From positions 1 to 64,000 of the forward strand of contig NZ_QLTA01000026.1 of the NCBI RefSeq assembly GCF_003269065.1: a DNA stretch of 64,000 nt, in the 5' to 3' direction. Below, one piece after another: positions 1-64,000 of the stretch. The DNA comes from Paracidovorax anthurii (GTDB lineage: Bacteria; Pseudomonadota; Gammaproteobacteria; Burkholderiales; Burkholderiaceae_C). How positions within the stretch are numbered: position 1 is the first letter of the stretch; the number at the start of each line of letters is the position of its first letter. The notes beneath the pieces are model-generated. The model searched no databases and was not told the origin of the DNA. It saw nothing but the letters and a program-made list of their open reading frames with translations. The translations under genes and the position numbers were made by a program.

Positions 1-340
1 CAAGAACGCCCGCCACTGGAAGAAGCCGAGTCCGGGATCGGAGCAGCGCAACGAAGCCATCCGGGCGTGCCAGCGTTTGGGCCGCAGCGTCTGGAAGAAG
101 TGGAGCGGCTACCACCGGCGCAGCCTTGTCGAGACGAAGATGCACTGCTTCAAGCGACTGGGCGAACGGGTGACGGCGCGCACGTTCGAGCATCAGGTGG
201 TGGAGTTGCATGTCCGCGTGGCCGTACTCAACCGCTTCAGCCAGATCGGTCGTCCTCAAACCGTTCTGGTGGCCGCCATGGCATAAATCCGTCTGGGGTT
301 GGGGCTATGCCGTCTTCGAACTGATTTGTGCAACAAAGCC
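1..340 (+). mobile_element. IS5-family (IS903-like) insertion sequence, right end only
   Basis: The window opens inside an insertion sequence. It carries the C-terminal part of a transposase, about 50 bp of non-coding DNA, and a terminal sequence that reads GGCTTTGTTGCACAAATC on the minus strand. That end resembles IS903-type ends of the IS5 family. The element stops at 340, where the reading frame of the Rhs gene on the opposite strand begins. The left end lies outside the window, so length and exact element name cannot be given. Confidence 0.8.
2..286 (+). CDS. IS5-family transposase, C-terminal fragment
   Basis: The frame is open from the window edge and ends at TAA 284-286. It encodes about 94 residues rich in Lys, Arg and His, including VETKMHCFKRLGERV and a closing stretch near RFSQIGRPQTV. 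This is typical of the C-terminus of IS5-group DDE transposases, where the glutamate in VETKMHCFKRLG fits the last catalytic acidic residue. The N-terminus and the two catalytic aspartates are outside the window. The enzyme would move this IS by cutting at its terminal inverted repeats. The intact state of the full gene cannot be judged here. Confidence 0.85.
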   Translation, partial: KNARHWKKPSPGSEQRNEAIRACQRLGRSVWKKWSGYHRRSLVETKMHCFKRLGERVTARTFEHQVVELHVRVAVLNRFSQIGRPQTVLVAAMA

Positions 341-3300
341 GGTCGGAACCATTGCGATAGTTGTAAGCAGACCATGGTCCTTCACCTTGGGTTTGCGCCC
401 TATTAGGCACGTTCGCCAAACTCTCACCCAGAGCATTACCAAACGCATCAGTGGCCACCTGCTGCACACTTACCCGCCCTCCTCGCATCACCGCCGTGGC
501 CAGCCCGCCCGCGAAGCCCGAGACCGTTCCACGCGCCAGCGCCGTGCCGAAGTCGCTCAAACCACTGAAGGCATTGGCGTTCTGAAGCGCCTGCCCCACC
601 GAGGCTCCGACACCTGCTCCCACCGCTCCAGCCACCACCCCCTTCCAGTCGAATCGCGGCTGCAATCCCAGCACTGTGCCCACACCTTGTGAGATCGTTC
701 CAGAAACCGCCTGCCGCATTGCCGCACTCGCGAAGACGCTGTCAGTCTTGGGCAGCCAATCCGCAGTACCGAGACCGTTAGTCACCGCACTTCCCAGCGC
801 GCTCAGTGCAACGCTCTTCCAGCTGAAGCCTTGCTGTGCGCCAATCGCGTTGCCTACCGCTTGGCTGGCAATCGAGCCGGCGGCCCCAGCAATCGCCGCC
901 TCTGCTATTCCCAATGTGCCGCCTGGAGCCATGGCCCCAACTCCCGCAATGAGCGTCTCACCCAAAGCGCCCGACGCTCCGCTCAGCAAACCGGCCGTAT
1001 AGACCGTCACCACGACGGCAATCGCCACCATGATGATCTTGCCCAATCCCCCACAGCCGCCCCCCTGCCCCGCAGGCGCCGGCAGCACCGCATCCAGGCT
1101 CCCCGTCACCCGGCTCGGGTCGTACGGCTGGAACGTCTCCACGTTGTTCGCGTTCAGCGCCAGCTTGGGCACCCGCAGCGTCTGCCCCGCCGCCAGTTGT
1201 CCGTCTCCCGACACCGCCAGCCCGTTGGCTTCCGCAATGCGCCACCACAGCGTGGCGTCGCCCAGCACGTTGCGCGCGATGTCTTTGAGCGTCTCCCCGC
1301 CCACCACCGTGTAGGCAATGGCGTCCAGGTTCGCTCCCTTGAGTTGCAGCGGCGCCGCGTTCAGTCGGAACTCCGCCGTGTCCACGTACTTCTGCAGCTC
1401 CCCAGCGTTCGCCGGCGGGTTCTCGCTGTCGGGGGCATCCCCGTAGCGCGCCAGCACCTCGCCATTGGCCACCAGCTGCCGCTGCACATGGCCCGGGTTC
1501 AGTGAATCGCCCACCCAGCCGCCCAGGTACGTGCCCGGGTTCTGGATGCGCCCCACGTGGCCCGCTCCCTGATTCACGTAGATCGCGTTGCCCTGCGCGT
1601 CGTTCACGAACGCCCGGTTGAACCGTTCGTCACCCACCCCCGTCACCTGCTCGATGTTGCTCACGAAGCCGTTGGCGTCCCGCCAGGTCTTCGTCGTCGC
1701 CGTGGTGCCCTCGCGCTGGGCCGTGGAGGCCGTCTGCTGGTAGCTGCCGGCGAGGAACTGGTACTCGTAGCGCGTGGTGGTCGCCTTGCCCTCGTCGCCA
1801 TCGGTCACCTGCCGGTTGCCCTTCAGGTTGCCCGCCGCGTCGTAGCCCAGTCCCGTGGCGCCGCCCGCGTCGTGGTAGGCCACGTCCACCCGGCTCACCA
1901 CGTCCCCGGCCGTGCCCCGCACCACCACCCGCGTGTCCTGCAGCTTGCCCATCGCGTCGTAGCGGTTGTAGCGGTTCTCGTACTGCGGCGTCTTGTTCCC
2001 GGAGCCCCGCATCACCAGCGAGTTCGAGTACACCACCCGCCCCGCTCCGTCGTACTGGTTGACCTGGTCCTCGGCCACCCCATAGCCACGGTAGCTCGTC
2101 AGCCGGTGCAGCGCGTCGTAGTGGTATTCGAAGCGGGTGTTCACCGTCTGGTCGCCCTGGGTCGCGGTGATGTTCACCGTGGCGATCTTGTCCTCCGTGC
2201 GGTTGCCCGCCAGGTCGAAGGCGTAGATGTGCTGGATGCTGCGCACCTGCGCGCCCCCGGGCTGCTCCAGGCTGCTCGTCTGCCGGTTCATCGCGTCGTA
2301 GCCGTACGCCGTCGTGCTCGTGTGAATCACCTCCTGCTCCTGGCGCCCCACGCTCGCGATGTCCGCATTCGGGTCCTTGCGCACCGTGTTGATCACGTGC
2401 GTCGTCACCTGCGAGCGGTTGCCCGCCAGGTCGTAGGTGATGCGCACGTCCGCACGCCCGTCGAACACCGCCCGCAGCCGCCGCTGCGCGTCGTACACCA
2501 GGTGGTTGTCCTGGTACACCACGTTCTCCAGCACCCCCGAGGACAGCAGCGTCTTCTGCTCCACCCGCTCGCTCGTGCGGTTGCCCGCCAGGTCGTAGCC
2601 GTAGCGCGTCGTCTGCCCAAGGTAGTTGTCCCGGATCTCGGTGCGCTGGCCCGCTCCGTCGTAGCGGTAGTCCACGCTCTTGCCCAGCCCGTTGCCCTCG
2701 TGCATGAGATCGCCCGCCCGGTTGTACACGTACGTGTAGTCCACCGTCCCGCCGCCGGTCTTCGATTCCGTGCGCCCGATCAGGTGCCCGAACGCGTCGT
2801 ACGTCCAGGCCTGGTTCATGCCCGCCGCATCGCCCTGGCCGATCTTGCGGCCCAGCGCGTCGTAGCGGTAGCGCACCACATAGGCCAGCGGGCTCGCCAC
2901 CGCGTTCGCATCGGCCTGCGCTGCCACGCTTCCCGCCGTCGCATAGCCCGTCTCCTGCCCGCTCAGCACCACGTTGCCCGCGCGGTCGTAGCGGTAGCGC
3001 GTGGCCTCCTCGTTGCCGTTGACCACCCGCACCTTGCGCCCCGCCTCGTCGTACTCGTTGCGCTCGAGCACGCTCATCGCCTCCGGCGGGCCCATCGACA
3101 CCCCGCTACTGCCGTGCACGTCCGATGTCAGCTGCACCGGCTTGCCGTCCATGCCGTTCACCCGGTAGCGCAGCGCATCGCCCTGCACCAGCGTGGTCTG
3201 CACCAGCCGCGAGCGCTTGTCGTAGGCGTAGTTCGTCACCGTGGTGCCGCCCGTGCCGGCATACACCAGCTCCGCCGCCGACACCTTGTCCCCGAAGGCA

Positions 3301-6300
3301 TTGAAGGCGTAGTCCACCCGGCCTCCGTCGGCATGGCTCTCCTGCACCACGTTGCCCGCCAGGTCGCGCACCTGGGCGTTCACGTTCCCGTTGGCGTCCC
3401 GCAGGCCCACCTGCCGGCCCAGCGCGTCGTAGTAGATGCGCGTGCTCGCCCACGACTGCGCGAAGTTCGCGTCCTCGTGCAGCCGCCGCTGCTCCACCAC
3501 CTGGTCGTTCGCGTCGTAGCGCACCTCCGTCGTGCGCACCAGCGTGCCCGAGCCCTGCCCCTGCGTCTCGTCCACCTCCACCACGTTGCCCCAGCGGTCG
3601 TATTCACGGACCGTGACCGGGCGGCCGCTCTGGCCACCCTGCCCGGATGTCTGCGCGCGCAGCTGCGCAATGGCGCCTCCCGTGTCGACACTGACGCTCG
3701 GCATCCATCCGCGAGGCAAGGTGATTTCGACATCCCTGCGGGCGATGTAGGGAGGCTGGTAGCTCGTACCCGCGTGTTCCACCTGGATCTGGATCCGATA
3801 CGTGGTCCCGGGCTCCAGGGCATCCAGCACGAAGCCCTGCGGTGCACCCACTGCCAAATCATTGAATTGCGAGCGTCCATCGCCCTGCCAGAACAGGGCG
3901 GGGCCCGGAGTGCCCCCTGGGATGGATGGCGTCGACGTGATCGTCACCCTCGCCTGGTCGAAAGGCTTGGGCCACTGCAGGACGCGATGGACCTGGCCGT
4001 CGATGGTGGCCGTGCCGGTCCTGATGCCTCCCGCAGTGAAGTCCCACTGCGTGGCCACCATGGGCCCGCCCAGCAACTGAAGGATTTCGGCCTCCGAAGT
4101 GGATGTCAGGTAGTCCCCCATGGTGCGGCTACCCACCGAATTACCGTCATAGACCGCATACAAGGGCTGCGTTCCTTCCACAGGCACCCTGGAGATGTAG
4201 CCGTCGTCCTGGTACGCGTTCTGGTACCAGGCGTCGGCATTCCAGGCAAAGCCGTCGTCGTTGCTCGGATCGTGATCGAGAACGGTGAACGACCCTACGT
4301 TCGCAGCGTCCGTCGTCAGACGGAACACGGTATCGCCGCCATAGATGTACTGGTAGAGGCGTTGGTTGCTTTCGGAAGGCGCGGTCTGGACATAGCCCAG
4401 CACGCCTTCCTTGATGATCGCTGGCGCTGCGCCCGCTGCCGCGTCCCGGGCGATCCGGTCGTCCAGGTCCGCGATGACTTGCAAGTCCGCCGTGGTGATG
4501 TGGTGATCGTTGCCCTGGTACGGAAAGTAGTAGCGGTACAGAGGTTTGCGGTCCGGCGCAGGAGTGCTCCACACATAGCCGGCAATGCCCAGATTGGACA
4601 CATGGCCGTCATAGAAAATGCGGGGCGTGATTTCGCTCATTTCCGGATATGGCTTCGGCGAAAGGTTCACCACGCCGCTGGCGCGCTGCACCACGCTTCC
4701 CGAGGGGCCCGCGATCACGATTTCGTACTCGAAGCTGCCCGCATCCATGTTGAGCGCCACGCCCTGCATCCCCACGCCCAGGCCGTGGGTGCGCCCGTCG
4801 CCATACGCGAAAATGCCATTGCCGATCGTGCGCACGCCCGCCCAGGCGCTGCTGCCCTGCGCACGCCAGCGGAAGCTCACGCTCTGGCCCGGCGCCGGCT
4901 GGGGCCATTGCAACACGTCGTACCAGCTGCCATCGATGGTGGCCTGCGCCACGCCGATATCCGGAATCGTCGGCTGGCTCTCCACGTCGCGCACATTCGG
5001 CCCGTAGAGGGTGAAGCTGCCCGTGCCAACGTCGCGCACCTCCTCGGTGTTGTTCCCCTGCGTCTTGGCATTGCGCAGGCGGTATTCGTAGCTGCCCTCG
5101 GACAGCAGTTGCCTGCCGTTGTCGGGGTCATAGACATAGAGCTTCTCCAGCGCGATGCGATGCCCTGCGCCGAAAGAACGCTGGGCCTCGGTCATGTCCA
5201 CCGCTTTCCAGTCCGCGTCGCTGCTGCCGTAGGCGCGCACTTCCATGCGCAGCTCGCTCACCAGGTCCTGCGGGTAGCTCACCTCGATGCTCTGGCCCTG
5301 CGCCGAGGCGTACAGCTGCAGGGTGCGCGGGTTGGCCCGGTTCTCTCCCCGGCCCAGCGTGCCGTCCGCGTTCACCCCCAGCAGCGCGTTGCGGTCGCTC
5401 AGCGAGGTGGTGTAGAGCCCGTCGCGGCGCTCGCCGTCCAGCCCGCTCGCGCTCACGTTGTTTTGCAGGCTGTAGAGCCGCACCAAGCCCCGCGCCGCGC
5501 GATCATCCGCCGACAGGCCGGGCGCGCCGATGTAGCCGTCGATGCCCAGGGACGTCCAGCCCCGGCCCACCAGCCGGCTGTATTCGTCCGCATCCGTGGT
5601 GTACACGCTCGTGTCGTTCTTGCCCGCGCGGTACAGCGGCACCAGCCCCGGCCCGGCGTCCCGGCTCACGTAGCCCGCGATGCCCTCGTCCAGCCAGCCG
5701 CTGCCCTGGCCCAGCAGCCGCTCGCGGTCCGAGGCCTGGGTGCTGAAGTAGTGGCTGTCGCTGTAGCGGTTGTAGTAGCGGTAGATCGGCACCCGGCCCT
5801 CGCCCGCTTCGCTCCAGAGGTACCCCGGGCTCGTCGCCTCGCTCCAGTTCACGGGCGTGCTCTGGCGCACCGGCGACGGCACGTCATAGAGCGTCGCCCA
5901 GTTGCCGAAGACGTCCAGCTTCTCGACCTTGATGTTCTGGATGGCGCTGATGCCTTTGGCGATGCCGGGCTCGGAAGATTGCGGCGACTGCCATTTGAAT
6001 GAGTAGCCGCTCGCGGCCTCCTCCGCGCTCACCACGATGTTGCGGGTGACGGTTTTGGGCGGATTCGGCTCGGGGTTGTCCTGGTTGACGTTGTGGTAGC
6101 TGTCGGACAGGTACTGGAGCGTGATGCGCACGTCCCCGCTGCCCAGGTCCTGCAGCGAGCGCCACACCAGGTCCACCTGGTTGTAGGGCCGCCACTGCAC
6201 CGCGCCCGTGTCGCCGCTCACCGGGCCCACCTCGCTCTGGCTGATGACCCCGTACACCAGGTTCTGCCGCGCGGTGATGCCCATCGCCCGATCGCTCGCG

Positions 6301-9300
6301 CGATCAGGCGCCAGCGTCTGCACCAGCCGACCCAGCAGGTCGTAGCGCATGTCCGTGCGCCGGAACTGCGCCGGCGCGCCCGCCTGGGCCGTGAGCGCCT
6401 CCATCGTGTCCCGGTACCCGCCCAGCCCGATGTCGCCCGCGGCCACCAGTTGCACCGTCTGCTGGCCCTGCAGGTTGTAGGCCAGCACCTTCATCACCCC
6501 GTCGCCCGCGTTGCTGCGCCACACGCGCCCCGCGTTGTCGTATTCGTAGCGCTCCTCGCCCGCTCCCGGCACCTGGAAGCCTTCCCCGCCGAACATCGCC
6601 CGGCCCGCGTCCAGCACCCGCCGGCGCGTCACCTCCCCGAAGCCGTTGTAGGTGATCTCGGTGTCGCCCAGCGTGAGCTCGCCCCACTCCCCGCCGCTTT
6701 GCAGCGGCGCGTAGCTGTGCGTCTGCCGCCCCAGCGCGTCGTACGCGTAGGCGCGCCAGAGGCTGTGCTGCTGGCGGCGCCCCGCATCGTCGATGGCGGT
6801 CACCGTCTGCCATTCCTTGGCCAGGCGCCCCTGCGCGTCATAGGTGTAGTACTGGCTCGCGCCCGCCGCGTCCGTGGTCTGCAGGGTGTGCCCCTGCACA
6901 TCGAAGCGCGCGTACGACACCCGGTCCTGCTGCGCATCCGCGCTGCGCGTGTAGCTCTGCCCGTCGCCCGAGACCGTGGCGCCGCCCGCGTACTGGGTGG
7001 TGACCAGTGCGTTGCCGTGCGCGTCGCGCCGGTATTCGGTGAGCGGGCTCACGGGCGCCCGGCCCTGGCCGTTGGCCGCCACGCCCAGGTTGACGGCCGG
7101 CGTGATGGTCGCGCGCACGCGGCCCAGCACGTCGTAGTACTGGTAGGTGGTGCCGCCCAGCGCATCGGTGGTGCGTACGAGGTTGCCCAGCGCGTCGTAG
7201 GCGTACCGGGTGGCGAGGTCGCCGGTCTTTTCCTGCAGCACGTCGCCGATGCCGGCCGCGCCCGCGTTGGTGGCCGTGTAGGCCACGCCACGGCGGGTCT
7301 CCGTGGTCTTGCGGCCCAGCAGGTCGTAGGTGTAGTCCGTCACCCGGTCGCCCGCGCCCGTGTCCGGCGCGCTCGCGTCCGTGCGGCCCGCGCTGGCGTA
7401 TTCGACCTTGCGCGTGAGCTGGCCCTGCGCGTCGTAGGCCTGCGTGGTGACGTAGCCCAGCGCGTCGGTCGTGCCCACCCTGCGGCCCAGCAGGTCATAG
7501 CGATAGCGGGTCGTCGCCCAGCGCGTGCTGCCCGCGTTGGTGGCCACGGCCACGAGGTTGCCCAGCGCGTCGTAGCTGTTGCGCGTGGTCTTGCGCCCCG
7601 CGCCCTGCTCGCCCGTCTCGCTGTCGTAGTAGAAGGCGAAGGGCTCCTGCACTTCCACCACACGCCCCAGCCGGTCGTAGCCGGTGAGGATCTCGCGGTC
7701 GGCGCCGCCCGCCTGCACGGCCTGGCGCACGTCGCCGCTTTGCAGCACCGCGCGATCGCCCGTGGGCAGCGCGATGGCCTGCGCGTAGCGCACGAGGCGT
7801 TCGGCATCGCCGAAGGCGTTGCGCGTATAGCCGGTGACATAGCCCAGCGCATCGACGTCCCAGGCGACGTGGCCCGCGCGGTCGTAGGCCTTGTAGCTCC
7901 ACGCCGTACTGCCCGCCGCCCGCCCGGCCACCGCGTTGCCCAACGCGTCATAGCGCGTCTCGCTGCTGATCTCGGTGGGCTGCGCGTCGGTGCGGGTGCC
8001 GGCGGCGTTCCGGCCGTTGTCCAGCAGCGCTGCGGCGCTCTCGCCCTGGTAGACGGCCACGGGCGGGAAGATCGTCTTGGTCTGCCGGCCCAGTGCGTCG
8101 TATTCGTAGCGCGTGGTGCGCTCTTCCGGCCGGCCCGCCGCTTCCGTGCGCGCAACAAGGTTGCCGAAGGCGTCGTAGCCCAGCAGCGTCACGACGCTGG
8201 CCACGACCGTCTGGTCGGGGTCCAGCTGCAACACCGCCGGACCGCTCGCCTGGGCGGCCGGGGCCCGCAGCGCCGCCAGCTCCACCGGGGGCGAGCTCTC
8301 GCGCACCAGCCGGCCCGCCGCGTCGTAGCCGTAGGTCCAGGTGCTGCCGGCCTTGTTGGTGAAGCTGGTCTTGCGCCCCAGCGCGTCGTAGGTGGTGCTC
8401 TCCTTCTGACCCAGCGCGTCCGTCGTGTCCACCAGCCGGCCCGCGGCGTCGTAGCCGTAGCGCGTGTGCCGGTCCTGCGTGGAGGTGCCCGAAGCAGCCG
8501 CGTACTCGATGAGGTGCACGAGCTGCCCCGCACCGTCGTATTCCCGCGCGACGACCGCGCCGCCCGCATCCACCGTGCGCACCACCCGGCCCGCACCGTC
8601 CAGCCATTGCGTGCTCGCCCGGTCCGGCCCACTCGGCACCCTGGCCAGCACCTGCGCGAGCGTGACGCTCTCCAGCGCCAGGCCCGCCAGGTCGATCGCG
8701 CTGGCGTAGGCCCGGGTCGTGACCCGGCCCTGCCCGTAGATCGTCTGCCGCACCGCCCCCAGCGCCCCCACCTCCAGCACCTGCCGGTCGGCCCCGTCGT
8801 AGACCCACGACGTGCTCCGGTCGCCCGCCAGTGGGCGCAGTACGTTGCCGATGTTGAAGCGGTCGTAGTTCGTCACCGCCGGGGAGAACACCGCCCCGCG
8901 CACCATCACCGGCGCCGTGACGGGCGTGGCGTATTCCGTGCGCTGCCTCAGGTTGCCGTTGCGGTCGTAGACCCTGCCGATGACCGCCCCGTCCGCCCCC
9001 ACCTCGTAGATCTGTCGCCCGGCCGCGTCGTAGACGTAGTCGGTTGCCAGGTCCCCCGCCGACAGCGCCACGTCCTGCGGTTGCTGCCCCGCCGCGAGCG
9101 CCGTTGCCAGGCGCACCTTCTTGACCACGTTGCCGTCGCCGTCGTACGCATAGTGCGTCACCGAGCCCGCCCCGTCGGCGCTCCAGGCCAGCCGCCCCGC
9201 GCGGTCGTAGGTGCTCTTCTGCACCACGTTGCCCGCCGCGCCCTCCTGCGCCGCCAGCTGGAAGATGAACGATTCGTCGTACGCGTCCGCGCTGGCGCTG

Positions 9301-12300
9301 ATCGCCCGGGCGTACCGCACCCGCTCCACCACGTTGCCCGCCGCGTCGTAGCGCATCTTGGTGGCCGCCCCCGTGCCGTCCACCGTCGCGATCACCCGCC
9401 CCAGCGCGTCGTAGGCCATGCGCACCCGCTGGTCCTGTGCGTCGTTCGCCACCGGCGTGGGGAAGGTGCCCGGTGTCCAGCCCCCCGCGCCGCCGATGGC
9501 GATGCGGTTGACGAAGCTGCGCTGCTCCATCACCCGGCCGTTGCCGTCGCGCAGGTAGGTGGTCACCTCCCCGAGGCCGCTCACCACCGATTGCAGCTGG
9601 TTGTTGGCGTCGTACGTGCGGTACTCGATCTTGTCGCTGGCCGAGGGCGTGATGCCCGCGCGCACCTGCGACTCCCAGGTGCCCGGCCCGAACGCCGCGC
9701 CGCCGCCCACGTACTGGCGCAGTACCGCGGTGTCCGCGAGGACGTTGCGGTATTCGGTGAGCTGGCTCACCCGCCCCAGCGCGTCGTAGGCGGTGGCCTG
9801 GACCGCGCCCGCGCCATCGACCACCAGCGTCTGGCGATTCTCCGCGTCGTAGAGGTAGTAGCTGGTGTTGCCGTTGGCATCCACGCTGCTGGTGAGGTTG
9901 TCGCCCTGGTCGTAGGTGTACGAGCGCGCCAGGTTCAGCCCCGCCGGGTCCACCTGCTCGCGGATGCGGCGGCCCGCGCTGTCGTAGCTGTAGCGCGTCA
10001 GCGTGCCTTCCGGGCGCGTCACCTCCAGGGTGTGGCCCTGGGCGTCATACGCATACCGCGTGGAGAGCGCCAGGCCGGCAGGGTCCACCACCTGCTCCAG
10101 CAGTTGCCCCCTGGCGTCGTAGCGCAGCTCGGTAACGCTGCCCCCCGGCTGCGTGATGCGGATCTGCCGCCCCAGTGGGTCGTAGGCATAGCGCGTCGCC
10201 AGCGACAGCCCGCCGCCATCCACGGTCCGGGTGAGCACGCGGCTCGCCGCGTCGTACGCGATGGTGGTCCGCGTGCCGTTCGCATCCACCGTCTCGATCA
10301 GCCGCCCCGCACGGTCGTAGGCCTGGGCCGTGGCCACAGTCTCCGTGACGTTCGTGTCAAAGTGCCACACCTGCGCCGACGTGCCCGTCTGCCGACCTTC
10401 GGCGTCGTATCTGTAGCTGGTTACATTGCCGCGGGCATCCGAGGCCTGCACCATGTCGCCATGGCGGTTGTAGGTCTGCTTGACGCGCAGGCCCTCGTCC
10501 GTGGAGATGGTGACCGTGCGGTTCTTCGCGTCGTAGGCATACGTGGTGGTGTTGCCCTCGGCGTTGACCTGCGAGACGACGCGGCTGAACGCGTCGTACT
10601 TGGTGGTGAGCGTCGCCCAGAGCGCATCGGTGCTGGAGACTTCCCGGCCCAGCTTGTCGAAGGTCCGCGTCCGGGTCCGGCCCAGCGCATCGGTCGCGCT
10701 GACCAGGTTGCCGAAGGCGTCGTACTTGTTCGTGGTGGCCGCGGCCAGGCCGCCCGCATCGCGGGTCTGGCCCACCACCTGGCCGCGCCGGTCGTAGCGG
10801 GTCAGCACGGTGGTGCTGCCACTGCCCGTGCCCGTCGCCTCGCTGCGCTGCGTCTCCTCGCGGAACGCGTTGTAGACGTAGTTCCTCGCGAAGCCCAGCG
10901 CATCCGTCACGCTGGCCAGCGTGCCCGTGGCGTTGTAGGTATAGCGCGTGACCTGGTCGAGCGCGGGACTGGCCGCCGCCTGCAACAGCGACACCAGCCG
11001 GGCATTGATCAGCCCCCCAGTCAGCGCGCCGGGGTTGATGCGGGTGCCGTAGCGCACCTGCGTGCTGACCTGGCCCAGCACGTCGTAGCGGGTTTCCGTG
11101 ACCTCGCCCAGCGCGTTGATGGTGTGCGTGAGCTGGCCGGCCGTGTTGTAGAAGAAGAGCGTGCGCAGCCCGTTGGCGTCGGTGGTGCTGCTCCGGCGGC
11201 CCGCGCGGTCATAGGTGTGCGTCGTGGCATAGCTGCTCCAGACGGCATCGATCTGCGCCGCGCCCTGCGCGGAGGCCAGTTGCCGCGCCCCCTCGGCGGA
11301 CAGTTCCGCGACGAGGCGGCCCTGGCTGTCGTAGCGGGCGAGCCGCGTACGCGCCTCCCCCGTGCCGGCCGCGACGGTGCTGCCGATGCGGTTGCCGCCG
11401 GCATCGTAGGCGTGCTCGGTGCGCGTGCCCTGGTAGTCGGTCTCCGCGGCCAGGCGCCCGAGCGCGTCGTATTCGAACAGGCCGACCCGGTCCTGCGCCG
11501 ATGCGGCGGGACGGATCTGCGCCACCGGCGTCGCGCTGGTGATCAACGACAGCACAGCGGCCTTGAGCGCCGTCGCCCAGCGTGTTTGCTTTGCGAGGTT
11601 GCCGTTGGCGTCGTACTCGAAGGCCGTCAGGTAGCCCGCGCCATCCACCGAGGCCACGAGCTGGTTTTTTTCGTTGTAGATCCGGCGCTCGACGATGTCC
11701 TGGCTCTGGGTCGCGGGTTTCAGATCCTGCAGCGTGCCACTGGCCCGCTTGGCCGCATCCGTGGCGCGTGCGAAGCGCGTCGTGGTGGCCAGCCGCCCGG
11801 CCGCGTCGTAGGTGTTGAGCACGAGGTAGCCCTCGGCATCCAGCGTGCCGGTGCGCAGCCCGTCCGCGTCGTAGAAGTGCCGGGTGACACGATCGGCTGC
11901 CGCATCGCCGGCCGGGCTGATCGCGCTGCCGGCAGGGGCGTTGCCCAGCGACGTGGTGGAGATCGTCCGGGCGTACTGGCGCGTGGCGATCAGTCGGGAC
12001 GCGCCGTCATAGACGTTCTCCGTGACGCTGCCGTCGCTCCCGACGGTTTTCCAGCGCCGGCCCGCTGCGTCGTAGGCGATCCACTCGCTGCGGTCGCCCG
12101 CCGCGGCGGCCGGGCGCAACGCCGCGACGGCGACCTCCGCGGGGCTGCCATCAACGGCCGTAAGCAAGCGGGTATCGACCGGCGTGGCATACGCGATGGT
12201 GCGCGTGAGCTGCCCCGACGCGTTGTAGAGGTATTCCCGCAGCTCCCCGGCCGCCCCCACCTCGGCGGCTTTCCTGCCGGCCTCGTCGTAGAGGATCCAG

Positions 12301-14222
12301 GACTTGACGCCCGTCGCATCCTGGCTGAGCCGCAGGCGGCCCGCAGTGTCGTAGGCGAACGTGCTGGTGCCGAGATCGGCGGAGGTTCCATCGGAGCGCT
12401 GGCTGCCGGTCAGGCGCCCCGCGCGGTCGTAGGTCCGGGTCTCCTGCAGGCCATTGGCCGCCTTGAAGACGGTCCGGCTGCCCGCATCGTCGTACGTGGT
12501 GGTCGCCAGTTGCCCCTTGCTGTCCGTGGTGGAAACCAGCCGCCCCAGCCCGTCGTACGCATACACCGTCGCTCCGCCGTTGCCGTCGATGGTCTGGAGC
12601 AGGCGGCCCGCGGGGTCGTACACGTAGCGGGTGGTGCTGCTGCCCGCGGCCAGCCCGTTGCCGGAGGCATCGGTGGCCGCGTAGGTGGTCGTCGTCTGGA
12701 CCTGCCCGCGGAAGTCGAGCACATAGTCCGTGCGCTGGACCTGCTGCAGATTCTGCTGCGCCACCCAGGACGACACCGTGGTCACGCTCGGCGCTGCATC
12801 GCGGGCCAGCCCGGAGACCGGATAGGCCGCCCCATGGTGCTGCAGCACGGCCACGGTCTCGCCATAGGCGTTGCGGCGGTACTCGGAGACGCGCCCCTCC
12901 GCGCTGATGACAAAGCGCAGGCTGACTCCGTTGGCATCGTCGTACACATAGCGCGTGGTGAGCGCTCCCGACGGCTGCCCCGCGCCATCGCCATCGGGGT
13001 CCGGCTGGGTGTAGACCGTCTCCGTCAGTAGCTGGTTCTTGCCGTTGTAGGTGCGGGCGACCGTGTTGCCAAGGGCGTCGCGCTGCAGCACCGGGTTGCC
13101 CATGGCGTCGTAGGCCATGAACACCGAGCGCCCGTCCGGATCGGTCGTGCGCACGAGATCGCCGTTGGCGTTGTATTCGAACCGCTGCACGGACGCCATC
13201 CCACCGGACGCGGGGGCCGTGATGCTGAGCAACTGCCCCTTGGCGTCGTAGCCGTATGCGTAGCTCTTGCCGGTGGGGTCGGTGACCTGGGTGGTCCTGG
13301 CGGCAGCGTCGTAGCCGAACCGGAACGTCTGGCCCAGCGCGTCGCGCAGCGAGGCCACTTTGAAATCCGCCCCGAGCTGCACGTATTCGATGGCGAGCTG
13401 CGTGCCGTCGCTCTGGCCGATGGTCGCCACGCGGTGGCTGTCGCCATCGTAGGTATAGGTGGTGCGATAGACCTTGCCGTCCGCCGTCGATCCATCCGCC
13501 GGCGTCAGGTCCACCGTGACGCTGGCGAGGCGGTTGCGCGCGTCGTACGCATAGCTGGTGCGGATGGCCGTGGCACCCTGGCTGTCCACCACCCGGATGC
13601 GGGTCAGCAGGCCGCCGGCGTAGTCATAGTAGAGGGCCTCCCCACCGGGGTTGAGCACCTTCGCGATGTTGCCGTCGGCATCGTAGCCGTAGGTGGTCGT
13701 GTTGCCGCTCGCGTCCACGGACTTGTCGAGGCGGCCCGTGTCCGCGGCGTAGAACTCCCGGTTCTGCGTCTGTCCATCCGTCCACACATAGCCCGAGGTG
13801 GTGGACTCGATGCGATCGTAGGCCCCCGCCCCATCCGTGCCGACATAACGGCTGGACGCCGCATCCCAGGTGAAGAGAGAACTCCCGCCATCGCGCCCGA
13901 GCAGCGTGATCGAACTGCCCGGCTGGCCCGCCTGCCCGGAGAGCGCCAGTTGGCGACGATAGAAGCCGGAGCTCCAGTTGTCTCCGTTGTCGTCGTTGAG
14001 CAAGCCCTGGCTGTTGTAGGTGCGAACCGCCTGGTAGCCCCCTCCGTGCGCGACCCACTGATCGTCGCTCTGGGCGATCACCAAGTTGCCGGTCGCGACG
14101 TTGACGAACACCTGCTCACCGCCGCGCCCCTGGGAAGCATTGCCTTGGGATGCCCTCTGCCCTAGCGTGGCCAAAGAACTGTTGCCGAGCCCAAGACTGC
14201 TGCCGCTGACGATGCCAACCAT
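237..14222 (-). CDS. Giant Rhs/YD-repeat protein with LysM domain, 3' end disrupted by IS
   Basis: About 4,630 host-encoded residues followed by some 35 codons read from the IS. I chose ATG 14222 because a GGGTGG purine-rich site precedes it and the protein then starts with a typical Rhs leader ending in QVFVNVATGNLVI. Dozens of YD repeats (YDAxGR, YDALGN types) fill roughly residues 160-2700 and 3500-4180 and should form a beta-barrel-like Rhs shell. Between them, at about 2805-2950 and 3220-3370, are several RxPLYRYYN...YFST...GIAGYV units like DUF5648 repeats. A LysM-like segment (YTVVGGETLKDIARNVLGD) lies near 4300-4350. A glycine-rich hydrophobic stretch (IIMVAIAVVVTVYTAGLL) follows, then an Ala/Gly-rich pre-toxin-like region. 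The gene is broken at 340/341 by the IS, so any C-terminal toxin tip is separated from the shell. No immunity gene is visible. Confidence 0.9.
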   Translation of the reverse strand: MVGIVSGSSLGLGNSSLATLGQRASQGNASQGRGGEQVFVNVATGNLVIAQSDDQWVAHGGGYQAVRTYNSQGLLNDDNGDNWSSGFYRRQLALSGQAGQPGSSITLLGRDGGSSLFTWDAASSRYVGTDGAGAYDRIESTTSGYVWTDGQTQNREFYAADTGRLDKSVDASGNTTTYGYDADGNIAKVLNPGGEALYYDYAGGLLTRIRVVDSQGATAIRTSYAYDARNRLASVTVDLTPADGSTADGKVYRTTYTYDGDSHRVATIGQSDGTQLAIEYVQLGADFKVASLRDALGQTFRFGYDAAARTTQVTDPTGKSYAYGYDAKGQLLSITAPASGGMASVQRFEYNANGDLVRTTDPDGRSVFMAYDAMGNPVLQRDALGNTVARTYNGKNQLLTETVYTQPDPDGDGAGQPSGALTTRYVYDDANGVSLRFVISAEGRVSEYRRNAYGETVAVLQHHGAAYPVSGLARDAAPSVTTVSSWVAQQNLQQVQRTDYVLDFRGQVQTTTTYAATDASGNGLAAGSSTTRYVYDPAGRLLQTIDGNGGATVYAYDGLGRLVSTTDSKGQLATTTYDDAGSRTVFKAANGLQETRTYDRAGRLTGSQRSDGTSADLGTSTFAYDTAGRLRLSQDATGVKSWILYDEAGRKAAEVGAAGELREYLYNASGQLTRTIAYATPVDTRLLTAVDGSPAEVAVAALRPAAAAGDRSEWIAYDAAGRRWKTVGSDGSVTENVYDGASRLIATRQYARTISTTSLGNAPAGSAISPAGDAAADRVTRHFYDADGLRTGTLDAEGYLVLNTYDAAGRLATTTRFARATDAAKRASGTLQDLKPATQSQDIVERRIYNEKNQLVASVDGAGYLTAFEYDANGNLAKQTRWATALKAAVLSLITSATPVAQIRPAASAQDRVGLFEYDALGRLAAETDYQGTRTEHAYDAGGNRIGSTVAAGTGEARTRLARYDSQGRLVAELSAEGARQLASAQGAAQIDAVWSSYATTHTYDRAGRRSSTTDANGLRTLFFYNTAGQLTHTINALGEVTETRYDVLGQVSTQVRYGTRINPGALTGGLINARLVSLLQAAASPALDQVTRYTYNATGTLASVTDALGFARNYVYNAFREETQRSEATGTGSGSTTVLTRYDRRGQVVGQTRDAGGLAAATTNKYDAFGNLVSATDALGRTRTRTFDKLGREVSSTDALWATLTTKYDAFSRVVSQVNAEGNTTTYAYDAKNRTVTISTDEGLRVKQTYNRHGDMVQASDARGNVTSYRYDAEGRQTGTSAQVWHFDTNVTETVATAQAYDRAGRLIETVDANGTRTTIAYDAASRVLTRTVDGGGLSLATRYAYDPLGRQIRITQPGGSVTELRYDARGQLLEQVVDPAGLALSTRYAYDAQGHTLEVTRPEGTLTRYSYDSAGRRIREQVDPAGLNLARSYTYDQGDNLTSSVDANGNTSYYLYDAENRQTLVVDGAGAVQATAYDALGRVSQLTEYRNVLADTAVLRQYVGGGAAFGPGTWESQVRAGITPSASDKIEYRTYDANNQLQSVVSGLGEVTTYLRDGNGRVMEQRSFVNRIAIGGAGGWTPGTFPTPVANDAQDQRVRMAYDALGRVIATVDGTGAATKMRYDAAGNVVERVRYARAISASADAYDESFIFQLAAQEGAAGNVVQKSTYDRAGRLAWSADGAGSVTHYAYDGDGNVVKKVRLATALAAGQQPQDVALSAGDLATDYVYDAAGRQIYEVGADGAVIGRVYDRNGNLRQRTEYATPVTAPVMVRGAVFSPAVTNYDRFNIGNVLRPLAGDRSTSWVYDGADRQVLEVGALGAVRQTIYGQGRVTTRAYASAIDLAGLALESVTLAQVLARVPSGPDRASTQWLDGAGRVVRTVDAGGAVVAREYDGAGQLVHLIEYAAASGTSTQDRHTRYGYDAAGRLVDTTDALGQKESTTYDALGRKTSFTNKAGSTWTYGYDAAGRLVRESSPPVELAALRAPAAQASGPAVLQLDPDQTVVASVVTLLGYDAFGNLVARTEAAGRPEERTTRYEYDALGRQTKTIFPPVAVYQGESAAALLDNGRNAAGTRTDAQPTEISSETRYDALGNAVAGRAAGSTAWSYKAYDRAGHVAWDVDALGYVTGYTRNAFGDAERLVRYAQAIALPTGDRAVLQSGDVRQAVQAGGADREILTGYDRLGRVVEVQEPFAFYYDSETGEQGAGRKTTRNSYDALGNLVAVATNAGSTRWATTRYRYDLLGRRVGTTDALGYVTTQAYDAQGQLTRKVEYASAGRTDASAPDTGAGDRVTDYTYDLLGRKTTETRRGVAYTATNAGAAGIGDVLQEKTGDLATRYAYDALGNLVRTTDALGGTTYQYYDVLGRVRATITPAVNLGVAANGQGRAPVSPLTEYRRDAHGNALVTTQYAGGATVSGDGQSYTRSADAQQDRVSYARFDVQGHTLQTTDAAGASQYYTYDAQGRLAKEWQTVTAIDDAGRRQQHSLWRAYAYDALGRQTHSYAPLQSGGEWGELTLGDTEITYNGFGEVTRRRVLDAGRAMFGGEGFQVPGAGEERYEYDNAGRVWRSNAGDGVMKVLAYNLQGQQTVQLVAAGDIGLGGYRDTMEALTAQAGAPAQFRRTDMRYDLLGRLVQTLAPDRASDRAMGITARQNLVYGVISQSEVGPVSGDTGAVQWRPYNQVDLVWRSLQDLGSGDVRITLQYLSDSYHNVNQDNPEPNPPKTVTRNIVVSAEEAASGYSFKWQSPQSSEPGIAKGISAIQNIKVEKLDVFGNWATLYDVPSPVRQSTPVNWSEATSPGYLWSEAGEGRVPIYRYYNRYSDSHYFSTQASDRERLLGQGSGWLDEGIAGYVSRDAGPGLVPLYRAGKNDTSVYTTDADEYSRLVGRGWTSLGIDGYIGAPGLSADDRAARGLVRLYSLQNNVSASGLDGERRDGLYTTSLSDRNALLGVNADGTLGRGENRANPRTLQLYASAQGQSIEVSYPQDLVSELRMEVRAYGSSDADWKAVDMTEAQRSFGAGHRIALEKLYVYDPDNGRQLLSEGSYEYRLRNAKTQGNNTEEVRDVGTGSFTLYGPNVRDVESQPTIPDIGVAQATIDGSWYDVLQWPQPAPGQSVSFRWRAQGSSAWAGVRTIGNGIFAYGDGRTHGLGVGMQGVALNMDAGSFEYEIVIAGPSGSVVQRASGVVNLSPKPYPEMSEITPRIFYDGHVSNLGIAGYVWSTPAPDRKPLYRYYFPYQGNDHHITTADLQVIADLDDRIARDAAAGAAPAIIKEGVLGYVQTAPSESNQRLYQYIYGGDTVFRLTTDAANVGSFTVLDHDPSNDDGFAWNADAWYQNAYQDDGYISRVPVEGTQPLYAVYDGNSVGSRTMGDYLTSTSEAEILQLLGGPMVATQWDFTAGGIRTGTATIDGQVHRVLQWPKPFDQARVTITSTPSIPGGTPGPALFWQGDGRSQFNDLAVGAPQGFVLDALEPGTTYRIQIQVEHAGTSYQPPYIARRDVEITLPRGWMPSVSVDTGGAIAQLRAQTSGQGGQSGRPVTVREYDRWGNVVEVDETQGQGSGTLVRTTEVRYDANDQVVEQRRLHEDANFAQSWASTRIYYDALGRQVGLRDANGNVNAQVRDLAGNVVQESHADGGRVDYAFNAFGDKVSAAELVYAGTGGTTVTNYAYDKRSRLVQTTLVQGDALRYRVNGMDGKPVQLTSDVHGSSGVSMGPPEAMSVLERNEYDEAGRKVRVVNGNEEATRYRYDRAGNVVLSGQETGYATAGSVAAQADANAVASPLAYVVRYRYDALGRKIGQGDAAGMNQAWTYDAFGHLIGRTESKTGGGTVDYTYVYNRAGDLMHEGNGLGKSVDYRYDGAGQRTEIRDNYLGQTTRYGYDLAGNRTSERVEQKTLLSSGVLENVVYQDNHLVYDAQRRLRAVFDGRADVRITYDLAGNRSQVTTHVINTVRKDPNADIASVGRQEQEVIHTSTTAYGYDAMNRQTSSLEQPGGAQVRSIQHIYAFDLAGNRTEDKIATVNITATQGDQTVNTRFEYHYDALHRLTSYRGYGVAEDQVNQYDGAGRVVYSNSLVMRGSGNKTPQYENRYNRYDAMGKLQDTRVVVRGTAGDVVSRVDVAYHDAGGATGLGYDAAGNLKGNRQVTDGDEGKATTTRYEYQFLAGSYQQTASTAQREGTTATTKTWRDANGFVSNIEQVTGVGDERFNRAFVNDAQGNAIYVNQGAGHVGRIQNPGTYLGGWVGDSLNPGHVQRQLVANGEVLARYGDAPDSENPPANAGELQKYVDTAEFRLNAAPLQLKGANLDAIAYTVVGGETLKDIARNVLGDATLWWRIAEANGLAVSGDGQLAAGQTLRVPKLALNANNVETFQPYDPSRVTGSLDAVLPAPAGQGGGCGGLGKIIMVAIAVVVTVYTAGLLSGASGALGETLIAGVGAMAPGGTLGIAEAAIAGAAGSIASQAVGNAIGAQQGFSWKSVALSALGSAVTNGLGTADWLPKTDSVFASAAMRQAVSGTISQGVGTVLGLQPRFDWKGVVAGAVGAGVGASVGQALQNANAFSGLSDFGTALARGTVSGFAGGLATAVMRGGRVSVQQVATDAFGNALGESLANVPNRAQTQGEGPWSAYNYRNGSDRLCCTNQFEDGIAPTPDGFMPWRPPERFEDDRSG
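317..349. repeat. IS right terminal inverted repeat with candidate 9-bp target duplication
   Basis: Positions 317-340 read on the minus strand as GGCTTTGTTGCACAAATCAG and a few more bases, an IS903-type end. Bases 341-349 (GGTCGGAAC) directly follow and would be one copy of the 9-bp target duplication that this group usually makes. The partner copy lies left of the window, so the duplication is predicted, not seen. Confidence 0.6.
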
Positions 14223-14399
14223 TTTTATCCACCCTCGATCGATGTTCACTGCTGGAGCCGCAAAGGGGGAAATCCCCGGCCCGTATGCCAATGCATCCGC
14301 AGCAAAACGAGAGTGTTGAGGAGAGACCCTTTGGATCAGTCGGGATTCCATTCCCCCTGTCGGCCGCATCAGCCATCGCGTCGAAACCCGATACGGGAC

Positions 14400-15326
14400 T
14401 CACAGGCAGCGGCCATAGCGCCATTGCACGCGCAGCGCCAGGGCCTGCCCCTGGGCCAGGATGCGCAGGCCCGGCAAACCAGGCAGGTGGAAGGCATCGA
14501 TGGGCTGGGTGATGGGCTCGAAGCAGAATGCCGGCCCCTGGGGCGGGCGGTAGATCAGGCAGCAGTGCTGCGCTGCGCCGCCGTCCTGCACGAAGTCGGG
14601 CATATGGGCCGTGAGCTGCAGGCCCCATTCGGGCCATTCGATGCGCGCCGTGCCGCCCCAGCCGGTGTAAGCGTTGTCGATCAGGCTCCCGTGGGCCGAC
14701 ACCCCTGCATTCAGATCCCAGCCGGGCGGAAACAGCGTGGTGTGCTCGGTGGGCAGCGGATCGCTGCCACTGAGCCAGACCGCCTGCACGGGCGCCGTGA
14801 TCCGCGTGGCTGGCGTGCGCGGAAACCAGGGGTGCAATCCCAGGCCATACGGCAGCGGCTGCACGCCGCAGTGCCGCACCTGCACGCATTGGTCCAGGCC
14901 GCCGTCCACCAGGCGAAAGGTCTGCACACACTCGTAGTCATAAGGATTGCCACCAAAGCACTCTGACCGCAAAGCCATCTCCAGGGTGTCGCTGGCCGGC
15001 TGTCGGATCGTCCACGGCTGCAGCCAGCCATCCCCATGGATGGGGTAAGGCTCGCCAGCGCGGTTGGGCTGCATGGGATGGAATTGCCCTCCGTGCGAGA
15101 ACCCCTCACCGCTCATGCGGTTGGACCAAGGCACCATGGCGAAGGAAGCCATCTGGTACATATCCGGCGTCTTGCCATCCCAAGGCCGCCACAGATCCAT
15201 GCGGGCCTCCGAGCCCCGGGGGCCATCCATCTGCCAGGCCGCGACACTGCCCCCTAGAGAGGGGACCAACCCCAGGTGCTGGCCGGCATGGTGGAGCCAG
15301 ACGATGGGATGGAAGACATCGTTCAT
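14400..15326 (-). CDS. Aldose 1-epimerase family protein (GalM-like)
   Basis: About 308 residues from ATG 15326 (MNDVFHPIVW); an upstream in-frame TTG at 15365 is less likely. The chain shows features of aldose 1-epimerases: MVPWSNRM near the substrate pocket, HGDGW, GLGLHPWFPR with a catalytic-type histidine, and FCFEPITQPIDAFH with the catalytic glutamate. These enzymes interconvert alpha and beta anomers of free sugars in the cytoplasm. The gene lies 69 bp downstream of the lactonase gene on the same strand, so it likely feeds the correct anomer to the 1-dehydrogenase encoded divergently. Substrates are probably galactose, arabinose or related sugars, an inference from context. Confidence 0.85.
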   Translation of the reverse strand: MNDVFHPIVWLHHAGQHLGLVPSLGGSVAAWQMDGPRGSEARMDLWRPWDGKTPDMYQMASFAMVPWSNRMSGEGFSHGGQFHPMQPNRAGEPYPIHGDGWLQPWTIRQPASDTLEMALRSECFGGNPYDYECVQTFRLVDGGLDQCVQVRHCGVQPLPYGLGLHPWFPRTPATRITAPVQAVWLSGSDPLPTEHTTLFPPGWDLNAGVSAHGSLIDNAYTGWGGTARIEWPEWGLQLTAHMPDFVQDGGAAQHCCLIYRPPQGPAFCFEPITQPIDAFHLPGLPGLRILAQGQALALRVQWRYGRCL

Positions 15327-15395
15327 GGGCGGGCTTTCTTGGAGGGTGGCGAAGGGTTTACCCAAAGCGCCAGCGGCGAACGCGCCATGCAGCCC

Positions 15396-16331
15396 TCAGC
15401 CGCCAAACAGATGCGCGGGCAAGCCCGGGCTGTCCACCGAGACGGCGAACAGCGCCCCCGCCAGCGGCTCGGCCGACAGTTGTGCGGGCGTCAGGCCCAC
15501 GCGCGCCGAGGTGATGAACAGCGTGCACAGGTCGGCCCCACCAAAGGCGCACGTGGTGACCTGGCTCACCGGCAACGTCACGCGGCCCAGCTCTGCGGCC
15601 GTCACGGGATCGTGGCAGGTCACGCAGGAGCCGCCCCAGTGCGCAATCCACAGGCGCCCCAGGGCATCGGTGGTCATGCCGTCGGGCGCACCCTCCTCGG
15701 GGAGCCAGCGTTTCCACAGCGCCTTGCGCGACAAAGTGCCCGTGGCGGGATCGCAGTCGTAGCGGTAGGTGCAGCCTTCGATGGTGGCGTTGAAGTACAG
15801 CCCACCAAGTGACCACGCAGGGCCGTTGGTCACGGCAAAACCATCGTCGTGGCGCGTGCAGCGGCCATCGGGGTCGTAACGGTAGAGTGCGCCGGTGGGC
15901 GCCTGGCAGGCAAAGTCCATGGAGCCTGCCCAGAAACGCCCCTGCGCATCGCACTTGCCGTCATTGAATCGGTTGCCCTGGCGTTCGGGCTCGGGCTGGT
16001 GCAGGTAGCGGGGCTCGGCATCCGTGCCCGGATGGAAAAGGGCAAAGCCCCTGCGCAAAGTCACGATGAGGCCGGGGGCCTGGGCCCGCTCGGCCAGGGC
16101 CGAGATTTCTTCTGCGAAGACCCAGCAACGGTACGCGCCGCTCACCGGGTCCCAGCGGTGCAAATGGCGCGCGAGGATATCCACCCAGTACAGCGCCTGC
16201 TCACGCACCGACCACAGCAGGCCCTCGCCCAGTTCCGAGCCCAGCGCCTGCACGCAACACGCCGCGCCAACCACAGGCGCAGAAAAGGCCGAGGCCCATG
16301 GTCTGGCGATGGAAGTATCCAGGTGGTTCAC
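15396..16331 (-). CDS. SMP-30/gluconolactonase/LRE family sugar lactonase
   Basis: 311 residues with a GTG start at 16331 preceded by GGAG six bases upstream. Family motifs are in order: LGEGLLWS (metal-ligand Glu), NRFNDGKCDAQGRFWAGSM (metal and substrate region), TNGPAWS, and APDGMTTDALGRLWIAHW with the catalytic Asp. SMP-30-type lactonases open sugar lactones to aldonic acids with a divalent metal. Here the likely substrates are L-arabino-1,4-lactone and D-galactonolactone, since the gene pairs with an epimerase and sits back to back with an SDR sugar dehydrogenase. It is a cytoplasmic enzyme with no signal peptide. The sugar specificity is an inference from neighbours. Confidence 0.88.
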   Translation of the reverse strand: MNHLDTSIARPWASAFSAPVVGAACCVQALGSELGEGLLWSVREQALYWVDILARHLHRWDPVSGAYRCWVFAEEISALAERAQAPGLIVTLRRGFALFHPGTDAEPRYLHQPEPERQGNRFNDGKCDAQGRFWAGSMDFACQAPTGALYRYDPDGRCTRHDDGFAVTNGPAWSLGGLYFNATIEGCTYRYDCDPATGTLSRKALWKRWLPEEGAPDGMTTDALGRLWIAHWGGSCVTCHDPVTAAELGRVTLPVSQVTTCAFGGADLCTLFITSARVGLTPAQLSAEPLAGALFAVSVDSPGLPAHLFGG

Positions 16332-16453
16332 GCGGGTCTCCAGTCGTTGTGGATGCCCATGTCTTTCGCATGGCTCTTGACGGTGGGCATCTTATCAACG
16401 CAAATTGATGCTTGTAATCCATATTTTTATCATCAATCAATACCAATATTGAT
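16332..16453. promoter_or_regulatory. Divergent promoter region with dyad next to the SDR start
   Basis: This 122-bp stretch between the lactonase and SDR genes is AT-rich at its right end. ATCAAT-N6-ATTGAT (16436-16453) is a perfect 6-bp-arm dyad ending right at the SDR start codon. It could be an operator for the divergent pair. The dyad suggests repression by occlusion of the SDR initiation region, but no regulator can be assigned. No clear Shine-Dalgarno is visible for the SDR gene. Confidence 0.45.
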
Positions 16454-17260
16454 ATGCCATATTCCCCACCCATCTCCACAGCTTCATCCCAACCTCAGGG
16501 TCTTTCGCTTTTTCCCAGCCTGCGCGGACGCTCGGTGTTTGTCACGGGGGGCGGCAGCGGCATCGGCGCCGCCATCGTCGCGGCGTTTGCCGAACAGGGC
16601 GCTCGCGTGGCATTCGTCGACGTGGCCCAGGAGGCGAGCGAGCAGTTGGCGCAGCAACTCGCGGAGGCGGGGATGGCACGCCCCTGGTGGCGCGCATGTG
16701 ATGTGCGCGATATCGAGGCACTGCGCGCTTCCATCCATGCGGCAGCCGCAGAGCTGGGTGATTTTTCCGTGCTGGTGAACAACGTGGCCAGCGACGACCG
16801 GCATACGCTCGAAGCCGTGACGCCGGACTATTACGATGAGCGCATGGCCATCAACGAGCGCCCCGCCTTCTTCGCCATCCAGGCCGTGGTGCCGGGCATG
16901 CGCCGGCTGGGCGCGGGTTCGGTCATCAACCTGGGCTCCACCGGCTGGCAGGGCAAGGGCGCAGGCTACCCCTGCTACGCCATCGCCAAATCGTCGGTGA
17001 ACGGGCTGACCCGGGGCCTGGCACGCACCCTGGGGCGCGACCGGATCCGCATCAACACCGTCTCGCCCGGCTGGGTCATGACGGAGCGGCAGATCAGGCT
17101 CTGGCTGGACGCCGAGGGCGAGCAGGAGCTTGCACGCAACCAGTGCCTGCCCGACAAGCTGCGCCCGCACGACATTGCACGCATGGTGCTGTTCCTGGCC
17201 TCGGACGACGCGGCGATGTGCACCGCGCAAGAGTTCAAGGTGGATGCCGGCTGGGTTTGA
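16454..17260 (+). CDS. SDR-family aldose 1-dehydrogenase (probable L-arabinose/D-galactose)
   Basis: 268 residues. The Rossmann fold is plain: TGGGSGIG cofactor loop near residue 32, an acidic residue (VDV) at the end of beta-2 that favours NAD, the NNVASDDRH loop, GSTGW with the catalytic Ser region, YPCYAIAK with the Tyr-x3-Lys pair, and the NTVSPGWVMTERQ substrate loop. Context points to oxidation of free sugar to lactone, the first step of both non-phosphorylative L-arabinose and D-galactose catabolism. The first about 25 residues precede the fold, and ATG 16454 has no ribosome site, so a later start is possible. It could also act on L-fucose or another aldose. Confidence 0.82.
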   Translation: MPYSPPISTASSQPQGLSLFPSLRGRSVFVTGGGSGIGAAIVAAFAEQGARVAFVDVAQEASEQLAQQLAEAGMARPWWRACDVRDIEALRASIHAAAAELGDFSVLVNNVASDDRHTLEAVTPDYYDERMAINERPAFFAIQAVVPGMRRLGAGSVINLGSTGWQGKGAGYPCYAIAKSSVNGLTRGLARTLGRDRIRINTVSPGWVMTERQIRLWLDAEGEQELARNQCLPDKLRPHDIARMVLFLASDDAAMCTAQEFKVDAGWV

Positions 17261-17315
17261 TCCCGACGGCCTTCGACGGGCTTGCAAGGGTTTGCCCCGG
17301 GCGCGAGGCCACAAG

Positions 17316-17331
17316 CAGTGCTCCAGCACTG
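17316..17331. terminator. Perfect hairpin between convergent genes
   Basis: CAGTGCT-CC-AGCACTG is a perfect 7-bp stem in the 114-bp gap between the converging SDR and LysR genes. It lacks a clear T tract on either side, so it is at best a weak bidirectional terminator. Confidence 0.35.
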
Positions 17332-17374
17332 AAAAGCGAAGCAACGCAGTTATCTTTGGGATGGCGAAGCCGCA

Positions 17375-18334
17375 TCAGTCGGGATCCAGGCGGCACCCGT
17401 ACTGGACCAGGCTGGTCTGCTTGAGAGCCTTCATCATCACCTTGGCCGCGGGCGACAGCAGGCGATCCGTGCGGGTGATGATGCCGAAGGCATCCATGTG
17501 GCAGGGCATGGAGATCGGCAGCACGGTGACGATGCCGTGGGCCGCATAGTAGTGGGCCACATCGGCACCCAGCACCGCGATCATTTCACTTTGCTGCAGC
17601 ATGCGGGTGATGAACAGCAGCGCCGAGGTTTCCACCGTGTCGATCGGCGGCGCCAGACCATCCTGCTGAAACATCAGATCGAACCGGTGCCGCAGCACAC
17701 TGCCCGCGGGCGGCACGATCCAGCTGGCCGAGAGCACATCGCGCAGGGTCAGGCCGCTCATGCCCGACAGCGGGTGGCCAGGGCGCGTGACGGCACAGAC
17801 CAGTTCCTCCGTCAGCGACTCATAGCGCAGGTTGTTCTTGTCATGCTCGGCAAACAGCCGCCCCACCATGATGTCGAGCTTGCCTTGCTCCAGCCGCTCC
17901 AGCAGCACCGGGCTGGTCTCGATGTCCAGTGAAATGCGCAGGCTGGGATGCTCCCGCTTGACCAGGGCCACGGCCGCCGGCAGCAGGCTCAGGCCCGGCG
18001 ACGTGATGGCGCCAATGCCCACTTGGCCGTAATGCCCGGTCTTGAGCGCACCGATCTCGTCGTGCGCCTGGTTCAGGTTGGCCAATGCCATGCGCGCGTG
18101 CCGGATCATGGTTTCGCCGTACCAGGTGGGCCGCATGCCCCGGGGCAGGCGCTCGAACAGCGGCACCTCCAGGACATCCTCCAGGTCCTTGAGCAGCTTG
18201 GACGCGGCCGGTTGCGTCATGCTGAGCACCTGGGCCGCACGGTGGATGTTGCCCTCCTCCGCAAGAGCCACCAGCAACAGCAATTGCCGCGTCTTGAGGC
18301 GCGCACGGATGAACCAGTGGTTGTAGGTGCTCAT
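17375..18334 (-). CDS. gbpR: LysR-family transcriptional regulator (GbpR-like)
   Basis: 319 residues. The N-terminal winged helix-turn-helix (about 15-75) contains LLVALAEEGNIHRAAQVLSM followed by TQPAASKLLKDLE. The effector domain (about 95-305) has the usual two-lobe pattern. The sequence looks like GbpR, the LysR protein that controls ChvE-type sugar-binding proteins and galactose/arabinose genes in other proteobacteria. It is divergent from the aldehyde dehydrogenase gene with a 104-bp gap, the classic LysR layout. It is therefore the likely regulator of the 13-gene sugar operon, with a sugar or pathway intermediate as effector. The symbol is by resemblance. Confidence 0.82.
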   Translation of the reverse strand: MSTYNHWFIRARLKTRQLLLLVALAEEGNIHRAAQVLSMTQPAASKLLKDLEDVLEVPLFERLPRGMRPTWYGETMIRHARMALANLNQAHDEIGALKTGHYGQVGIGAITSPGLSLLPAAVALVKREHPSLRISLDIETSPVLLERLEQGKLDIMVGRLFAEHDKNNLRYESLTEELVCAVTRPGHPLSGMSGLTLRDVLSASWIVPPAGSVLRHRFDLMFQQDGLAPPIDTVETSALLFITRMLQQSEMIAVLGADVAHYYAAHGIVTVLPISMPCHMDAFGIITRTDRLLSPAAKVMMKALKQTSLVQYGCRLDPD

Positions 18335-18438
18335 GGGGTTTTCCAGAATGCAAGGATAGATATGTATTTTGTCTAGAAAACTATTGGATCGATACGAAAA
18401 TCATCCATAGACTTTGCCGCAACAACAGCAAAGGTCCC
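18335..18438. promoter_or_regulatory. LysR-operon divergent promoter/operator region
   Basis: This 104-bp AT-rich intergenic region separates the LysR gene from the catabolic operon. It contains ATAG...CTAT around the TTTTGTCTAGAAAA segment (18368-18381) and an interrupted dyad GGAT-N13-ATCC at 18386-18406, the size expected of LysR-type half-sites. The downstream gene has AAAGG five bases before its ATG. The exact operator is a suggestion. Confidence 0.45.
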
Positions 18439-19890
18439 ATGAAGCTCGGCGACATGCAGCAGACCCCTCGGCACCTGATCAACGGGCGTTGGGAAATCGG
18501 CACCACCACCGGGGTGAGCACCAACCCGTCGGACACCCGCGAGGTGGTGGCCGAATACGCACGGGCGGATCGCAACCAGACCGAGCTGGCGGTGCGCGCT
18601 GCCGCCGACGCCCTGCCCTACTGGAGCCAGAGCACCCCGCAGCGCCGCGCGGATGTGCTGGACATGGTCGGCAGCGAACTGCTGGCCCGCAAGGACGAGC
18701 TGGGCGCCTTGCTGGCCCGCGAGGAGGGCAAGACCCTGCCCGAAGCCGTGGCCGAAGTCACGCGCAGCGGACAGATCTTCAAGTTCTTTGCCGGCGAGGC
18801 ACTGCGCATACCGGGCGAGCTCATGGCGTCGGTGCGCCAGGGCGTGCAGGTGGATGTGACCCGCGAGCCCGTGGGCGTGGTGGGCGCCATCGCGCCCTGG
18901 AACTTTCCCTTCGCCATCCCCGCATGGAAGATCGCCCCGGCCCTCGCCTACGGCAATACGGTGGTGTTCAAGCCCGCCGAACTGGTGCCCGCCTGCGGCT
19001 GGGCACTGGCCGAGATCATCAGCCGCAGCGGCCTGCCCGCCGGTGCCTTCAATCTCGTCATGGGCAGTGGCCGCGAGGTGGGCCAGACGCTGGTGGACCA
19101 CCCGCTGGTCAATGCACTGAGCTTCACCGGCTCGGTTTCGACGGGCGACCGCATCCTGCGCTCGGCCACGGCGCGGCGCGCCAAGGTGCAGCTGGAGATG
19201 GGCGGCAAGAACCCCCTGGTCGTGCTGGCAGATGCCGACCTGGAGCAGGCCGTCGAGTGTGCCCTGCAAGGCGCCTACTTCTCCACCGGCCAGCGCTGCA
19301 CCGCCTCCAGCCGCCTGATCGTGGAAGCCCGCGTGCACGACGCATTCGTGGCCCGGTTGCGCGAGCGGCTCGCCAGGCTCAAGGTGGGTCACGCGCTGGA
19401 GCGCGGCACCGAAATGGGCCCGGTGGTGGACGGCACGCAACTGGAGCAGAACCTGGACCACATCGGGATCGCACGCGGCGAAGGCGCCGAGCACATCTGG
19501 GGCGGCGAGCGCATCGATCGCCCTACCCCGGGCCATTACATGAGCCCGGCGCTCTTCCTGGCCCGGCCCGAGCAGCGCATCGCCCGCGAGGAAATCTTCG
19601 GCCCCGTGGCCTGCGTGCTGCGTGCCGACGACTACGAGCACGCGCTGGCGCTGGCCAACGACACGCCGTTCGGCCTGTGCGCGGGCATCTGCACCCAGTC
19701 GCTCAAGCACGCCATGCACTTCAAGCGCCACGCCGCCGTCGGCATGACGATGGTCAACCTGCCGACGGCGGGCGTGGACTTCCACGTGCCCTTCGGCGGG
19801 CGCAAGGACTCAAGCCATGGCCCGCGCGAGCAGGGCCGCTACGCCGCCGAGTTCTATACCACCGTCAAAACCGGTTACATGCTGGCCTGA
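18439..19890 (+). CDS. Aldehyde dehydrogenase, probable 2-oxoglutarate semialdehyde dehydrogenase
   Basis: 483 residues, the normal size of the ALDH superfamily. Visible parts: APWNFPFAIPAWKIAPAL (NAD-binding and oxyanion Asn), VVFKPAE, SFTGSVSTG, LEMGGKNP with the general-base Glu near 254, GQRCTASS with the catalytic Cys near 288, and EEIFGPV. It is closest in feel to alpha-ketoglutaric semialdehyde dehydrogenases (EC 1.2.1.26). That activity is the last step of non-phosphorylative L-arabinose breakdown, giving 2-oxoglutarate. It is the first gene of the operon facing the LysR regulator, and the two dehydratases that make its substrate lie downstream. A succinate-semialdehyde role is the main alternative. 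Confidence 0.88.
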   Translation: MKLGDMQQTPRHLINGRWEIGTTTGVSTNPSDTREVVAEYARADRNQTELAVRAAADALPYWSQSTPQRRADVLDMVGSELLARKDELGALLAREEGKTLPEAVAEVTRSGQIFKFFAGEALRIPGELMASVRQGVQVDVTREPVGVVGAIAPWNFPFAIPAWKIAPALAYGNTVVFKPAELVPACGWALAEIISRSGLPAGAFNLVMGSGREVGQTLVDHPLVNALSFTGSVSTGDRILRSATARRAKVQLEMGGKNPLVVLADADLEQAVECALQGAYFSTGQRCTASSRLIVEARVHDAFVARLRERLARLKVGHALERGTEMGPVVDGTQLEQNLDHIGIARGEGAEHIWGGERIDRPTPGHYMSPALFLARPEQRIAREEIFGPVACVLRADDYEHALALANDTPFGLCAGICTQSLKHAMHFKRHAAVGMTMVNLPTAGVDFHVPFGGRKDSSHGPREQGRYAAEFYTTVKTGYMLA

Positions 19891-19938
19891 CCACCGGCGC
19901 TACAACTGCGCCATCGATTATTAAAACCAGGAGACACG

Positions 19939-20904
19939 ATGATGAAGCTGAACCGCCGCACCCTTGCCATCGCCCTCGCCTGCGCGCCCGTGACGGCCTT
20001 CCTGCCGGCCGCATGGGCGCAAAAGCCCATCGTGCTGGGTTTCAGCCAGGTCGGCGCCGAAAGCGAATGGCGCACGGCCAACACTGAATCGATCAAGTCG
20101 GCCGCCAAGGACGCCGGCATCGAGTTGAAGTTCTCCGATGCCCAGCAAAAGCAGGAGAACCAGATCAAGGCGCTTCGCTCCTTCATTGCGCAGAAGGTGG
20201 ACGTGATCGCGTTCTCTCCCGTCGTCGAGTCGGGATGGGAACCGGTGCTGCGCGAGGCCAGGGCCGCCAAGATCCCCGTGGTGCTGACCGACCGCTCGGT
20301 CAACGTGAAGGACACCTCCCTGTATGTCACCTTCATGGGCTCGGACTTCGTGGAGGAAGGCCGCAAGGCCGGCCGCTGGCTGGTCGAGAAGATGAAGGAC
20401 CAGAAGGGCGACGTCCACATCGTCGAGCTGCAGGGCACCGTGGGATCGGCCCCGGCCATCGACCGCAAGAAGGGCTTCGAGGAAGTCGTCAAGGCCGACC
20501 CCAAGTTCAAGATCCTGCGCTCGCAGACCGGCGACTTCACGCGCGCCAAGGGCAAGGAGGTGATGGAAGCCTTCCTCAAGGCCGAGGGCAGGAAGATCAA
20601 CGTGCTCTACGCGCACAACGACGACATGGCCATCGGCGCGATCCAGGCCATCGAGGAGGCCGGCCTCAAGCCCGCCAGGGACATCACCATCATCTCCATC
20701 GATGCGGTCAAGGGCGCGTTCGAAGCCATGATCGCCGGCAAGCTCAACGTGAGCGTGGAATGCAGCCCGCTGCTGGGCCCGCAGCTCATGAGCGCCGTCA
20801 AGGACATCCAGGCCGGCAAGGCCGTGCCCAAGCGCATCGTGACGGAAGAAGGCATCTTCCCCATGGAAGTCGCCGCCAGGGAATTCCCCCACCGCAAGTA
20901 CTGA
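19939..20904 (+). CDS. ytfQ: Sugar ABC transporter periplasmic binding protein, YtfQ-like
   Basis: 321 residues with an AGGAG site before ATG 19939. A Sec signal peptide covers about residues 1-28 (basic MMKLNRR, hydrophobic core, AWA-Q cleavage). The mature part is a type I periplasmic binding protein very like E. coli YtfQ, the galactofuranose-binding protein: GFSQVG, QQKQENQIKALRSF, VELQGTVGS, AIDRKKGF, RSQTGDFTRAKGKEVME, YAHNDDMAIGAIQAI. It binds a hexose or pentose, probably in the furanose form, in the periplasm. It would serve the ATPase and two permeases encoded at 24870-28505, although a second transporter's genes are inserted between. Confidence 0.92.
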   Translation: MMKLNRRTLAIALACAPVTAFLPAAWAQKPIVLGFSQVGAESEWRTANTESIKSAAKDAGIELKFSDAQQKQENQIKALRSFIAQKVDVIAFSPVVESGWEPVLREARAAKIPVVLTDRSVNVKDTSLYVTFMGSDFVEEGRKAGRWLVEKMKDQKGDVHIVELQGTVGSAPAIDRKKGFEEVVKADPKFKILRSQTGDFTRAKGKEVMEAFLKAEGRKINVLYAHNDDMAIGAIQAIEEAGLKPARDITIISIDAVKGAFEAMIAGKLNVSVECSPLLGPQLMSAVKDIQAGKAVPKRIVTEEGIFPMEVAAREFPHRKY

Positions 20905-20979
20905 TCCAGTGGATCGACGGCGCGCCACGGACAAGGTTGGCAGTGCCCGCACACACCGATAAAACCAGGAGACCAGACC

Positions 20980-22050
20980 ATGAAACGAGCAGCACTCAAG
21001 GCCATTGCCGCCACCCTTGCCCTGGGGGCCTTCGGCGCCCTGCCCCCGGCACAGGCCCAGGACAAAGGCAGCATCGGCATCTCGATGCCCACCAAGTCGT
21101 CGTCGCGCTGGATCGCCGACGGCGACAACATGGTCAAGGTGCTCAAGGAGCGCGGCTACAAGACCGACCTGCAGTACGCGGAAGACGACATCCCGAACCA
21201 GCTCGCGCAGATCGAGAACATGATCACCAAGGGCGCCAAGGTGCTGGTGATCGCCGCCATCGATGGCACCACCCTGTCCAAGGCCCTGCAGAGCGCGGCC
21301 GACAAGGGCATCAAGGTCATCGCCTACGACCGCCTGATCAAGGGATCGAAGAACGTGGACTACTACGCCACCTTCGACAACTTCCAGGTCGGCGTGCTGC
21401 AGGCCGACTCCATCGTCGACAAGCTGGGGCTCAAGCAGGGCAAGGGGCCGTTCAACATCGAACTCTTCGGCGGATCGCCCGACGACAACAACGCCTTCTT
21501 CTTCTACGACGGCGCGATGAGCGTGCTGCAGCCCTACATCGACGGCGGCAAACTGGTGGTGCGCAGCAAGCAGACGGGCATGAACAAGGTGGGCACGCTG
21601 CGCTGGGACGGCGCGGTGGCCCAGGCGCGCATGGACAACCTGCTCTCGGCCTACTACGGCAAAGAAAAGGTGCATGCCGTGCTCTCACCGTACGACGGGT
21701 TGTCCATCGGCATCCTGTCCTCGCTCAAGGGCGTGGGCTACTGCACGGCCCAGCAACCCTGCCCCGTGGTCACCGGCCAGGACGCCGAGGTGCCCTCGGT
21801 CAAGTCCATCGTCAAGGGAGAGCAGTACTCCACCGTTTTCAAGGACACGCGCGAACTCGCCAAGGTGGCCGCCAACATGGTGGATGCCACGCTCTCGGGC
21901 AAGCAGCCCGAGATCAACGACACCAAGACCTACAACAACGGCGTGAAAGTGGTGCCCTCGTACCTGCTCAAGCCGGTGTCGGTGGACGCTTCCAACTGGA
22001 AAACCATCCTGGTGGGCAGCGGCTACTACCAGGAATCGCAGATCAAGTAA
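20980..22050 (+). CDS. chvE: Multiple-monosaccharide-binding periplasmic protein, ChvE-like
   Basis: 356 residues; the signal peptide covers about 1-26 (hydrophobic core, AQAQ cleavage). The mature protein matches the ChvE/XylF branch of sugar-binding proteins: [84 protein letters not shown]. ChvE proteins bind galactose, arabinose, glucose, xylose and some acidic sugars, and in Agrobacterium also serve as a chemotaxis and virulence receptor. Here gguA and gguB homologues follow directly, which is the known chvE-gguAB order. GGAG precedes the start. Confidence 0.92.
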
Positions 22051-22128
22051 GCCGCAGCCCCGGCGGCCGCCCCATGGGCCGCCGGCCCAGCAGGCGGCCC
22101 TGCCGACCCGCCAGGAGACTCCGAGACC

Positions 22129-23646
22129 ATGCTTCTTGAAATGCGGAACATCCGCAAAACATTCCCGGGTGTGGTGGCGCTGAACCAGGTGAACCTGCGC
22201 GTGAAGGCGGGCGACATCCACGCCATCGTGGGCGAGAACGGTGCGGGCAAATCCACCCTGATGAAGGTGCTCTCCGGCGTCTATCCGCACGGCAGCTATG
22301 GCGGCGAGATCGTCTTCGACGGGCAGGAGCGCCGGTTCTCCGGCATCCGGGACAGCGAGCGCCAGGGCGTGATCATCATCCACCAGGAACTGGCCCTGGT
22401 GCCCCTGCTCTCCATCGCCGAGAACATCTTCCTGGGCAACGAAACCGCACGGCACGGCGTGATCGACTGGATGGACGCGCACGGCAAGGCCCAGGCACTG
22501 CTGCGGAAAGTGGGCTTGCGCGAATCGCCCGAGACGCCCATCGCCCACCTGGGCGTGGGCAAGCAGCAGCTGGTGGAAATCGCCAAGGCACTGTCGCGCC
22601 AGGTGCGGCTGCTGATCCTGGACGAACCCACCGCCAGCCTGAACGAGAACGACAGCCAGGCCTTGCTCGACCTGCTGCTGGAGCTCAAGGCCCAGGGCAT
22701 CACCTGCATCCTGATATCGCACAAGCTCAACGAAATCTCGCGCGTGGCCGATGCCATCACCGTGCTGCGCGATGGGAGCACGGTGGAGTCGCTGGACTGC
22801 CGCGCCGCCCCGGTCAGCGAAGACCGGGTGATTCAGGCCATGGTGGGCCGCGAGATGGCCGACCGCTATCCCCGGCGCGAACCCCATATCGGCGAGACCG
22901 TGTTCGAGGTGCGCGACTGGCATGCCTACCACCCCCAGCGCCCCGACCGCGCCTTCATCAAGGGCATCAACCTGCGGGTCCGAAAGGGCGAGATCGTGGG
23001 CATCGCCGGCCTGATGGGGGCCGGCCGCACCGAGCTGGCCATGAGCATCTTCGGCCGCTCCTGGGGCCAGCGCATCAGCGGGCAGGTGCTGCTGCACGGC
23101 CGCCCCATCGACGTGGGCACGGTGGAGAAGGCCGTGCGCCACGGCCTGGCCTACGTGACCGAAGACCGCAAGGGCAACGGACTGGTTCTGAACGAGGACA
23201 TCCAGTTCAACGTGTCGCTGGCAAACCTCCATGGCGTTGCCACGGCCGCCGTGATCGACGGCGGCCGCGAGCACCGGGTGGCGCAGGACTACCGCGAGAA
23301 GCTGCGCATCCGCTGCTCCGGCGTGGACCAGAAGACCCTCAACCTCTCGGGTGGCAACCAGCAGAAGGTGGTGCTGAGCAAGTGGCTCTTCACCAACCCC
23401 GAGGTGCTCATCCTCGACGAGCCCACGCGCGGCATCGACGTGGGCGCCAAGTACGAGATCTACACCCTCATCGCCCGATTGGCGGCCGAGGGCAAGTGCG
23501 TGATCGTGATCTCGTCGGAAATGCCCGAGCTGCTGGGCATCTCCGACCGCATCTACGTGATGAACGAAGGCCGCTTCGTCGCCGAGATGCCCACGGCCGA
23601 GGCCTCGCAGGAAAAGATCATGCGCGCCATCGTGAAAGCCCATTGA
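22129..23646 (+). CDS. gguA: Sugar ABC transporter ATP-binding protein, GguA/MmsA-like
   Basis: 505 residues with two fused ABC domains, as usual for monosaccharide importers. Domain 1: Walker [10 protein letters not shown] (35-43), signature-like [15 protein letters not shown], Walker [12 protein letters not shown]. Domain 2: degenerate Walker [11 protein letters not shown] near 300, intact signature LSGGNQQKV, Walker [14 protein letters not shown]. It powers import of sugars delivered by the ChvE-like protein upstream through the GguB-like permease directly downstream. The next gene starts at the base after its stop codon. Confidence 0.93.
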
Positions 23647-24861
23647 ATGCCCCCCATGACCTCCTCCACCGCCCCCGCCGCCAGCGCACCGGCCCACCCG
23701 ACCCGGTCGCTCCTGGACCACGCAAAGCACAACCTGCGCGAGTACGGCATGCTGATCACGCTGGTCGCCATCATGGGCTTCTTCCAGTACATGACCGACG
23801 GCACGCTGATGCAGCCGCTGAACCTCACCAACCTGGTGCTGCAGAACAGCTACATCGTCATCATGGCGCTGGGCATGCTGCTGGTGATCGTGGCCGGACA
23901 CATCGATCTTTCGGTAGGGTCGGTGTGCGGCTTCATCGGGGCGCTGGCTGCCGTGCTGATGGTGCAGCACCAGTGGCACTTCGTGCCTGCCACGCTGGCC
24001 TGCCTGCTGTGCGGGGGACTCATCGGTGCGGTGCAGGGCTGGTTCGTCGCGTTCTCGCGGATCCCGTCGTTCATCGTCACGCTGGCGGGCATGCTGGTGT
24101 TCAAGGGCCTGGCGCTCGCGCTGCTGGCGGGGCAGTCGGTCGGGCCTTTTCCGGAAGGTTTCCAGATGCTGAGCTCGGGCTTCATGCCCGAGCTGTTCAG
24201 CGTGGAGGGCCTCAAGCTGACCTCCCTGCTGTTGGGCCTGGCGGTGGCCGCGGCCCTGGTGGTGGCGGGCGTGCGCGCCCGGGCCAGCCGGCTGCGGCAC
24301 GGGGTGCAGGTCGAGCCGATGGCGTTCTTCCTGGCCCGCACCGCGGTCTTTGCCGCGCTGCTCATCGGCCTCAGCTACCTGCTCGCCTCGTACAAGGGGC
24401 TGCCCAATGTACTCATCGTGATGGTGCTGCTGATCGTGCTGTTCGACTTCGTGACCAGCCGCACCACCATCGGCCGGCGCATCTATGCCATGGGCGGCAA
24501 TGAAAAAGCGGCCAAGCTTTCGGGCATCAAGACCGAACGCCTTTCGTTCTACGCTTTCGTCAACATGGGCGTGCTCGCGGCCCTGGCGGGTCTGGTGTTC
24601 GCCGCGCGCCTGAACACCGCGACGCCCAAGGCCGGCCTGGGTTTCGAGTTGGACGTGATCGCGGCCTGCTTCATCGGCGGGGCCTCGGCCTCGGGCGGCG
24701 TGGGCAAGGTCATGGGCGCGGTGATCGGCGCCTTCGTGATGGGTGTGATGAACAACGGCATGTCCATCCTGGGCATCGGCATCGACTACCAGCAGGTGAT
24801 CAAGGGCGTGGTGCTGCTGGCAGCCGTGCTGGTCGATGTGTACAACAAGAACAAGGCCTGA
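23647..24861 (+). CDS. gguB: Sugar ABC transporter permease, GguB/MmsB-like
   Basis: 404 residues with about ten hydrophobic segments, in the BPD_transp_2 (RbsC/XylH) family. Typical landmarks: VIVAGHIDLSVGSVCGF after helix 3, PSFIVTLAGMLVFKG, YAMGGNEKAAKLSGI near residue 280, and FIGGASASGGVGKVMGA near the C-terminus. A cytoplasmic linker rich in Arg (GVRARASRLRHG) near 215 matches the longer GguB/XylH type. It forms the membrane channel for the ChvE-GguA importer. ATG 23647 follows the gguA stop at once; ATG 23656 is a possible alternative. Confidence 0.92.
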   Translation: MPPMTSSTAPAASAPAHPTRSLLDHAKHNLREYGMLITLVAIMGFFQYMTDGTLMQPLNLTNLVLQNSYIVIMALGMLLVIVAGHIDLSVGSVCGFIGALAAVLMVQHQWHFVPATLACLLCGGLIGAVQGWFVAFSRIPSFIVTLAGMLVFKGLALALLAGQSVGPFPEGFQMLSSGFMPELFSVEGLKLTSLLLGLAVAAALVVAGVRARASRLRHGVQVEPMAFFLARTAVFAALLIGLSYLLASYKGLPNVLIVMVLLIVLFDFVTSRTTIGRRIYAMGGNEKAAKLSGIKTERLSFYAFVNMGVLAALAGLVFAARLNTATPKAGLGFELDVIAACFIGGASASGGVGKVMGAVIGAFVMGVMNNGMSILGIGIDYQQVIKGVVLLAAVLVDVYNKNKA

Positions 24862-24869
24862 CGTCGCCG

Positions 24870-26420
24870 GTGAGCATGCCCATGAACGCGCCCACGACCC
24901 CATCCCTCCCGGCACCCGTGCTGGAACTGGCGGGCATCCACAAGCTGTTCTCCGGCATCCCGGTGCTGCGCGACGTGCAGTTGCGCCTGTACCCCGGCGA
25001 GATCCACGCCCTCATGGGCCAGAACGGCGCCGGCAAGTCCACGCTCATCAAGGTGCTCACCGGGGTGCTCAAGGCCAGCGGCGGCCGGATGCGCCTGGCG
25101 GACGAGGCGGTGTGGCCGGCCTCCCCCCAGGCCGCCCAGCGCCTGGGCATCAGCACGGTGTACCAGGAGGTCAACCTCTGCCCCAACCTCTCGGTGGCCG
25201 AGAACATCTTCGCGGGCCGCTATCCGCGCCATGGCCTGGCGCAGGGCTTTCGCATCGACTGGGCACGGCTGCACCAGCGCGCGCGAGAGCTGGTAGCGCG
25301 CATCGGCCTCCGCATCGACGTGACGCGCCTGCTTTCGGACTACCCCGTGGCCGTGCAGCAACTGGTGGCCATTGCCCGTGCGCTGAGCATCGAGGCGCGC
25401 GTGCTGATCCTGGACGAGCCCACCTCCAGCCTGGACGACGACGAGGTGAACAAGCTCTTCGACGTGCTGCGCCGGCTGCGCGACGAGGGCCTGGCCATTG
25501 TCTTCGTGACCCATTTCCTGAACCAGGTGTATGCCGTGTCGGACCGCATCACGGTGCTGCGCAACGGCAGCTGGGTGGGCGAATGGCCGGTGCAGGACCT
25601 GGGCCCGCAGGCCCTGATCGCCGCCATGCTGGGCCGGGACCTCACCACACAGACAACGCCATCCCCCGCCCTGCCCCCGGCGCATGCTGCTGGCGCCACG
25701 CTGCTACAAGCCGAAGGCCTGGGACAAAGCGGCCAGATCCATCCGCTGGACCTGCAGATCCGCGCGGGCGAGGTCGTCGGTCTGGCGGGCCTGCTGGGCG
25801 CGGGCCGCACAGAACTGGCGCGGCTGCTGTTCGGCCTGGAAAAACCGGACCGCGGCATGCTGCGCATCGATGGCCAGGCGGTGGCGTTCGCGAACCCCAT
25901 GGATGCCATCCGGCACGGCCTGGCGCTCTGCCCCGAGGAGCGCAAGACCGACGGCATCGTGGCCGGGCTCTCGGTGCGCGAGAACATCGCGCTGACACTG
26001 CAGGCCCGCATGGGCATGGGCCGCTGCCTGTCCCGCGCCGAGCAGACCGCCCTGGCCGACCGCTACGTGCGGCTGCTGGGCATCAAGACCGCCAGCGTGG
26101 ACACCCCCATCGGCCTGCTCTCGGGTGGCAACCAGCAGAAGGCCATCCTGGCGCGCTGGCTGGCCACCGAGCCGCGCCTGCTGATCCTCGACGAGCCCAC
26201 GCGCGGCATCGACGTGGCGGCCAAGCAGGAAATCATGGAGCAGATCCTGCGCCTGGCGCAGGCCGGCATGGCCGTGCTGTTCATCTCCTCCGAGATGGGC
26301 GAGGTGGTGCGCGTGGCCCACCGCATCGTGGTGCTCCGCGACCGCCGCAAGGTCGGCGAGTTGCCGGCGGGCAGCGCCGAGAACGCGGTCTACGAACTCA
26401 TCGCCGCAGAACATGCCTGA
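24870..26420 (+). CDS. ytfR: Sugar ABC transporter ATP-binding protein, YtfR-like
   Basis: About 512-516 residues with twin ABC domains. Domain 1: [49 protein letters not shown]. Domain 2: [44 protein letters not shown]. Starts GTG 24870, ATG 24876 and ATG 24882 are in frame. ATG 24882 is best placed behind GGTGAG. The order with the next two permease genes equals E. coli ytfR-ytfT-yjfF, so this ATPase likely serves the YtfQ-like binding protein encoded 4 kb upstream. The last 8 bases overlap ytfT, which suggests coupled translation. Confidence 0.92.
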   Translation: MSMPMNAPTTPSLPAPVLELAGIHKLFSGIPVLRDVQLRLYPGEIHALMGQNGAGKSTLIKVLTGVLKASGGRMRLADEAVWPASPQAAQRLGISTVYQEVNLCPNLSVAENIFAGRYPRHGLAQGFRIDWARLHQRARELVARIGLRIDVTRLLSDYPVAVQQLVAIARALSIEARVLILDEPTSSLDDDEVNKLFDVLRRLRDEGLAIVFVTHFLNQVYAVSDRITVLRNGSWVGEWPVQDLGPQALIAAMLGRDLTTQTTPSPALPPAHAAGATLLQAEGLGQSGQIHPLDLQIRAGEVVGLAGLLGAGRTELARLLFGLEKPDRGMLRIDGQAVAFANPMDAIRHGLALCPEERKTDGIVAGLSVRENIALTLQARMGMGRCLSRAEQTALADRYVRLLGIKTASVDTPIGLLSGGNQQKAILARWLATEPRLLILDEPTRGIDVAAKQEIMEQILRLAQAGMAVLFISSEMGEVVRVAHRIVVLRDRRKVGELPAGSAENAVYELIAAEHA

Positions 26421-27468
26421 AGCGCGCAACACCCCCTCCGCCCTCGCCGCGCTGCTGCGCCACCGCCTGGCCTGGCCGGTGATCACGCTGCTGCTCCTGC
26501 TGGCCGCCAACGCGGCCTTCAATGCGGGCTTCCTGCGCATCGAATGGCGCGACGGGCACCTCTACGGCAGCCTGATCGACATCCTCAACCGCGCGGCGCC
26601 GCTGGTGCTGGTGTCGCTGGGCATGACGATGGTGATCGCCACGCGCGGCATCGACATCTCGGTGGGCGCCGTGGTGGCCATCGCGGCGGCCGTGGCCGCC
26701 TGGCTGATCGGTGGTTCGGCATCGGCCGGCGGCAGCCGCTTTCCGCTGCCCGTGGCCATCCTGGGCGCCATCGGGGTGGCCGCGCTGTGCGGTCTGTGGA
26801 ACGGCGTGCTCGTGGCCCGCGTGGGCATGCAGCCCATCATCGCCACGCTGATCCTCATGGTGGCCGGCCGGGGCATCGCCCAGCTCATCACCGATGGCCA
26901 GATCATCACCATCTACTACACGCCCTACTTCTTCATGGGCGGCGGCTACCTGGCCGGGCTGCCGTTCTCGCTGTTCATCGTGGCGGCGGTGTTCGCGGTG
27001 CTGTACCTGGCCGTCACGCGCACGGCCCTGGGCCTGTTCGTCCAGGCCGTGGGCATCAACCCCACGGCGGCGCGCGTGGCCGGCGTGCAGGCAGGCCGCC
27101 TCACCGTGGCCACCTACGTGTTCTGCGGGGTGTGCGCGGGCATCGCCGGGCTGCTGATCAGCTCCAACGTGAAAAGCGCCGATGGCAACAACGCGGGCCA
27201 GCTGCTGGAACTGGACGCGATCCTGGCCGTGACGCTGGGCGGCACGGCGCTCACCGGCGGCCGCTTCAGCCTGGTGGGCAGCGTGATCGGCGCGCTCATC
27301 ATCCAGACGCTGACCTACGCGATCTATTCGCTGGGGGTGCCGCCGGAGGTCAACCTGGTGGTCAAGGCCGTGGTGGTGTTCATCGTCATGCTGCTGCAGT
27401 CGCCGGAATTCCGTGCCCAGGTGGTCGGTCTGGCGCGCCGGCCCGGCCCCGGAGGGGTTCTGCCATGA
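26413..27468 (+). CDS. ytfT: Sugar ABC transporter permease, YtfT-like
   Basis: 351 residues, polytopic, BPD_transp_2 family. Landmarks: MVIATRGIDISVGAVVAIAA, GMQPIIATLILMVAGRGIAQ, FVQAVGINPTAARVAG, LDAILAVTLGGTALTGGRFSL. It forms one half of the membrane pore; the YjfF-like protein encoded next supplies the other half, as in the E. coli galactofuranose importer. It overlaps ytfR by 8 bases and yjfF by 4, so the three are probably translated together. Confidence 0.92.
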   Translation: MPEARNTPSALAALLRHRLAWPVITLLLLLAANAAFNAGFLRIEWRDGHLYGSLIDILNRAAPLVLVSLGMTMVIATRGIDISVGAVVAIAAAVAAWLIGGSASAGGSRFPLPVAILGAIGVAALCGLWNGVLVARVGMQPIIATLILMVAGRGIAQLITDGQIITIYYTPYFFMGGGYLAGLPFSLFIVAAVFAVLYLAVTRTALGLFVQAVGINPTAARVAGVQAGRLTVATYVFCGVCAGIAGLLISSNVKSADGNNAGQLLELDAILAVTLGGTALTGGRFSLVGSVIGALIIQTLTYAIYSLGVPPEVNLVVKAVVVFIVMLLQSPEFRAQVVGLARRPGPGGVLP

Positions 27469-28505
27469 GCGCCGTTCCCAGAACAGCAAGCCTTGGCGCC
27501 ATGGCCGACCCCGCGCCGCAGGCCTCCGCGAGGCGCTCCTGGCGCAACCCCCGATACCTGCCGCTCGCCGCCACGGTCTCGCTGTTCCTGGCCATGGCCA
27601 CGCTGGGCTCGGTGCGCTACTCCGGCTTCTTCTCGGCCCAGGTGTTCCTCAACCTGCTGATCGACAACGCCTTCCTCATCATCGTCGCCGTGGGCATGAC
27701 CTTCGTGATCCTCTCGGGCGGCATCGATCTTTCGGTGGGCTCGGTGGTGGCACTGAGCACCATGGTGCTGGCCGCCCTGGTCGAGCACCAGGGCTGGAGC
27801 CCGCTGGCGGCCGTACCGCTGGTGCTGCTCATGGGCACGGCCTTTGGCGCGTTCATGGGGTTCCTGATCGAGCGCTTTCGCCTGCAGCCCTTCATCGTGA
27901 CGCTGGCCGGCATGTTCCTGGCGCGCGGCCTGTGCTACCTCATCAGCATCGACTCGATCAGCATCACCCACGAGGCGTATTCCGAGCTGTCGCAATGGCG
28001 CCTGCCGCTGCGGGAGGGCGCTTCGCTCTCGCTGGGCGCGCTGATCGCCATCGGCGTGCTGCTGGCCGCCCTGTTCATCGCGCACGGCACCCCGTTCGGC
28101 CGCGCGGTCTATGCCGTGGGCGGCAACGAGAACTCTGCCGTGCTGATGGGGCTGCCCGTGCGGTCCACGCTGGTGGGCGTGTACACGCTCTCGGGCTTCT
28201 GCTCTGCGCTCGCCGGAGTGGTTTTCACCCTCTACATGCTCTCGGGCTACGGCCTGCACGCCACCGGCATGGAACTGGATGCCATCGCCGCCGTGGTGAT
28301 CGGCGGCACCTTGCTCACCGGCGGCGTGGGCTACATGGCGGGCACGCTGTTCGGCGTGCTGGTGCTGGGAATCATCCAGACCCTGATCTCGTTCGACGGC
28401 ACGCTCAGCTCATGGTGGACGCGCATCGTCGTCGGCGTGCTGCTGTTCGTCTTCTGCCTGCTGCAGCGCCTGCTCACGCGCCGCGCATCCAACCAGCGGC
28501 CCTGA
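27465..28505 (+). CDS. yjfF: Sugar ABC transporter permease, YjfF-like
   Basis: 346 residues from ATG 27465, chosen because it sits in an ATGA overlap with the ytfT stop and behind a strong GGAGGGG site. Family features: TFVILSGGIDLSVGSVVALS, LQPFIVTLAGMFLARGLCYL, YAVGGNENSAVLMGLPV, LDAIAAVVIGGTLLTGGVGYM. It is the second permease of the YtfQRT-YjfF-type importer in the inner membrane. Confidence 0.92.
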   Translation: MSAVPRTASLGAMADPAPQASARRSWRNPRYLPLAATVSLFLAMATLGSVRYSGFFSAQVFLNLLIDNAFLIIVAVGMTFVILSGGIDLSVGSVVALSTMVLAALVEHQGWSPLAAVPLVLLMGTAFGAFMGFLIERFRLQPFIVTLAGMFLARGLCYLISIDSISITHEAYSELSQWRLPLREGASLSLGALIAIGVLLAALFIAHGTPFGRAVYAVGGNENSAVLMGLPVRSTLVGVYTLSGFCSALAGVVFTLYMLSGYGLHATGMELDAIAAVVIGGTLLTGGVGYMAGTLFGVLVLGIIQTLISFDGTLSSWWTRIVVGVLLFVFCLLQRLLTRRASNQRP

Positions 28506-28539
28506 CCTTCTTCATTCATCCCTCCGCCCCGCATCCGCC

Positions 28540-30273
28540 ATGACCACCACCCCACGCAAACTACGCTCGGCCGAATGGTTCGGCACGGCCGACAAGAACG
28601 GCTTCATGTACCGCAGCTGGATGAAGAACCAGGGCATCCCGGACCACGCGTTCGACGGCCGCCCCATCATCGGCATCTGCAACACCTGGTCGGAACTCAC
28701 ACCCTGCAACGCGCACTTTCGCAAGATCGCCGAACACGTCAAGCGCGGCATCTATGAGGCGGGAGGGTTCCCGGTCGAATTCCCGGTGTTCTCCAACGGC
28801 GAGTCGAACCTGCGCCCCACCGCCATGCTCACGCGCAACCTGGCCAGCATGGACGTGGAGGAGGCCATCCGCGGCAACCCCATCGACGCCGTGGTGCTGC
28901 TGGTGGGCTGCGACAAGACCACCCCCGCCCTGCTGATGGGCGCGGCCAGCTGCGACGTGCCGGCCATCGTGGTCACGGGCGGCCCCATGCTCAACGGCAA
29001 GCTCGAAGGCAGGAACATCGGCTCGGGCACGGCCGTGTGGCAACTGCACGAGTCGCTCAAGGCCGGCGAGATCGAATTGCACCAGTTCCTGGCCGCCGAG
29101 GGCGGCATGTCGCGCTCGGCGGGCACCTGCAACACCATGGGGACGGCCTCGACCATGGCCTGCATGGCCGAAGCGCTGGGCACCTCGCTGCCGCACAACG
29201 CGGCCATCCCGGCGGTGGATGCGCGCCGCTATGTGCTGGCCCACATGTCGGGCCGGCGCATCGTGGAGATGGCCCACGAGGGGCTCACGCTCTCCAGGAT
29301 ATTGACGCGCGAGGCGTTCGAGAACGCCATCCGCACCAATGCCGCCATCGGCGGCTCGACCAACGCCGTGATCCACCTCAAGGCCATCGCGGGCCGCATC
29401 GGCGTGCCGCTGGACCTGGAGGACTGGACGCGCATCGGCCGCGGCACGCCCACGCTGGTGGACCTGCAGCCCTCGGGCCGCTTCCTGATGGAGGAGTTCT
29501 ACTACGCGGGCGGCCTGCCCGCCGTGCTGCGCCGCCTGGGCGAGAACGGCCTGCTGCCCCACCCGGGCGCGCTCACCGTCAACGGCAAGAGCCTGTGGGA
29601 CAACGTGCGCGAGGCACCGCAATACAACGACGAGGTGATCCGCCCGCTGGACAAGCCGCTGATCGCCGACGGCGGCATCTGCATCCTGCGCGGCAACCTG
29701 TCGCCGCGCGGCGCGGTGCTCAAGCCCTCGGCCGCCTCCCCCGAACTGCTCAGGCACCGGGGCCGCGCCGTGGTGTTCGAAAACCTGGAGCATTACAAGG
29801 CACGCATCATCGACGAGAGCCTGGACATCGACGCCAGTTGCGTGATGGTGATGAAGAACTGCGGCCCCAAGGGCTATCCGGGCATGGCCGAGGTGGGCAA
29901 CATGGGCCTGCCCCCAAAGCTGCTGCGCCAGGGCGTGAAGGACATGGTGCGCATCTCCGACGCGCGCATGAGCGGCACGGCCTACGGCACCGTGGTGCTG
30001 CACGTGGCGCCCGAGGCCGCCGCGGGCGGGCCGCTGGCCGCCGTGCGCGATGGCGACTACATCGAGCTGGACTGCGAGCAGGGCCGCCTGCACCTCGACA
30101 TCAGCGACGAGGAACTGGCCGCGCGCCTGGCCGCCCTCTCGGACACCGACCACGGCGGGCGGGGCGGCTACCAGCGCCTCTATGTGGACCACGTGCTGCA
30201 GGCCGACGAGGGCTGCGACTTCGATTTCCTCATCGGCTGCCGGGGTTCTGCCGTGCCGCGCCATTCGCACTGA
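28540..30273 (+). CDS. araC: IlvD/Edd-family L-arabonate (sugar acid) dehydratase
   Basis: 577 residues, the size of sugar-acid dehydratases of this family. The three iron-sulfur cysteines are visible: C56 (SELTPCNAHF), C124 (VGCDKTTPA) and C197 (SAGTCNTMG), at the spacing known for the [2Fe-2S] enzyme of Rhizobium. The catalytic-type region RISDARMSGTAYGTV lies near 470. The reaction is L-arabonate to 2-keto-3-deoxy-L-arabonate (EC 4.2.1.25); enzymes of this group often accept D-galactonate or D-fuconate as well. The next gene takes the product. The symbol follows the naming used for the Azospirillum pathway, not the E. coli AraC regulator. Confidence 0.9.
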   Translation: MTTTPRKLRSAEWFGTADKNGFMYRSWMKNQGIPDHAFDGRPIIGICNTWSELTPCNAHFRKIAEHVKRGIYEAGGFPVEFPVFSNGESNLRPTAMLTRNLASMDVEEAIRGNPIDAVVLLVGCDKTTPALLMGAASCDVPAIVVTGGPMLNGKLEGRNIGSGTAVWQLHESLKAGEIELHQFLAAEGGMSRSAGTCNTMGTASTMACMAEALGTSLPHNAAIPAVDARRYVLAHMSGRRIVEMAHEGLTLSRILTREAFENAIRTNAAIGGSTNAVIHLKAIAGRIGVPLDLEDWTRIGRGTPTLVDLQPSGRFLMEEFYYAGGLPAVLRRLGENGLLPHPGALTVNGKSLWDNVREAPQYNDEVIRPLDKPLIADGGICILRGNLSPRGAVLKPSAASPELLRHRGRAVVFENLEHYKARIIDESLDIDASCVMVMKNCGPKGYPGMAEVGNMGLPPKLLRQGVKDMVRISDARMSGTAYGTVVLHVAPEAAAGGPLAAVRDGDYIELDCEQGRLHLDISDEELAARLAALSDTDHGGRGGYQRLYVDHVLQADEGCDFDFLIGCRGSAVPRHSH

Positions 30274-30295
30274 TGCCCCCTTTTCCCGCAACGAC

Positions 30296-31234
30296 ATGCA
30301 AGCAACAACCTCATCCCGGCCGCCCCGCTACCGCGGCATCTTCCCGGTGGTGCCGACCACCTTCCATGAGGACGGAAGCCTGGACCTGGGCAGCCAGAAA
30401 CGCTGCCTCGACTTCATGATCGATGCCGGCGTGGACGGCGTGTGCATCCTGGCCAACTTCTCCGAGCAGTTCTCGCTCTCGGATGCCGAGCGCGAGACGC
30501 TCACCCGCCTGTCGCTGGAGCACGTGGCCGGCCGCGTGCCCGTGATCGTCACCACCACGCACTACGGCACCCGCGTGTGCGCGGAGCGCAGCCGTGCGGC
30601 GCAGGACATGGGCGCGGCCATGGTGATGGTCATGCCGCCCTACCACGGCGCCACCTTCCGTGTGCCCGAGGCGCAGATCTACGAGTTCTATGCCCGCGTG
30701 TCGGACGCCATCGGCATTCCCATCATGGTGCAGGACGCGCCCGCCAGCGGCACCGTGCTCCCGGCCCCGTTCCTCGCGCGCATGGCGCAGGAGATCGAGC
30801 ATCTGGCTTACTTCAAGATCGAGGTGCCCGGCGCCGCCAGCAAGCTGCGCGAGCTGATCCGCCTGGGCGGCTCGGCCATCGAAGGCCCCTGGGACGGCGA
30901 GGAAGCCATCACCCTGCTGGCCGACCTGGACGCCGGCGCCACCGGCGCCATGACGGGCGGGGCATTTCCCGACGGCATCCGCCCCATCATCGAGGCGCAC
31001 CGCCAGGGCGACGCCGACCAGGCCTTCGCGCTCTACCAGCGCTGGCTGCCGCTCATCAACCACGAGAACCGCCAGGGCGGCATCCTGACCGCCAAGGCAT
31101 TGATGAAGGAAGGCGGCGTGATCGCCTGCGAGGCTGGCCGCCACCCCTTCCCCGCCATGCACCCCGAGGTGCGGCGGGGCCTGATCGGCATCGCGCGCCG
31201 GCTCGACCCGCTGGTGCTGCGCTGGGCCAGGTAA
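30296..31234 (+). CDS. araD: 2-keto-3-deoxy-L-arabonate dehydratase, DHDPS/NAL superfamily
   Basis: 312 residues from ATG 30296, which gives the usual family length; the frame is open further upstream but that is an overlap shadow. It is a TIM-barrel protein of the dihydrodipicolinate synthase group: GIFPVVPTTFHEDGSLD at the N-terminus, GVCILANFSEQFSLS (phosphate-loop region), MVMPPYHGATF, and FKIEVPG with the Schiff-base lysine. It dehydrates and deaminates-like opens the keto-deoxy acid to 2-oxoglutarate semialdehyde (EC 4.2.1.43), substrate of the aldehyde dehydrogenase at the head of the operon. The araD symbol follows Azospirillum pathway naming. An aldolase activity is the alternative for this fold. 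Confidence 0.87.
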   Translation: MQATTSSRPPRYRGIFPVVPTTFHEDGSLDLGSQKRCLDFMIDAGVDGVCILANFSEQFSLSDAERETLTRLSLEHVAGRVPVIVTTTHYGTRVCAERSRAAQDMGAAMVMVMPPYHGATFRVPEAQIYEFYARVSDAIGIPIMVQDAPASGTVLPAPFLARMAQEIEHLAYFKIEVPGAASKLRELIRLGGSAIEGPWDGEEAITLLADLDAGATGAMTGGAFPDGIRPIIEAHRQGDADQAFALYQRWLPLINHENRQGGILTAKALMKEGGVIACEAGRHPFPAMHPEVRRGLIGIARRLDPLVLRWAR

Positions 31235-31241
31235 GCCACCC

Positions 31242-32276
31242 ATGACAGACACCGCCAACCATTGCGACACCCGCCTGGTGGCCCTCGACTGGGGCACCAG
31301 CTCCCTGCGGGCTTTCCGCCTGGGCGCGGACGGGCAGGTGCTGGAGCTGCGCCACCGCCCCTGGGGCATCATGAACCTGCCACCCGCACCGGGTGGCGAG
31401 GCGGGCGCGGAGCCCGGCGCGGCCTTCGAGCGCGCCCTGCAGGACGCCTGCGGCGATTGGCTGGCCGCCGGGCCTTCGCTGCCCCTGCTGGCCTGCGGCA
31501 TGGTGGGCAGCGCGCAAGGCTGGCGCGAAGCCAGGTACCTGGATGCCCCGGCATCGCTGGACGACCTGGCACGCGGCCTGACGGTGGTGGATCGCGGCAC
31601 TGCAGCGCCGATGCACGTCGTGCCCGGACTGCTGCAGCGCGCGGGCCTGCCCGATGTGATGCGCGGGGAAGAAACGCAGGTGCTCGGCGTGCTGGCCGAC
31701 GCCTCCCTGGCAGGTGACGGCCCCTTGCTGATCGGCCTGCCCGGCACGCACAGCAAATGGGTCGTGGCGCACCAGCGCAGCATCCTGCGGTTCCACACCT
31801 TCATGACGGGCGAGGTGTTCGCGGCGCTGCGCGGGCACACCATCCTGGGCAAGACGATGCAAGCGCCGGCCGAGCCCGACGATGCCGCATTCGTCCGCGG
31901 GCTGGAAGTCGCGCGCGGCAGCGAGGCCGACCTGGGCCTGCTCTCCCACATCTTCAGTACCCGCACGCTGGGCCTTACCGGCGTGCTGGCCGCTGGCGCA
32001 CAGGCAGACTATCTCTCCGGCATCCTCATCGGCCACGAGATCGCCAGCCTCGCGCGCCTGCAGCAGCCCCCCGGCGCCGCACCATGCAGGCTGGTGCTGT
32101 GCGGCGAGCCTGACCTCTGCCGGCGCTATGCGCTGGCCCTGCGCACCCATGGCTTTGCGCCACCCGCCATCGCCGCGCAAGCCACGGCCACCGGGCTGTG
32201 GCAGATCGCGCAGGCGGCCGGCCTGCTTGCACCCGGCACGCCGCAATCCCCGTCCTCCAGGAACTTGGCCGCATGA
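31242..32276 (+). CDS. dgoK: 2-dehydro-3-deoxygalactonokinase
   Basis: 344 residues. DgoK features: N-terminal [16 protein letters not shown] (phosphate-1 motif of the ASKHA fold), [30 protein letters not shown] and [11 protein letters not shown]. It phosphorylates 2-keto-3-deoxy-D-galactonate at O6 with ATP (EC 2.7.1.58), the third enzyme of the De Ley-Doudoroff route. It begins 7 bp after the upstream gene and its stop overlaps the dgoA start in ATGA. Kinase, aldolase and dehydratase form a contiguous dgoKAD set. Confidence 0.92.
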
Positions 32277-33004
32277 ACCCGATCGACAAGCACCTGTCCG
32301 GCGCCATGCAGCACTGCGGGCTGATCGCAATCCTGCGCGGTATCCAGCCCCAGGAGGCGGCCACCATGGGCCACGCGCTGTACGGCGCGGGCTTTCGCAC
32401 CATCGAGGTGCCGCTCAACTCGCCGGAGCCGCTGGCCAGCATCCGCCTGCTGCGCGACGCACTGCCCGCCGACTGCCTGGTGGGTGCAGGCACCGTGCTG
32501 TCGGCGCAGGCCTGCGCCGACGTGGCTGCGGCGGGCGGGCAGATCATCGTCATGCCGCACAGCGATCCGGAGGTAATCCGCGCGGCCAGGGCCGCCGGCA
32601 TGGCCTGCGTGCCCGGCGTGGCCACGCTGACCGAAGCCTTCGCCGCGCTGGCGGCGGGCGTCCACATGCTCAAGCTGTTCCCGGCCGAGGCCCTGCCGCC
32701 CCCAGTGCTCAAGGCCTGGCGGGCCGTGATCACGCCCTCCGTGGCGCTGATTCCCGTGGGCGGCATCGTGCCCGAAAGCATCGCCACGTATGCGGCCGCC
32801 GGAGCCAGCGGCTTCGGCCTGGGATCGGCCCTCTACCGCCCGGGCGACAGCGCCGCCAGCGTGGCCCGCAAGGCCGCGGCGTTCGTCGAAGCCTGGCACG
32901 GCGCCTATGTCGCGGCCCGTGGTGCGGCATCTGGTGCGCCGATTGGCGGCGCACCCAGACCATCTTCGTCCTCCCCACCCGCGTCCTCCGCATCGCCTCC
33001 ATGA
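32273..33004 (+). CDS. dgoA: 2-dehydro-3-deoxy-6-phosphogalactonate aldolase
   Basis: 243 residues from ATG 32273. It belongs to the KDPG/KDPGal class I aldolases: ILRGI near 20-24, E45 in RTIEVPLNS as the general acid/base, GAGTVLS, and K134 in HMLKLFPAE as the Schiff-base lysine, then PVGGI and GLGSALY. It cleaves KDPGal to pyruvate and D-glyceraldehyde-3-phosphate (EC 4.1.2.21). Known enzymes are near 205 residues; here a C-terminal tail of about 35 residues rich in Ala, Gly, Pro and Ser is added before the dgoD start. The 4-bp ATGA overlaps on both sides suggest coupled translation. Confidence 0.92.
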
Positions 33005-34149
33005 AGATCACCCGACTGACCACGTTCCTGGTGCCCCCGCGCTGGTGCTTCCTGAAGATCGAGACCGACGAAGGCCTCGTCGGCTGGGGCGAGCCCATCC
33101 TGGAAGGCCGGGCGCACACCGTCGCCGCCGCCGTCGAGGAACTGGGCGACTACCTGATCGGCAAGGACCCGCGCCACATCGAGGACCACTGGACGGTGCT
33201 GTACCGCGGCGGCTTCTACCGGGGTGGCGGCGTGCACATGAGCGCGCTGGCCGGCATCGACCAGGCGCTGTGGGACATCAAGGGCAAGGCGCTGGGCGTG
33301 CCGGTGTCCGAGCTGCTGGGCGGCAACGTGCGCGACCGTATCCGCGTCTATAGCTGGATCGGTGGCGACCGCCCCGGCGAAACCGCGCGGCAGGCCCGGG
33401 ACGCCGTGGCCCGGGGATTCACCGCCGTGAAGATGAACGGCACGGAAGAGCTGCAGTACGTGGACAGCTTCGACAAGGTGGAGCGCTGCCTGCAGAACGT
33501 AGCCGCCGTGCGCGAGGCGGTCGGCCCGCACGTGGGCATCGGGGTGGACTTCCATGGCCGCGTGCACCGTCCCATGGCCAAGATTCTCATCAAGGAACTG
33601 GAGCCCTACCGGCTGATGTTCATCGAGGAGCCGGTGCTCAGCGAGCATGGCGAAGCGCTCAAGGAAGTGGCGCGCCTGTCGTCCACCCCCATCGCGCTCG
33701 GCGAGCGGCTGTACTCGCGCTGGGATTTCAAGCGCGTGCTGTCCGAGGGCTGCGTGGACATCATCCAGCCCGACCCGTCGCATGCTGGCGGGATCACCGA
33801 AACCCGCAAGATCGCGTCCATGGCCGAAGCCTACGACGTGGCGCTGGCGCTGCACTGCCCCCTGGGGCCCATCGCCCTGGCCGCCAACCTGCAGATCGAC
33901 GCCGTCTGCTACAACGCCTTCATCCAGGAACAAAGCCTGGGCATCCACTACAACCAGGACAACGACCTGATGGACTACGTGTCCAACCCGCAGGTGTTCG
34001 CCTACCAGGACGGCATGGTCGCCATCCCGCGCGGACCCGGGCTGGGCATCGAGGTCAATGAAGCCTATGTGCGGGAGCGCGCGCGACAAGGCCACCGCTG
34101 GCGCAACCCCGTGTGGCGCCACCGGGATGGGAGTTTTGCCGAGTGGTGA
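33001..34149 (+). CDS. dgoD: D-galactonate dehydratase, enolase superfamily
   Basis: 382 residues, the same length as E. coli DgoD. Metal ligands D183 (VDFHGR), E209 (MFIEEPV) and E235 (ALGERLYSR) stand at the expected positions, H185 is the general acid, and the [12 protein letters not shown] segment carries the second catalytic His near 285. It removes water from D-galactonate to give 2-keto-3-deoxy-D-galactonate (EC 4.2.1.6), feeding DgoK and DgoA. It is the last gene of the catabolic operon. No convincing terminator follows. Confidence 0.94.
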
Positions 34150-34236
34150 GGTGAAGCCACCGCGAAAACCTGAACCACCTTGAAGTAGAGAGGCTCCCCC
34201 AGATCGACCGGTTGAATCCGCCGCCCATCGCGAACA

Positions 34237-34690
34237 TCATGGGCGCGGAATCCCACCGAGAAACCCCAAGACCGCTGTAGCTGCAGCCGACGGTGCTGCC
34301 TGAAGCAGGCAGTGCGGGCCCTGCACCTCCTGCACGAATGTCTGCGGGCACACTGATTGAACGATCTTCGACGCGCTCTCCGGGACCAGGTGGTCTTCGT
34401 TCGCCCGGAGATACAGGACAGGAATGGAGAGACCTCTAGCCTCTGAGGTCACATCGACGCTCGCCACCGCCCTCAGTCTTTGTCGAAGGATCCCCCCGGT
34501 ATCGATGCGATGGCCCGGCGCAGAAGTTCGGTGATCTGCGGCGTTCTGATCCTTCCGAGCAAAAGGGCAGCCACGATCGAAATGGGTGGCATCGGTGCAG
34601 GTAGCCGGCTCACCAGCGCCATCGCCGTGCATACCCATGGCCGGGGACGACAAAGGAAGGTGCAGCACAGCACCAGCCCCATCACTCGGC
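34237..34690 (-). pseudogene. Alpha/beta-hydrolase remnant with frameshift
   Basis: Two minus-strand frames join into one hydrolase-like C-terminal half. The first (to about 34490) reads GLVLCCTFL ... VSRLPAPMPPISIVAALLLG and TPQITELLRRAIASIPGG. The second continues ILRQRLRAVASVDV and then LSIPVLYLRANEDHLVPES, QEVQGPHCLLQAAPSAA, which looks like the strand-Asp and catalytic-His end of a BioH/pimeloyl-ester-type hydrolase. The switch of frame near 34480-34495 and the lack of the nucleophile half show a decayed gene. It occupies the gap between the sugar operon and the ankyrin gene. The 34150-34236 and 34691-34819 flanks show nothing clear. Confidence 0.6.
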
Positions 34691-34819
34691 GCCTTCATCC
34701 GGAGTCGCCAACAGGCCATGGCCCAAATACCACGCCGATGGCAAGATGTGGAGTAGGTAGACCGGTTCCGGCCCCGTAGCGGACATGCTGACCAAACTTT
34801 TCACACGCAGGAGACCCCC

Positions 34820-35446
34820 GTGCCTCGGCCGTCAAAAACCTCACTTTTCGCCGCTGTGAAGAACTGGGATTCCGCCTCGGTGGCGAAGACCCTGGATGAA
34901 GCGCCGCAATTGATACATGCAGCCGACCCGCAGGGGCGCATGTCCATCCACCTCGCCTGCGCAGTGAAGCCGGGTGCCGCATCGCTGGCCGAGCCGCATG
35001 GCATTGAAACCGTGACCGCCCTGCTCGATGCTGGCGCTGACCTCGAAGCCGCCGTGCCCATGCCGCAGGACGAGGGGGATTTTCGGGCCACACCGCTCTG
35101 GTATGCAGTGGCGCGGGGCGAGAACCATGCGCTCGCCCGCTTCCTTATCGGGCGAGGAGCGAACACCAGCTTTTCCCTCTGGGCTGCCGTGCAGCGCGAT
35201 GACGCGGCCCTGTGCCGCATGCTGCTGCAGGCACAACCCGATCTGAACCTGAGGGCGCACGGCGAAACCCCGATTTTCTACGCCGCCCGGTTGCAAAGAC
35301 TCCAGGCGCTGGACCTGCTGATCGACGCCGGAGCGGATGTCTCCATTGCCGACGACCAGGGGCGCGACGCCGTCACCATCGCACGGGCACGCCGCCTGCC
35401 GGCCGCATTCATAGAGCGGCTGGAGAACTTGAAAAAGCCGCGTTAG
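34820..35446 (+). CDS. Ankyrin-repeat protein
   Basis: 208 residues with a GTG start at 34820 preceded by CAGGAG. Four to five ankyrin units can be seen: IHLACAVKPGAAS...TVTALLDAGADLE, TPLWYAVARGENHALARFLIGRGAN, SLWAAVQRDDAALCRMLLQAQPDLN, TPIFYAARLQRLQALDLLIDAGADVS, followed by a degenerate closing unit. There is no signal peptide or membrane segment, so it is probably cytoplasmic and works by binding another protein. Its partner is unknown. It stands alone between the hydrolase remnant and the defence island. Confidence 0.85.
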   Translation: MPRPSKTSLFAAVKNWDSASVAKTLDEAPQLIHAADPQGRMSIHLACAVKPGAASLAEPHGIETVTALLDAGADLEAAVPMPQDEGDFRATPLWYAVARGENHALARFLIGRGANTSFSLWAAVQRDDAALCRMLLQAQPDLNLRAHGETPIFYAARLQRLQALDLLIDAGADVSIADDQGRDAVTIARARRLPAAFIERLENLKKPR

Positions 35447-35540
35447 TGCAAGAATGGCGGCAGCTTTCGGCCGAGGCTGTGTGGAAGCTACTCCGGCCCT
35501 CGCCTATATTGCCTCAACGCAGTACTGACTCCGACAAATA

Positions 35541-35610
35541 AAGTTCGTCGAGATCCTCGCTCATTAGTTGTTGATTTTTCGACACTTGCGCATTGCGCGA
35601 AAGTTCGTCG
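35541..35610 (+). repeat. Direct repeat AAGTTCGTCG, two copies 60 bp apart
   Basis: Copies at 35541-35550 and 35601-35610, followed by AGAT and GAGAT respectively. The spacing is close to six helical turns, so both copies face the same side of the DNA, which suits a cooperative protein-binding site. A third imperfect copy lies at 35655-35666. Confidence 0.55.
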
Positions 35611-35716
35611 GAGATTTCCAAACAGAAAGTGGACCTTGCACCGTCGCAAATATAGTCCGTCGGAACGGAACGAAGCGATAGCTTTGCCGTCGCCCTTCAT
35701 TCGACCCAAGGAATCT

Positions 35717-35736
35717 ATTTTCCTTCTCAGGAAAAT
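35717..35736. promoter_or_regulatory. Perfect 8-bp-arm hairpin before the regulator start
   Basis: ATTTTCCT, loop TCTC, AGGAAAAT. It ends 15 bases before GTG 35752 and 8 bases before a short ATG-led frame of four codons (ATG GCG CGT GAC TAA, 35745-35759) that overlaps that GTG. It might be an operator, or an RNA stem that hides the AGGA sequence from ribosomes. Confidence 0.45.
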
Positions 35737-35751
35737 TTCTTATCATGGCGC

Positions 35752-37284
35752 GTGACTAACAAGCAATGGCTCATCTCCTGGATTGGCAACGCCGACCATC
35801 AGGCCTCCGAAGGCGCGCCGGCCTCTGGGAATGGCCCGATCGCGACGGCGCTGACCGATGCTCCAAGGTTTGATCGGGTCTGCCTGCTGACCAACTACCC
35901 CCATGAGCGCAGTGCCGCCTACTGTGCTTGGCTTGAGCGGCGCTGTGGCTACGACGCCGCCGCCGTGGATCTCCAGGAGATCGGCCTTCGTAGCCCCATC
36001 GACTACGCATCGATCTACGACGAGGTCAGCAAACACCTCAAGGACCTTGGCCTCCCCCGCCCAGACGTCGAACTCACCTTTCACTTGAGCCCTGGCACCC
36101 CCGCCATGGCGGCCATCTGGATCATGCTGGCGAAGACCCGCTTCCCGGCCAAGTTGATCCAGACCTCGAAGGAACACGGCCTCGAGTCGGTGGACTTCTC
36201 GTTCGATCTGGCCAACGATTTCCTGCCCGAGTTCCTTCAGCGCAGTGCGGAACGGATTGAGCGCTTGGCCCAAGGCCCCACGGAGAGCGCTCCGGAGTTC
36301 AGCAAGATCCTTCATCAGAGCGACGCTGTGCGCCAGCAGGTGTTGCTCGCCCGTCGGATCGCCGCCCACGATGTCCCCGTCCTTATCCTTGGCGAGACCG
36401 GCACGGGCAAGGAGCTCTTCTCTGAAGCCATCTGTGCCGCCAGCGAGCGAGCTGGCAAGCCCTTCGTTGCCGTCAATTGCGGAGCCATCGCGCCCGAGCT
36501 GGCCAATTCCGAGCTCTTCGGTCATTTGAAGGGGGCATTCACAGGTGCAGTTGCCGCTCGCAAGGGGCATTTCCAGGAAGCCAACGGTGGCACCCTGTTC
36601 CTCGACGAGGTCGGCGACCTCCCCCTCGAAACCCAGGTGCGACTTCTGCGCGCCTTGCAGGCCAAGGAAGTCACGCCGCTCGGAGACTCAAAGCCGGTCA
36701 AGGTTGATGTTCGGATCATTGCCGCGACACACCGAGATTTGGCAGCGGACGTGGCTGCCGGCCGCTTTCGAGAAGACCTGTTCCACCGCCTGGCCGTTGG
36801 CATCCTCCGCCTCCCACCGCTCCGGGAGCGCGATGGCGACACTGACCTACTCGCAGACGCGTTCCTGGCCCAGATCAACGCCGACGCGCAGGGCAGGCCA
36901 GAAGCGCAAGAGAAGAAACTTTCCGCCAGTGCAAGAAAACTTCTCGCGCAACATCCTTGGCCGGGCAATATCCGGGAGCTGTATCACACGCTGCTAAGGG
37001 CGGCGATCTGGTCTCCTGGCCCAGCAATTCAGGCGGAAGACCTGCAGGCCGCTCTGCTTCAGGTCCAGCCAGCCGACCAACGCCTTTTCAGCCGAAAATT
37101 GACGCAAGGCTTTGATTTACAAAAACTTTTGGATGACGTCTCACGCGACTACATTGCCAAAGCACTCAAGCAAACGGGTGACCGTAAGACCACCGCCGCC
37201 AAGATGCTCGGCTTCGCCAATCATCAAACGTTGGGCAATTGGATGAAGCGCCTGGGGCTGGAAACGCAGGAACAACACGACTAG
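35752..37284 (+). CDS. RtcR-like CARF-domain sigma54-dependent transcriptional activator
   Basis: 510 residues, GTG start. The N-terminal region (about 1-165) looks like an RtcR-type CARF sensor: SWIGNADHQAS and VCLLTNYPHE early, then TFHLSPGTPAMAAIWIMLA and FPAKLIQTSKEHG, comparable to LPARLIQSSP in E. coli RtcR. The AAA+ core (about 185-420) has Walker A GETGTGKE, the sigma54-contact loop GAFTGA, Walker B GTLFLDEVGDLP, sensor region ATHRDL, arginine-finger region FREDLFHRL, and HPWPGNIREL. The C-terminal Fis-type helix-turn-helix is KTTAAKMLGF ... TLGNWMKRLGL. RtcR responds to RNA ends in RNA repair. Here the gene heads a restriction/defence island and three sigma54-type promoters follow, so it is the likely switch for that island. 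The ligand is unknown; no nucleotide cyclase or rtcAB is in the window. Confidence 0.88.
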   Translation: MTNKQWLISWIGNADHQASEGAPASGNGPIATALTDAPRFDRVCLLTNYPHERSAAYCAWLERRCGYDAAAVDLQEIGLRSPIDYASIYDEVSKHLKDLGLPRPDVELTFHLSPGTPAMAAIWIMLAKTRFPAKLIQTSKEHGLESVDFSFDLANDFLPEFLQRSAERIERLAQGPTESAPEFSKILHQSDAVRQQVLLARRIAAHDVPVLILGETGTGKELFSEAICAASERAGKPFVAVNCGAIAPELANSELFGHLKGAFTGAVAARKGHFQEANGGTLFLDEVGDLPLETQVRLLRALQAKEVTPLGDSKPVKVDVRIIAATHRDLAADVAAGRFREDLFHRLAVGILRLPPLRERDGDTDLLADAFLAQINADAQGRPEAQEKKLSASARKLLAQHPWPGNIRELYHTLLRAAIWSPGPAIQAEDLQAALLQVQPADQRLFSRKLTQGFDLQKLLDDVSRDYIAKALKQTGDRKTTAAKMLGFANHQTLGNWMKRLGLETQEQHD

Positions 37285-37291
37285 GAGAGGC

Positions 37292-37307
37292 TGGCACGGC
37301 TTTCGCA
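37292..37307 (+). promoter_or_regulatory. Sigma54-type promoter upstream of hsdR
   Basis: TGGCACGGCTTTCGCA. GG at 37293-37294 and GC at 37305-37306 are separated by exactly 10 bases, as sigma54 requires. The -24 block TGGCACG is consensus; the -12 block is TCGCA instead of TTGCA. Predicted transcription start is near 37318. It lies 7 bp after the activator's stop codon. Confidence 0.72.
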
Positions 37308-37318
37308 AAACACGAGGC

Positions 37319-40300
37319 ATGAATGCCCCGAAAGCCAGCCAGATGTCGATGCAAGACATCAAATCGCTGAACTTTGAGCCGCTGCGCGCGGCCTACCCGG
37401 AGCTCGCCAACATGGGCGGGTACGCGGAGCACTACGCGCACACCGACCCAGAGAGCGCGCTGGTCAAGCTGCGCAATTTCGCCGAACGCCTCGTCGACCG
37501 GCTCTACCTGAAGCTCAAGCTCGAACGCGTCCCGCAATCCAACTTCGTGGATCTGCTGCACAACGCCAGCTTCAAGGCTATCGCCCAGCCGCTGGTTCTG
37601 GACAAGCTCCACCTGCTGCGCCGCCTGGGCAACCGCGGCGCACATGGCGAAGACGTCGAAGCGGCGGATGCCGTCCGATGCGTCCAGGAGGCGTGGCAAC
37701 TCGCCCGCTGGCTCCATGTGACCTTCCTCGTCGGCAAGGTTGAGGACTTCCCAGAGTTCAAGCAACCTCCGGTCGAGGGTATCGACAGCAAGGCCGAGTT
37801 CAAGCGCAAGGCCAAGGCGCTGGCCGAGGAGAACAGCCTCAAGGAAGAGCGTCTGAAGCAGGCGCTGGAGGAGTTGGCTGCGCTGCGCGCCGCGGATCGT
37901 CTTGCCGCGCCTGCGACCGCCGCCAGCGCGCCGCCCACCGCGGAAGCGCTGCAACTGGTCAGCCAAGCCTCGGCTCAGGCTGCCAGCCAACTGCGCTTCA
38001 CGGAGGACAACACCCGCAAGTGGCTGATCGACCGCGACCTGCGCATGGCCGGCTGGGATGTGCCGCCTGGCACCGCCAGCAACGATTCGGTGGGCCAGGA
38101 GGTCGAAGTCCCGCACCAGCCCACCGCCACCGGCAAGGGCTATTGCGACTACGTGCTCTGGGACGACAACGGAAAGCCACTGGCGGTTGTGGAGGCCAAG
38201 AAGACGCGGGTCGATGCCCGCGCAGGCCAGGAGCAAGCCAAGCTCTACGCAGACGCGCTGGAGAAGCTGCACGACCAGCGGCCGATGATCTTCTATACCA
38301 ACGGCCACGACATCTGGGTGTGGGACGACGCCGCCGGCTACCCACCTCGCTCGGTGTTCGGCTTCTTCTCCAAGGACACGCTGCAGTACCGCGTGGGCTT
38401 CCAGCGCAAGGAGAAGCTGGATCTGCTGAAAGACGTCCGGCCCGACCCCAACATCGCCGGTTACCTGCATCAGCTTGAGAGCATCACCCGCGTCGCCGAA
38501 CGCTTCACGCAGCGTCATCGCCGTGCCCTGGTGGTGCAGGCCACCGGCACGGGCAAGACCCGCGTCGCCATCGCCTTGTCCAAGCTGCTGATCGAAGCTC
38601 GCTGGGTCAAGCGCGTGCTGTTTCTGTGCGACCGCAAGGAGCTGCGCAAGCAGGCCAAGAACGCCTTCAACGACTTCGTCCTGGAACCCATCTACGTCAT
38701 CGGCCAGGCCAACGACGTGGGCAAGATGGATGCGCGCATCTACATCGGCATCTACCAAGGGCTGATCAACGACTATGAGTCGTTTGACGTCGGCTTCTTC
38801 GATCTGATCATTGCTGACGAGTCGCACCGCTCCATCTACAACCTCTACGGCGACCTCTTCAAGTACTTCGACGCCATCCAGGTGGGCCTGACGGCCACGC
38901 CGGTGGAGATGGTCAGCCGCAGCACTTGCCGCCTGTTCGGGTGCGACTACAAGCTGCCCACCGCCAATTACCCGCTGGAACAGGCGATCGCCGACCGAAA
39001 GCTGGTGCCCTTCCGTGTCGTCGCGCACACCACGAAGTTCCTGCGCGACGGCATCAAGGCAGCACACCTGACCGATGAGCAGATAGCCCAGCTCGAGGAT
39101 CAAGGCATCGACCCCAACACCCTGGACTTCGACGCCAAGGAAATCGACGACGCCGTCTTCAACAAGGACACCAACCGCGTCATCCTGCGCAACTTGATTG
39201 ACAACGGCCTGCGTGATGCCGATGGCCAGCTCCCCGGTAAGAGCATCGTCTTCGCGCGCAACATCGACCATGCCCGCCTTCTTGCCGAACTGTTCGACAA
39301 GATGTACCCGCAGTTCGCGGGCAAGTTCTGCCGAGTGATCCACTCCAAGGAGCCGCGAGCCGAGAATCTGATCGACCAGTTCAAGGAGCCCAACGGCGAC
39401 TTGCGCATCGCCATCTCGGTGGACATGCTGGACACGGGCATCGACGTGCCTGAGGTGGTCAACCTCGTCTTCGCCAAACCGGTCAAGAGCAAGGTCAAGT
39501 TCTGGCAAATGATTGGCCGCGGCACCCGACTGTGCAAAAACCTCTTCGGCCCCGGCAAGGATAAGAGCGAGTTCTTGATCTTCGACCACTGGAACAACTT
39601 CGAGTTCCACGAGCTCAACGCCGAGGAGGTCGAACCCTCCACGCCCAAGCCCCTGACCCAGCGCCGCTACGAGGCCCGCATCGAACTCGCCGCCCTGGCT
39701 CTTGCCAGGTCCGACCTGGCCGCCTTCGATCTCTTGGCCGAGCAGATCCGGCAATGCGCAGCAGCCCTGCCCGATGGCGCCATAGCCGTGCGCGAGAACT
39801 GGCAAGCGGTGCAGCAAGCGCGCGATGCAAAGCTGATTCACCAGTTCGCGCCCGTCACACGTCAGCTGCTGGTCGACACGGTCGCGCCGCTGATGAGTGC
39901 CGTCGATGTGCGCGGCGAGGGAGATGCCCTGCGCTGGGATCTTCTGCTGGGTAAGGCCCAGGCTGCAGCGATTGCAGACCCTGGCAAGCCCAACCCGCAT
40001 CGGGCCGAGATCCTGGAATGGGTAGAGCGCCTGCCGCCACATCTCAATCCGGTGCGAGCCAAAGCCGACGAGTTGAAGTCCTTGCGCTCCGACGCCTTCT
40101 GGCAATCGCCCAGCTTTGCCCACCTGGACAAGCTGCGCGCGGCCCTGCGTGATGTGATGGCCCTGGCCGAAGCGCCAATCCTGCCGCCTCCGATGCCGAC
40201 AGCCGTGCTCGACGTTCGCGAGGACGAGGCCGAGTACCAGGTCCACGTCCGCCCCTCCAAGATCAAGGACGTGGACTTCGTCATCTACCGCAAGGCGGTA

Positions 40301-40768
40301 CAAGCTGCGCTGGAACCTCTGTTCGAAAGCGACCCGGTGCTGGTCAAGGTGCGGAACGGCGAAGCCATCACCCAGGACGAACTGGACAAGCTCAACAGCC
40401 TGCTCCACACGCGTAACCCCGATGTGGATCTGGCCACTCTGCGCGAGTTCTATCCCGACACCGCCATCCCCTTGGCCCACATCCTGCGCGCCATCGTCGG
40501 CCTGGACCACGAGGCCGTCGAAGCCAAGTTCACAGCCTTCGCCCAATCCCACGCACTGAGCAGTCAGCAGCTCCGCTTCCTTGGCATGCTCAAGGACCAC
40601 ATCCGCCAGTTCGGCGCCATTGCCGTGGCGCAGCTTTTCGACGCACCGTTCAACACCCTCCATGCCGAGGGTCTGGGCGGCGTCTTCCCCAATCAACACC
40701 AACTCGACGAGGTGGTGGCGCTGGTGCGCGGCTTTGGTGAGCCGCTGCAGCCGCCCGCCGCCAACTGA
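37319..40768 (+). CDS. hsdR: Type I restriction enzyme, R subunit (HsdR)
   Basis: 1,149 residues. An N-terminal DUF4145-like helical region (NFAERLVDRLY ... LRRLGNRGAHG) is followed by a coiled stretch near 165-220. The PD-(D/E)xK nuclease follows with D277 (CDYVLW) and E292-K294 (VVEAKKT). Then comes an SF2 translocase: Walker A QATGTGKT at 407-414, DESH box at 500-503, GLTATP, and QMIGRGTR as motif VI. It cuts DNA after ATP-driven translocation, when bound to HsdM-HsdS on unmodified sites. The predicted sigma54 transcript begins one base before ATG 37319. ATG 37343 (MSMQDIKS) would give a leader of about 25 bases, as in the other two sigma54 operons, so the true start may be 37343. Confidence 0.93.
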   Translation: MNAPKASQMSMQDIKSLNFEPLRAAYPELANMGGYAEHYAHTDPESALVKLRNFAERLVDRLYLKLKLERVPQSNFVDLLHNASFKAIAQPLVLDKLHLLRRLGNRGAHGEDVEAADAVRCVQEAWQLARWLHVTFLVGKVEDFPEFKQPPVEGIDSKAEFKRKAKALAEENSLKEERLKQALEELAALRAADRLAAPATAASAPPTAEALQLVSQASAQAASQLRFTEDNTRKWLIDRDLRMAGWDVPPGTASNDSVGQEVEVPHQPTATGKGYCDYVLWDDNGKPLAVVEAKKTRVDARAGQEQAKLYADALEKLHDQRPMIFYTNGHDIWVWDDAAGYPPRSVFGFFSKDTLQYRVGFQRKEKLDLLKDVRPDPNIAGYLHQLESITRVAERFTQRHRRALVVQATGTGKTRVAIALSKLLIEARWVKRVLFLCDRKELRKQAKNAFNDFVLEPIYVIGQANDVGKMDARIYIGIYQGLINDYESFDVGFFDLIIADESHRSIYNLYGDLFKYFDAIQVGLTATPVEMVSRSTCRLFGCDYKLPTANYPLEQAIADRKLVPFRVVAHTTKFLRDGIKAAHLTDEQIAQLEDQGIDPNTLDFDAKEIDDAVFNKDTNRVILRNLIDNGLRDADGQLPGKSIVFARNIDHARLLAELFDKMYPQFAGKFCRVIHSKEPRAENLIDQFKEPNGDLRIAISVDMLDTGIDVPEVVNLVFAKPVKSKVKFWQMIGRGTRLCKNLFGPGKDKSEFLIFDHWNNFEFHELNAEEVEPSTPKPLTQRRYEARIELAALALARSDLAAFDLLAEQIRQCAAALPDGAIAVRENWQAVQQARDAKLIHQFAPVTRQLLVDTVAPLMSAVDVRGEGDALRWDLLLGKAQAAAIADPGKPNPHRAEILEWVERLPPHLNPVRAKADELKSLRSDAFWQSPSFAHLDKLRAALRDVMALAEAPILPPPMPTAVLDVREDEAEYQVHVRPSKIKDVDFVIYRKAVQAALEPLFESDPVLVKVRNGEAITQDELDKLNSLLHTRNPDVDLATLREFYPDTAIPLAHILRAIVGLDHEAVEAKFTAFAQSHALSSQQLRFLGMLKDHIRQFGAIAVAQLFDAPFNTLHAEGLGGVFPNQHQLDEVVALVRGFGEPLQPPAAN

Positions 40769-40794
40769 AGCCGTAGACAAGAAGAAAGCACATC

Positions 40795-42339
40795 ATGATC
40801 ACAGGGCCCCTCAAGAGCCGCATCGACAGCCTCTGGACCGATTTCTGGACCGGTGGCATCACCAACCCGTTGACGGTGATCGAGCAGATCACTTTCCTGA
40901 TGTACAGCCGCCTGCTGGACATGCAGGAGCGGAAGGACGAGAAGCGCGCCTCGCTGACCGGCCAGCCCTTCGCCCGCCGCTTCAGTGAAGCCGACCAGGA
41001 TTGCCGCTGGGAAACCTGGCGCCACTACGGCAGCGAGAAGATGCTGCCCCACGTGCGCGACCGCGTGTTTCCGCACTTCCGCCGCCTGGCTGAGCGCAGC
41101 ACCGGTGCTGGCAGCCTGTTCGCGTCCTTCATGAAGGACGCGCAGCTGATGATCCAGAAGGAGACCCTGCTCTCCAAGGCCGTAGCGGCCGTGCAGGACC
41201 TTCCCCTGGAGCGTGGCGACACCAAGGGCGACCTCTACGAGTACCTGCTCAGCAAGCTCACCACCGCCGGCATCAACGGCCAGTTCCGCACGCCTCGGCA
41301 CATCATCCGCCTGATGGTGGAGCTGATGCAGCCCCAGCCCACAGACCGCATCTGCGACCCCTCCTGCGGCACCGCTGGCTTCCTCGTCGAAGCCTACGAC
41401 TATCTGCTGCGCGAACACACCAGCGAGGCGGGCAAACATGTGGAACTGGTAGACGGCGAGGAGCACGTCACCTACAGCGGCGACCTGCTTGTCCAGCAAG
41501 GCCACCGCGCGCATGTGGACAGCGACATGTTCCACGCCTACGACTTCGACGCCACCATGCTGCGCATCGCCAGCATGAACCTGGTGATGCACGGCGTGGG
41601 CGAGCCTGATGTGCACTATCAGGACACGTTGAGCCAGAGCTTCGAGGAGCGCCACCCCAAAGGCTCCAAGGGCGCCTTTGATCTCATTCTGGCCAACCCA
41701 CCGTTCAAGGGCAGCCTGGATGAGCAAGACGTGGCCCCGGACCTGCTACGCGTCGTCAAGACCAAGAAGACCGAGCTGCTTTTCATCGCGCTCATCCTGC
41801 GCATGCTCAAGGTCGGTGGCCGCAGCGCCACCATTGTGCCGGACGGCGTGCTCTTCGGCTCTAGCAAGGCCCATGTGCAGTTGCGCCAGCACCTGATCGA
41901 GAGCAACCAGCTGGAGGCGGTGATCTCGCTGCCCTCCGGCGTGTTCAAGCCCTACGCCGGAGTCTCCACCGCCATCATCATCTTCGCCAAGGGTGGCAAG
42001 ACCGAGAACGTGTTCTTCTACGACGTGCGATCGGACGGCTTCACGCTTGACGATAAGCGGACTCAGATTGGCAGTGGGAAGGGCGACTTGCCGGATGTGC
42101 TCGACACGTATCGGCGGTGGTGCGACGGATCAACTCGGCTCGAGGACAGGACCGCACAGGCCTTCGAAGTCGACATCGATTCAATTCGAGCTCTGGACTA
42201 CGACCTGGCAATAGGCCGCTACCAAGTGCATGCGCACGAGCAAGTTTCGCATGCTCCGCCCGCGAAGATCCTTTCACGGCTGATAGCTCTTGAAGCAGAA
42301 ATTTCTAATGATCTTGCTGACTTGCAGGGGATGCTCTGA
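40795..42339 (+). CDS. hsdM: Type I restriction-modification DNA methyltransferase subunit (HsdM)
   Basis: 514 residues. The N-terminal helical HsdM domain is followed by an N6-adenine methyltransferase fold: motif I DPSCGTAGFL from D188 binds S-adenosylmethionine, and motif IV NPPF at 301-304 is catalytic. Other family marks are TPRHIIRLMVELM (near 164) and VPDGVLFGSS. The enzyme methylates adenine on host sites and forms the core of the restriction complex. It lies 26 bp after hsdR and its stop overlaps the hsdS start by one base (TGATG). Confidence 0.95.
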   Translation: MITGPLKSRIDSLWTDFWTGGITNPLTVIEQITFLMYSRLLDMQERKDEKRASLTGQPFARRFSEADQDCRWETWRHYGSEKMLPHVRDRVFPHFRRLAERSTGAGSLFASFMKDAQLMIQKETLLSKAVAAVQDLPLERGDTKGDLYEYLLSKLTTAGINGQFRTPRHIIRLMVELMQPQPTDRICDPSCGTAGFLVEAYDYLLREHTSEAGKHVELVDGEEHVTYSGDLLVQQGHRAHVDSDMFHAYDFDATMLRIASMNLVMHGVGEPDVHYQDTLSQSFEERHPKGSKGAFDLILANPPFKGSLDEQDVAPDLLRVVKTKKTELLFIALILRMLKVGGRSATIVPDGVLFGSSKAHVQLRQHLIESNQLEAVISLPSGVFKPYAGVSTAIIIFAKGGKTENVFFYDVRSDGFTLDDKRTQIGSGKGDLPDVLDTYRRWCDGSTRLEDRTAQAFEVDIDSIRALDYDLAIGRYQVHAHEQVSHAPPAKILSRLIALEAEISNDLADLQGML

Positions 42340-43508
42340 TGCGCCCAAAAAGGCTAGGAGACCTTTTGCTAGATGCGCAATCTGGCTTTGCGTCGGGAGA
42401 GGATATTGCAGAGGGTGGAGTACTACAGGTTCGAATGAACAATGTTGAGACCGACGGCTCCTGGAACTGGAGCTCTAGGCGCATGGTTCCCGCGACTGAG
42501 AAGCAGCTTGATCGATGCCTGCTAGCGCCTGGAGACGTCCTATTCAACGCTACGAACAGCCCAGAGCTAGTCGGCAAATCAGCTCTCTTTCTCGGCGCAA
42601 AGGAACCAGTAGTCTTCTCGAACCACTTCCTTCGCCTACGTACCGACCCTGACCAACTCAGTGCTGGCTATTTGGCGCATTGGTTGAGATCCCAATGGAT
42701 CAAAGGAACGTTCCAGCGGCTGTGCAACGCGTGGGTCAATCAGGCAAGTGTCCGAAAGGAAAGCCTGCTTGACATGGAGCTCTCGCCCCCATCGCTGAAT
42801 CAGCAGGAGCGCATCGCCACTATCCTCGACAAGGCCGACAGCCTGCGCCGCAAGCGACAGGCGGCCATCCGGCTGTCTGATGAATTTCTGAGAGCGGTGT
42901 TTCACGAGCGCTTCGCAGCTAAGCCCCGATCCAGCGTACTGACTGACTACTGCGATTTTCTTGCGGGCTTTGCATTCAAAAGCGATCAGTACATCAAGCC
43001 TCACGACGGCGTCCGCTTGCTGCGTGGCATCAATGTCGGCGTCGATCGATTCGACTGGAGCGACGCTGTTGGGTACCCGGTGAGCGCTGTCGATGATCTA
43101 GGACGATATCGACTCGAGCAGGGTGACGTTGTACTCGCGATGGACCGTCCTTGGATCTCGACAGGTCTCAAATGTGCCGTTGTTGACGATCGAGTTGCTG
43201 GTAGCTATCTCGTGCAACGTGTCGCTCGCCTGCGTCCCAGGCAGCCAGGCACAGGTGCATTCGTCTTCAATTGCCTGCAAGGCCACGACTTCAAGGTCCA
43301 CTGCCGGATTACAGAGACCACGATTCCTCACATCTCCCCAAAAGACTTTTCTTCATTCCCTGTTCCCTGCGCTACCGAAGCGGAGCTTCGCTTGTTTTCT
43401 GAACTCGCAAGAAAGGTGTGGGGGATGACCTCCACGGGCACGATCGCCGCCACGTCCGGAGATGAACTGCTCTCTTCCCTGCAAGCCAAGTTCTTTGCAC
43501 TTGCCTAA
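42339..43508 (+). CDS. hsdS: Type I restriction-modification specificity subunit (HsdS)
   Basis: 389 residues with the usual two target-recognition domains and two conserved helices. TRD1 covers about 1-155 and ends in LSPPSLNQQERIATILDKADSL and the coiled RRKRQAAIRLSDEFL helix. TRD2 (about 195-355) ends in VPCATEAELRLFSELA. It chooses the split DNA target for methylation and cutting. Base composition in the first TRD is less GC-rich than in hsdM, as often seen where recognition domains are exchanged. The target sequence cannot be read from the protein. Confidence 0.92.
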   Translation: MRPKRLGDLLLDAQSGFASGEDIAEGGVLQVRMNNVETDGSWNWSSRRMVPATEKQLDRCLLAPGDVLFNATNSPELVGKSALFLGAKEPVVFSNHFLRLRTDPDQLSAGYLAHWLRSQWIKGTFQRLCNAWVNQASVRKESLLDMELSPPSLNQQERIATILDKADSLRRKRQAAIRLSDEFLRAVFHERFAAKPRSSVLTDYCDFLAGFAFKSDQYIKPHDGVRLLRGINVGVDRFDWSDAVGYPVSAVDDLGRYRLEQGDVVLAMDRPWISTGLKCAVVDDRVAGSYLVQRVARLRPRQPGTGAFVFNCLQGHDFKVHCRITETTIPHISPKDFSSFPVPCATEAELRLFSELARKVWGMTSTGTIAATSGDELLSSLQAKFFALA

Positions 43509-43520
43509 GCCCCTGACAAC

Positions 43521-45233
43521 ATGACTTCGATCATCAAAGCAATCCAAGTAGCGAATTTCAAAGGCTTCTCAGAGAAAGTTCGAATTGAAATCCGCCCTAT
43601 CACTTTGCTGTTTGGAGCCAACAGCGCCGGAAAGAGCAGCGTGCTACAGGGGCTGCAACTGGTGCGGGAGATCCTGGAGAGGGGTGATGCCAACGTCGAC
43701 CGCACGCGACAGGGAGGGGACACCATCGACCTCGGTGGCTTCCGCAACTTCGTACACAAGCGCGACCTTTCACGCGAGGTCACCCTCCGTGTCGAAATGG
43801 AACTTGGCGACGAAGCCATCCCGGAGTTCTTCGAGGATGCGATCGAAGATAGATCGGATGTCGATGCCGAGGTTTGGCGCTTCCATGAGACGCTGGATTT
43901 GGTTCGCAACCAAGTCCAGCGAGTGGCGGTGCAGCTGACGCTCAGCTGGAGCGAATTCCAGCAACGGGCAGTCGTGAGCGGCTACCAGGTCGACTTCAAT
44001 GACACTTGGTGCGTCGACGTCAAGACTGATGCCAGCGGCAGCAGGCCCCAACTCCGCCTTAACGCGAGCCACCCGATATTTTTTGCGGATGAGATCGAAG
44101 GCGATGCGTTGTTCAGTGAGCTTGCGGCATGGGCTCGTCCCGGCATGCCCGGCCATCTGTTTCGCGCCGAGCTTGGCATGTGCACAGACGAGTTGGAGGA
44201 AGGAGACATCAAGGAGCCGATTCCCAACTCAGTGCTGCTGGCAGCGTTGGAAGTCGTGCGCGGCTCATACGCCGACAGCCCAAATCCCGGCTACGCGACT
44301 TGGCTACGAGATTTCCAAGCCGCGCTCCCAGCCTTGGACAAGCCAATCTTGATCCCCGCGGGGCGGCCTGAGACCGCCTCAAATGTGTTCGTCCTCCAAG
44401 AGTTTTCGGCCTTCATGTCCTGGCTGCTGCTCGGCCCTGCACAACTCTTGCGCGATCAATTGCGCAAGTCACGCTACCTCGGCCCGCTGCGCCGCATTCC
44501 GCCGCGCGACTTTGACGTGGCCCTTAGCAAGACAGAGGCCGCTTGGTCGGACGGCATGGCAGCATGGCAGGCGCTGATGGCGGACCAAGGCAATTTGGCA
44601 AGCGCATGCGGTGACTGGATGCGTCACCCGCAGAAGCTAGCCACCGGGTACGGCGTCGAGCGAAATGTCGTCCAAGAGTTCGACGTCTCGGGGCCAGAGC
44701 CCAAGCCCTTGGGTAGAGAGCGGCAGCGCCTGGCACTGGTGGATGCAGACGGACAGCGCCATCTTCCGCAAGACGTCGGCGTGGGAATCTCCCAAGTCTT
44801 GCCGGTGGTTGTCGCCGCGCAGGACCGCTCTGCCAGCTTGGTGATCATCGAGCAACCCGAGCTGCATATCCATCCAGCGGTACAGGTCGGCTTGGGCGAC
44901 TTGTTCATCGACGGAGTACTGAACAAGGGCCTGTCGTTCCTGATTGAGACGCACAGCGAGCATCTGGTGATGCGCCTTCAGCGACGCCTGCGCGAGCAGA
45001 TGGCCGGCGAAGCGTCGCCAGAGACGGAGCCCCTGGAACCCAAAGACGTGAGCTTCGTCTACCTGGGTCGAGACCAGTCTGGGTGCGTCAGGGCATCTCA
45101 CATTGGGCTCACTGAGCAAGGCAAGTTCGATGCGCCCTGGCCGAACGGCTTCTTTGCCGAGCGTGCGGCAGAAGTGCTGCCGTCGGCCATGCGTGCTCAG
45201 CTCGAAGCGCGCCTCAAGGGAGCAGCAAAGTGA
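43521..45233 (+). CDS. AAA-family ATPase with DUF3696-like C-terminus
   Basis: 570 residues. It is an ABC/SMC-like ATPase of the OLD/RecF type: Walker A GANSAGKSS (32-40) after KAIQVANFKGF, a signature-like DVGVGISQVLPVV, Walker B LVIIEQPELHIHP with E444 as catalytic acid, and the H-loop ETHSEHL at 476-482. No TOPRIM nuclease is fused, and the C-terminus ends soon after like DUF3696 proteins. It starts 12 bp after hsdS and overlaps the next gene by 4 bases (GTGA). Such ATPases often act as sensors that unleash a paired effector in anti-phage modules; that role here is inferred from the coupling. Confidence 0.82.
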   Translation: MTSIIKAIQVANFKGFSEKVRIEIRPITLLFGANSAGKSSVLQGLQLVREILERGDANVDRTRQGGDTIDLGGFRNFVHKRDLSREVTLRVEMELGDEAIPEFFEDAIEDRSDVDAEVWRFHETLDLVRNQVQRVAVQLTLSWSEFQQRAVVSGYQVDFNDTWCVDVKTDASGSRPQLRLNASHPIFFADEIEGDALFSELAAWARPGMPGHLFRAELGMCTDELEEGDIKEPIPNSVLLAALEVVRGSYADSPNPGYATWLRDFQAALPALDKPILIPAGRPETASNVFVLQEFSAFMSWLLLGPAQLLRDQLRKSRYLGPLRRIPPRDFDVALSKTEAAWSDGMAAWQALMADQGNLASACGDWMRHPQKLATGYGVERNVVQEFDVSGPEPKPLGRERQRLALVDADGQRHLPQDVGVGISQVLPVVVAAQDRSASLVIIEQPELHIHPAVQVGLGDLFIDGVLNKGLSFLIETHSEHLVMRLQRRLREQMAGEASPETEPLEPKDVSFVYLGRDQSGCVRASHIGLTEQGKFDAPWPNGFFAERAAEVLPSAMRAQLEARLKGAAK

Positions 45234-46213
45234 TCTACGAATACGCAGTTAATCCCCGACTGGTGATTGATTGGGTGCTGAACAGGGACGTTGGTTTGGC
45301 ACGCCACTTTGGTCTCGACCAGCGGCGTTTGATCTCCGACGTCGCGGACAACTGGGCGGGTGAGGTGTACAGCGAGCTGATGAACCACTTCGGCGTCGAC
45401 ATGATTGGCGAGCCCGAATACGTCGATGCCGAACAGTTCATGCAAGGCCTAATGGAGTTCTTGCAGCAAGGAGCAGCCCGTGGAACGCGCCGCACTACAC
45501 AGACCTGGCTGGAGCAAGTTCTAGCGGTTCATCATGAAGAGCCGTTTCACGCGATCCTGTCTAGTGAAAAGCATGCTCAGTGTGACGCTGTAATTACGCC
45601 AGAGGTCACGCGCGACTTGCGAAACCCGCGGTGGTACTTGCCGACTATCGACGTCACTAGCAAGACTGCTCACGCGCTCGCCAACCAGTTATCGCCGCTG
45701 CTGCGACTAGCGAGCCAGATCATTCTCATTGACCCCTATTTCAAAGCCGACATCCCCGAGTATCGGGACGTTCTTAAGGCGCTGCTGCAAACGACTGTGA
45801 GCACGCGAGCGGCCGGCAGGTCCTTACCTTCGGTGGTGCTCATCTCTGGCGTTGCAGATCGCGATCGAGAGGCCTCTGTTCGTCCGCGTGCAGAGCAGCT
45901 TCTGAGTGAAGCGAGGCACCGGTGCGGAATGGCACTGGAGCGGCTTGGAGCGGCCATCCCGAGAGGGCTATCAGTCACCTTTCAGTGTGCTGCCGCGTTT
46001 GCGGATGGTGATGCGCTGCACAACCGCTACTTGCTGACTGATGTGGGCGGTGCAAGTCTTCCGTACGGTACGCACCCGACGGGGGAGCGCGTCTATGACG
46101 ACATCGCGCCGTTGTTCGAGGGCCAGTACAGGGCGCGCTGGAAGCAATACAGCAAGGCGGAAGGTCTGAACATCATCGGTGACCCGGTCATGGTTCAGGG
46201 CCAACTCATCTAG
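45230..46213 (+). CDS. PLD-like putative effector paired with the AAA ATPase
   Basis: 327 residues from GTG 45230, translationally coupled to the ATPase. The N-terminal third is unrecognised. The C-terminal half has strands LASQIILIDPYFKAD and LPSVVLISGVADRD, then HNRYLLTDVGGASLPYG near 270-285, an H-x-R-type variant of the phospholipase-D HKD motif seen in some nuclease-like families. Only one such motif is present, so an active enzyme would need to dimerise. It may be a nuclease triggered by the ATPase. That is inference; family membership should be treated as likely rather than sure. Confidence 0.6.
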   Translation: MIYEYAVNPRLVIDWVLNRDVGLARHFGLDQRRLISDVADNWAGEVYSELMNHFGVDMIGEPEYVDAEQFMQGLMEFLQQGAARGTRRTTQTWLEQVLAVHHEEPFHAILSSEKHAQCDAVITPEVTRDLRNPRWYLPTIDVTSKTAHALANQLSPLLRLASQIILIDPYFKADIPEYRDVLKALLQTTVSTRAAGRSLPSVVLISGVADRDREASVRPRAEQLLSEARHRCGMALERLGAAIPRGLSVTFQCAAAFADGDALHNRYLLTDVGGASLPYGTHPTGERVYDDIAPLFEGQYRARWKQYSKAEGLNIIGDPVMVQGQLI

Positions 46214-46263
46214 TCGAAGGCTGCAGAAAACAGAAGGCAGCACGTGTAGTTGAAAGGTTCGAA

Positions 46264-46476
46264 GTGGGAAAGTTTCTACTTTTAATTGTCGGCCTAGCGT
46301 TGGTCGCTGCAGCCGTAACGGCGCTTGTGAAAAGCGTCCTGATCCTTGCCGCGATCGTGATCGGACTGATGCTGCTCACACGCCTCTATCAAGCTCGGCC
46401 AAAGGCCTTCTATGCGGTGTGCATTGCGGCGGCCGCCGCGTCGCTTCCCAAGACTGTAGGCCGTGGGTCGGCATAA
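46264..46476 (+). CDS. Small two-helix membrane protein
   Basis: 70 residues from GTG 46264, which has AAAGG six bases upstream. Residues 3-22 (FLLLIVGLALVAAAVTALV) and 24-41 (SVLILAAIVIGLMLL) are two hydrophobic helices, and a third weaker one covers YAVCIAAAAAS. The remainder is basic (RLYQARPKAF). It probably sits in the inner membrane. No family was recognised. It precedes the coiled-coil protein gene in the same direction and could anchor it or form a membrane effector, but this is a guess. Confidence 0.55.
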   Translation: MGKFLLLIVGLALVAAAVTALVKSVLILAAIVIGLMLLTRLYQARPKAFYAVCIAAAAASLPKTVGRGSA

Positions 46477-46602
46477 CGGTCATGGTCTGGCTGGCCATAG
46501 AGTTTGTGCACGCCATCTACACACGCCTACGTCGGCCCGCAATGCCGCGTCTTCCTTCTGCTTGAGCAATCGCATCTTGGCCGCGCCGAAAGGATCAAGA
46601 AC

Positions 46603-47628
46603 GTGACGCTCATCGGTAAGGCATGGCGAGGCGTCCAGCGGTTCGTGCAAGACATCCGAATCGACGCCGACTTTCCGCGCTACGAGCAAGAGCTGCGAGC
46701 GGCTCACGAGTCGACTGCGAACCGGCGTTTTGATACGGCCCAGCTTGAGCGAGAAATCGAGTCAATCTGGCGGACGGCTGAAGCTGATGGCTGCGCGGCC
46801 TACGGCACCCACATTCGCCAGAGGGAATCCTCAATCTACGCGCTCCAACCTGAGATCAACAAGCTCCGGACGCAACTTGAACTACTGAGCCGGGACTATC
46901 GTCGGGAGCTCGACGAGCTTTATGCAGAGAAGGCGAGCCTTCTGGATACGAAGCAAGTACTGTTCGAACAGATGAAGGCTTTGCAGCAGGAGCGCTCCGC
47001 CGCCCAAGACGAACTCAATGAGGCCTATGACGATTTGAACGAAGCCAAGTCATCGATCGACAGTTGGCATGCGAAATCGGAGCGGACGCCATGGCTGTTC
47101 GGTAACGGGGGCAAGAAGCTACCTGATCACTCCCTGTTCGGTCAGAGCTTTGGTGATCTCGACGGATACAAGGCCGATCGCGCCCGCGCCTGCGATGACA
47201 TCGGATCCTGCAAGGCAGCCATTGCAGAAATTGCAGGACGGCAGAAGGCCAACCGGACACTCCATCAGGAGAACAAGGCAAGCCTGAACCGCGTCTTCGA
47301 GTCAATCTCGACAGTGAAGGGGGCAAGGCAGCGCATGTTCGACCTGAGGGACCAGGGCGTGCGACGCCATCGAGTCGAGGCGGAGTTGGCCGAACGTGTT
47401 CGGCATGAGGTCGGCCTACAGAAGGATCTCAATCACCAGAAGAGCGCGATGGCCGAGCTTGTAGAGCAGCAGGCCGTTCGGTTGGGAATTGAAGAGCGGA
47501 AGCGCGCCGTCTCGGAACTGCGCGAGAAGCGCTCGCTGTACTTGATCGCATTTGATGCGCCTGAACAGCGCGCTGCAAGGCAGCAGGCACACCGCGAATG
47601 GTGGCTTGCAGGACGAGAGGCTGCATGA
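46603..47628 (+). CDS. Coiled-coil protein of unknown function
   Basis: 341 residues. I chose GTG 46603 because AAAGGA lies eight bases upstream; the frame is open to an earlier TTG at 46504 with no ribosome site. Most of the chain is charged helix: about 75-165 (YALQPEINKLRTQLELL, DELYAEKASLLDTKQVLFE, QQERSAAQDELNEAYDDLNE) and 200-315 (AEIAGRQKANRTLHQENK, AELAERVRHEVGLQKDLNH). A Gly-Lys-rich break (TPWLFGNGGKKLPDHSLFG) separates the two coils. There is no signal peptide or catalytic motif. It is encoded between the small membrane protein and the GHKL-nuclease genes. Confidence 0.72.
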   Translation: MTLIGKAWRGVQRFVQDIRIDADFPRYEQELRAAHESTANRRFDTAQLEREIESIWRTAEADGCAAYGTHIRQRESSIYALQPEINKLRTQLELLSRDYRRELDELYAEKASLLDTKQVLFEQMKALQQERSAAQDELNEAYDDLNEAKSSIDSWHAKSERTPWLFGNGGKKLPDHSLFGQSFGDLDGYKADRARACDDIGSCKAAIAEIAGRQKANRTLHQENKASLNRVFESISTVKGARQRMFDLRDQGVRRHRVEAELAERVRHEVGLQKDLNHQKSAMAELVEQQAVRLGIEERKRAVSELREKRSLYLIAFDAPEQRAARQQAHREWWLAGREAA

Positions 47629-47702
47629 AGTCTCAATGCTCATCAAGCCGACGGCCGGCTTGTCGGAGAAATCTGTAGGTAAGCCTGATAGAGAGGAAGA
47701 AG

Positions 47703-49454
47703 ATGGCAGCAAAGACTGCACGCTTTCAAGTTGATTCCAGGTTGGCCCGGCTGCTGAGCCAGGAATATCCGTCGACGGAAAAGGCCCTCAAGGAACTGGT
47801 CGACAACGCCTGGGATGCAGACGCTGAGAACGTCTGGATTTCACTGCCGGCGCCGATGACCGATACGCCGATCGTCATCGCTGATGACGGCTCGGGCATG
47901 ACACGGGCCGAGCTCGAATCGCACTACCTGGCCATCGCCAAAGACCGGCGTGAGCACCGAGGCGAGCGAACGGCAGGCAAGCAGCGCTCAGTGAAGGGAC
48001 GCAAGGGCATCGGCAAGTTCGCGGGCCTCATGGCTGCAGCGGAAATGACACTCGAGACCCGCACACGCGGAACGCTCAGCCGCTTCACGCTCCGCATGAC
48101 GGATCTGGCCGGTGTCTTAGATATCGAGCACCTGCCCATCCAGATTGAGACCGAGCGCTGCGACCCTGACTCGCACGGCACGACCATCACGCTCCACTCC
48201 CTGCACGGTGAGCTTGCCTTCCCCGACGCCGGCAGGATGCGGCAAGTGCTGATCTTCGAGTACGGACGAGCAGCGGACTTCGCCGTTCACGTGGATGGAA
48301 AGCCGCTCGGCGTCGACGATGTGGCCGGAACCTACACCGACCAGAGCATGGAAGTCCCGGGGGTCGGCGCAGTCCAGTTGCGGTTCGCAATCGCTGACGA
48401 GCGGTCGGCGCAGCGGCAAGCCGGCATCGTGCTTCGAGTCGATGACAAGGTGGTGGGGAAGCCTTCGTTCTTCGGTCTTGAAGAGCGGGAGGACTTTCCG
48501 CAGAAGCTGAAATCCAAGCTCTACGGCGAGGTCCAGGCGGACGGCCTGCGTGACCACGTGACCGCCGGCTGGGACAGTGTGATCGAGAACAGCAGTTTGC
48601 TAGCCGCAGTCGCCGAACAGGTCCAGCCCATCCTGATCGCTGCATACAAGGAGCGATACAGCCGCGAGATCCAGCTGGCGCAAGCGCGTATCAACCGCGC
48701 GATCAAGGACAGACTGGCTGCGATGCCAGAGCATCGTCGCGAGTTCGCCGACAAGGCGGTGCGCCGCACTCTGGAGCGCTTCTATGGAGAAGAACCGAGC
48801 AAGCTGGAGCAGTACGTTCATGTGCTGCTCGACGCAATTGAGCAATCAGCGTACGGCATCGTCCTGTCACACATTCACGACGCCGCGCGGAAGGATGTGG
48901 TCGCCATCTCGGTTGCGCTGGACGAGTTCGGCATAGCTGACTTGGCAACCTTAGTTACACAGGCCAAGGCGCGCGCACAGTTTCTCGATGAGCTTGAGGA
49001 ACTTGCGCGCAATCCGACCACGCGCGAGGCAGAGATGCACAAGGCCATCGAGCGGAATCTTTGGATCTTGGGGCCGACGTACACCTTCTTCCGTTCCAAC
49101 CAGACGCTCAGGCGCACCGTAGAGGATGCCCTGAACCGAAAGTACACGGGGGACAAGGCGCAGGAGCGTCCGGATCTGCTGCTCAACGAAGACTTAAACG
49201 GCGCGTGCCTGTTGATCGAGTTCAAGCGCCCGTCGCATGCGCTAAATCACGACGACTACGTACAGGCGATCAGCTACCGGCACGAATTGCGAAAGCACAT
49301 GAACAAGCCCATCAAGGTGTTGTTGATGGGCGGTAGCCGATCTGGTGACTTTCCCAACGAGCGGCGAGAACCGGATGTGGAGGTGGCGACCTTTGCAGAT
49401 GCTATCGCGACCGCCCGCCGCGCACTCGATTGGCAGCTGTCCGTGCAGGCCTGA
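47703..49454 (+). CDS. GHKL ATPase fused to a PD-(D/E)xK-like nuclease domain
   Basis: 583 residues behind a good AGAGGAAG site. The N-terminal GHKL/Hsp90-MutL-type ATP-binding fold has the N box E31-LVDN-AWDAD, G1 DDGSGM at 61-66, and G2 GRKGIGKFAG at 99-108. A transducer-like middle follows. The C-terminal about 130 residues hold a nuclease-like core: FFRSN, D491 in RPDLLL and E506-F-K508 in LLIEFKRPSH, then YVQAISYRHEL. This is the D...ExK pattern seen in Shedu/DUF4263-like nucleases. MutL/MORC-type GHKL ATPases are known partners of restriction systems. It likely senses or clamps DNA with ATP and cuts it. It is the last clear gene of the hsd operon. Confidence 0.82.
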   Translation: MAAKTARFQVDSRLARLLSQEYPSTEKALKELVDNAWDADAENVWISLPAPMTDTPIVIADDGSGMTRAELESHYLAIAKDRREHRGERTAGKQRSVKGRKGIGKFAGLMAAAEMTLETRTRGTLSRFTLRMTDLAGVLDIEHLPIQIETERCDPDSHGTTITLHSLHGELAFPDAGRMRQVLIFEYGRAADFAVHVDGKPLGVDDVAGTYTDQSMEVPGVGAVQLRFAIADERSAQRQAGIVLRVDDKVVGKPSFFGLEEREDFPQKLKSKLYGEVQADGLRDHVTAGWDSVIENSSLLAAVAEQVQPILIAAYKERYSREIQLAQARINRAIKDRLAAMPEHRREFADKAVRRTLERFYGEEPSKLEQYVHVLLDAIEQSAYGIVLSHIHDAARKDVVAISVALDEFGIADLATLVTQAKARAQFLDELEELARNPTTREAEMHKAIERNLWILGPTYTFFRSNQTLRRTVEDALNRKYTGDKAQERPDLLLNEDLNGACLLIEFKRPSHALNHDDYVQAISYRHELRKHMNKPIKVLLMGGSRSGDFPNERREPDVEVATFADAIATARRALDWQLSVQA

Positions 49455-49538
49455 ATTTAGCCTCTGTTGACACCGCTTGTGCCGGACATTTCTGGATGAG
49501 CTGCACTCCCCTTTAGCTACAAAGGCTTCGAATAAGCG

Positions 49539-50012
49539 ATGGATGTTCTGTACTACTGAAAAGACTACGAGTCCGATGTGCGCCAAGGTCGTATCGGCTA
49601 CTTCCGATCTGCCAACGACAAGCTTGAGGAACTGCGACAGCGATCCCCGGATGACATTTGGGTGGTGAAGACGCCGCGTGGGTACAAGGGGCGGCTGCAG
49701 TTGCTGGGACGACTGGTGTGGTCTGACTCGCCCATAACGAAGGTGATGGCAGCTCCCGGCGACAGCCTCATTCACTACCGGCCTGACGACCCTCGGTCTG
49801 TATGGTTCGACGAAGGGGTTGCGCAGAAGCACCTTGACGAGGTGACTGCCTGGTTGCGGGCCCACCATCCCAGCAGCCTGCGAGCGAACTTCCAGGGCGG
49901 CAACGGTCAACTGGCTGTCGAGCGATCCGCATCGCTTGAACTGCGGCGACTGACCGCGCACTGGCCTAGCCAACCATTTGCAGATGAAGTTGGTAAAAAA
50001 CCTTATGAGTAA
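49539..50012 (+). pseudogene. Small hypothetical protein gene interrupted by an in-frame UGA
   Basis: From ATG 49539 the frame reads MDVLYY, a TGA at 49557-49559, then KDYESDVRQGRIGYFRS and onward without a break to 50012. The run across the stop looks like one natural protein of 157 codons in which a Trp codon (TGG) has become TGA. The longest intact frame starts at GTG 49578 and gives 144 residues (RQGRIGYFRSANDKLEEL, DDIWVVKTPRGYKGRLQLLGRLVWSD). It might still be made by internal initiation. I do not recognise its function. Weak -35-like TTGACA lies at 49467. It sits between the GHKL-nuclease gene and the second sigma54 promoter. Confidence 0.62.
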
Positions 50013-50015
50013 ATA

Positions 50016-50029
50016 AGAACTCTTGTTCT
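50016..50029. promoter_or_regulatory. Candidate activator dyad upstream of operon 2
   Basis: AGAAC-TCTT-GTTCT, a perfect 5-bp-arm dyad, 76 bp upstream of the sigma54 GG, about -100 to the predicted start. A related AGAAC-N4-ATTCC stands at a similar place upstream of operon 3. The position suits an upstream activating site for a sigma54 activator. Confidence 0.45.
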
Positions 50030-50049
50030 GACCAATGTGGCCGCGAGCC

Positions 50050-50062
50050 TATATTGTTGATT
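50050..50062. promoter_or_regulatory. IHF-like site upstream of operon 2
   Basis: TATATTGTTGATT matches the IHF consensus YAANNNNTTGATW with one mismatch. TTGATT begins 35 bp before the sigma54 GG, exactly as in operon 3. IHF bending between activator site and promoter is standard for sigma54 systems. Confidence 0.5.
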
Positions 50063-50090
50063 TATATGGATTTCCTGCCATCTCTCGCCC

Positions 50091-50106
50091 TGGCATGACT
50101 CTCGCA
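50091..50106 (+). promoter_or_regulatory. Sigma54-type promoter upstream of the DUF2130 operon
   Basis: TGGCATGACTCTCGCA, with GG 50092-50093 and GC 50104-50105 separated by 10 bases. The -24 block differs from TGGCACG by one base; the -12 block is TCGCA. The predicted start near 50117 gives a 27-base leader with GGAG before ATG 50144. Confidence 0.72.
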
Positions 50107-50143
50107 AAGAGTCAGGTATCGACAACCCTTCGGAGTGGAAACC

Positions 50144-51553
50144 ATGAACGACATCATCTGCCCGCATTGCGGCAAAGCCTTCAAGATCGACGATGCCGGA
50201 TACGCCGACATCCTGAAGCAAGTGCGCGACAGCGACTTCGAACACCAGTTGCACGAGCGCCTGGAGTTGGCTGAACGCGACAAGCAATCTGCCGTGCAAC
50301 TGGCCCGTGCCCAGATGACTGCCGAGCTGCAGAAACAGACGGCCGCTCGTGAATCCGAAATCCAAGCGCTCAAGGCAAAACTTCAAGCCGAGGAAGTGGC
50401 CCGGCAATTGGCCGTGACGCAGGCATTGACTGGCGTGGAAAAGCAGCGCGACGCTTTGGCGGGTGAGCTGGAGCGCGTTCGGCAGGAAAGCCTTTCGGCG
50501 AAGCAGATGGCCGAAGACAAGCTGGATCACGAGCTTCAGAAAGCTGCCGCCGAGAAGGACGCCCAGATCCAGGCCCTCAACGCCCGATTGGATGCAGCTG
50601 AATTGACGCAGACGCTGGCCATCACCGAGGCGCGCAGCGCTGTGGAGAAGGAGCGCGATGAACTGCGTATTAGTCTGGAGCGTGCGCGTCTGGACAAACA
50701 GCTTGCCGAACAGTCTCTCAGGGACCGTTATGAGGTCCAGATCAAGGACCGCGACGACGCCATTGAGCGACTGCGCGACATGAAGGCTCGGCTTTCCACC
50801 AAGATGGTGGGTGAAACCCTGGAACAGCACTGCGAGACCGAGTTCAATCGCATCCGCGCCACTGCGTTCCCGAGGGCCTACTTCGAGAAAGACAATGACG
50901 CCAGCAGTGGCAGCAAGGGCGACTACATCTTCCGCGACACGGACGAGGGGAGCGCCGAGATCGTCTCGATCATGTTCGAGATGAAAAACGAGAGCGACAC
51001 CACGGCGACCAAGAAGCGCAACGAGGATTTCCTGAAAGAGCTGGACAGAGACCGCATCGAGAAAGGCTGCGAGTACGCGGTGCTGGTGTCGCTACTGGAG
51101 CCCGAGAGCGAGCTTTACAACACCGGCATCGTGGACGTATTCCATCGCTACCCCAAGATGTACGTGGTGCGTCCGCAGTTCTTCATCCCCATCATCACGC
51201 TGCTGCGCAATGCGGCCATGAATTCGCTGAAGTACAAGGCCGAGCTCGCTCTGGTGAAGGCCCAGAACATCGACATCACGAACTTCGAGAATCAGCTCGA
51301 CAGCTTCAAGGACGCTTTTGCCAAGAACTACGACTTGGCGTCCCGGCGTTTCCAGACTGCGATTGACGAGATCGACAAGTCCATCGATCACCTGCAAAAG
51401 ACCAAGGACGCCTTGCTGGGAGCTGATCGCAACCTCCGCTTGGCCAACGACAAAGCGCAGGACGTGACCATCAAGAAGCTGACCAAGGGCAACCCAACCA
51501 TGGCGGCGAAGTTTGCGGAACTCAAGAATTCCGACGTCACTGGAATTGGCTGA
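50144..51553 (+). CDS. DUF2130-family protein with zinc-ribbon-like start and nuclease-like C-terminus
   Basis: 469 residues. ATG 50144 is preferred over GTG 50135 because GGAG lies eight bases before it. CPHCGKAF at the N-terminus looks like half of a zinc ribbon. Residues about 25-220 are a long charged coiled coil. The C-terminal domain (about 230-400) is DUF2130: [25 protein letters not shown], and [11 protein letters not shown], a D...ExK-like arrangement that suggests a restriction-endonuclease fold, then [13 protein letters not shown]2130 proteins are widespread but not well characterised. It is the first gene behind the second sigma54 promoter and so probably works with the two genes that follow. 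Confidence 0.82.
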
Positions 51554-51678
51554 TTGTGCGGCCCCGCGCTGCCTGACTTCATCAATAACATGAGGTTGGG
51601 GGACTCAGCTTGGCGCCAGCTGGTGCCGCTTATGCCAGAACGCCTTGCACGGCACTCAAACAAAGGGAGGAGACCTGA

Positions 51679-53337
51679 ATGGAAGTCTCGACGCACTGGG
51701 TTAAGCCACCAACTGCAATTGGTGGCCTCGACCACCTAGGGACACAAGGACCGTGTTTGGCAATTTACGCGCGGTTGCTGCCCGGAATCACGAACGTCAC
51801 CGACCGGGCTCGGTACTACTCGCTGTATCCGTGGGTTGTCTGGTCTTTCGACCAGCACTTTCCTACCGCCAACGCTGACATCTTTGTCGAATACTTTCGG
51901 CGAGCGGACTGCCTGTTCACCCTGATATCCGAGCGCCATGCGCGGCAGACCGATCATGAGGCCGAGCGACACGGCATTGCCATGGTTGGGCGCGTCCAAC
52001 TGCTCCAGGCCTTGGACAGGCTGGAAGGAGGTGAAGAACTGCGCCTTTCGACCTACACGGACCGAGCTGATGGCAACCCTCGGCGGTACTTCATGAACCG
52101 TCTTGGCGGGCTTGGCCAGTATTACGCCGGCACATTGGCTCAACTCGAGTTGATGGATCCGTCTGCAAGGCCATGGGTGAAGTTCACTATCGAGCGCGGT
52201 CAACCCATGGCGGAAGCAGTCGCAGCCGCGGTGCCCGGCGACCTGTTCTGGGGACTTGTCCAGTCTGACAGGGTAACGTTGGCTGACTTGGACGCCTTGT
52301 CTCACTTCTGTGCCTGCAGCATTTCCGCGGGGACGCAGGAGCACGAATCATTGACGGACATCTTCTTCGACCGCGAGAACGCCTATGGAGCGCTTGGCGA
52401 ACAACGGCGCCAGTCGCTCACGCTCATCCTGCACCTGGCCACAGCATTGCACGCACAAACAGGTGAAGACTTGACCGAACAGGTATTCCGAGCAGCAACT
52501 TACTCGAGCGTCTTGCCAGGTGCAGTCCAATGGAAGGTACCTCCCGCACTTGAAGAGACGCGAAGGGCATGGGCAATCTACGAGCGCAACGACCTTCTAT
52601 CCGTAGTCATGCAGGCCGTCTTCTCGGTCTGCTTGGATACGCTGACATCGCCCGCAGCAACTGATCAAAGGAGCCTGTCCAGCGTTGAAACGTTTGCTGC
52701 GGCTTTGGCAGCGAACGATGAGGCCAAGGCCTGCTATGCTGACCTCTCGGCAGACTCGTTCGGGACGCTGTGTGAGGTGCTCCGAGTGTCTGGGCCCGCC
52801 TTGACTGAATGGGAGTCTTCCAGTCACGAGTTTCAATTGGCTGCAGACCTGCAGAAGGATGCGACTTCGAATCCTGGCATTGGCTTGCAGTTGAGCCGGG
52901 CATTCCAAGCGCTCGCGCTACTGTCCGTCAGGGCGAGCGAAGTCGACCTGCCCTACGGATCACTGCCAATCGGTAGCGACGAGCTGCTGGACGCTCCTAT
53001 CAACCTAAAGTCGGCACAAGCGCGCTTCCAGGCCTGGAAATCGATGTCGCTCCAGCAGGTCGCTGAAGACCTAATTGCTTGGTGCATGAATACACACCTG
53101 CGCGTTGCATTGCGAAAACTGCGCCAGGGTGGGCAGTCGACGTTTCGCTTCCGACCCACTGAGCGAGGCTTGCAGTTGGTCGATATCCCTGAACCCGCCG
53201 CTACCACACCACGCTTCCGGCAAGCCGTTCAGATCTTGCGTGACATCGGCGTGCTGACAAGGGATGCCTCCAAGCTTGGAAGGCCGACTCGGCCGACCCT
53301 GCTTGGCACGTCTCTTCTGGAGGCATACGGTGGGTGA
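51679..53337 (+). CDS. Unrecognised 552-residue protein
   Basis: 552 residues from ATG 51679, preceded at some distance by GGGAGGAG. I recognise no domain. The N-terminus is distinctive (STHWVKPPTAIGGLDHLGTQ, then LPGITNVTDRARYYSLYPW) and may mark a family. The rest is mostly helical, with no membrane segment, no signal peptide and no nucleotide-binding motif. The last 8 bases overlap the next gene, which encodes a PLD-like protein, so the two are very likely a functional pair. A scaffold or sensor role for the PLD nuclease is a guess. A 125-bp gap separates it from DUF2130. Confidence 0.8.
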   Translation: MEVSTHWVKPPTAIGGLDHLGTQGPCLAIYARLLPGITNVTDRARYYSLYPWVVWSFDQHFPTANADIFVEYFRRADCLFTLISERHARQTDHEAERHGIAMVGRVQLLQALDRLEGGEELRLSTYTDRADGNPRRYFMNRLGGLGQYYAGTLAQLELMDPSARPWVKFTIERGQPMAEAVAAAVPGDLFWGLVQSDRVTLADLDALSHFCACSISAGTQEHESLTDIFFDRENAYGALGEQRRQSLTLILHLATALHAQTGEDLTEQVFRAATYSSVLPGAVQWKVPPALEETRRAWAIYERNDLLSVVMQAVFSVCLDTLTSPAATDQRSLSSVETFAAALAANDEAKACYADLSADSFGTLCEVLRVSGPALTEWESSSHEFQLAADLQKDATSNPGIGLQLSRAFQALALLSVRASEVDLPYGSLPIGSDELLDAPINLKSAQARFQAWKSMSLQQVAEDLIAWCMNTHLRVALRKLRQGGQSTFRFRPTERGLQLVDIPEPAATTPRFRQAVQILRDIGVLTRDASKLGRPTRPTLLGTSLLEAYGG

Positions 53338-55843
53338 GCCGATATCCCTTGTCGATGTGGTGAAGCGCGGTGGCTACGAAGCATCACTGATCACCACGTT
53401 CAACGCGACGTTGCCGTTCTATGAGGAGTTCGTGCTTCGCAGGCTCATGGCAGCAGGATCCCGCTACAACGTGGTGATGATGGATGCAGCGCAATGCGCG
53501 CAGGCATGGTCGAGCGAAGCAGCCAGACCCCGTCTCGCCGGACATGCCTACGCACTCCTTCCGATGAAGGTGCCGGGCGCATTCCATCCCAAGGTGTGCC
53601 TGCTCGCAGGACCTCGAAAGGCCTCCCTTCTGATCGGTAGTCACAACCTGACCCTCTCTGGCTTTGGCTACAACCGGGAAGTGACCAACTGGATTGACGT
53701 TGCCGGTACCAAGGATGCTGACGGGGTTGCCGCGTTGGCAGACACCTGGGCGCTATTGGAGACATGGATCAACCAGCAGGCACCTTATCTCCCGGACTCG
53801 CTGCTGGAGTCCGCCCGCGCGCTGGCCAAGTTCGTCGCGCCACTCACTCAGCGGATTTCAGCAGCGGGCAGATCCGACGTTCTAGGTCAGTCATTGTCAG
53901 GTCAGAGTCTCTTCGAGCAGTTGAAGCCCAGAGTTCCAGAGCGAGTCGAGCGCATCCTGATGATGGGCGCTTTCTTTGATGCTGAGTTCGGCTTGCTTCG
54001 CAGCCTTTCCGTCCAATGGCCGATGGCCGAGCTTGTTGCGCTCATTGACCCTGACTCGGTGCACTTGGGCAAGGGGCTAAACAACGTCAGTTGCCGCTTT
54101 GTGGACGCACGGTCGCTGTGGCCAGATCAGGCACCGCGCTACTTGCACGCGAAAGCCATCTACTTCGAGTCCGCGCAAGGGGATCTGTTCGTCTCTGGCA
54201 GCGCGAATCCCAGTCGACCGGCTTGGCTCGGTACCGCTACAAATGGGAACGTTGAGGCAGTGGTTGCGCGCGCCGGTTCAGCGGCCCGAGAGATCGCCGG
54301 CGCGATGGGACTCGCAAAGGCCTTTGGTCTCCCGCCCCTGAACCAGGCAGAGCTTGAGTCGGTGGCCGAACGAGGCCATAACGAGATGGTTCACCTTGCT
54401 GATGAGTTCGAGTCGGTTCGCGTCGCCATTGCCGACGCCGACGCGGAGTCAATAGCCTTCGACTACCCCAATCCAGAGCGCTTGACGTTGATGCACACGG
54501 AAGGCGCGAGTGCCGACGAACGCTGGGATGGATCACTGGAGATCGCAGGGCCGTCACGGGTTGCGATCAGAACTGAGGGGGCGCTTGGACGCATTCGGTC
54601 TGTGGTGTTCCGCGTTGGCGACGAGAGGATGCTTCGCGCCATCGTTCATCACCCTGCCAGCTTGAGTGGCTTGGCGCACACCAAGCGCCAGGCCATCCTG
54701 CGTGAGGCGCTCGGAACTCTGGGCTCTGGTGAGGGTGATGTTGCCCGCTTGATCGCTTCGGTCGAGAAGGTCATCTTCTCAGATGACATCCATGCCGATT
54801 TGACAACGCTTTCGCGCACTGGGCGGAACCTGACCGACGATGCAACTACGCTTGCCCGGCCTGCCAGCCTCGGCGTGCATGTGGCTGATATGCCGAAGCA
54901 GAGGAAGAAGCTGCGCTTGCTGAAGTCGGGAGATTTGGCCTATTTGCTAGACGTGCTAATCCGACGGCTTGGAATTGACCTTGAGAGCCAGCCGGGCACA
55001 ACAGATTCGCGCGGGCGAACTGAAGAGGAGTCGGTCAATCAAGATGATGACGACTTGCCCGAGGCGCCTGCACAAGACCCCTCCGGACCCAGTGACGCAG
55101 AAATTGCCGAGATTGTCCGTCGCAAAGCCAGAACCTTGGTAAGGCGCATGACAAAGCAGCTTATTGCGGCCTGCCAGGACCAGCGAAAGGCCCAGAGCGC
55201 TATCGTGCAACTCGTCGCTGTATTGGGGCTGATCCGAGAGCTAAGACGCCTGCGGCTTCACCCCCGATGGCGCATCACCCCTAGCCTCGTTGACGAGACC
55301 GATAGACGAGATCTGCTTGATGGTGCGATGTCGGCACTCTTCGGGCCTGAATCCAGGCTGCTGCAAGTCGTGAGCGATCAGGCGGACGAGCCCATCGAGG
55401 AAGTGGGTTTCCTTCGAACGCTTTTGCTTTGGCTGGCCTGGGATTTGGGCGAAGAGCTGACGGAACGAATCGGCCCTCTCGTGGAGGAAGAAGACGCCAT
55501 TCGTGCCGTGCGAGCAAATGCAGTGCTGTACGAGTTGCTGCCAGCGGCGGCGTCGGACCCGGACGAGGCCGCCGAGTTGGAGCGGAGTGTTCGTATGACG
55601 TTGGTTCCAACTGGCACGGAAGGCGCTCGAGCGACGAACTGGATGCGACGCCACCTTGCAGTCGGCTTGACCGTGAGGGGCATGAGCCCAGAAACGCTAA
55701 GGATCAAGCCCGGTCTTGCCCGCGGGATGCTAGCGATGGTGCCAAAGTCCGCTCCTGCACGCCTTCGGGTGGTGAGTGCCGTAGCTGGTCCAGAGGTCAC
55801 GCTGTGGGACTTTGATGGGACCAGGACGTTCCTCGCCCAGTAG
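53330..55843 (+). CDS. Phospholipase-D-like protein with two HKD motifs, probable nuclease
   Basis: 837 residues from GTG 53330, chosen because GGAGG lies six bases upstream and it overlaps the previous stop. Two PLD motifs are visible in the first third: FHPKVCLLAGPRKASLLIGS then HNLT near 85-110, and LHAKAIYFES ... FVSGSANPS near 270-295. Two HxK motifs in one chain form one active site. An acidic linker (about 555-590, EEESVNQDDDDLPEA) precedes a helical C-terminal domain with RKARTLVRRMTKQLIAACQ and DRRDLLDGAMSALFG. PLD-like proteins in defence loci usually cut nucleic acid. With DUF2130 and the unknown partner it forms a three-gene sigma54 operon. Confidence 0.82.
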   Translation: MGEPISLVDVVKRGGYEASLITTFNATLPFYEEFVLRRLMAAGSRYNVVMMDAAQCAQAWSSEAARPRLAGHAYALLPMKVPGAFHPKVCLLAGPRKASLLIGSHNLTLSGFGYNREVTNWIDVAGTKDADGVAALADTWALLETWINQQAPYLPDSLLESARALAKFVAPLTQRISAAGRSDVLGQSLSGQSLFEQLKPRVPERVERILMMGAFFDAEFGLLRSLSVQWPMAELVALIDPDSVHLGKGLNNVSCRFVDARSLWPDQAPRYLHAKAIYFESAQGDLFVSGSANPSRPAWLGTATNGNVEAVVARAGSAAREIAGAMGLAKAFGLPPLNQAELESVAERGHNEMVHLADEFESVRVAIADADAESIAFDYPNPERLTLMHTEGASADERWDGSLEIAGPSRVAIRTEGALGRIRSVVFRVGDERMLRAIVHHPASLSGLAHTKRQAILREALGTLGSGEGDVARLIASVEKVIFSDDIHADLTTLSRTGRNLTDDATTLARPASLGVHVADMPKQRKKLRLLKSGDLAYLLDVLIRRLGIDLESQPGTTDSRGRTEEESVNQDDDDLPEAPAQDPSGPSDAEIAEIVRRKARTLVRRMTKQLIAACQDQRKAQSAIVQLVAVLGLIRELRRLRLHPRWRITPSLVDETDRRDLLDGAMSALFGPESRLLQVVSDQADEPIEEVGFLRTLLLWLAWDLGEELTERIGPLVEEEDAIRAVRANAVLYELLPAAASDPDEAAELERSVRMTLVPTGTEGARATNWMRRHLAVGLTVRGMSPETLRIKPGLARGMLAMVPKSAPARLRVVSAVAGPEVTLWDFDGTRTFLAQ

Positions 55844-55879
55844 CCGCCATCCCTCCTTCGCCCCAAGGTGGATCTACTA

Positions 55880-55930
55880 TACATTCAGATGTAACTGCAA
55901 ATAATTTTACAAAGCTAGAACAATAATTCC
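55880..55930. promoter_or_regulatory. Candidate activator dyads upstream of operon 3
   Basis: Two dyads lie in an AT-rich stretch: TACAT-TCAG-ATGTA at 55880-55893 (perfect) and AGAAC-AATA-ATTCC at 55917-55930 (imperfect). The second starts 79 bp before the sigma54 GG and shares the AGAAC-N4-RTTCY form with the dyad of operon 2. They are candidates for binding of the CARF-sigma54 activator. Confidence 0.4.
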
Positions 55931-55953
55931 AGTCGACATGCCATATCGGACTT

Positions 55954-55966
55954 CAAGTGATTGATT
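55954..55966. promoter_or_regulatory. IHF site upstream of operon 3
   Basis: CAAGTGATTGATT is a full match to the IHF consensus YAANNNNTTGATW. Its TTGATT begins 35 bp before the sigma54 GG, the same distance as in operon 2, and the next bases (CATATAGG against TATATGGA) are also alike. Confidence 0.6.
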
Positions 55967-55994
55967 CATATAGGACCGACAGTTCGGCCAGGGT

Positions 55995-56010
55995 GGGCAC
56001 GCTTCTCGCG
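55995..56010 (+). promoter_or_regulatory. Sigma54-type promoter upstream of the DUF4258/TerY-P operon
   Basis: GGGCACGCTTCTCGCG, with GG 55996-55997 and GC 56008-56009 separated by 10 bases. The -12 block is again TCGC. The predicted start near 56021 gives a 24-base leader that contains GGAGG before ATG 56045. Confidence 0.7.
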
Positions 56011-56044
56011 AAGTACTGGTCACAGCCAACCTCTGGAGGTCCTA

Positions 56045-56392
56045 ATGAACCAGCAAAACCACAGCGCACAACGCGAAGTGAATCTGCCGCGATTGACGCT
56101 TCACGCCAAGGTGCGCATGCAGCAACGCGGCATCCGCGACGACGACATCGAACAAGTCGTTCGATTTGGGCGCCGAATTCATGCAAAGGGCCTGACCTAC
56201 TACGTGGTCGGTCGCAAAGAGGTCGAGCGGCAAGCCCTGGTCGGAAAGGACATCGCCAAGCTGGAGGGCCTTCAGGTGCTCGTGGAGGCAACTGAGGGCA
56301 TGGTCGTGACAACGTACCGCAGCAAAGACTTTCATTCCATCCGCAGCACGCCGAGTGACAGGTGCCGCCGCTATTCACACGATCAACACTAG
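56045..56392 (+). CDS. DUF4258-family small protein
   Basis: 115 residues from ATG 56045, with GGAGG six bases upstream. The core LTLHAKVRMQQRGIRDDDIEQVVRFG, then RIHAKGLTYYVVGRKEV, matches DUF4258, a small alpha/beta family whose conserved H-x-x-x-R-M-x-x-R-G segment resembles some toxin or RNase-like folds. The biochemical role is not established. It is the first gene behind the third sigma54 promoter, 33 bp before the vWA gene, so it belongs to the TerY-P operon. Confidence 0.75.
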   Translation: MNQQNHSAQREVNLPRLTLHAKVRMQQRGIRDDDIEQVVRFGRRIHAKGLTYYVVGRKEVERQALVGKDIAKLEGLQVLVEATEGMVVTTYRSKDFHSIRSTPSDRCRRYSHDQH

Positions 56393-56425
56393 GTACTGCA
56401 CAGTAAGCAACAGGGAGCAAACAAC

Positions 56426-57220
56426 ATGGCACTTGCCAAATTCCGCGAAGACATCGTGTCTCGCTTCCATCAAGCCACGGTGATTCGCGCCAAAGAGCAT
56501 GACGCTTTGCTGGCGACCGAGGCTGAGCCCAAGGGCGCGCCAACCAAGCTGAAAGGCTTTGCCGCACCGGAACCTCGGCCATTGCCGGTGATCGTGCTGG
56601 CAGACACCAGCGGCAGCATGTCGGCGAACGGAAAGATCGACGCATTGAACGAGGCAATCAAGACCATGATCCTGAGCTTTGGGCGGGAAAGTCGCCTGCG
56701 TGCGGAGATCCAAGTGGGTCTGATCACGTTTGGGGGTGATGCCGCTCAAGCCCATGTGCCCTTGGTAGGCGCCAACCGAATCGAAGGTGTGGAGGCGCTC
56801 GGCGCACAGGGGCGCACGCCCATGGGTTCGGCTTTCGCGATGGCCCGCCAGTGGCTGGAAGACAAGGACATGGTCCCGTCGCGGGCATACAGGCCGGTCT
56901 TGGTGCTGGTGTCCGACGGAGCGCCCACGGACGACTGGCAAGGCCCCTTGCAGTCTTTGAAGGCCAGTGAACGGGGGCAGAAGGCCACACGCTTCGCCCT
57001 GGCGATTGGTGCAGATGCCGACCGGGCCATGCTGCGCCAGTTCACCAATGACCTGGAGGCGCCAGTGTTCGAAGCCGACGGCGCACGCGACATCGTCAAG
57101 TTCTTCCGTGCGGTCACGATGAGCGTGGTGGCTCGCTCCACAAGTGGATCGCCCAACACAGCCCTGCCCCTGAACGTGGGCGAAGATCTCGAGGATGACC
57201 TCGATCTGGACGCGCTCTAA
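56426..57220 (+). CDS. TerY-like von Willebrand factor A domain protein
   Basis: 264 residues. The vWA fold carries a full MIDAS metal site: D60-x-S62-x-S64 (ADTSGSMS), T131 (GRTPMGSA) and D164 (LVSDGAPTDD). The tail is very acidic (GEDLEDDLDLDAL). This is the TerY-like member of the TerY-P triad, which in tellurite-resistance-related systems appears with a PP2C phosphatase and a zinc-ribbon kinase. Both follow here, the phosphatase starting at the base after this stop codon. It likely serves as a metal-dependent scaffold whose contacts are set by phosphorylation. Confidence 0.88.
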   Translation: MALAKFREDIVSRFHQATVIRAKEHDALLATEAEPKGAPTKLKGFAAPEPRPLPVIVLADTSGSMSANGKIDALNEAIKTMILSFGRESRLRAEIQVGLITFGGDAAQAHVPLVGANRIEGVEALGAQGRTPMGSAFAMARQWLEDKDMVPSRAYRPVLVLVSDGAPTDDWQGPLQSLKASERGQKATRFALAIGADADRAMLRQFTNDLEAPVFEADGARDIVKFFRAVTMSVVARSTSGSPNTALPLNVGEDLEDDLDLDAL

Positions 57221-57946
57221 ATGCTGAGCGCCGTCGGTACGTCTGTGATCGGCCCAGCCCATGCCGAAGCGGACGAGTCAAGCCAAGACGCTTGCGGAGT
57301 CCGCGGCTGGCGTGGCGGATGGATTGCCTGCGTTGCGGATGGGCTGGGCAGCCGGTCCCAGAGTGGTATCGGGGCGCGGTACGCGGTGCGTGCGGCGCAC
57401 CAGGTGCTGCGCCGCGAGCCGAATCACCAACAGGTGATGCGGGAACTGACGACGCGCATCTACCGAGCCTGGCTGCGTGCCGTAGGGCCGGACCGAGCCG
57501 ACGCCGCAGCCACCACACTGCTCATCGCAGCCTGTACCGCCCAGGGGCAGGTGCGGACGTGGCAGTTGGGCGACGGCATGGTTTTGGTCCGATCGCAAGG
57601 CCAAGTGCGAGTGTTGACGCCGCCGAGAAGCGGCTTCGGCAATGAAACGCGCGCTATGGGCATCGATAAAGCCTGGAGCGCATGGTCTACACATGAGTTT
57701 GTACTGAGCCAGCCGGGTGACCAGGTGATCCTGATGACAGATGGCGTGGCCGATGACCTGGACGATCGGTCCTTGCACGCCTTTCCGCAGGCACTGCATC
57801 GCCACCTGTCTGGTCTGAGCCGCCGAAAGGCCCGACGGTGGCTGACTCACGAACTGACGCATTGGGGCACGCCAGGCCATTCAGACGACAAGAGCCTGGC
57901 GCTGATATTCAAGAAGGGGAGATGCCATGGCAACGGCTGGGCGTGA
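57221..57946 (+). CDS. PP2C-family protein phosphatase
   Basis: 241 residues. Metal-binding acids are in place: D23 (SSQDACG), D40-G41 (CVADGLGSRSQSG), D118 in QLGDG, D174-G175 (LMTDGVADD) and D222-D223 (HSDDKSLA). It removes phosphate from Ser/Thr with two metal ions. It is the phosphatase of a TerY-P triad. It overlaps the kinase gene by 20 bases, so kinase and phosphatase are probably made together and act on the same target, perhaps the vWA protein or the helicase. Confidence 0.9.
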   Translation: MLSAVGTSVIGPAHAEADESSQDACGVRGWRGGWIACVADGLGSRSQSGIGARYAVRAAHQVLRREPNHQQVMRELTTRIYRAWLRAVGPDRADAAATTLLIAACTAQGQVRTWQLGDGMVLVRSQGQVRVLTPPRSGFGNETRAMGIDKAWSAWSTHEFVLSQPGDQVILMTDGVADDLDDRSLHAFPQALHRHLSGLSRRKARRWLTHELTHWGTPGHSDDKSLALIFKKGRCHGNGWA

Positions 57947-59360
57947 ACCAAACCAAACGCACGAGCCCGTGCGCGAACAGAAGGTCTTCGACGACCGTGG
58001 GGGCGAGTACATATTGGGCGAGCGCCTTTCCAAAGGCGGACAGGGGACTATCGTCCGCATCAAGGGGAACGCCCGCCAGATCGTGAAGCTGGCTAACGCC
58101 AAAGCGAGCGACCCAGCCACATTGGCGTGGGCGCAGCAGGTGGCGCGAATCCGTTACCTGCCGGTTCAGGATCACGGCCTTCCTGTGGTGATGCCGTTGG
58201 CCTATATCAACAAACCACGGCCTGGCTACGTCATGGAGCTGATGGAGGGCTTGGTGCCGCTTGAGTCGCTCATGACGGAGTTCGACGAGGCCATGCGAGA
58301 AGGGCACGAGCTGCAGGGCTTCGTGCAGTCGGGTGGCCTGGGGCGCCGCCTTGCCCTGCTGGCGCAACTCGCCCGAGTGCTCGCCTCATTGCACGGCTTA
58401 GGTATTGCGCATGGCGATCTTTCGCCTAGGAACATCTTTGTCTCCAGCACACACACCCATTCCCAGGTGTGGCTCATTGACGTGGACAACCTTTGCTACG
58501 CCGTGCGCAACAGCAGCCTGCAGATCTACACGCCGGACTACGGTGCACCCGAGCTGCTGCGAGGAGACATGGGCGTCAGCACCTACACGGATATTTGGAG
58601 CTTTGCGGTCATTGCCTTCCAGTTGCTAACGCACCTGCACCCCCTTAAGAGCGGCATGCTGATCGATGACGACGCCGAGTTGGAAGCGGAGGCCTTGAAA
58701 GGTGGATATCCGTGGATCGATCACCCTGACGACGACCAGAATCGATCGGAGTCGGGCTTGGATCGGGCCCTCGTGTGCACGCCGGATTTGCAGCGCCTGT
58801 TCGACCAGTGCTTCCGCCAAGGTTTGAACGACCCGGCCGAGCGCCCCGTGATGGCCGAGTGGGCAGAGGCGTTCGAGGCTGCCGCAGCGATACAGATCCG
58901 TTGCGATCACCAAGAGCACTGCTGTGGCGGCACGTTCTATTGGAACCCAGCGCGCCGTTGCCCATTCTGTGCACAGGTCGCACCAGAGGATCACCAGGTT
59001 TTGCTCCGCCACTTTGTGGTGGCCGCCAAAGAAGACTTGCCCGAGAACGCAAAACCAGTGGACCGGTTGATCGCTTCAGGTTGGCAACAGGTGCTCAACG
59101 TCGGGCGCGGCGAGCTTCGCCTTGCGCCGCCAGGCAGTGCCGAGCATGCCCGAGCCGAGCCATTTATCGGGTTCAGTTTGGCGGGACGGCAGCTCTCATT
59201 GATCCCTAACGGCGGCATGCCTCTCGCTCTGCAATGGCGTGGCGCCCGCTTGGCCCAGCCGCTGCGGGCACACCATGACCTGCCTCGTAGCGGGCAGACT
59301 TACCTCCTCCATGTCGGCGACCGTCGCGCCACGCACGAGGCTTGGGGCTTTGAGTGGTGA
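57927..59360 (+). CDS. Ser/Thr protein kinase with C-terminal zinc ribbon (TerY-P triad)
   Basis: 477 residues. Kinase landmarks: glycine loop SKGGQGTIV (36-43), ATP-binding K54 (QIVKLA), catalytic loop HGDLSPRN (162-169) with D164, metal-binding D185 in LIDVDN (DFG replaced by DVD), and YGAPELL (205-211). At about 335-355 CDHQEHCC ... CPFC forms a zinc ribbon, followed by a beta-rich C-terminal domain of about 115 residues. A short kinase with a C-terminal zinc ribbon is the defining kinase of TerY-P triads. No membrane segment is present, so it acts in the cytoplasm. Confidence 0.9.
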   Translation: MATAGREPNQTHEPVREQKVFDDRGGEYILGERLSKGGQGTIVRIKGNARQIVKLANAKASDPATLAWAQQVARIRYLPVQDHGLPVVMPLAYINKPRPGYVMELMEGLVPLESLMTEFDEAMREGHELQGFVQSGGLGRRLALLAQLARVLASLHGLGIAHGDLSPRNIFVSSTHTHSQVWLIDVDNLCYAVRNSSLQIYTPDYGAPELLRGDMGVSTYTDIWSFAVIAFQLLTHLHPLKSGMLIDDDAELEAEALKGGYPWIDHPDDDQNRSESGLDRALVCTPDLQRLFDQCFRQGLNDPAERPVMAEWAEAFEAAAAIQIRCDHQEHCCGGTFYWNPARRCPFCAQVAPEDHQVLLRHFVVAAKEDLPENAKPVDRLIASGWQQVLNVGRGELRLAPPGSAEHARAEPFIGFSLAGRQLSLIPNGGMPLALQWRGARLAQPLRAHHDLPRSGQTYLLHVGDRRATHEAWGFEW

Positions 59361-59364
59361 GACG

Positions 59365-62300
59365 ATGAAGCTGAGCGAATCACCTTTTCTCTCATCCGAG
59401 GTCCTCACAGCAGGGGTCGGTGACGGGTCGGCACCAGCCTCCGCTTGGACGGCGGGCGCTTCGGCCTTGCTGAGCGCAGAAGCCGACGCATGGATCCTGA
59501 CCCAGGGGCAGAACTTGGCCTACCTGGAGCTCACATCTGGCTCCAAGGACCTGGATCAACGCGCCACGAACCCCGAGACCCGATGGGTGCTGCAGGACGC
59601 CCGGAAGGGTCAGGTCAGGATACGCTACTTCACGCCCCAGAAGACGCTGGCGCTGCCAGGGCTAGACATCCTCATCGACACCCGCGCTGTAGACCAAATG
59701 CGGCAATCGAGGCACATCGATTCGGATGATATCGCCGTGGCCGCCGCGTGGTTGAGCGAGGAGTTCGTCTGCAGCGATCCGCTGGATGGCGCCTGCATGG
59801 TGTTCTTGGCAATCTATGGATCGGATCGGAAGGGCCAAGTGCAGTTGGTCGGTAGGCGTTTCGCCTTGGACCTTCGCGAGGACGCGCAGGGCGCGCTTTG
59901 GTTCGAACGGCTGGCCCGACGCCCGAGGTCAGTGGAGCAACCGTTCACGCTGCTTTTGGCACAGGTTCGAATCACGGATGCAGCTGCCGATGTGAAGCCT
60001 GAGGGGGCCCGCCAGGCTGACACGTTGCGAGCCGCCGCGACGACGCCGGGTGGCTATCTGGACCTGTGGCGACTCTATGGGCAACGTGAGTGGGACCGCA
60101 CCCTTCGTCGGGGCGCCCAGATCCAAGCGGTGCAGTACACCGGTGTGGTGCCGGTCAGCGCCGAGGGCGGGGGCTGGATCCTGCGGGGCGATCCGGCCCT
60201 GTTGCAGGCCTTCTGGAAGCGTTGGCAAGAGGAGACAGATGGCTCGGAACTGGCCGAGGTGGGCGAGACACCGCCAGACTGGAGTGTCGAGCGCGATCTG
60301 GAGGCGCCCGTGAGCAGGAAGAGGTCACCGATCAAGGGCACGATTTCTCTGGGCCAGGGCGAACTTGTACTCGACACCCAGGGCCGTGAGCCCCCGTTCC
60401 CTGGCTATGTGTACCTCTCCTTGGCCGGGCACCGGACACAGCATCTCCGTCGGATTCGTGCACGCCAAAGCATCGAGGGCGGGTATGGAGTGCCCGGCCT
60501 GAGTGCTTTGCTGCTGGACATCCCTCTCCCTCGGGTAAGGGCCTCAACACAACAACCCCTCACCCGCCACGTCCGCGAGACCTTTCATCAGGGTCGTCCG
60601 ACGGAAAGGCAGATTGAGGCCTTGGATGTAGCCCTTAACACACCAGACGTGGCGCTCATCATTGGCCCGCCAGGTACGGGCAAGACTCAGGTGATCGCAG
60701 CACTGGAGCGTCGGCTGTCGGAGTTGAACGAAGGACAGGTCATTGCACAGGAGGTGTTGATCTCCAGCTTCCAGCACGACGCCGTCGAGAACGCGCTCGG
60801 CAGGTCCCGCGTCTATGGACTGCCGGCGATCAAGGTGGGAGGCCGGCGAGACCACGCCGGTGAGGATCCGCTGGCGGTATGGATCCACGAACAGGAAGCT
60901 GCCATCAGCGGAGTTCTGACCGAGTTGAAGCAAGCGCATCCGCACTACCACGCCTTCTCAGACTTACAGACCCTTACACGCAACCTGCTCATGTTGGGGT
61001 CCCCGCCAGAGCGCCGGGCAGCCGATCTTGACGCACTCGCAGGGCGGCTGGACGAGGTTGAGTGGCATGGCCAGATTCGGATGACTTACGAGTGGCGTCA
61101 GCGCTGGAGCAACCTGCGGGCCAAGGGCGTCGGTGTTGAGGGCGGCGCGACGGTTCCTGCTGAACGCAGGCTGGAGCTTCGGCGGACCGTACGCGCACTG
61201 CGCACGGACGCTGTGTCCTTCATGGACGACGGTCCAGAGCGCGCATCGAGTTTGCTCAACAAGGCTTCGAGCTATCCGGGCTGGCTGCAGTCTGAGGAAC
61301 TGGCCACGCTTGAGGAAGCTGAGTTGGCCCTTGAGGCTGACGAGATGTTGCTACAGGCTCTGGAGAGTCTGCAGATGCGGCTCCTCGACCGTCTGATGGA
61401 CGAGCGAAGGTCGCTGGCTCAACGCAATCGGCTTCCTGATGAGTTAAGGGACTTGCTGAAAGAACTTCAAGCTCAGCTTGCGAGAGCAGTGGTCAACTCC
61501 GACTGGGGCTTGGTTGCAGCCATAGAGCGGTACCAGGAGGCGCTGGAGGTTCAACCTCGGCGAGTCCAGCAAGCTGTGGAGACCTACAGCAGTGTCGTTG
61601 GAGCCACCTGCCAGCAAGCGGTCAGTCGACAGATGGCGCTGCTCAAAGATGGGAGCGAAGACGCCATTTCCGGGCTACGATTCGGCAGCGTGGTGGTTGA
61701 TGAGGCGGCCCGTGCGAACCCGCTGGACCTGTTCATCCCGATGGCTCTAGCTAGGCGTAGGGTTGTTCTGGTAGGTGATCCACGGCAGTTGCCTCATCTG
61801 CTGGACGCTGAGATCGAGGAAGAGATCCGAACAGAACGTGGCGACCAAGTGGCGAGCGCCACCTACCAGCAAAGCTTGTTTGAAAGACTGTGGCGGCAGT
61901 TTGAGCGCCGTAAGTCCATCGATGGGATCAACCGTGTGGTGATGCTGGACCAGCAATTCCGTATGCATCCCAGGCTGGGCGACTTTGTCAGCAAGCACTT
62001 TTATGAGAAGGCGGGCCTCGGGCGCGTCCACTCGGGAAGACCAGCGTCGGACTTCACACTCACCTTGCCTGACTTCGGGCGCGCAGTCGCTGCTTGGATG
62101 GATGTGCCGGCGTCAGAGGGATCGGAAGGGCGTCCATCTGCAGGAAGCCGTACCCGTGTTCGAGATGCAGAGGCCAAGCGGGTCGCGTTGCTGGTGAAGC
62201 GCCTACTCCAACAACTGCCGGAGGACGCCAGCATCGGGGTCATCACCTTCTACTCGGGCCAGCGGGACGCCATCTGCAAAGCCTTGAGCAGTGGCCAACA

Positions 62301-62700
62301 GCCGGTGATGAAGTGGGTCGATGGCGTCTGGCGGCCCCGTGAGTCCTTTGCTCAACTGCCCAACGGTGGCGAGCGGTTCCGCGTTGGGACAGTTGACGCC
62401 TTTCAGGGCAAGGAATTCGACGTCGTTTTGCTCTCTACTGTTCGTTCAAACGCACGGCAGGTTGAAATACCTTCGCCAGAAGCCGAGGCGGCAGAGCGCG
62501 ATCGCTTTGAATTGCAGGCTAGCAGCCGCTATGGCCACTTGCGCACGCCGAATCGCCTCAATGTTGCGATGAGCCGCCAGCGCAGAATGCTCATCGCGGT
62601 GGGTGACCGCGCCATGTTTGAAGACCCCATTGCAGAGTCGTGCGTGCCCGAAATGCATGCGTTCCTCGCCTTCTGTGACGAGGAGGCGCGCCGTGGCTGA
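59365..62700 (+). CDS. UPF1-like superfamily 1 helicase/ATPase
   Basis: 1,111 residues from ATG 59365, five bases after the kinase stop. The first about 400 residues are unrecognised. Then: motif Q/I PTERQIEALDVAL and GPPGTGKT at 434-441, a helical insert of about 250 residues, Walker B VVVDEAAR (D779), VLVGDPRQLPHL as motif III, QQFRMHP from 863, TVDAFQGKEFDVVLLS as motif V, and RLNVAMSRQRRMLI from about 1064 as motif VI. It is a DNA or RNA helicase of the UPF1/DNA2/SMUBP branch. Its position after the TerY-P triad suggests that its activity is phospho-regulated. No nuclease motif is visible in this chain. Confidence 0.9.
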   Translation: MKLSESPFLSSEVLTAGVGDGSAPASAWTAGASALLSAEADAWILTQGQNLAYLELTSGSKDLDQRATNPETRWVLQDARKGQVRIRYFTPQKTLALPGLDILIDTRAVDQMRQSRHIDSDDIAVAAAWLSEEFVCSDPLDGACMVFLAIYGSDRKGQVQLVGRRFALDLREDAQGALWFERLARRPRSVEQPFTLLLAQVRITDAAADVKPEGARQADTLRAAATTPGGYLDLWRLYGQREWDRTLRRGAQIQAVQYTGVVPVSAEGGGWILRGDPALLQAFWKRWQEETDGSELAEVGETPPDWSVERDLEAPVSRKRSPIKGTISLGQGELVLDTQGREPPFPGYVYLSLAGHRTQHLRRIRARQSIEGGYGVPGLSALLLDIPLPRVRASTQQPLTRHVRETFHQGRPTERQIEALDVALNTPDVALIIGPPGTGKTQVIAALERRLSELNEGQVIAQEVLISSFQHDAVENALGRSRVYGLPAIKVGGRRDHAGEDPLAVWIHEQEAAISGVLTELKQAHPHYHAFSDLQTLTRNLLMLGSPPERRAADLDALAGRLDEVEWHGQIRMTYEWRQRWSNLRAKGVGVEGGATVPAERRLELRRTVRALRTDAVSFMDDGPERASSLLNKASSYPGWLQSEELATLEEAELALEADEMLLQALESLQMRLLDRLMDERRSLAQRNRLPDELRDLLKELQAQLARAVVNSDWGLVAAIERYQEALEVQPRRVQQAVETYSSVVGATCQQAVSRQMALLKDGSEDAISGLRFGSVVVDEAARANPLDLFIPMALARRRVVLVGDPRQLPHLLDAEIEEEIRTERGDQVASATYQQSLFERLWRQFERRKSIDGINRVVMLDQQFRMHPRLGDFVSKHFYEKAGLGRVHSGRPASDFTLTLPDFGRAVAAWMDVPASEGSEGRPSAGSRTRVRDAEAKRVALLVKRLLQQLPEDASIGVITFYSGQRDAICKALSSGQQPVMKWVDGVWRPRESFAQLPNGGERFRVGTVDAFQGKEFDVVLLSTVRSNARQVEIPSPEAEAAERDRFELQASSRYGHLRTPNRLNVAMSRQRRMLIAVGDRAMFEDPIAESCVPEMHAFLAFCDEEARRG

Positions 62701-64000
62701 GACCTACCTGCTCTGGGGACGTCGGGCTGGGGCGCGTCGTGCCGATCTGCTGTGGCCGGTTGAGATCCACGCTGTTCAGGTGCCCGCATTTGGTTTGGAG
62801 ATCAACCTGTTTCAGGAGGTGCTGCTGCGCTTGCTGCAGACGGGCGTCAAGGATCTGGACGAATTGGCCAAGCATTCGGCATTGGACCGACAGTTGGTGG
62901 CGTTCATCCTGGCGAAAGAACTGCAGCCATACCGTTGGATCGACCATCGATTCGACCTGACTGAGGACGGCGTGGCCGCTTTGGAAGGCCGCGCTCCTGC
63001 GGCCGGTGCGGAACTGGTGACGTTCGCGTTCTGGGACCTGGTGTCTGCCCGCTGGATGCCCTTCTTGAGTGAGCGTCCTCCGGAGATCTTCCCGGTGGAT
63101 GAGACTGCGCAGCGCCCTCGCTTTCTGGTTGATCGCGATTCGGGGCGCCAGGTCTCGCCGTTTGTTTTGCGGCGGCCTACGGGAGAACGGAAGGCGCAAC
63201 GAGAGGCGCTTGCACCAGCACTGAAGCAGTTCCAGCGTGAGCATGCCCGCGACGACGAAGTTGTTGCGGACTATTCGGCGCTGCAGTTTCTTGACGATGC
63301 GCCACAAGTCGGGCGTGTTTGGATTCAGGCATTCGTGGTGGATGGGGACCTACACCCTTGGCTGGTGACTGACCCGTTCCACCCAGATCGGCCCGACAGA
63401 GCCATGCGTGAAGCTCTGGCCGAGCTGGTTCAAGGGGATCCGCGGTTGCAGGATTGGCTGGGGCAGCGGCTCGCTCTTCGTATTGAGGCATCAGACGTGC
63501 ATGACGACGAGTTGGAAGCGACTTTGCGCCTGGAGTCGCAGGTGTCTGAGCTCATCCCGCCGAGCCAGGATCTAGCAGTAGAACTGATCAGGGAGTACAC
63601 GGCCAGGGTCTTGCGGCTGGTCCAGCGGCTGCGAGGCAGTGCGGTCGCTCTGCCTGAGGACCTGTCCAGTGCTGTAGTGCACAGCGGGAGTTGCCTGGAG
63701 GCCTTGTTGCAGTGGATGTTGCTGCGCTGGCCGGCTGACGCAGCGGAGTGGCCGGACCGCTGGGGCCGACGAGAGTTGAAAGGTTGGTTGGCGGCGCTTC
63801 CACTCGCTAACCCGCTCAGCGGGGATGGCGTTCGCGCGTTGGAGTCGCAGTCGAGCAAGTCCGTGTTGCAAGCAGCTTCGAGCCGCAATCAACCCATGAA
63901 GGCGCTGCTGGTCGCCGCGCTCTTGTCCACCCAGCAGCACGAATCGCATCCGCTTCGGCGAGCTCCGATCAACGCACTGGACTGGAACTTGGTCGGCCTG
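62693..64000 (+). CDS. Large unrecognised protein, 3' end outside the window
   Basis: The frame opens at GTG 62693, behind GAGGAGG, overlaps the helicase stop by 8 bases and stays open to the window edge (436 codons). It begins AETYLLWGRRAGARRADLLW. It then shows a winged-helix-like stretch (LFQEVLLRLLQTGVKDLDEL ... QLVAFILAKELQ), a small beta region (WIDHRFDLTEDGVAALEG), and later helical sequence (VELIREYTARVLRLVQRL). No catalytic motif is visible in this part. The overlap with the helicase gene marks it as a member of the same operon and possible partner. The helix-turn-helix reading is tentative. Confidence 0.8.
   Translation, partial: MAETYLLWGRRAGARRADLLWPVEIHAVQVPAFGLEINLFQEVLLRLLQTGVKDLDELAKHSALDRQLVAFILAKELQPYRWIDHRFDLTEDGVAALEGRAPAAGAELVTFAFWDLVSARWMPFLSERPPEIFPVDETAQRPRFLVDRDSGRQVSPFVLRRPTGERKAQREALAPALKQFQREHARDDEVVADYSALQFLDDAPQVGRVWIQAFVVDGDLHPWLVTDPFHPDRPDRAMREALAELVQGDPRLQDWLGQRLALRIEASDVHDDELEATLRLESQVSELIPPSQDLAVELIREYTARVLRLVQRLRGSAVALPEDLSSAVVHSGSCLEALLQWMLLRWPADAAEWPDRWGRRELKGWLAALPLANPLSGDGVRALESQSSKSVLQAASSRNQPMKALLVAALLSTQQHESHPLRRAPINALDWNLVGL

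Follow-up and report, generated by a model that had tools for sequence, protein, structure and literature searches.

Azaca, reportedly first described by Millman and colleagues in 2022, consists of ZacA (DUF6361), ZacB (phospholipase D fold, PLD) and ZacC (helicase), and PLD proteins also occur in the defence systems DISARM (DrmC) and Dpd (DpdK). Two further PLD proteins, BfiI and R.NgoAVII, dimerise to form one site (PMC4267653). We analysed 64,000 nucleotides of Paracidovorax anthurii DNA (contig NZ_QLTA01000026.1, positions 1 to 64,000; hereafter 'the window'), in which two adjoining genes, here termed A and B, appear from their sequences to form a small, apparently undescribed defence unit with kinship to Azaca. 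The pair resembles Azaca in its A-then-B order, overlapping genes, ZacB homology, PLD half-sites and a weak N-terminal ZacA signature; it differs in being without ZacC and in the size of its products, the A protein of the window having 552 aa (family mostly 500-550) versus ~390 in Azaca, and the B protein 837 aa (family ~760-885) versus ~610-710. A sequence-only reading of this DNA had reported three plus-strand open reading frames, all of which are present where it placed them:

50135-51553, plus strand: DUF2130 gene (Pfam DUF2130, 2.4e-92)
51665..51672, plus strand: Shine-Dalgarno-like GGGAGGAG, 6 bases 5' of the A start codon, as read in the sequence
51679..53337, plus strand: gene A, an open reading frame of 552 aa, putatively a distant ZacA/DUF6361-like protein
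53330..55843, plus strand: gene B, 837 aa, predicted two-lobed PLD fold, ZacB homologue (open reading frame from 53264, GTG start)

The DUF2130 domain proposed for the first frame was confirmed by the Pfam match listed above, as was a PLD-like domain in the third (Pfam PLDc_2, 3.2e-07), and the 552-aa protein is indeed without a family in Pfam (E<=1), PADLOC (E<=5) and NCBIfam (E<=0.1). The reported 8-base overlap of the last two genes holds if B starts at the GTG at 53330, the start that we chose from the closest homologue, L005, where the spacing is also -8. An Rfam scan of 45-63 kb returned zero families above the gathering score, and sites resembling sigma-70 promoters were no more numerous than chance would give (2 vs 1.5).

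A and B are paired far beyond chance. B lay downstream of A, at a spacing of -14 to +17 bases, in 75/80 homologous genomic loci (-4 in 50/75 and -1 in 14/75), the remaining five being A fragments, four of them at contig ends; the co-occurrence in other genomes that the sequence-only reading had proposed to check is thus established. Searching plasmid records with B matched 27, of which 20 were absent from the A list; nine of these 20 were opened, and an A-profile match (within a set of 18 proteins) adjoined B in all nine (E 9e-187 to 7e-7), with the gene order reversed in two. These nine loci came from Actinomycetota, a haloarchaeon, Prevotella, Rhizobium and others. The distances of A and B correlate closely (r=0.988, 66 pairs); alignments A4 and A5 comprised the window together with 69 and 65, respectively, of the 80 named loci, with fragments and some near-duplicates omitted. 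The pair counts leave out four loci: L119, where an A-like protein follows an open reading frame that keeps only the GSxN...NxE stretch (weak B-profile match, 3.4e-6); L120, where an A relative lies beside an integrase and B was not found; L003, with two in-frame stops; and L004, which is weak. Adjacent A and B were present in 6/398 sampled genomes of the window's phylum (the window's own counted) and in 1/17 examined genomes of its genus. Among plasmid records in the A search, 4/11 were conjugative and 4/11 mobilizable; two queries of phage records for A gave zero matches, and IMG/VR gave two loci with alignment A3 and zero with the A protein of the window. A+B is a conserved module across distant bacteria and one archaeon.

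DUF2130, 125 bases upstream of A in the window, is a bystander outside this module. A single operon of DUF2130, A and B had been proposed, but no DUF2130 seed match was found in any of the 50 long homologous loci, nor a DUF2130 match anywhere in the six other pair-bearing genomes, which rules the gene out as a module component and leaves A+B alone as the unit. Since DUF2130 is not part of the module, the proposal that it combines two different nuclease-like parts is unsupported; nor did any result point to a nuclease-like domain in DUF2130. DNA similar to DUF2130, without the remaining query, was seen in 2/5,426 E. coli genomes ('near' mode only). The sigma-54 promoter previously assigned to the three genes could not be upheld for A+B either: the site, at 50091, has two mismatches and precedes DUF2130 rather than A+B, and a relaxed pattern fitted to it gave 2 matches in the window vs 1.16 expected. 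Sigma-54 control as a property of A+B was ruled out, as in none of 87 loci did the 250 bases preceding A contain a site with <=2 mismatches (chance ~0.01 per locus). The candidate site at 50091 could serve DUF2130, because an RtcR-like activator is encoded at 35752.

The genomic surroundings of the pair were compared between 50 test loci of >=18 kb (45 genome-contig loci, without four near-duplicates, plus five other regions) and 33 controls (40 regions were sought, 27 yielded DNA and 26 of these had sufficient length; seven others were added, and a length/number filter left 33). The suggested check for defence-island enrichment came out positive: selected defence seeds lay near the pair in 16/50 loci vs 2/33 control regions (p=0.006), with seeds taken partly from pair neighbourhoods, which therefore favoured enrichment, and imperfect controls, unmatched to the test loci in phylum. 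Such seeds were absent within ~9 kb in 34/50 pair loci. Zorya genes adjoin the pair in L010, and genes for 7-cyano-7-deazaguanine synthase and TatD lie near L132. Type I restriction-modification (RM) genes accompanied 8/50 pair loci vs 0/33 controls (p=0.019), and in L009, L090 and L093 the pair sits between hsdS/hsdM and hsdR (gaps <=27 bases in L090); type I genes were also seen in the window, L007, L031 (one hsdR fragment), L033, L038, L040, L047, L083, L085 and L118. These arrangements would suit a type I accessory in which B is an extra nuclease using HsdM-HsdS recognition and A an adapter; however, 42/50 long loci had no type I seed match, and the neighbours in L010, L032 and L042 are Zorya, RtcR/VWA or SNF2 genes, so that we regard an accessory role as unlikely.

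B was examined by alignment and structural modelling, with the following features:

53330..54379, plus strand: pseudo-dimeric PLD catalytic part, B residues 1-350 (Foldseek, VIA-align)
53585..53680, plus strand: first half-site, H86-x-K88...S104-x-N106...N115-x-E117 (B alignment)
54146..54256, plus strand: second half-site, H273-x-K275...G290-S-x-N293...N307-x-E309 (B alignment)

Together these indicate that B is a two-lobed PLD-fold enzyme with a predicted nuclease-type active site. The twin HKD motifs reported earlier stand insofar as B has two HKD-like half-sites; the aspartate is absent from both. H, K, S, N and E are kept in both half-sites in 65-66/66 rows, and in the first the K-N spacing is 18 and the N-E spacing 11 in 66/66. 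The BfiI-type residues HxK, SxN and E thus occur at BfiI spacing in the first half-site; the second has the same residues at slightly different spacing (K-N 18 in 47 rows and 19 in 19). Against PDB sequences, an 8-row B alignment reached no PLD, and the 66-row profile matched BfiI best (2c1l, E 0.0037), aligning the D-less HxK...SxN...NxE of the first half-site gap-free. BfiI, NgoAVII and SauUSI were also matched by Foldseek (BfiI at 1.5e-4, below vaccinia F13 and polyphosphate kinase). Unlike BfiI and R.NgoAVII, B carries both half-sites in one chain, and it differs from BfiI, NgoAVII, CglI and SauUSI in that no B3 domain (Pfam, E<=1) or helicase partner was found, its partner being A; the model is poor beyond ~residue 480, and the C-terminal part searched for B3 is poorly modelled. 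DrmC and DpdK, likewise PLD proteins of defence systems, gave weak profile matches (E 3e-6 to 0.03) to models of only 61-265 positions and have other partners.

The best Foldseek match to B was Tdp1 (2.2e-9), a single-chain enzyme with the same two-lobed PLD fold that, like B, lacks the aspartate and that also appeared among the sequence-search matches (E 0.57). B might accordingly be a 3'-end phosphodiesterase that clears DNA-end adducts, of protein or other kinds, whether to repair DNA or to counter the terminal proteins of phages, A being the subunit that targets it. We consider this rather improbable: Tdp1 scored ~18-20 in VIA-align, level with or under other two-lobed PLDs (Z ~18-22 overall), BfiI scored better by sequence, and a patchy, partly plasmid-borne spread fits conflict better than housekeeping repair. 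B differs from Tdp1 in its adjoining partner A and in ~480 extra C-terminal residues, and identity is ~11-13%. VIA-align Z-scores do not tell nucleases from lipid-acting PLDs; its top match to B is a phospholipase D, and phosphatidylserine synthases are among the best, which, given the PLD fold, would suit a phospholipase effector harming membranes once A senses infection (abortive infection). The K+18 to N spacing without aspartate follows BfiI, however, and no lipid-acting PLD was among the sequence matches listed; we judge such an effector quite improbable.

B is clearly homologous, by sequence, to ZacB, albeit distantly (PADLOC ZacB, 2.2e-16; hhalign probability 98.6, E 9.2e-16). For A, the comparisons suggest weakly that it is a distant relative of ZacA: PADLOC ZacA matched 57/70 A family members at E<=1 (best 3.5e-7) and the A protein of the window not at all at E<=5, while DUF6361 matched 5/70 members at E<=1 (best 0.014) and again not the A protein of the window (Pfam, E<=1), in which the ZacA/DUF6361 that marks Azaca was thus not found. 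The ZacA of L109, by comparison, matched DUF6361 at 7.2e-81. Aligning A with ZacA in hhalign gave a probability of only 28% (E 6e-4, 79 columns, over the A signature stretch), and the A profile scored 1.2e-4 for the ZacA of L109, but 0.11 for that of L112, little better than the 0.21 of a negative control. No ZacC profile match was found in the window at E<=1e-3. Computation over 118 of the 125 listed immediate neighbours showed that A+B loci lack a fixed third gene, no family being common to >5/118, and the tree separated all 79 B proteins from four ZacB by a 100/99 branch. Decay of Azaca through loss of zacC from a ZacABC operon, a reading already disfavoured, is barely credible to us despite the B-ZacB homology, the weaker A-ZacA one, the shared gene order and PADLOC ZacC in 2/118 immediate neighbours (best 9e-14), since all 79 B proteins fall on the far side of that branch, A+B is conserved in intact form from phylum to phylum, and the matches of a four-ZacC profile in five pair loci (L011, L042, L053, L063 and L081; 3e-7 to 3e-11) are far from true ZacC. 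The earlier statement that no named system has this composition therefore holds in that no searched library names the pair, and gives way in that B is clearly, and A weakly, related to Azaca proteins. Literature on Azaca, ZacA/B/C, DUF6361, and two-gene PLD and PLD-nuclease systems did not describe the A+B pair in the portions available to us, which include portions of PMC12278908, PMC10952713, PMC12458937 and PMC12839542; the original Azaca paper fell outside this scope, and the pair may have been named elsewhere.

A itself has three stretches of interest:

51724..51834, plus strand: A signature stretch, residues 16-52 (invariant columns in A1 and A4; aligned with ZacA)
52087..52224, plus strand: possible winged helix, residues ~137-182 (from Pfam HTH_45)
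53203..53331, plus strand: conserved C-terminal stretch, possibly a second winged helix (invariant T509, P511, R512 and D522)

HTH_45 matched 4/70 A members (best 1.5e-5), and in member L089 it covered residues 138-169 at E 0.008, below the cut-off; these few weak matches make a winged helix in A possible, and the sequence pattern of the C-terminus allows another there. The AlphaFold model of A has a mean pLDDT of 81 and a pTM of 0.87, and no convincing match to a known fold was obtained with Foldseek against PDB (best E 0.28), VIA-align (highest Z 6.7, with transporter helices, in the tool's common-arrangement range), BFVD (best E 0.13) or the A1 profile against PDB sequences (best E 0.71). 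Such an absence of structural matches does not show that A is a new fold.

Our preferred reading, which we hold to be about evenly poised between right and wrong, is that A and B make up a two-gene defence module directed at DNA, of common ancestry with ZacA-ZacB and without ZacC or its own methyltransferase. The two HxK/N/E half-sites of B would combine in each chain into a single BfiI-like phosphodiesterase site, and A would be the obligate partner of B, its level matched through coupled translation. A would recognise or gate, probably touching DNA via its winged-helix-like parts, and would restrain B until the module encounters DNA of a phage or plasmid, or a DNA intermediate, whereupon B would cut. 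Computation established the pairing, the intact catalytic residues, the PLD fold, the B-ZacB homology and the lack of a fixed third gene; DNA as the substrate, A as sensor or gate, translational coupling and the defence role itself we infer. More tentatively, A+B may represent, in its smallest form, a ZacAB superfamily of bacteria and archaea: a restriction-like nuclease able to act with no ATP-driven helicase and no methylase of its own. A would then be a new DNA-recognition and gating fold, Azaca a branch in which a helicase was gained or kept, and the three Bacteroidota hsd insertions cases of borrowed type I recognition.

A sample drawn like the 398-genome one held a strong ZacA match in 4 genomes, so the pair, at 6/398, is about as frequent as Azaca, yet the Pfam, PADLOC (2023) and NCBIfam copies that we used contain no model of A. 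If A+B is a defence system, it raises the question of how a nuclease that has neither a methylase nor a helicase dedicated to it spares its own host, and it may reveal the role of the ZacA-ZacB core within Azaca.

The conserved unit is A plus B, without the DUF2130 gene that accompanies them in the window:

50135-51553, + strand: DUF2130 gene (ORF, ATG at 50144; Pfam DUF2130, 2.4e-92)
51679-53337, + strand: gene A (ORF, 552 aa; no Pfam match)
53264-55843, + strand: gene B (ORF; start at GTG 53330, set by homologues, 837 aa; Pfam PLDc_2, 3.2e-07)

Gene A has a ribosome-binding-like stretch, GGGAGGAG; it is separated from the DUF2130 gene by 125 bases and overlaps B by 8 bases. The sequence-only reading had taken all three genes as one operon and a candidate new defence module; DUF2130 has to be dropped from it, as its seed matched in 0/50 pair loci and a match search found it nowhere in the genomes of six other pair-bearing strains (0/6). 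A DUF2130 match was also present in one same-genus genome without A.

We found A and B together across genomes and plasmids. In a scan of genome_contigs (query, an alignment of four A members; 80 of 92 loci kept), B was recognised adjoining A in 75/80 loci; in the other five, A lay at or close to a contig end (L069, L072, L073, L099) or was a short fragment (L101). The A-B spacing, calculated from script-chosen start codons, was -4 in 50/75 loci and -1 in 14/75, and none of the 75 lay outside the range -14 to +17. Window A matched 11 plasmid records (tblastn), and all seven plasmid records opened carried a B-aligning gene of 789-846 aa downstream of A. The reverse search with B returned 27 plasmid records, 20 of them absent from the A list; nine of these 20 were opened (two Streptomyces, Miltoncostaea, Prevotella, Rhizobium, Novosphingobium, Roseomonas, Sphingopyxis and the archaeon Halorussus), and an A-profile match adjoined B in 9/9 (E 9e-187 to 7e-7 in an 18-protein set vs. 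0.21 for the best of four negative controls in the same search). The order was reversed, B then A, in the Rhizobium and Novosphingobium records, and the Roseomonas A gene was annotated as two pieces. The correlation of A and B distances (0.988, 66 pairs) shows co-inheritance, not contact. The pair is accessory, since only 1/17 examined genomes of the window's genus carries it. Two divergent A relatives were also seen: one adjoins a tyrosine integrase (L120, 8527-10101, - strand), where B was looked for and not found, and the other (L119, 8393-11789, - strand) lies beside an ORF in which a GSxN...NxE stretch is all that is left of a PLD half-site.

Across 66 aligned rows of B, K88, S104, N106, N115, E117, H273, G290, S291, N293, N307 and E309 were invariant, and H86 and K275 were conserved in 65/66. 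The canonical HKD spacing, with its aspartate, is the reference for judging these two half-sites: in the first, the K-to-N and N-to-E spacings were 18 and 11 residues in every row, against 18-19 and 14-18 residues in the second, and no aspartate occupied the canonical place in this alignment. The first half-site aligned to the PLD-type restriction enzyme BfiI (HMMER, E 0.0037). The AlphaFold model of B (mean pLDDT 66) is confident mainly over residues 1-350; its Foldseek search ranked Tdp1 first (2.2e-9), with vaccinia F13 and polyphosphate kinase next, and listed, among restriction nucleases, SauUSI (7.8e-5), BfiI (1.5e-4) and NgoAVII (6.4e-4), and VIA-align gave Z of about 18-22 vs. many two-lobed PLD enzymes, lipid- and nucleic-acid-acting alike. 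Passages of the cited papers describe one active site per two chains in BfiI and R.NgoAVII (PMC4267653), and a SauUSI site likewise assembled from two protomers (PMC7913695), whereas B holds both halves in a single chain; DNA cutting by the CglI/NgoAVII R-proteins requires their N-protein ATPase, according to a passage of PMC4267653.

The pair is a module related to Azaca, not Azaca itself, because of comparisons with ZacA (DUF6361), ZacB and ZacC and because of a split in the B tree. Window B matched ZacB at 2.2e-16 (PADLOC); window A had no match in PADLOC at E<=5 or in NCBIfam at E<=0.1. Profile-profile probability was 98.6 for B-ZacB vs. only 28 for A-ZacA, with an N-terminal stretch of A alignable to ZacA, and member by member 57/70 A proteins matched ZacA at E<=1 (best 3.5e-7). 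A ZacA search of 398 genomes gave four strong loci, with overlapping genes for ZacA (about 390 aa), ZacB (613-711 aa) and the helicase ZacC (1044-1129 aa), plus two pair-type A proteins at about 1e-4. A profile of the four ZacC proteins matched in five pair loci, PADLOC ZacC matched 2/118 immediate neighbours (best 9e-14), and in one locus (L042) a helicase matching the ZacC profile directly follows B. In the unrooted tree, some of whose branches are long, a 100/99 branch separates the four ZacB from 79 B. The AlphaFold model of A is helical and fairly confident (mean pLDDT 81, pTM 0.87), with no convincing match in PDB or viral structure searches, and Pfam HTH_45 matched 4/70 A members (best 1.5e-5), at residues 138-169 in the single member where it was located; contact of A with DNA is, on these grounds, a reasoned guess.

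Defence seeds from a limited set occurred in 16/50 pair loci vs. 2/33 control regions (p=0.006) and type I RM in 8/50 vs. 0/33 (p=0.019), but the seeds were partly drawn from pair neighbourhoods and the controls belong to the window's phylum, whereas Bacteroidota are among the test loci, and the size of this enrichment is therefore unreliable. Immediate neighbours were diverse (n=118: ResIII 5, Helicase_C 4, HSDR_N 3). The Bacteroidota locus L090 reads WYL-like, N6-methylase, 388 aa, HsdM, 373 aa (probably HsdS, judging by its place), 171 aa, A, B, HsdR, and in L009 and L093 the pair likewise lies between hsdM/hsdS and hsdR. These Bacteroidota type I clusters containing A+B span 2081-16472 (L090), 1436-15284 (L009) and 31-13534 (L093); L009 and L090 further have genes for an N6-methylase and a WYL regulator upstream. 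In the window, a type I RM cluster with an activator precedes the pair, and a DUF4258/VWA/PP2C/kinase/SF1-helicase cluster comes after it:

35752-37284: RtcR-like CARF/sigma-54 activator (PADLOC RtcR_PspF2, 7e-198)
37319-45233: hsdR, hsdM, hsdS and an AAA ATPase, directly downstream of the activator

The 34 bases between activator and hsdR contain, at 37292, a sigma-54-like site that has one mismatch. The GHKL ATPase at 47703-49454 has a weak C-terminal SduA_C (Shedu)-like match (1.5e-4, under the cut-off) and also partly resembles BbrUII-type restriction enzymes. In Pseudacidovorax (L032), RtcR, DUF4258, VWA, PP2C, kinase and helicase come after the pair, so that a second genome, with a B of another clade, has the same neighbours. 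The loosely TerY-P-like DUF4258-to-helicase row, whose SF1 helicase matches MkoA, spans 55961-62700 in the window and 13404-19537 in L032, there just past the RtcR gene and the pair. In a further locus (L132, 393-2449), genes for 7-cyano-7-deazaguanine synthase and TatD lie close to homologues of A and B; Qat defence systems include both among their genes, and this neighbourhood is alike.

With pairing, catalytic residues, fold and ZacB homology established by computation, we infer DNA as the substrate, the roles of A and B, and a function in defence. Most likely, A and B would form a complex, with recognition or gating by A and DNA cleavage by B. Most pair loci have no type I methylase seed nearby, which, if no other methylase serves the pair, would favour conditional activation rather than site protection.
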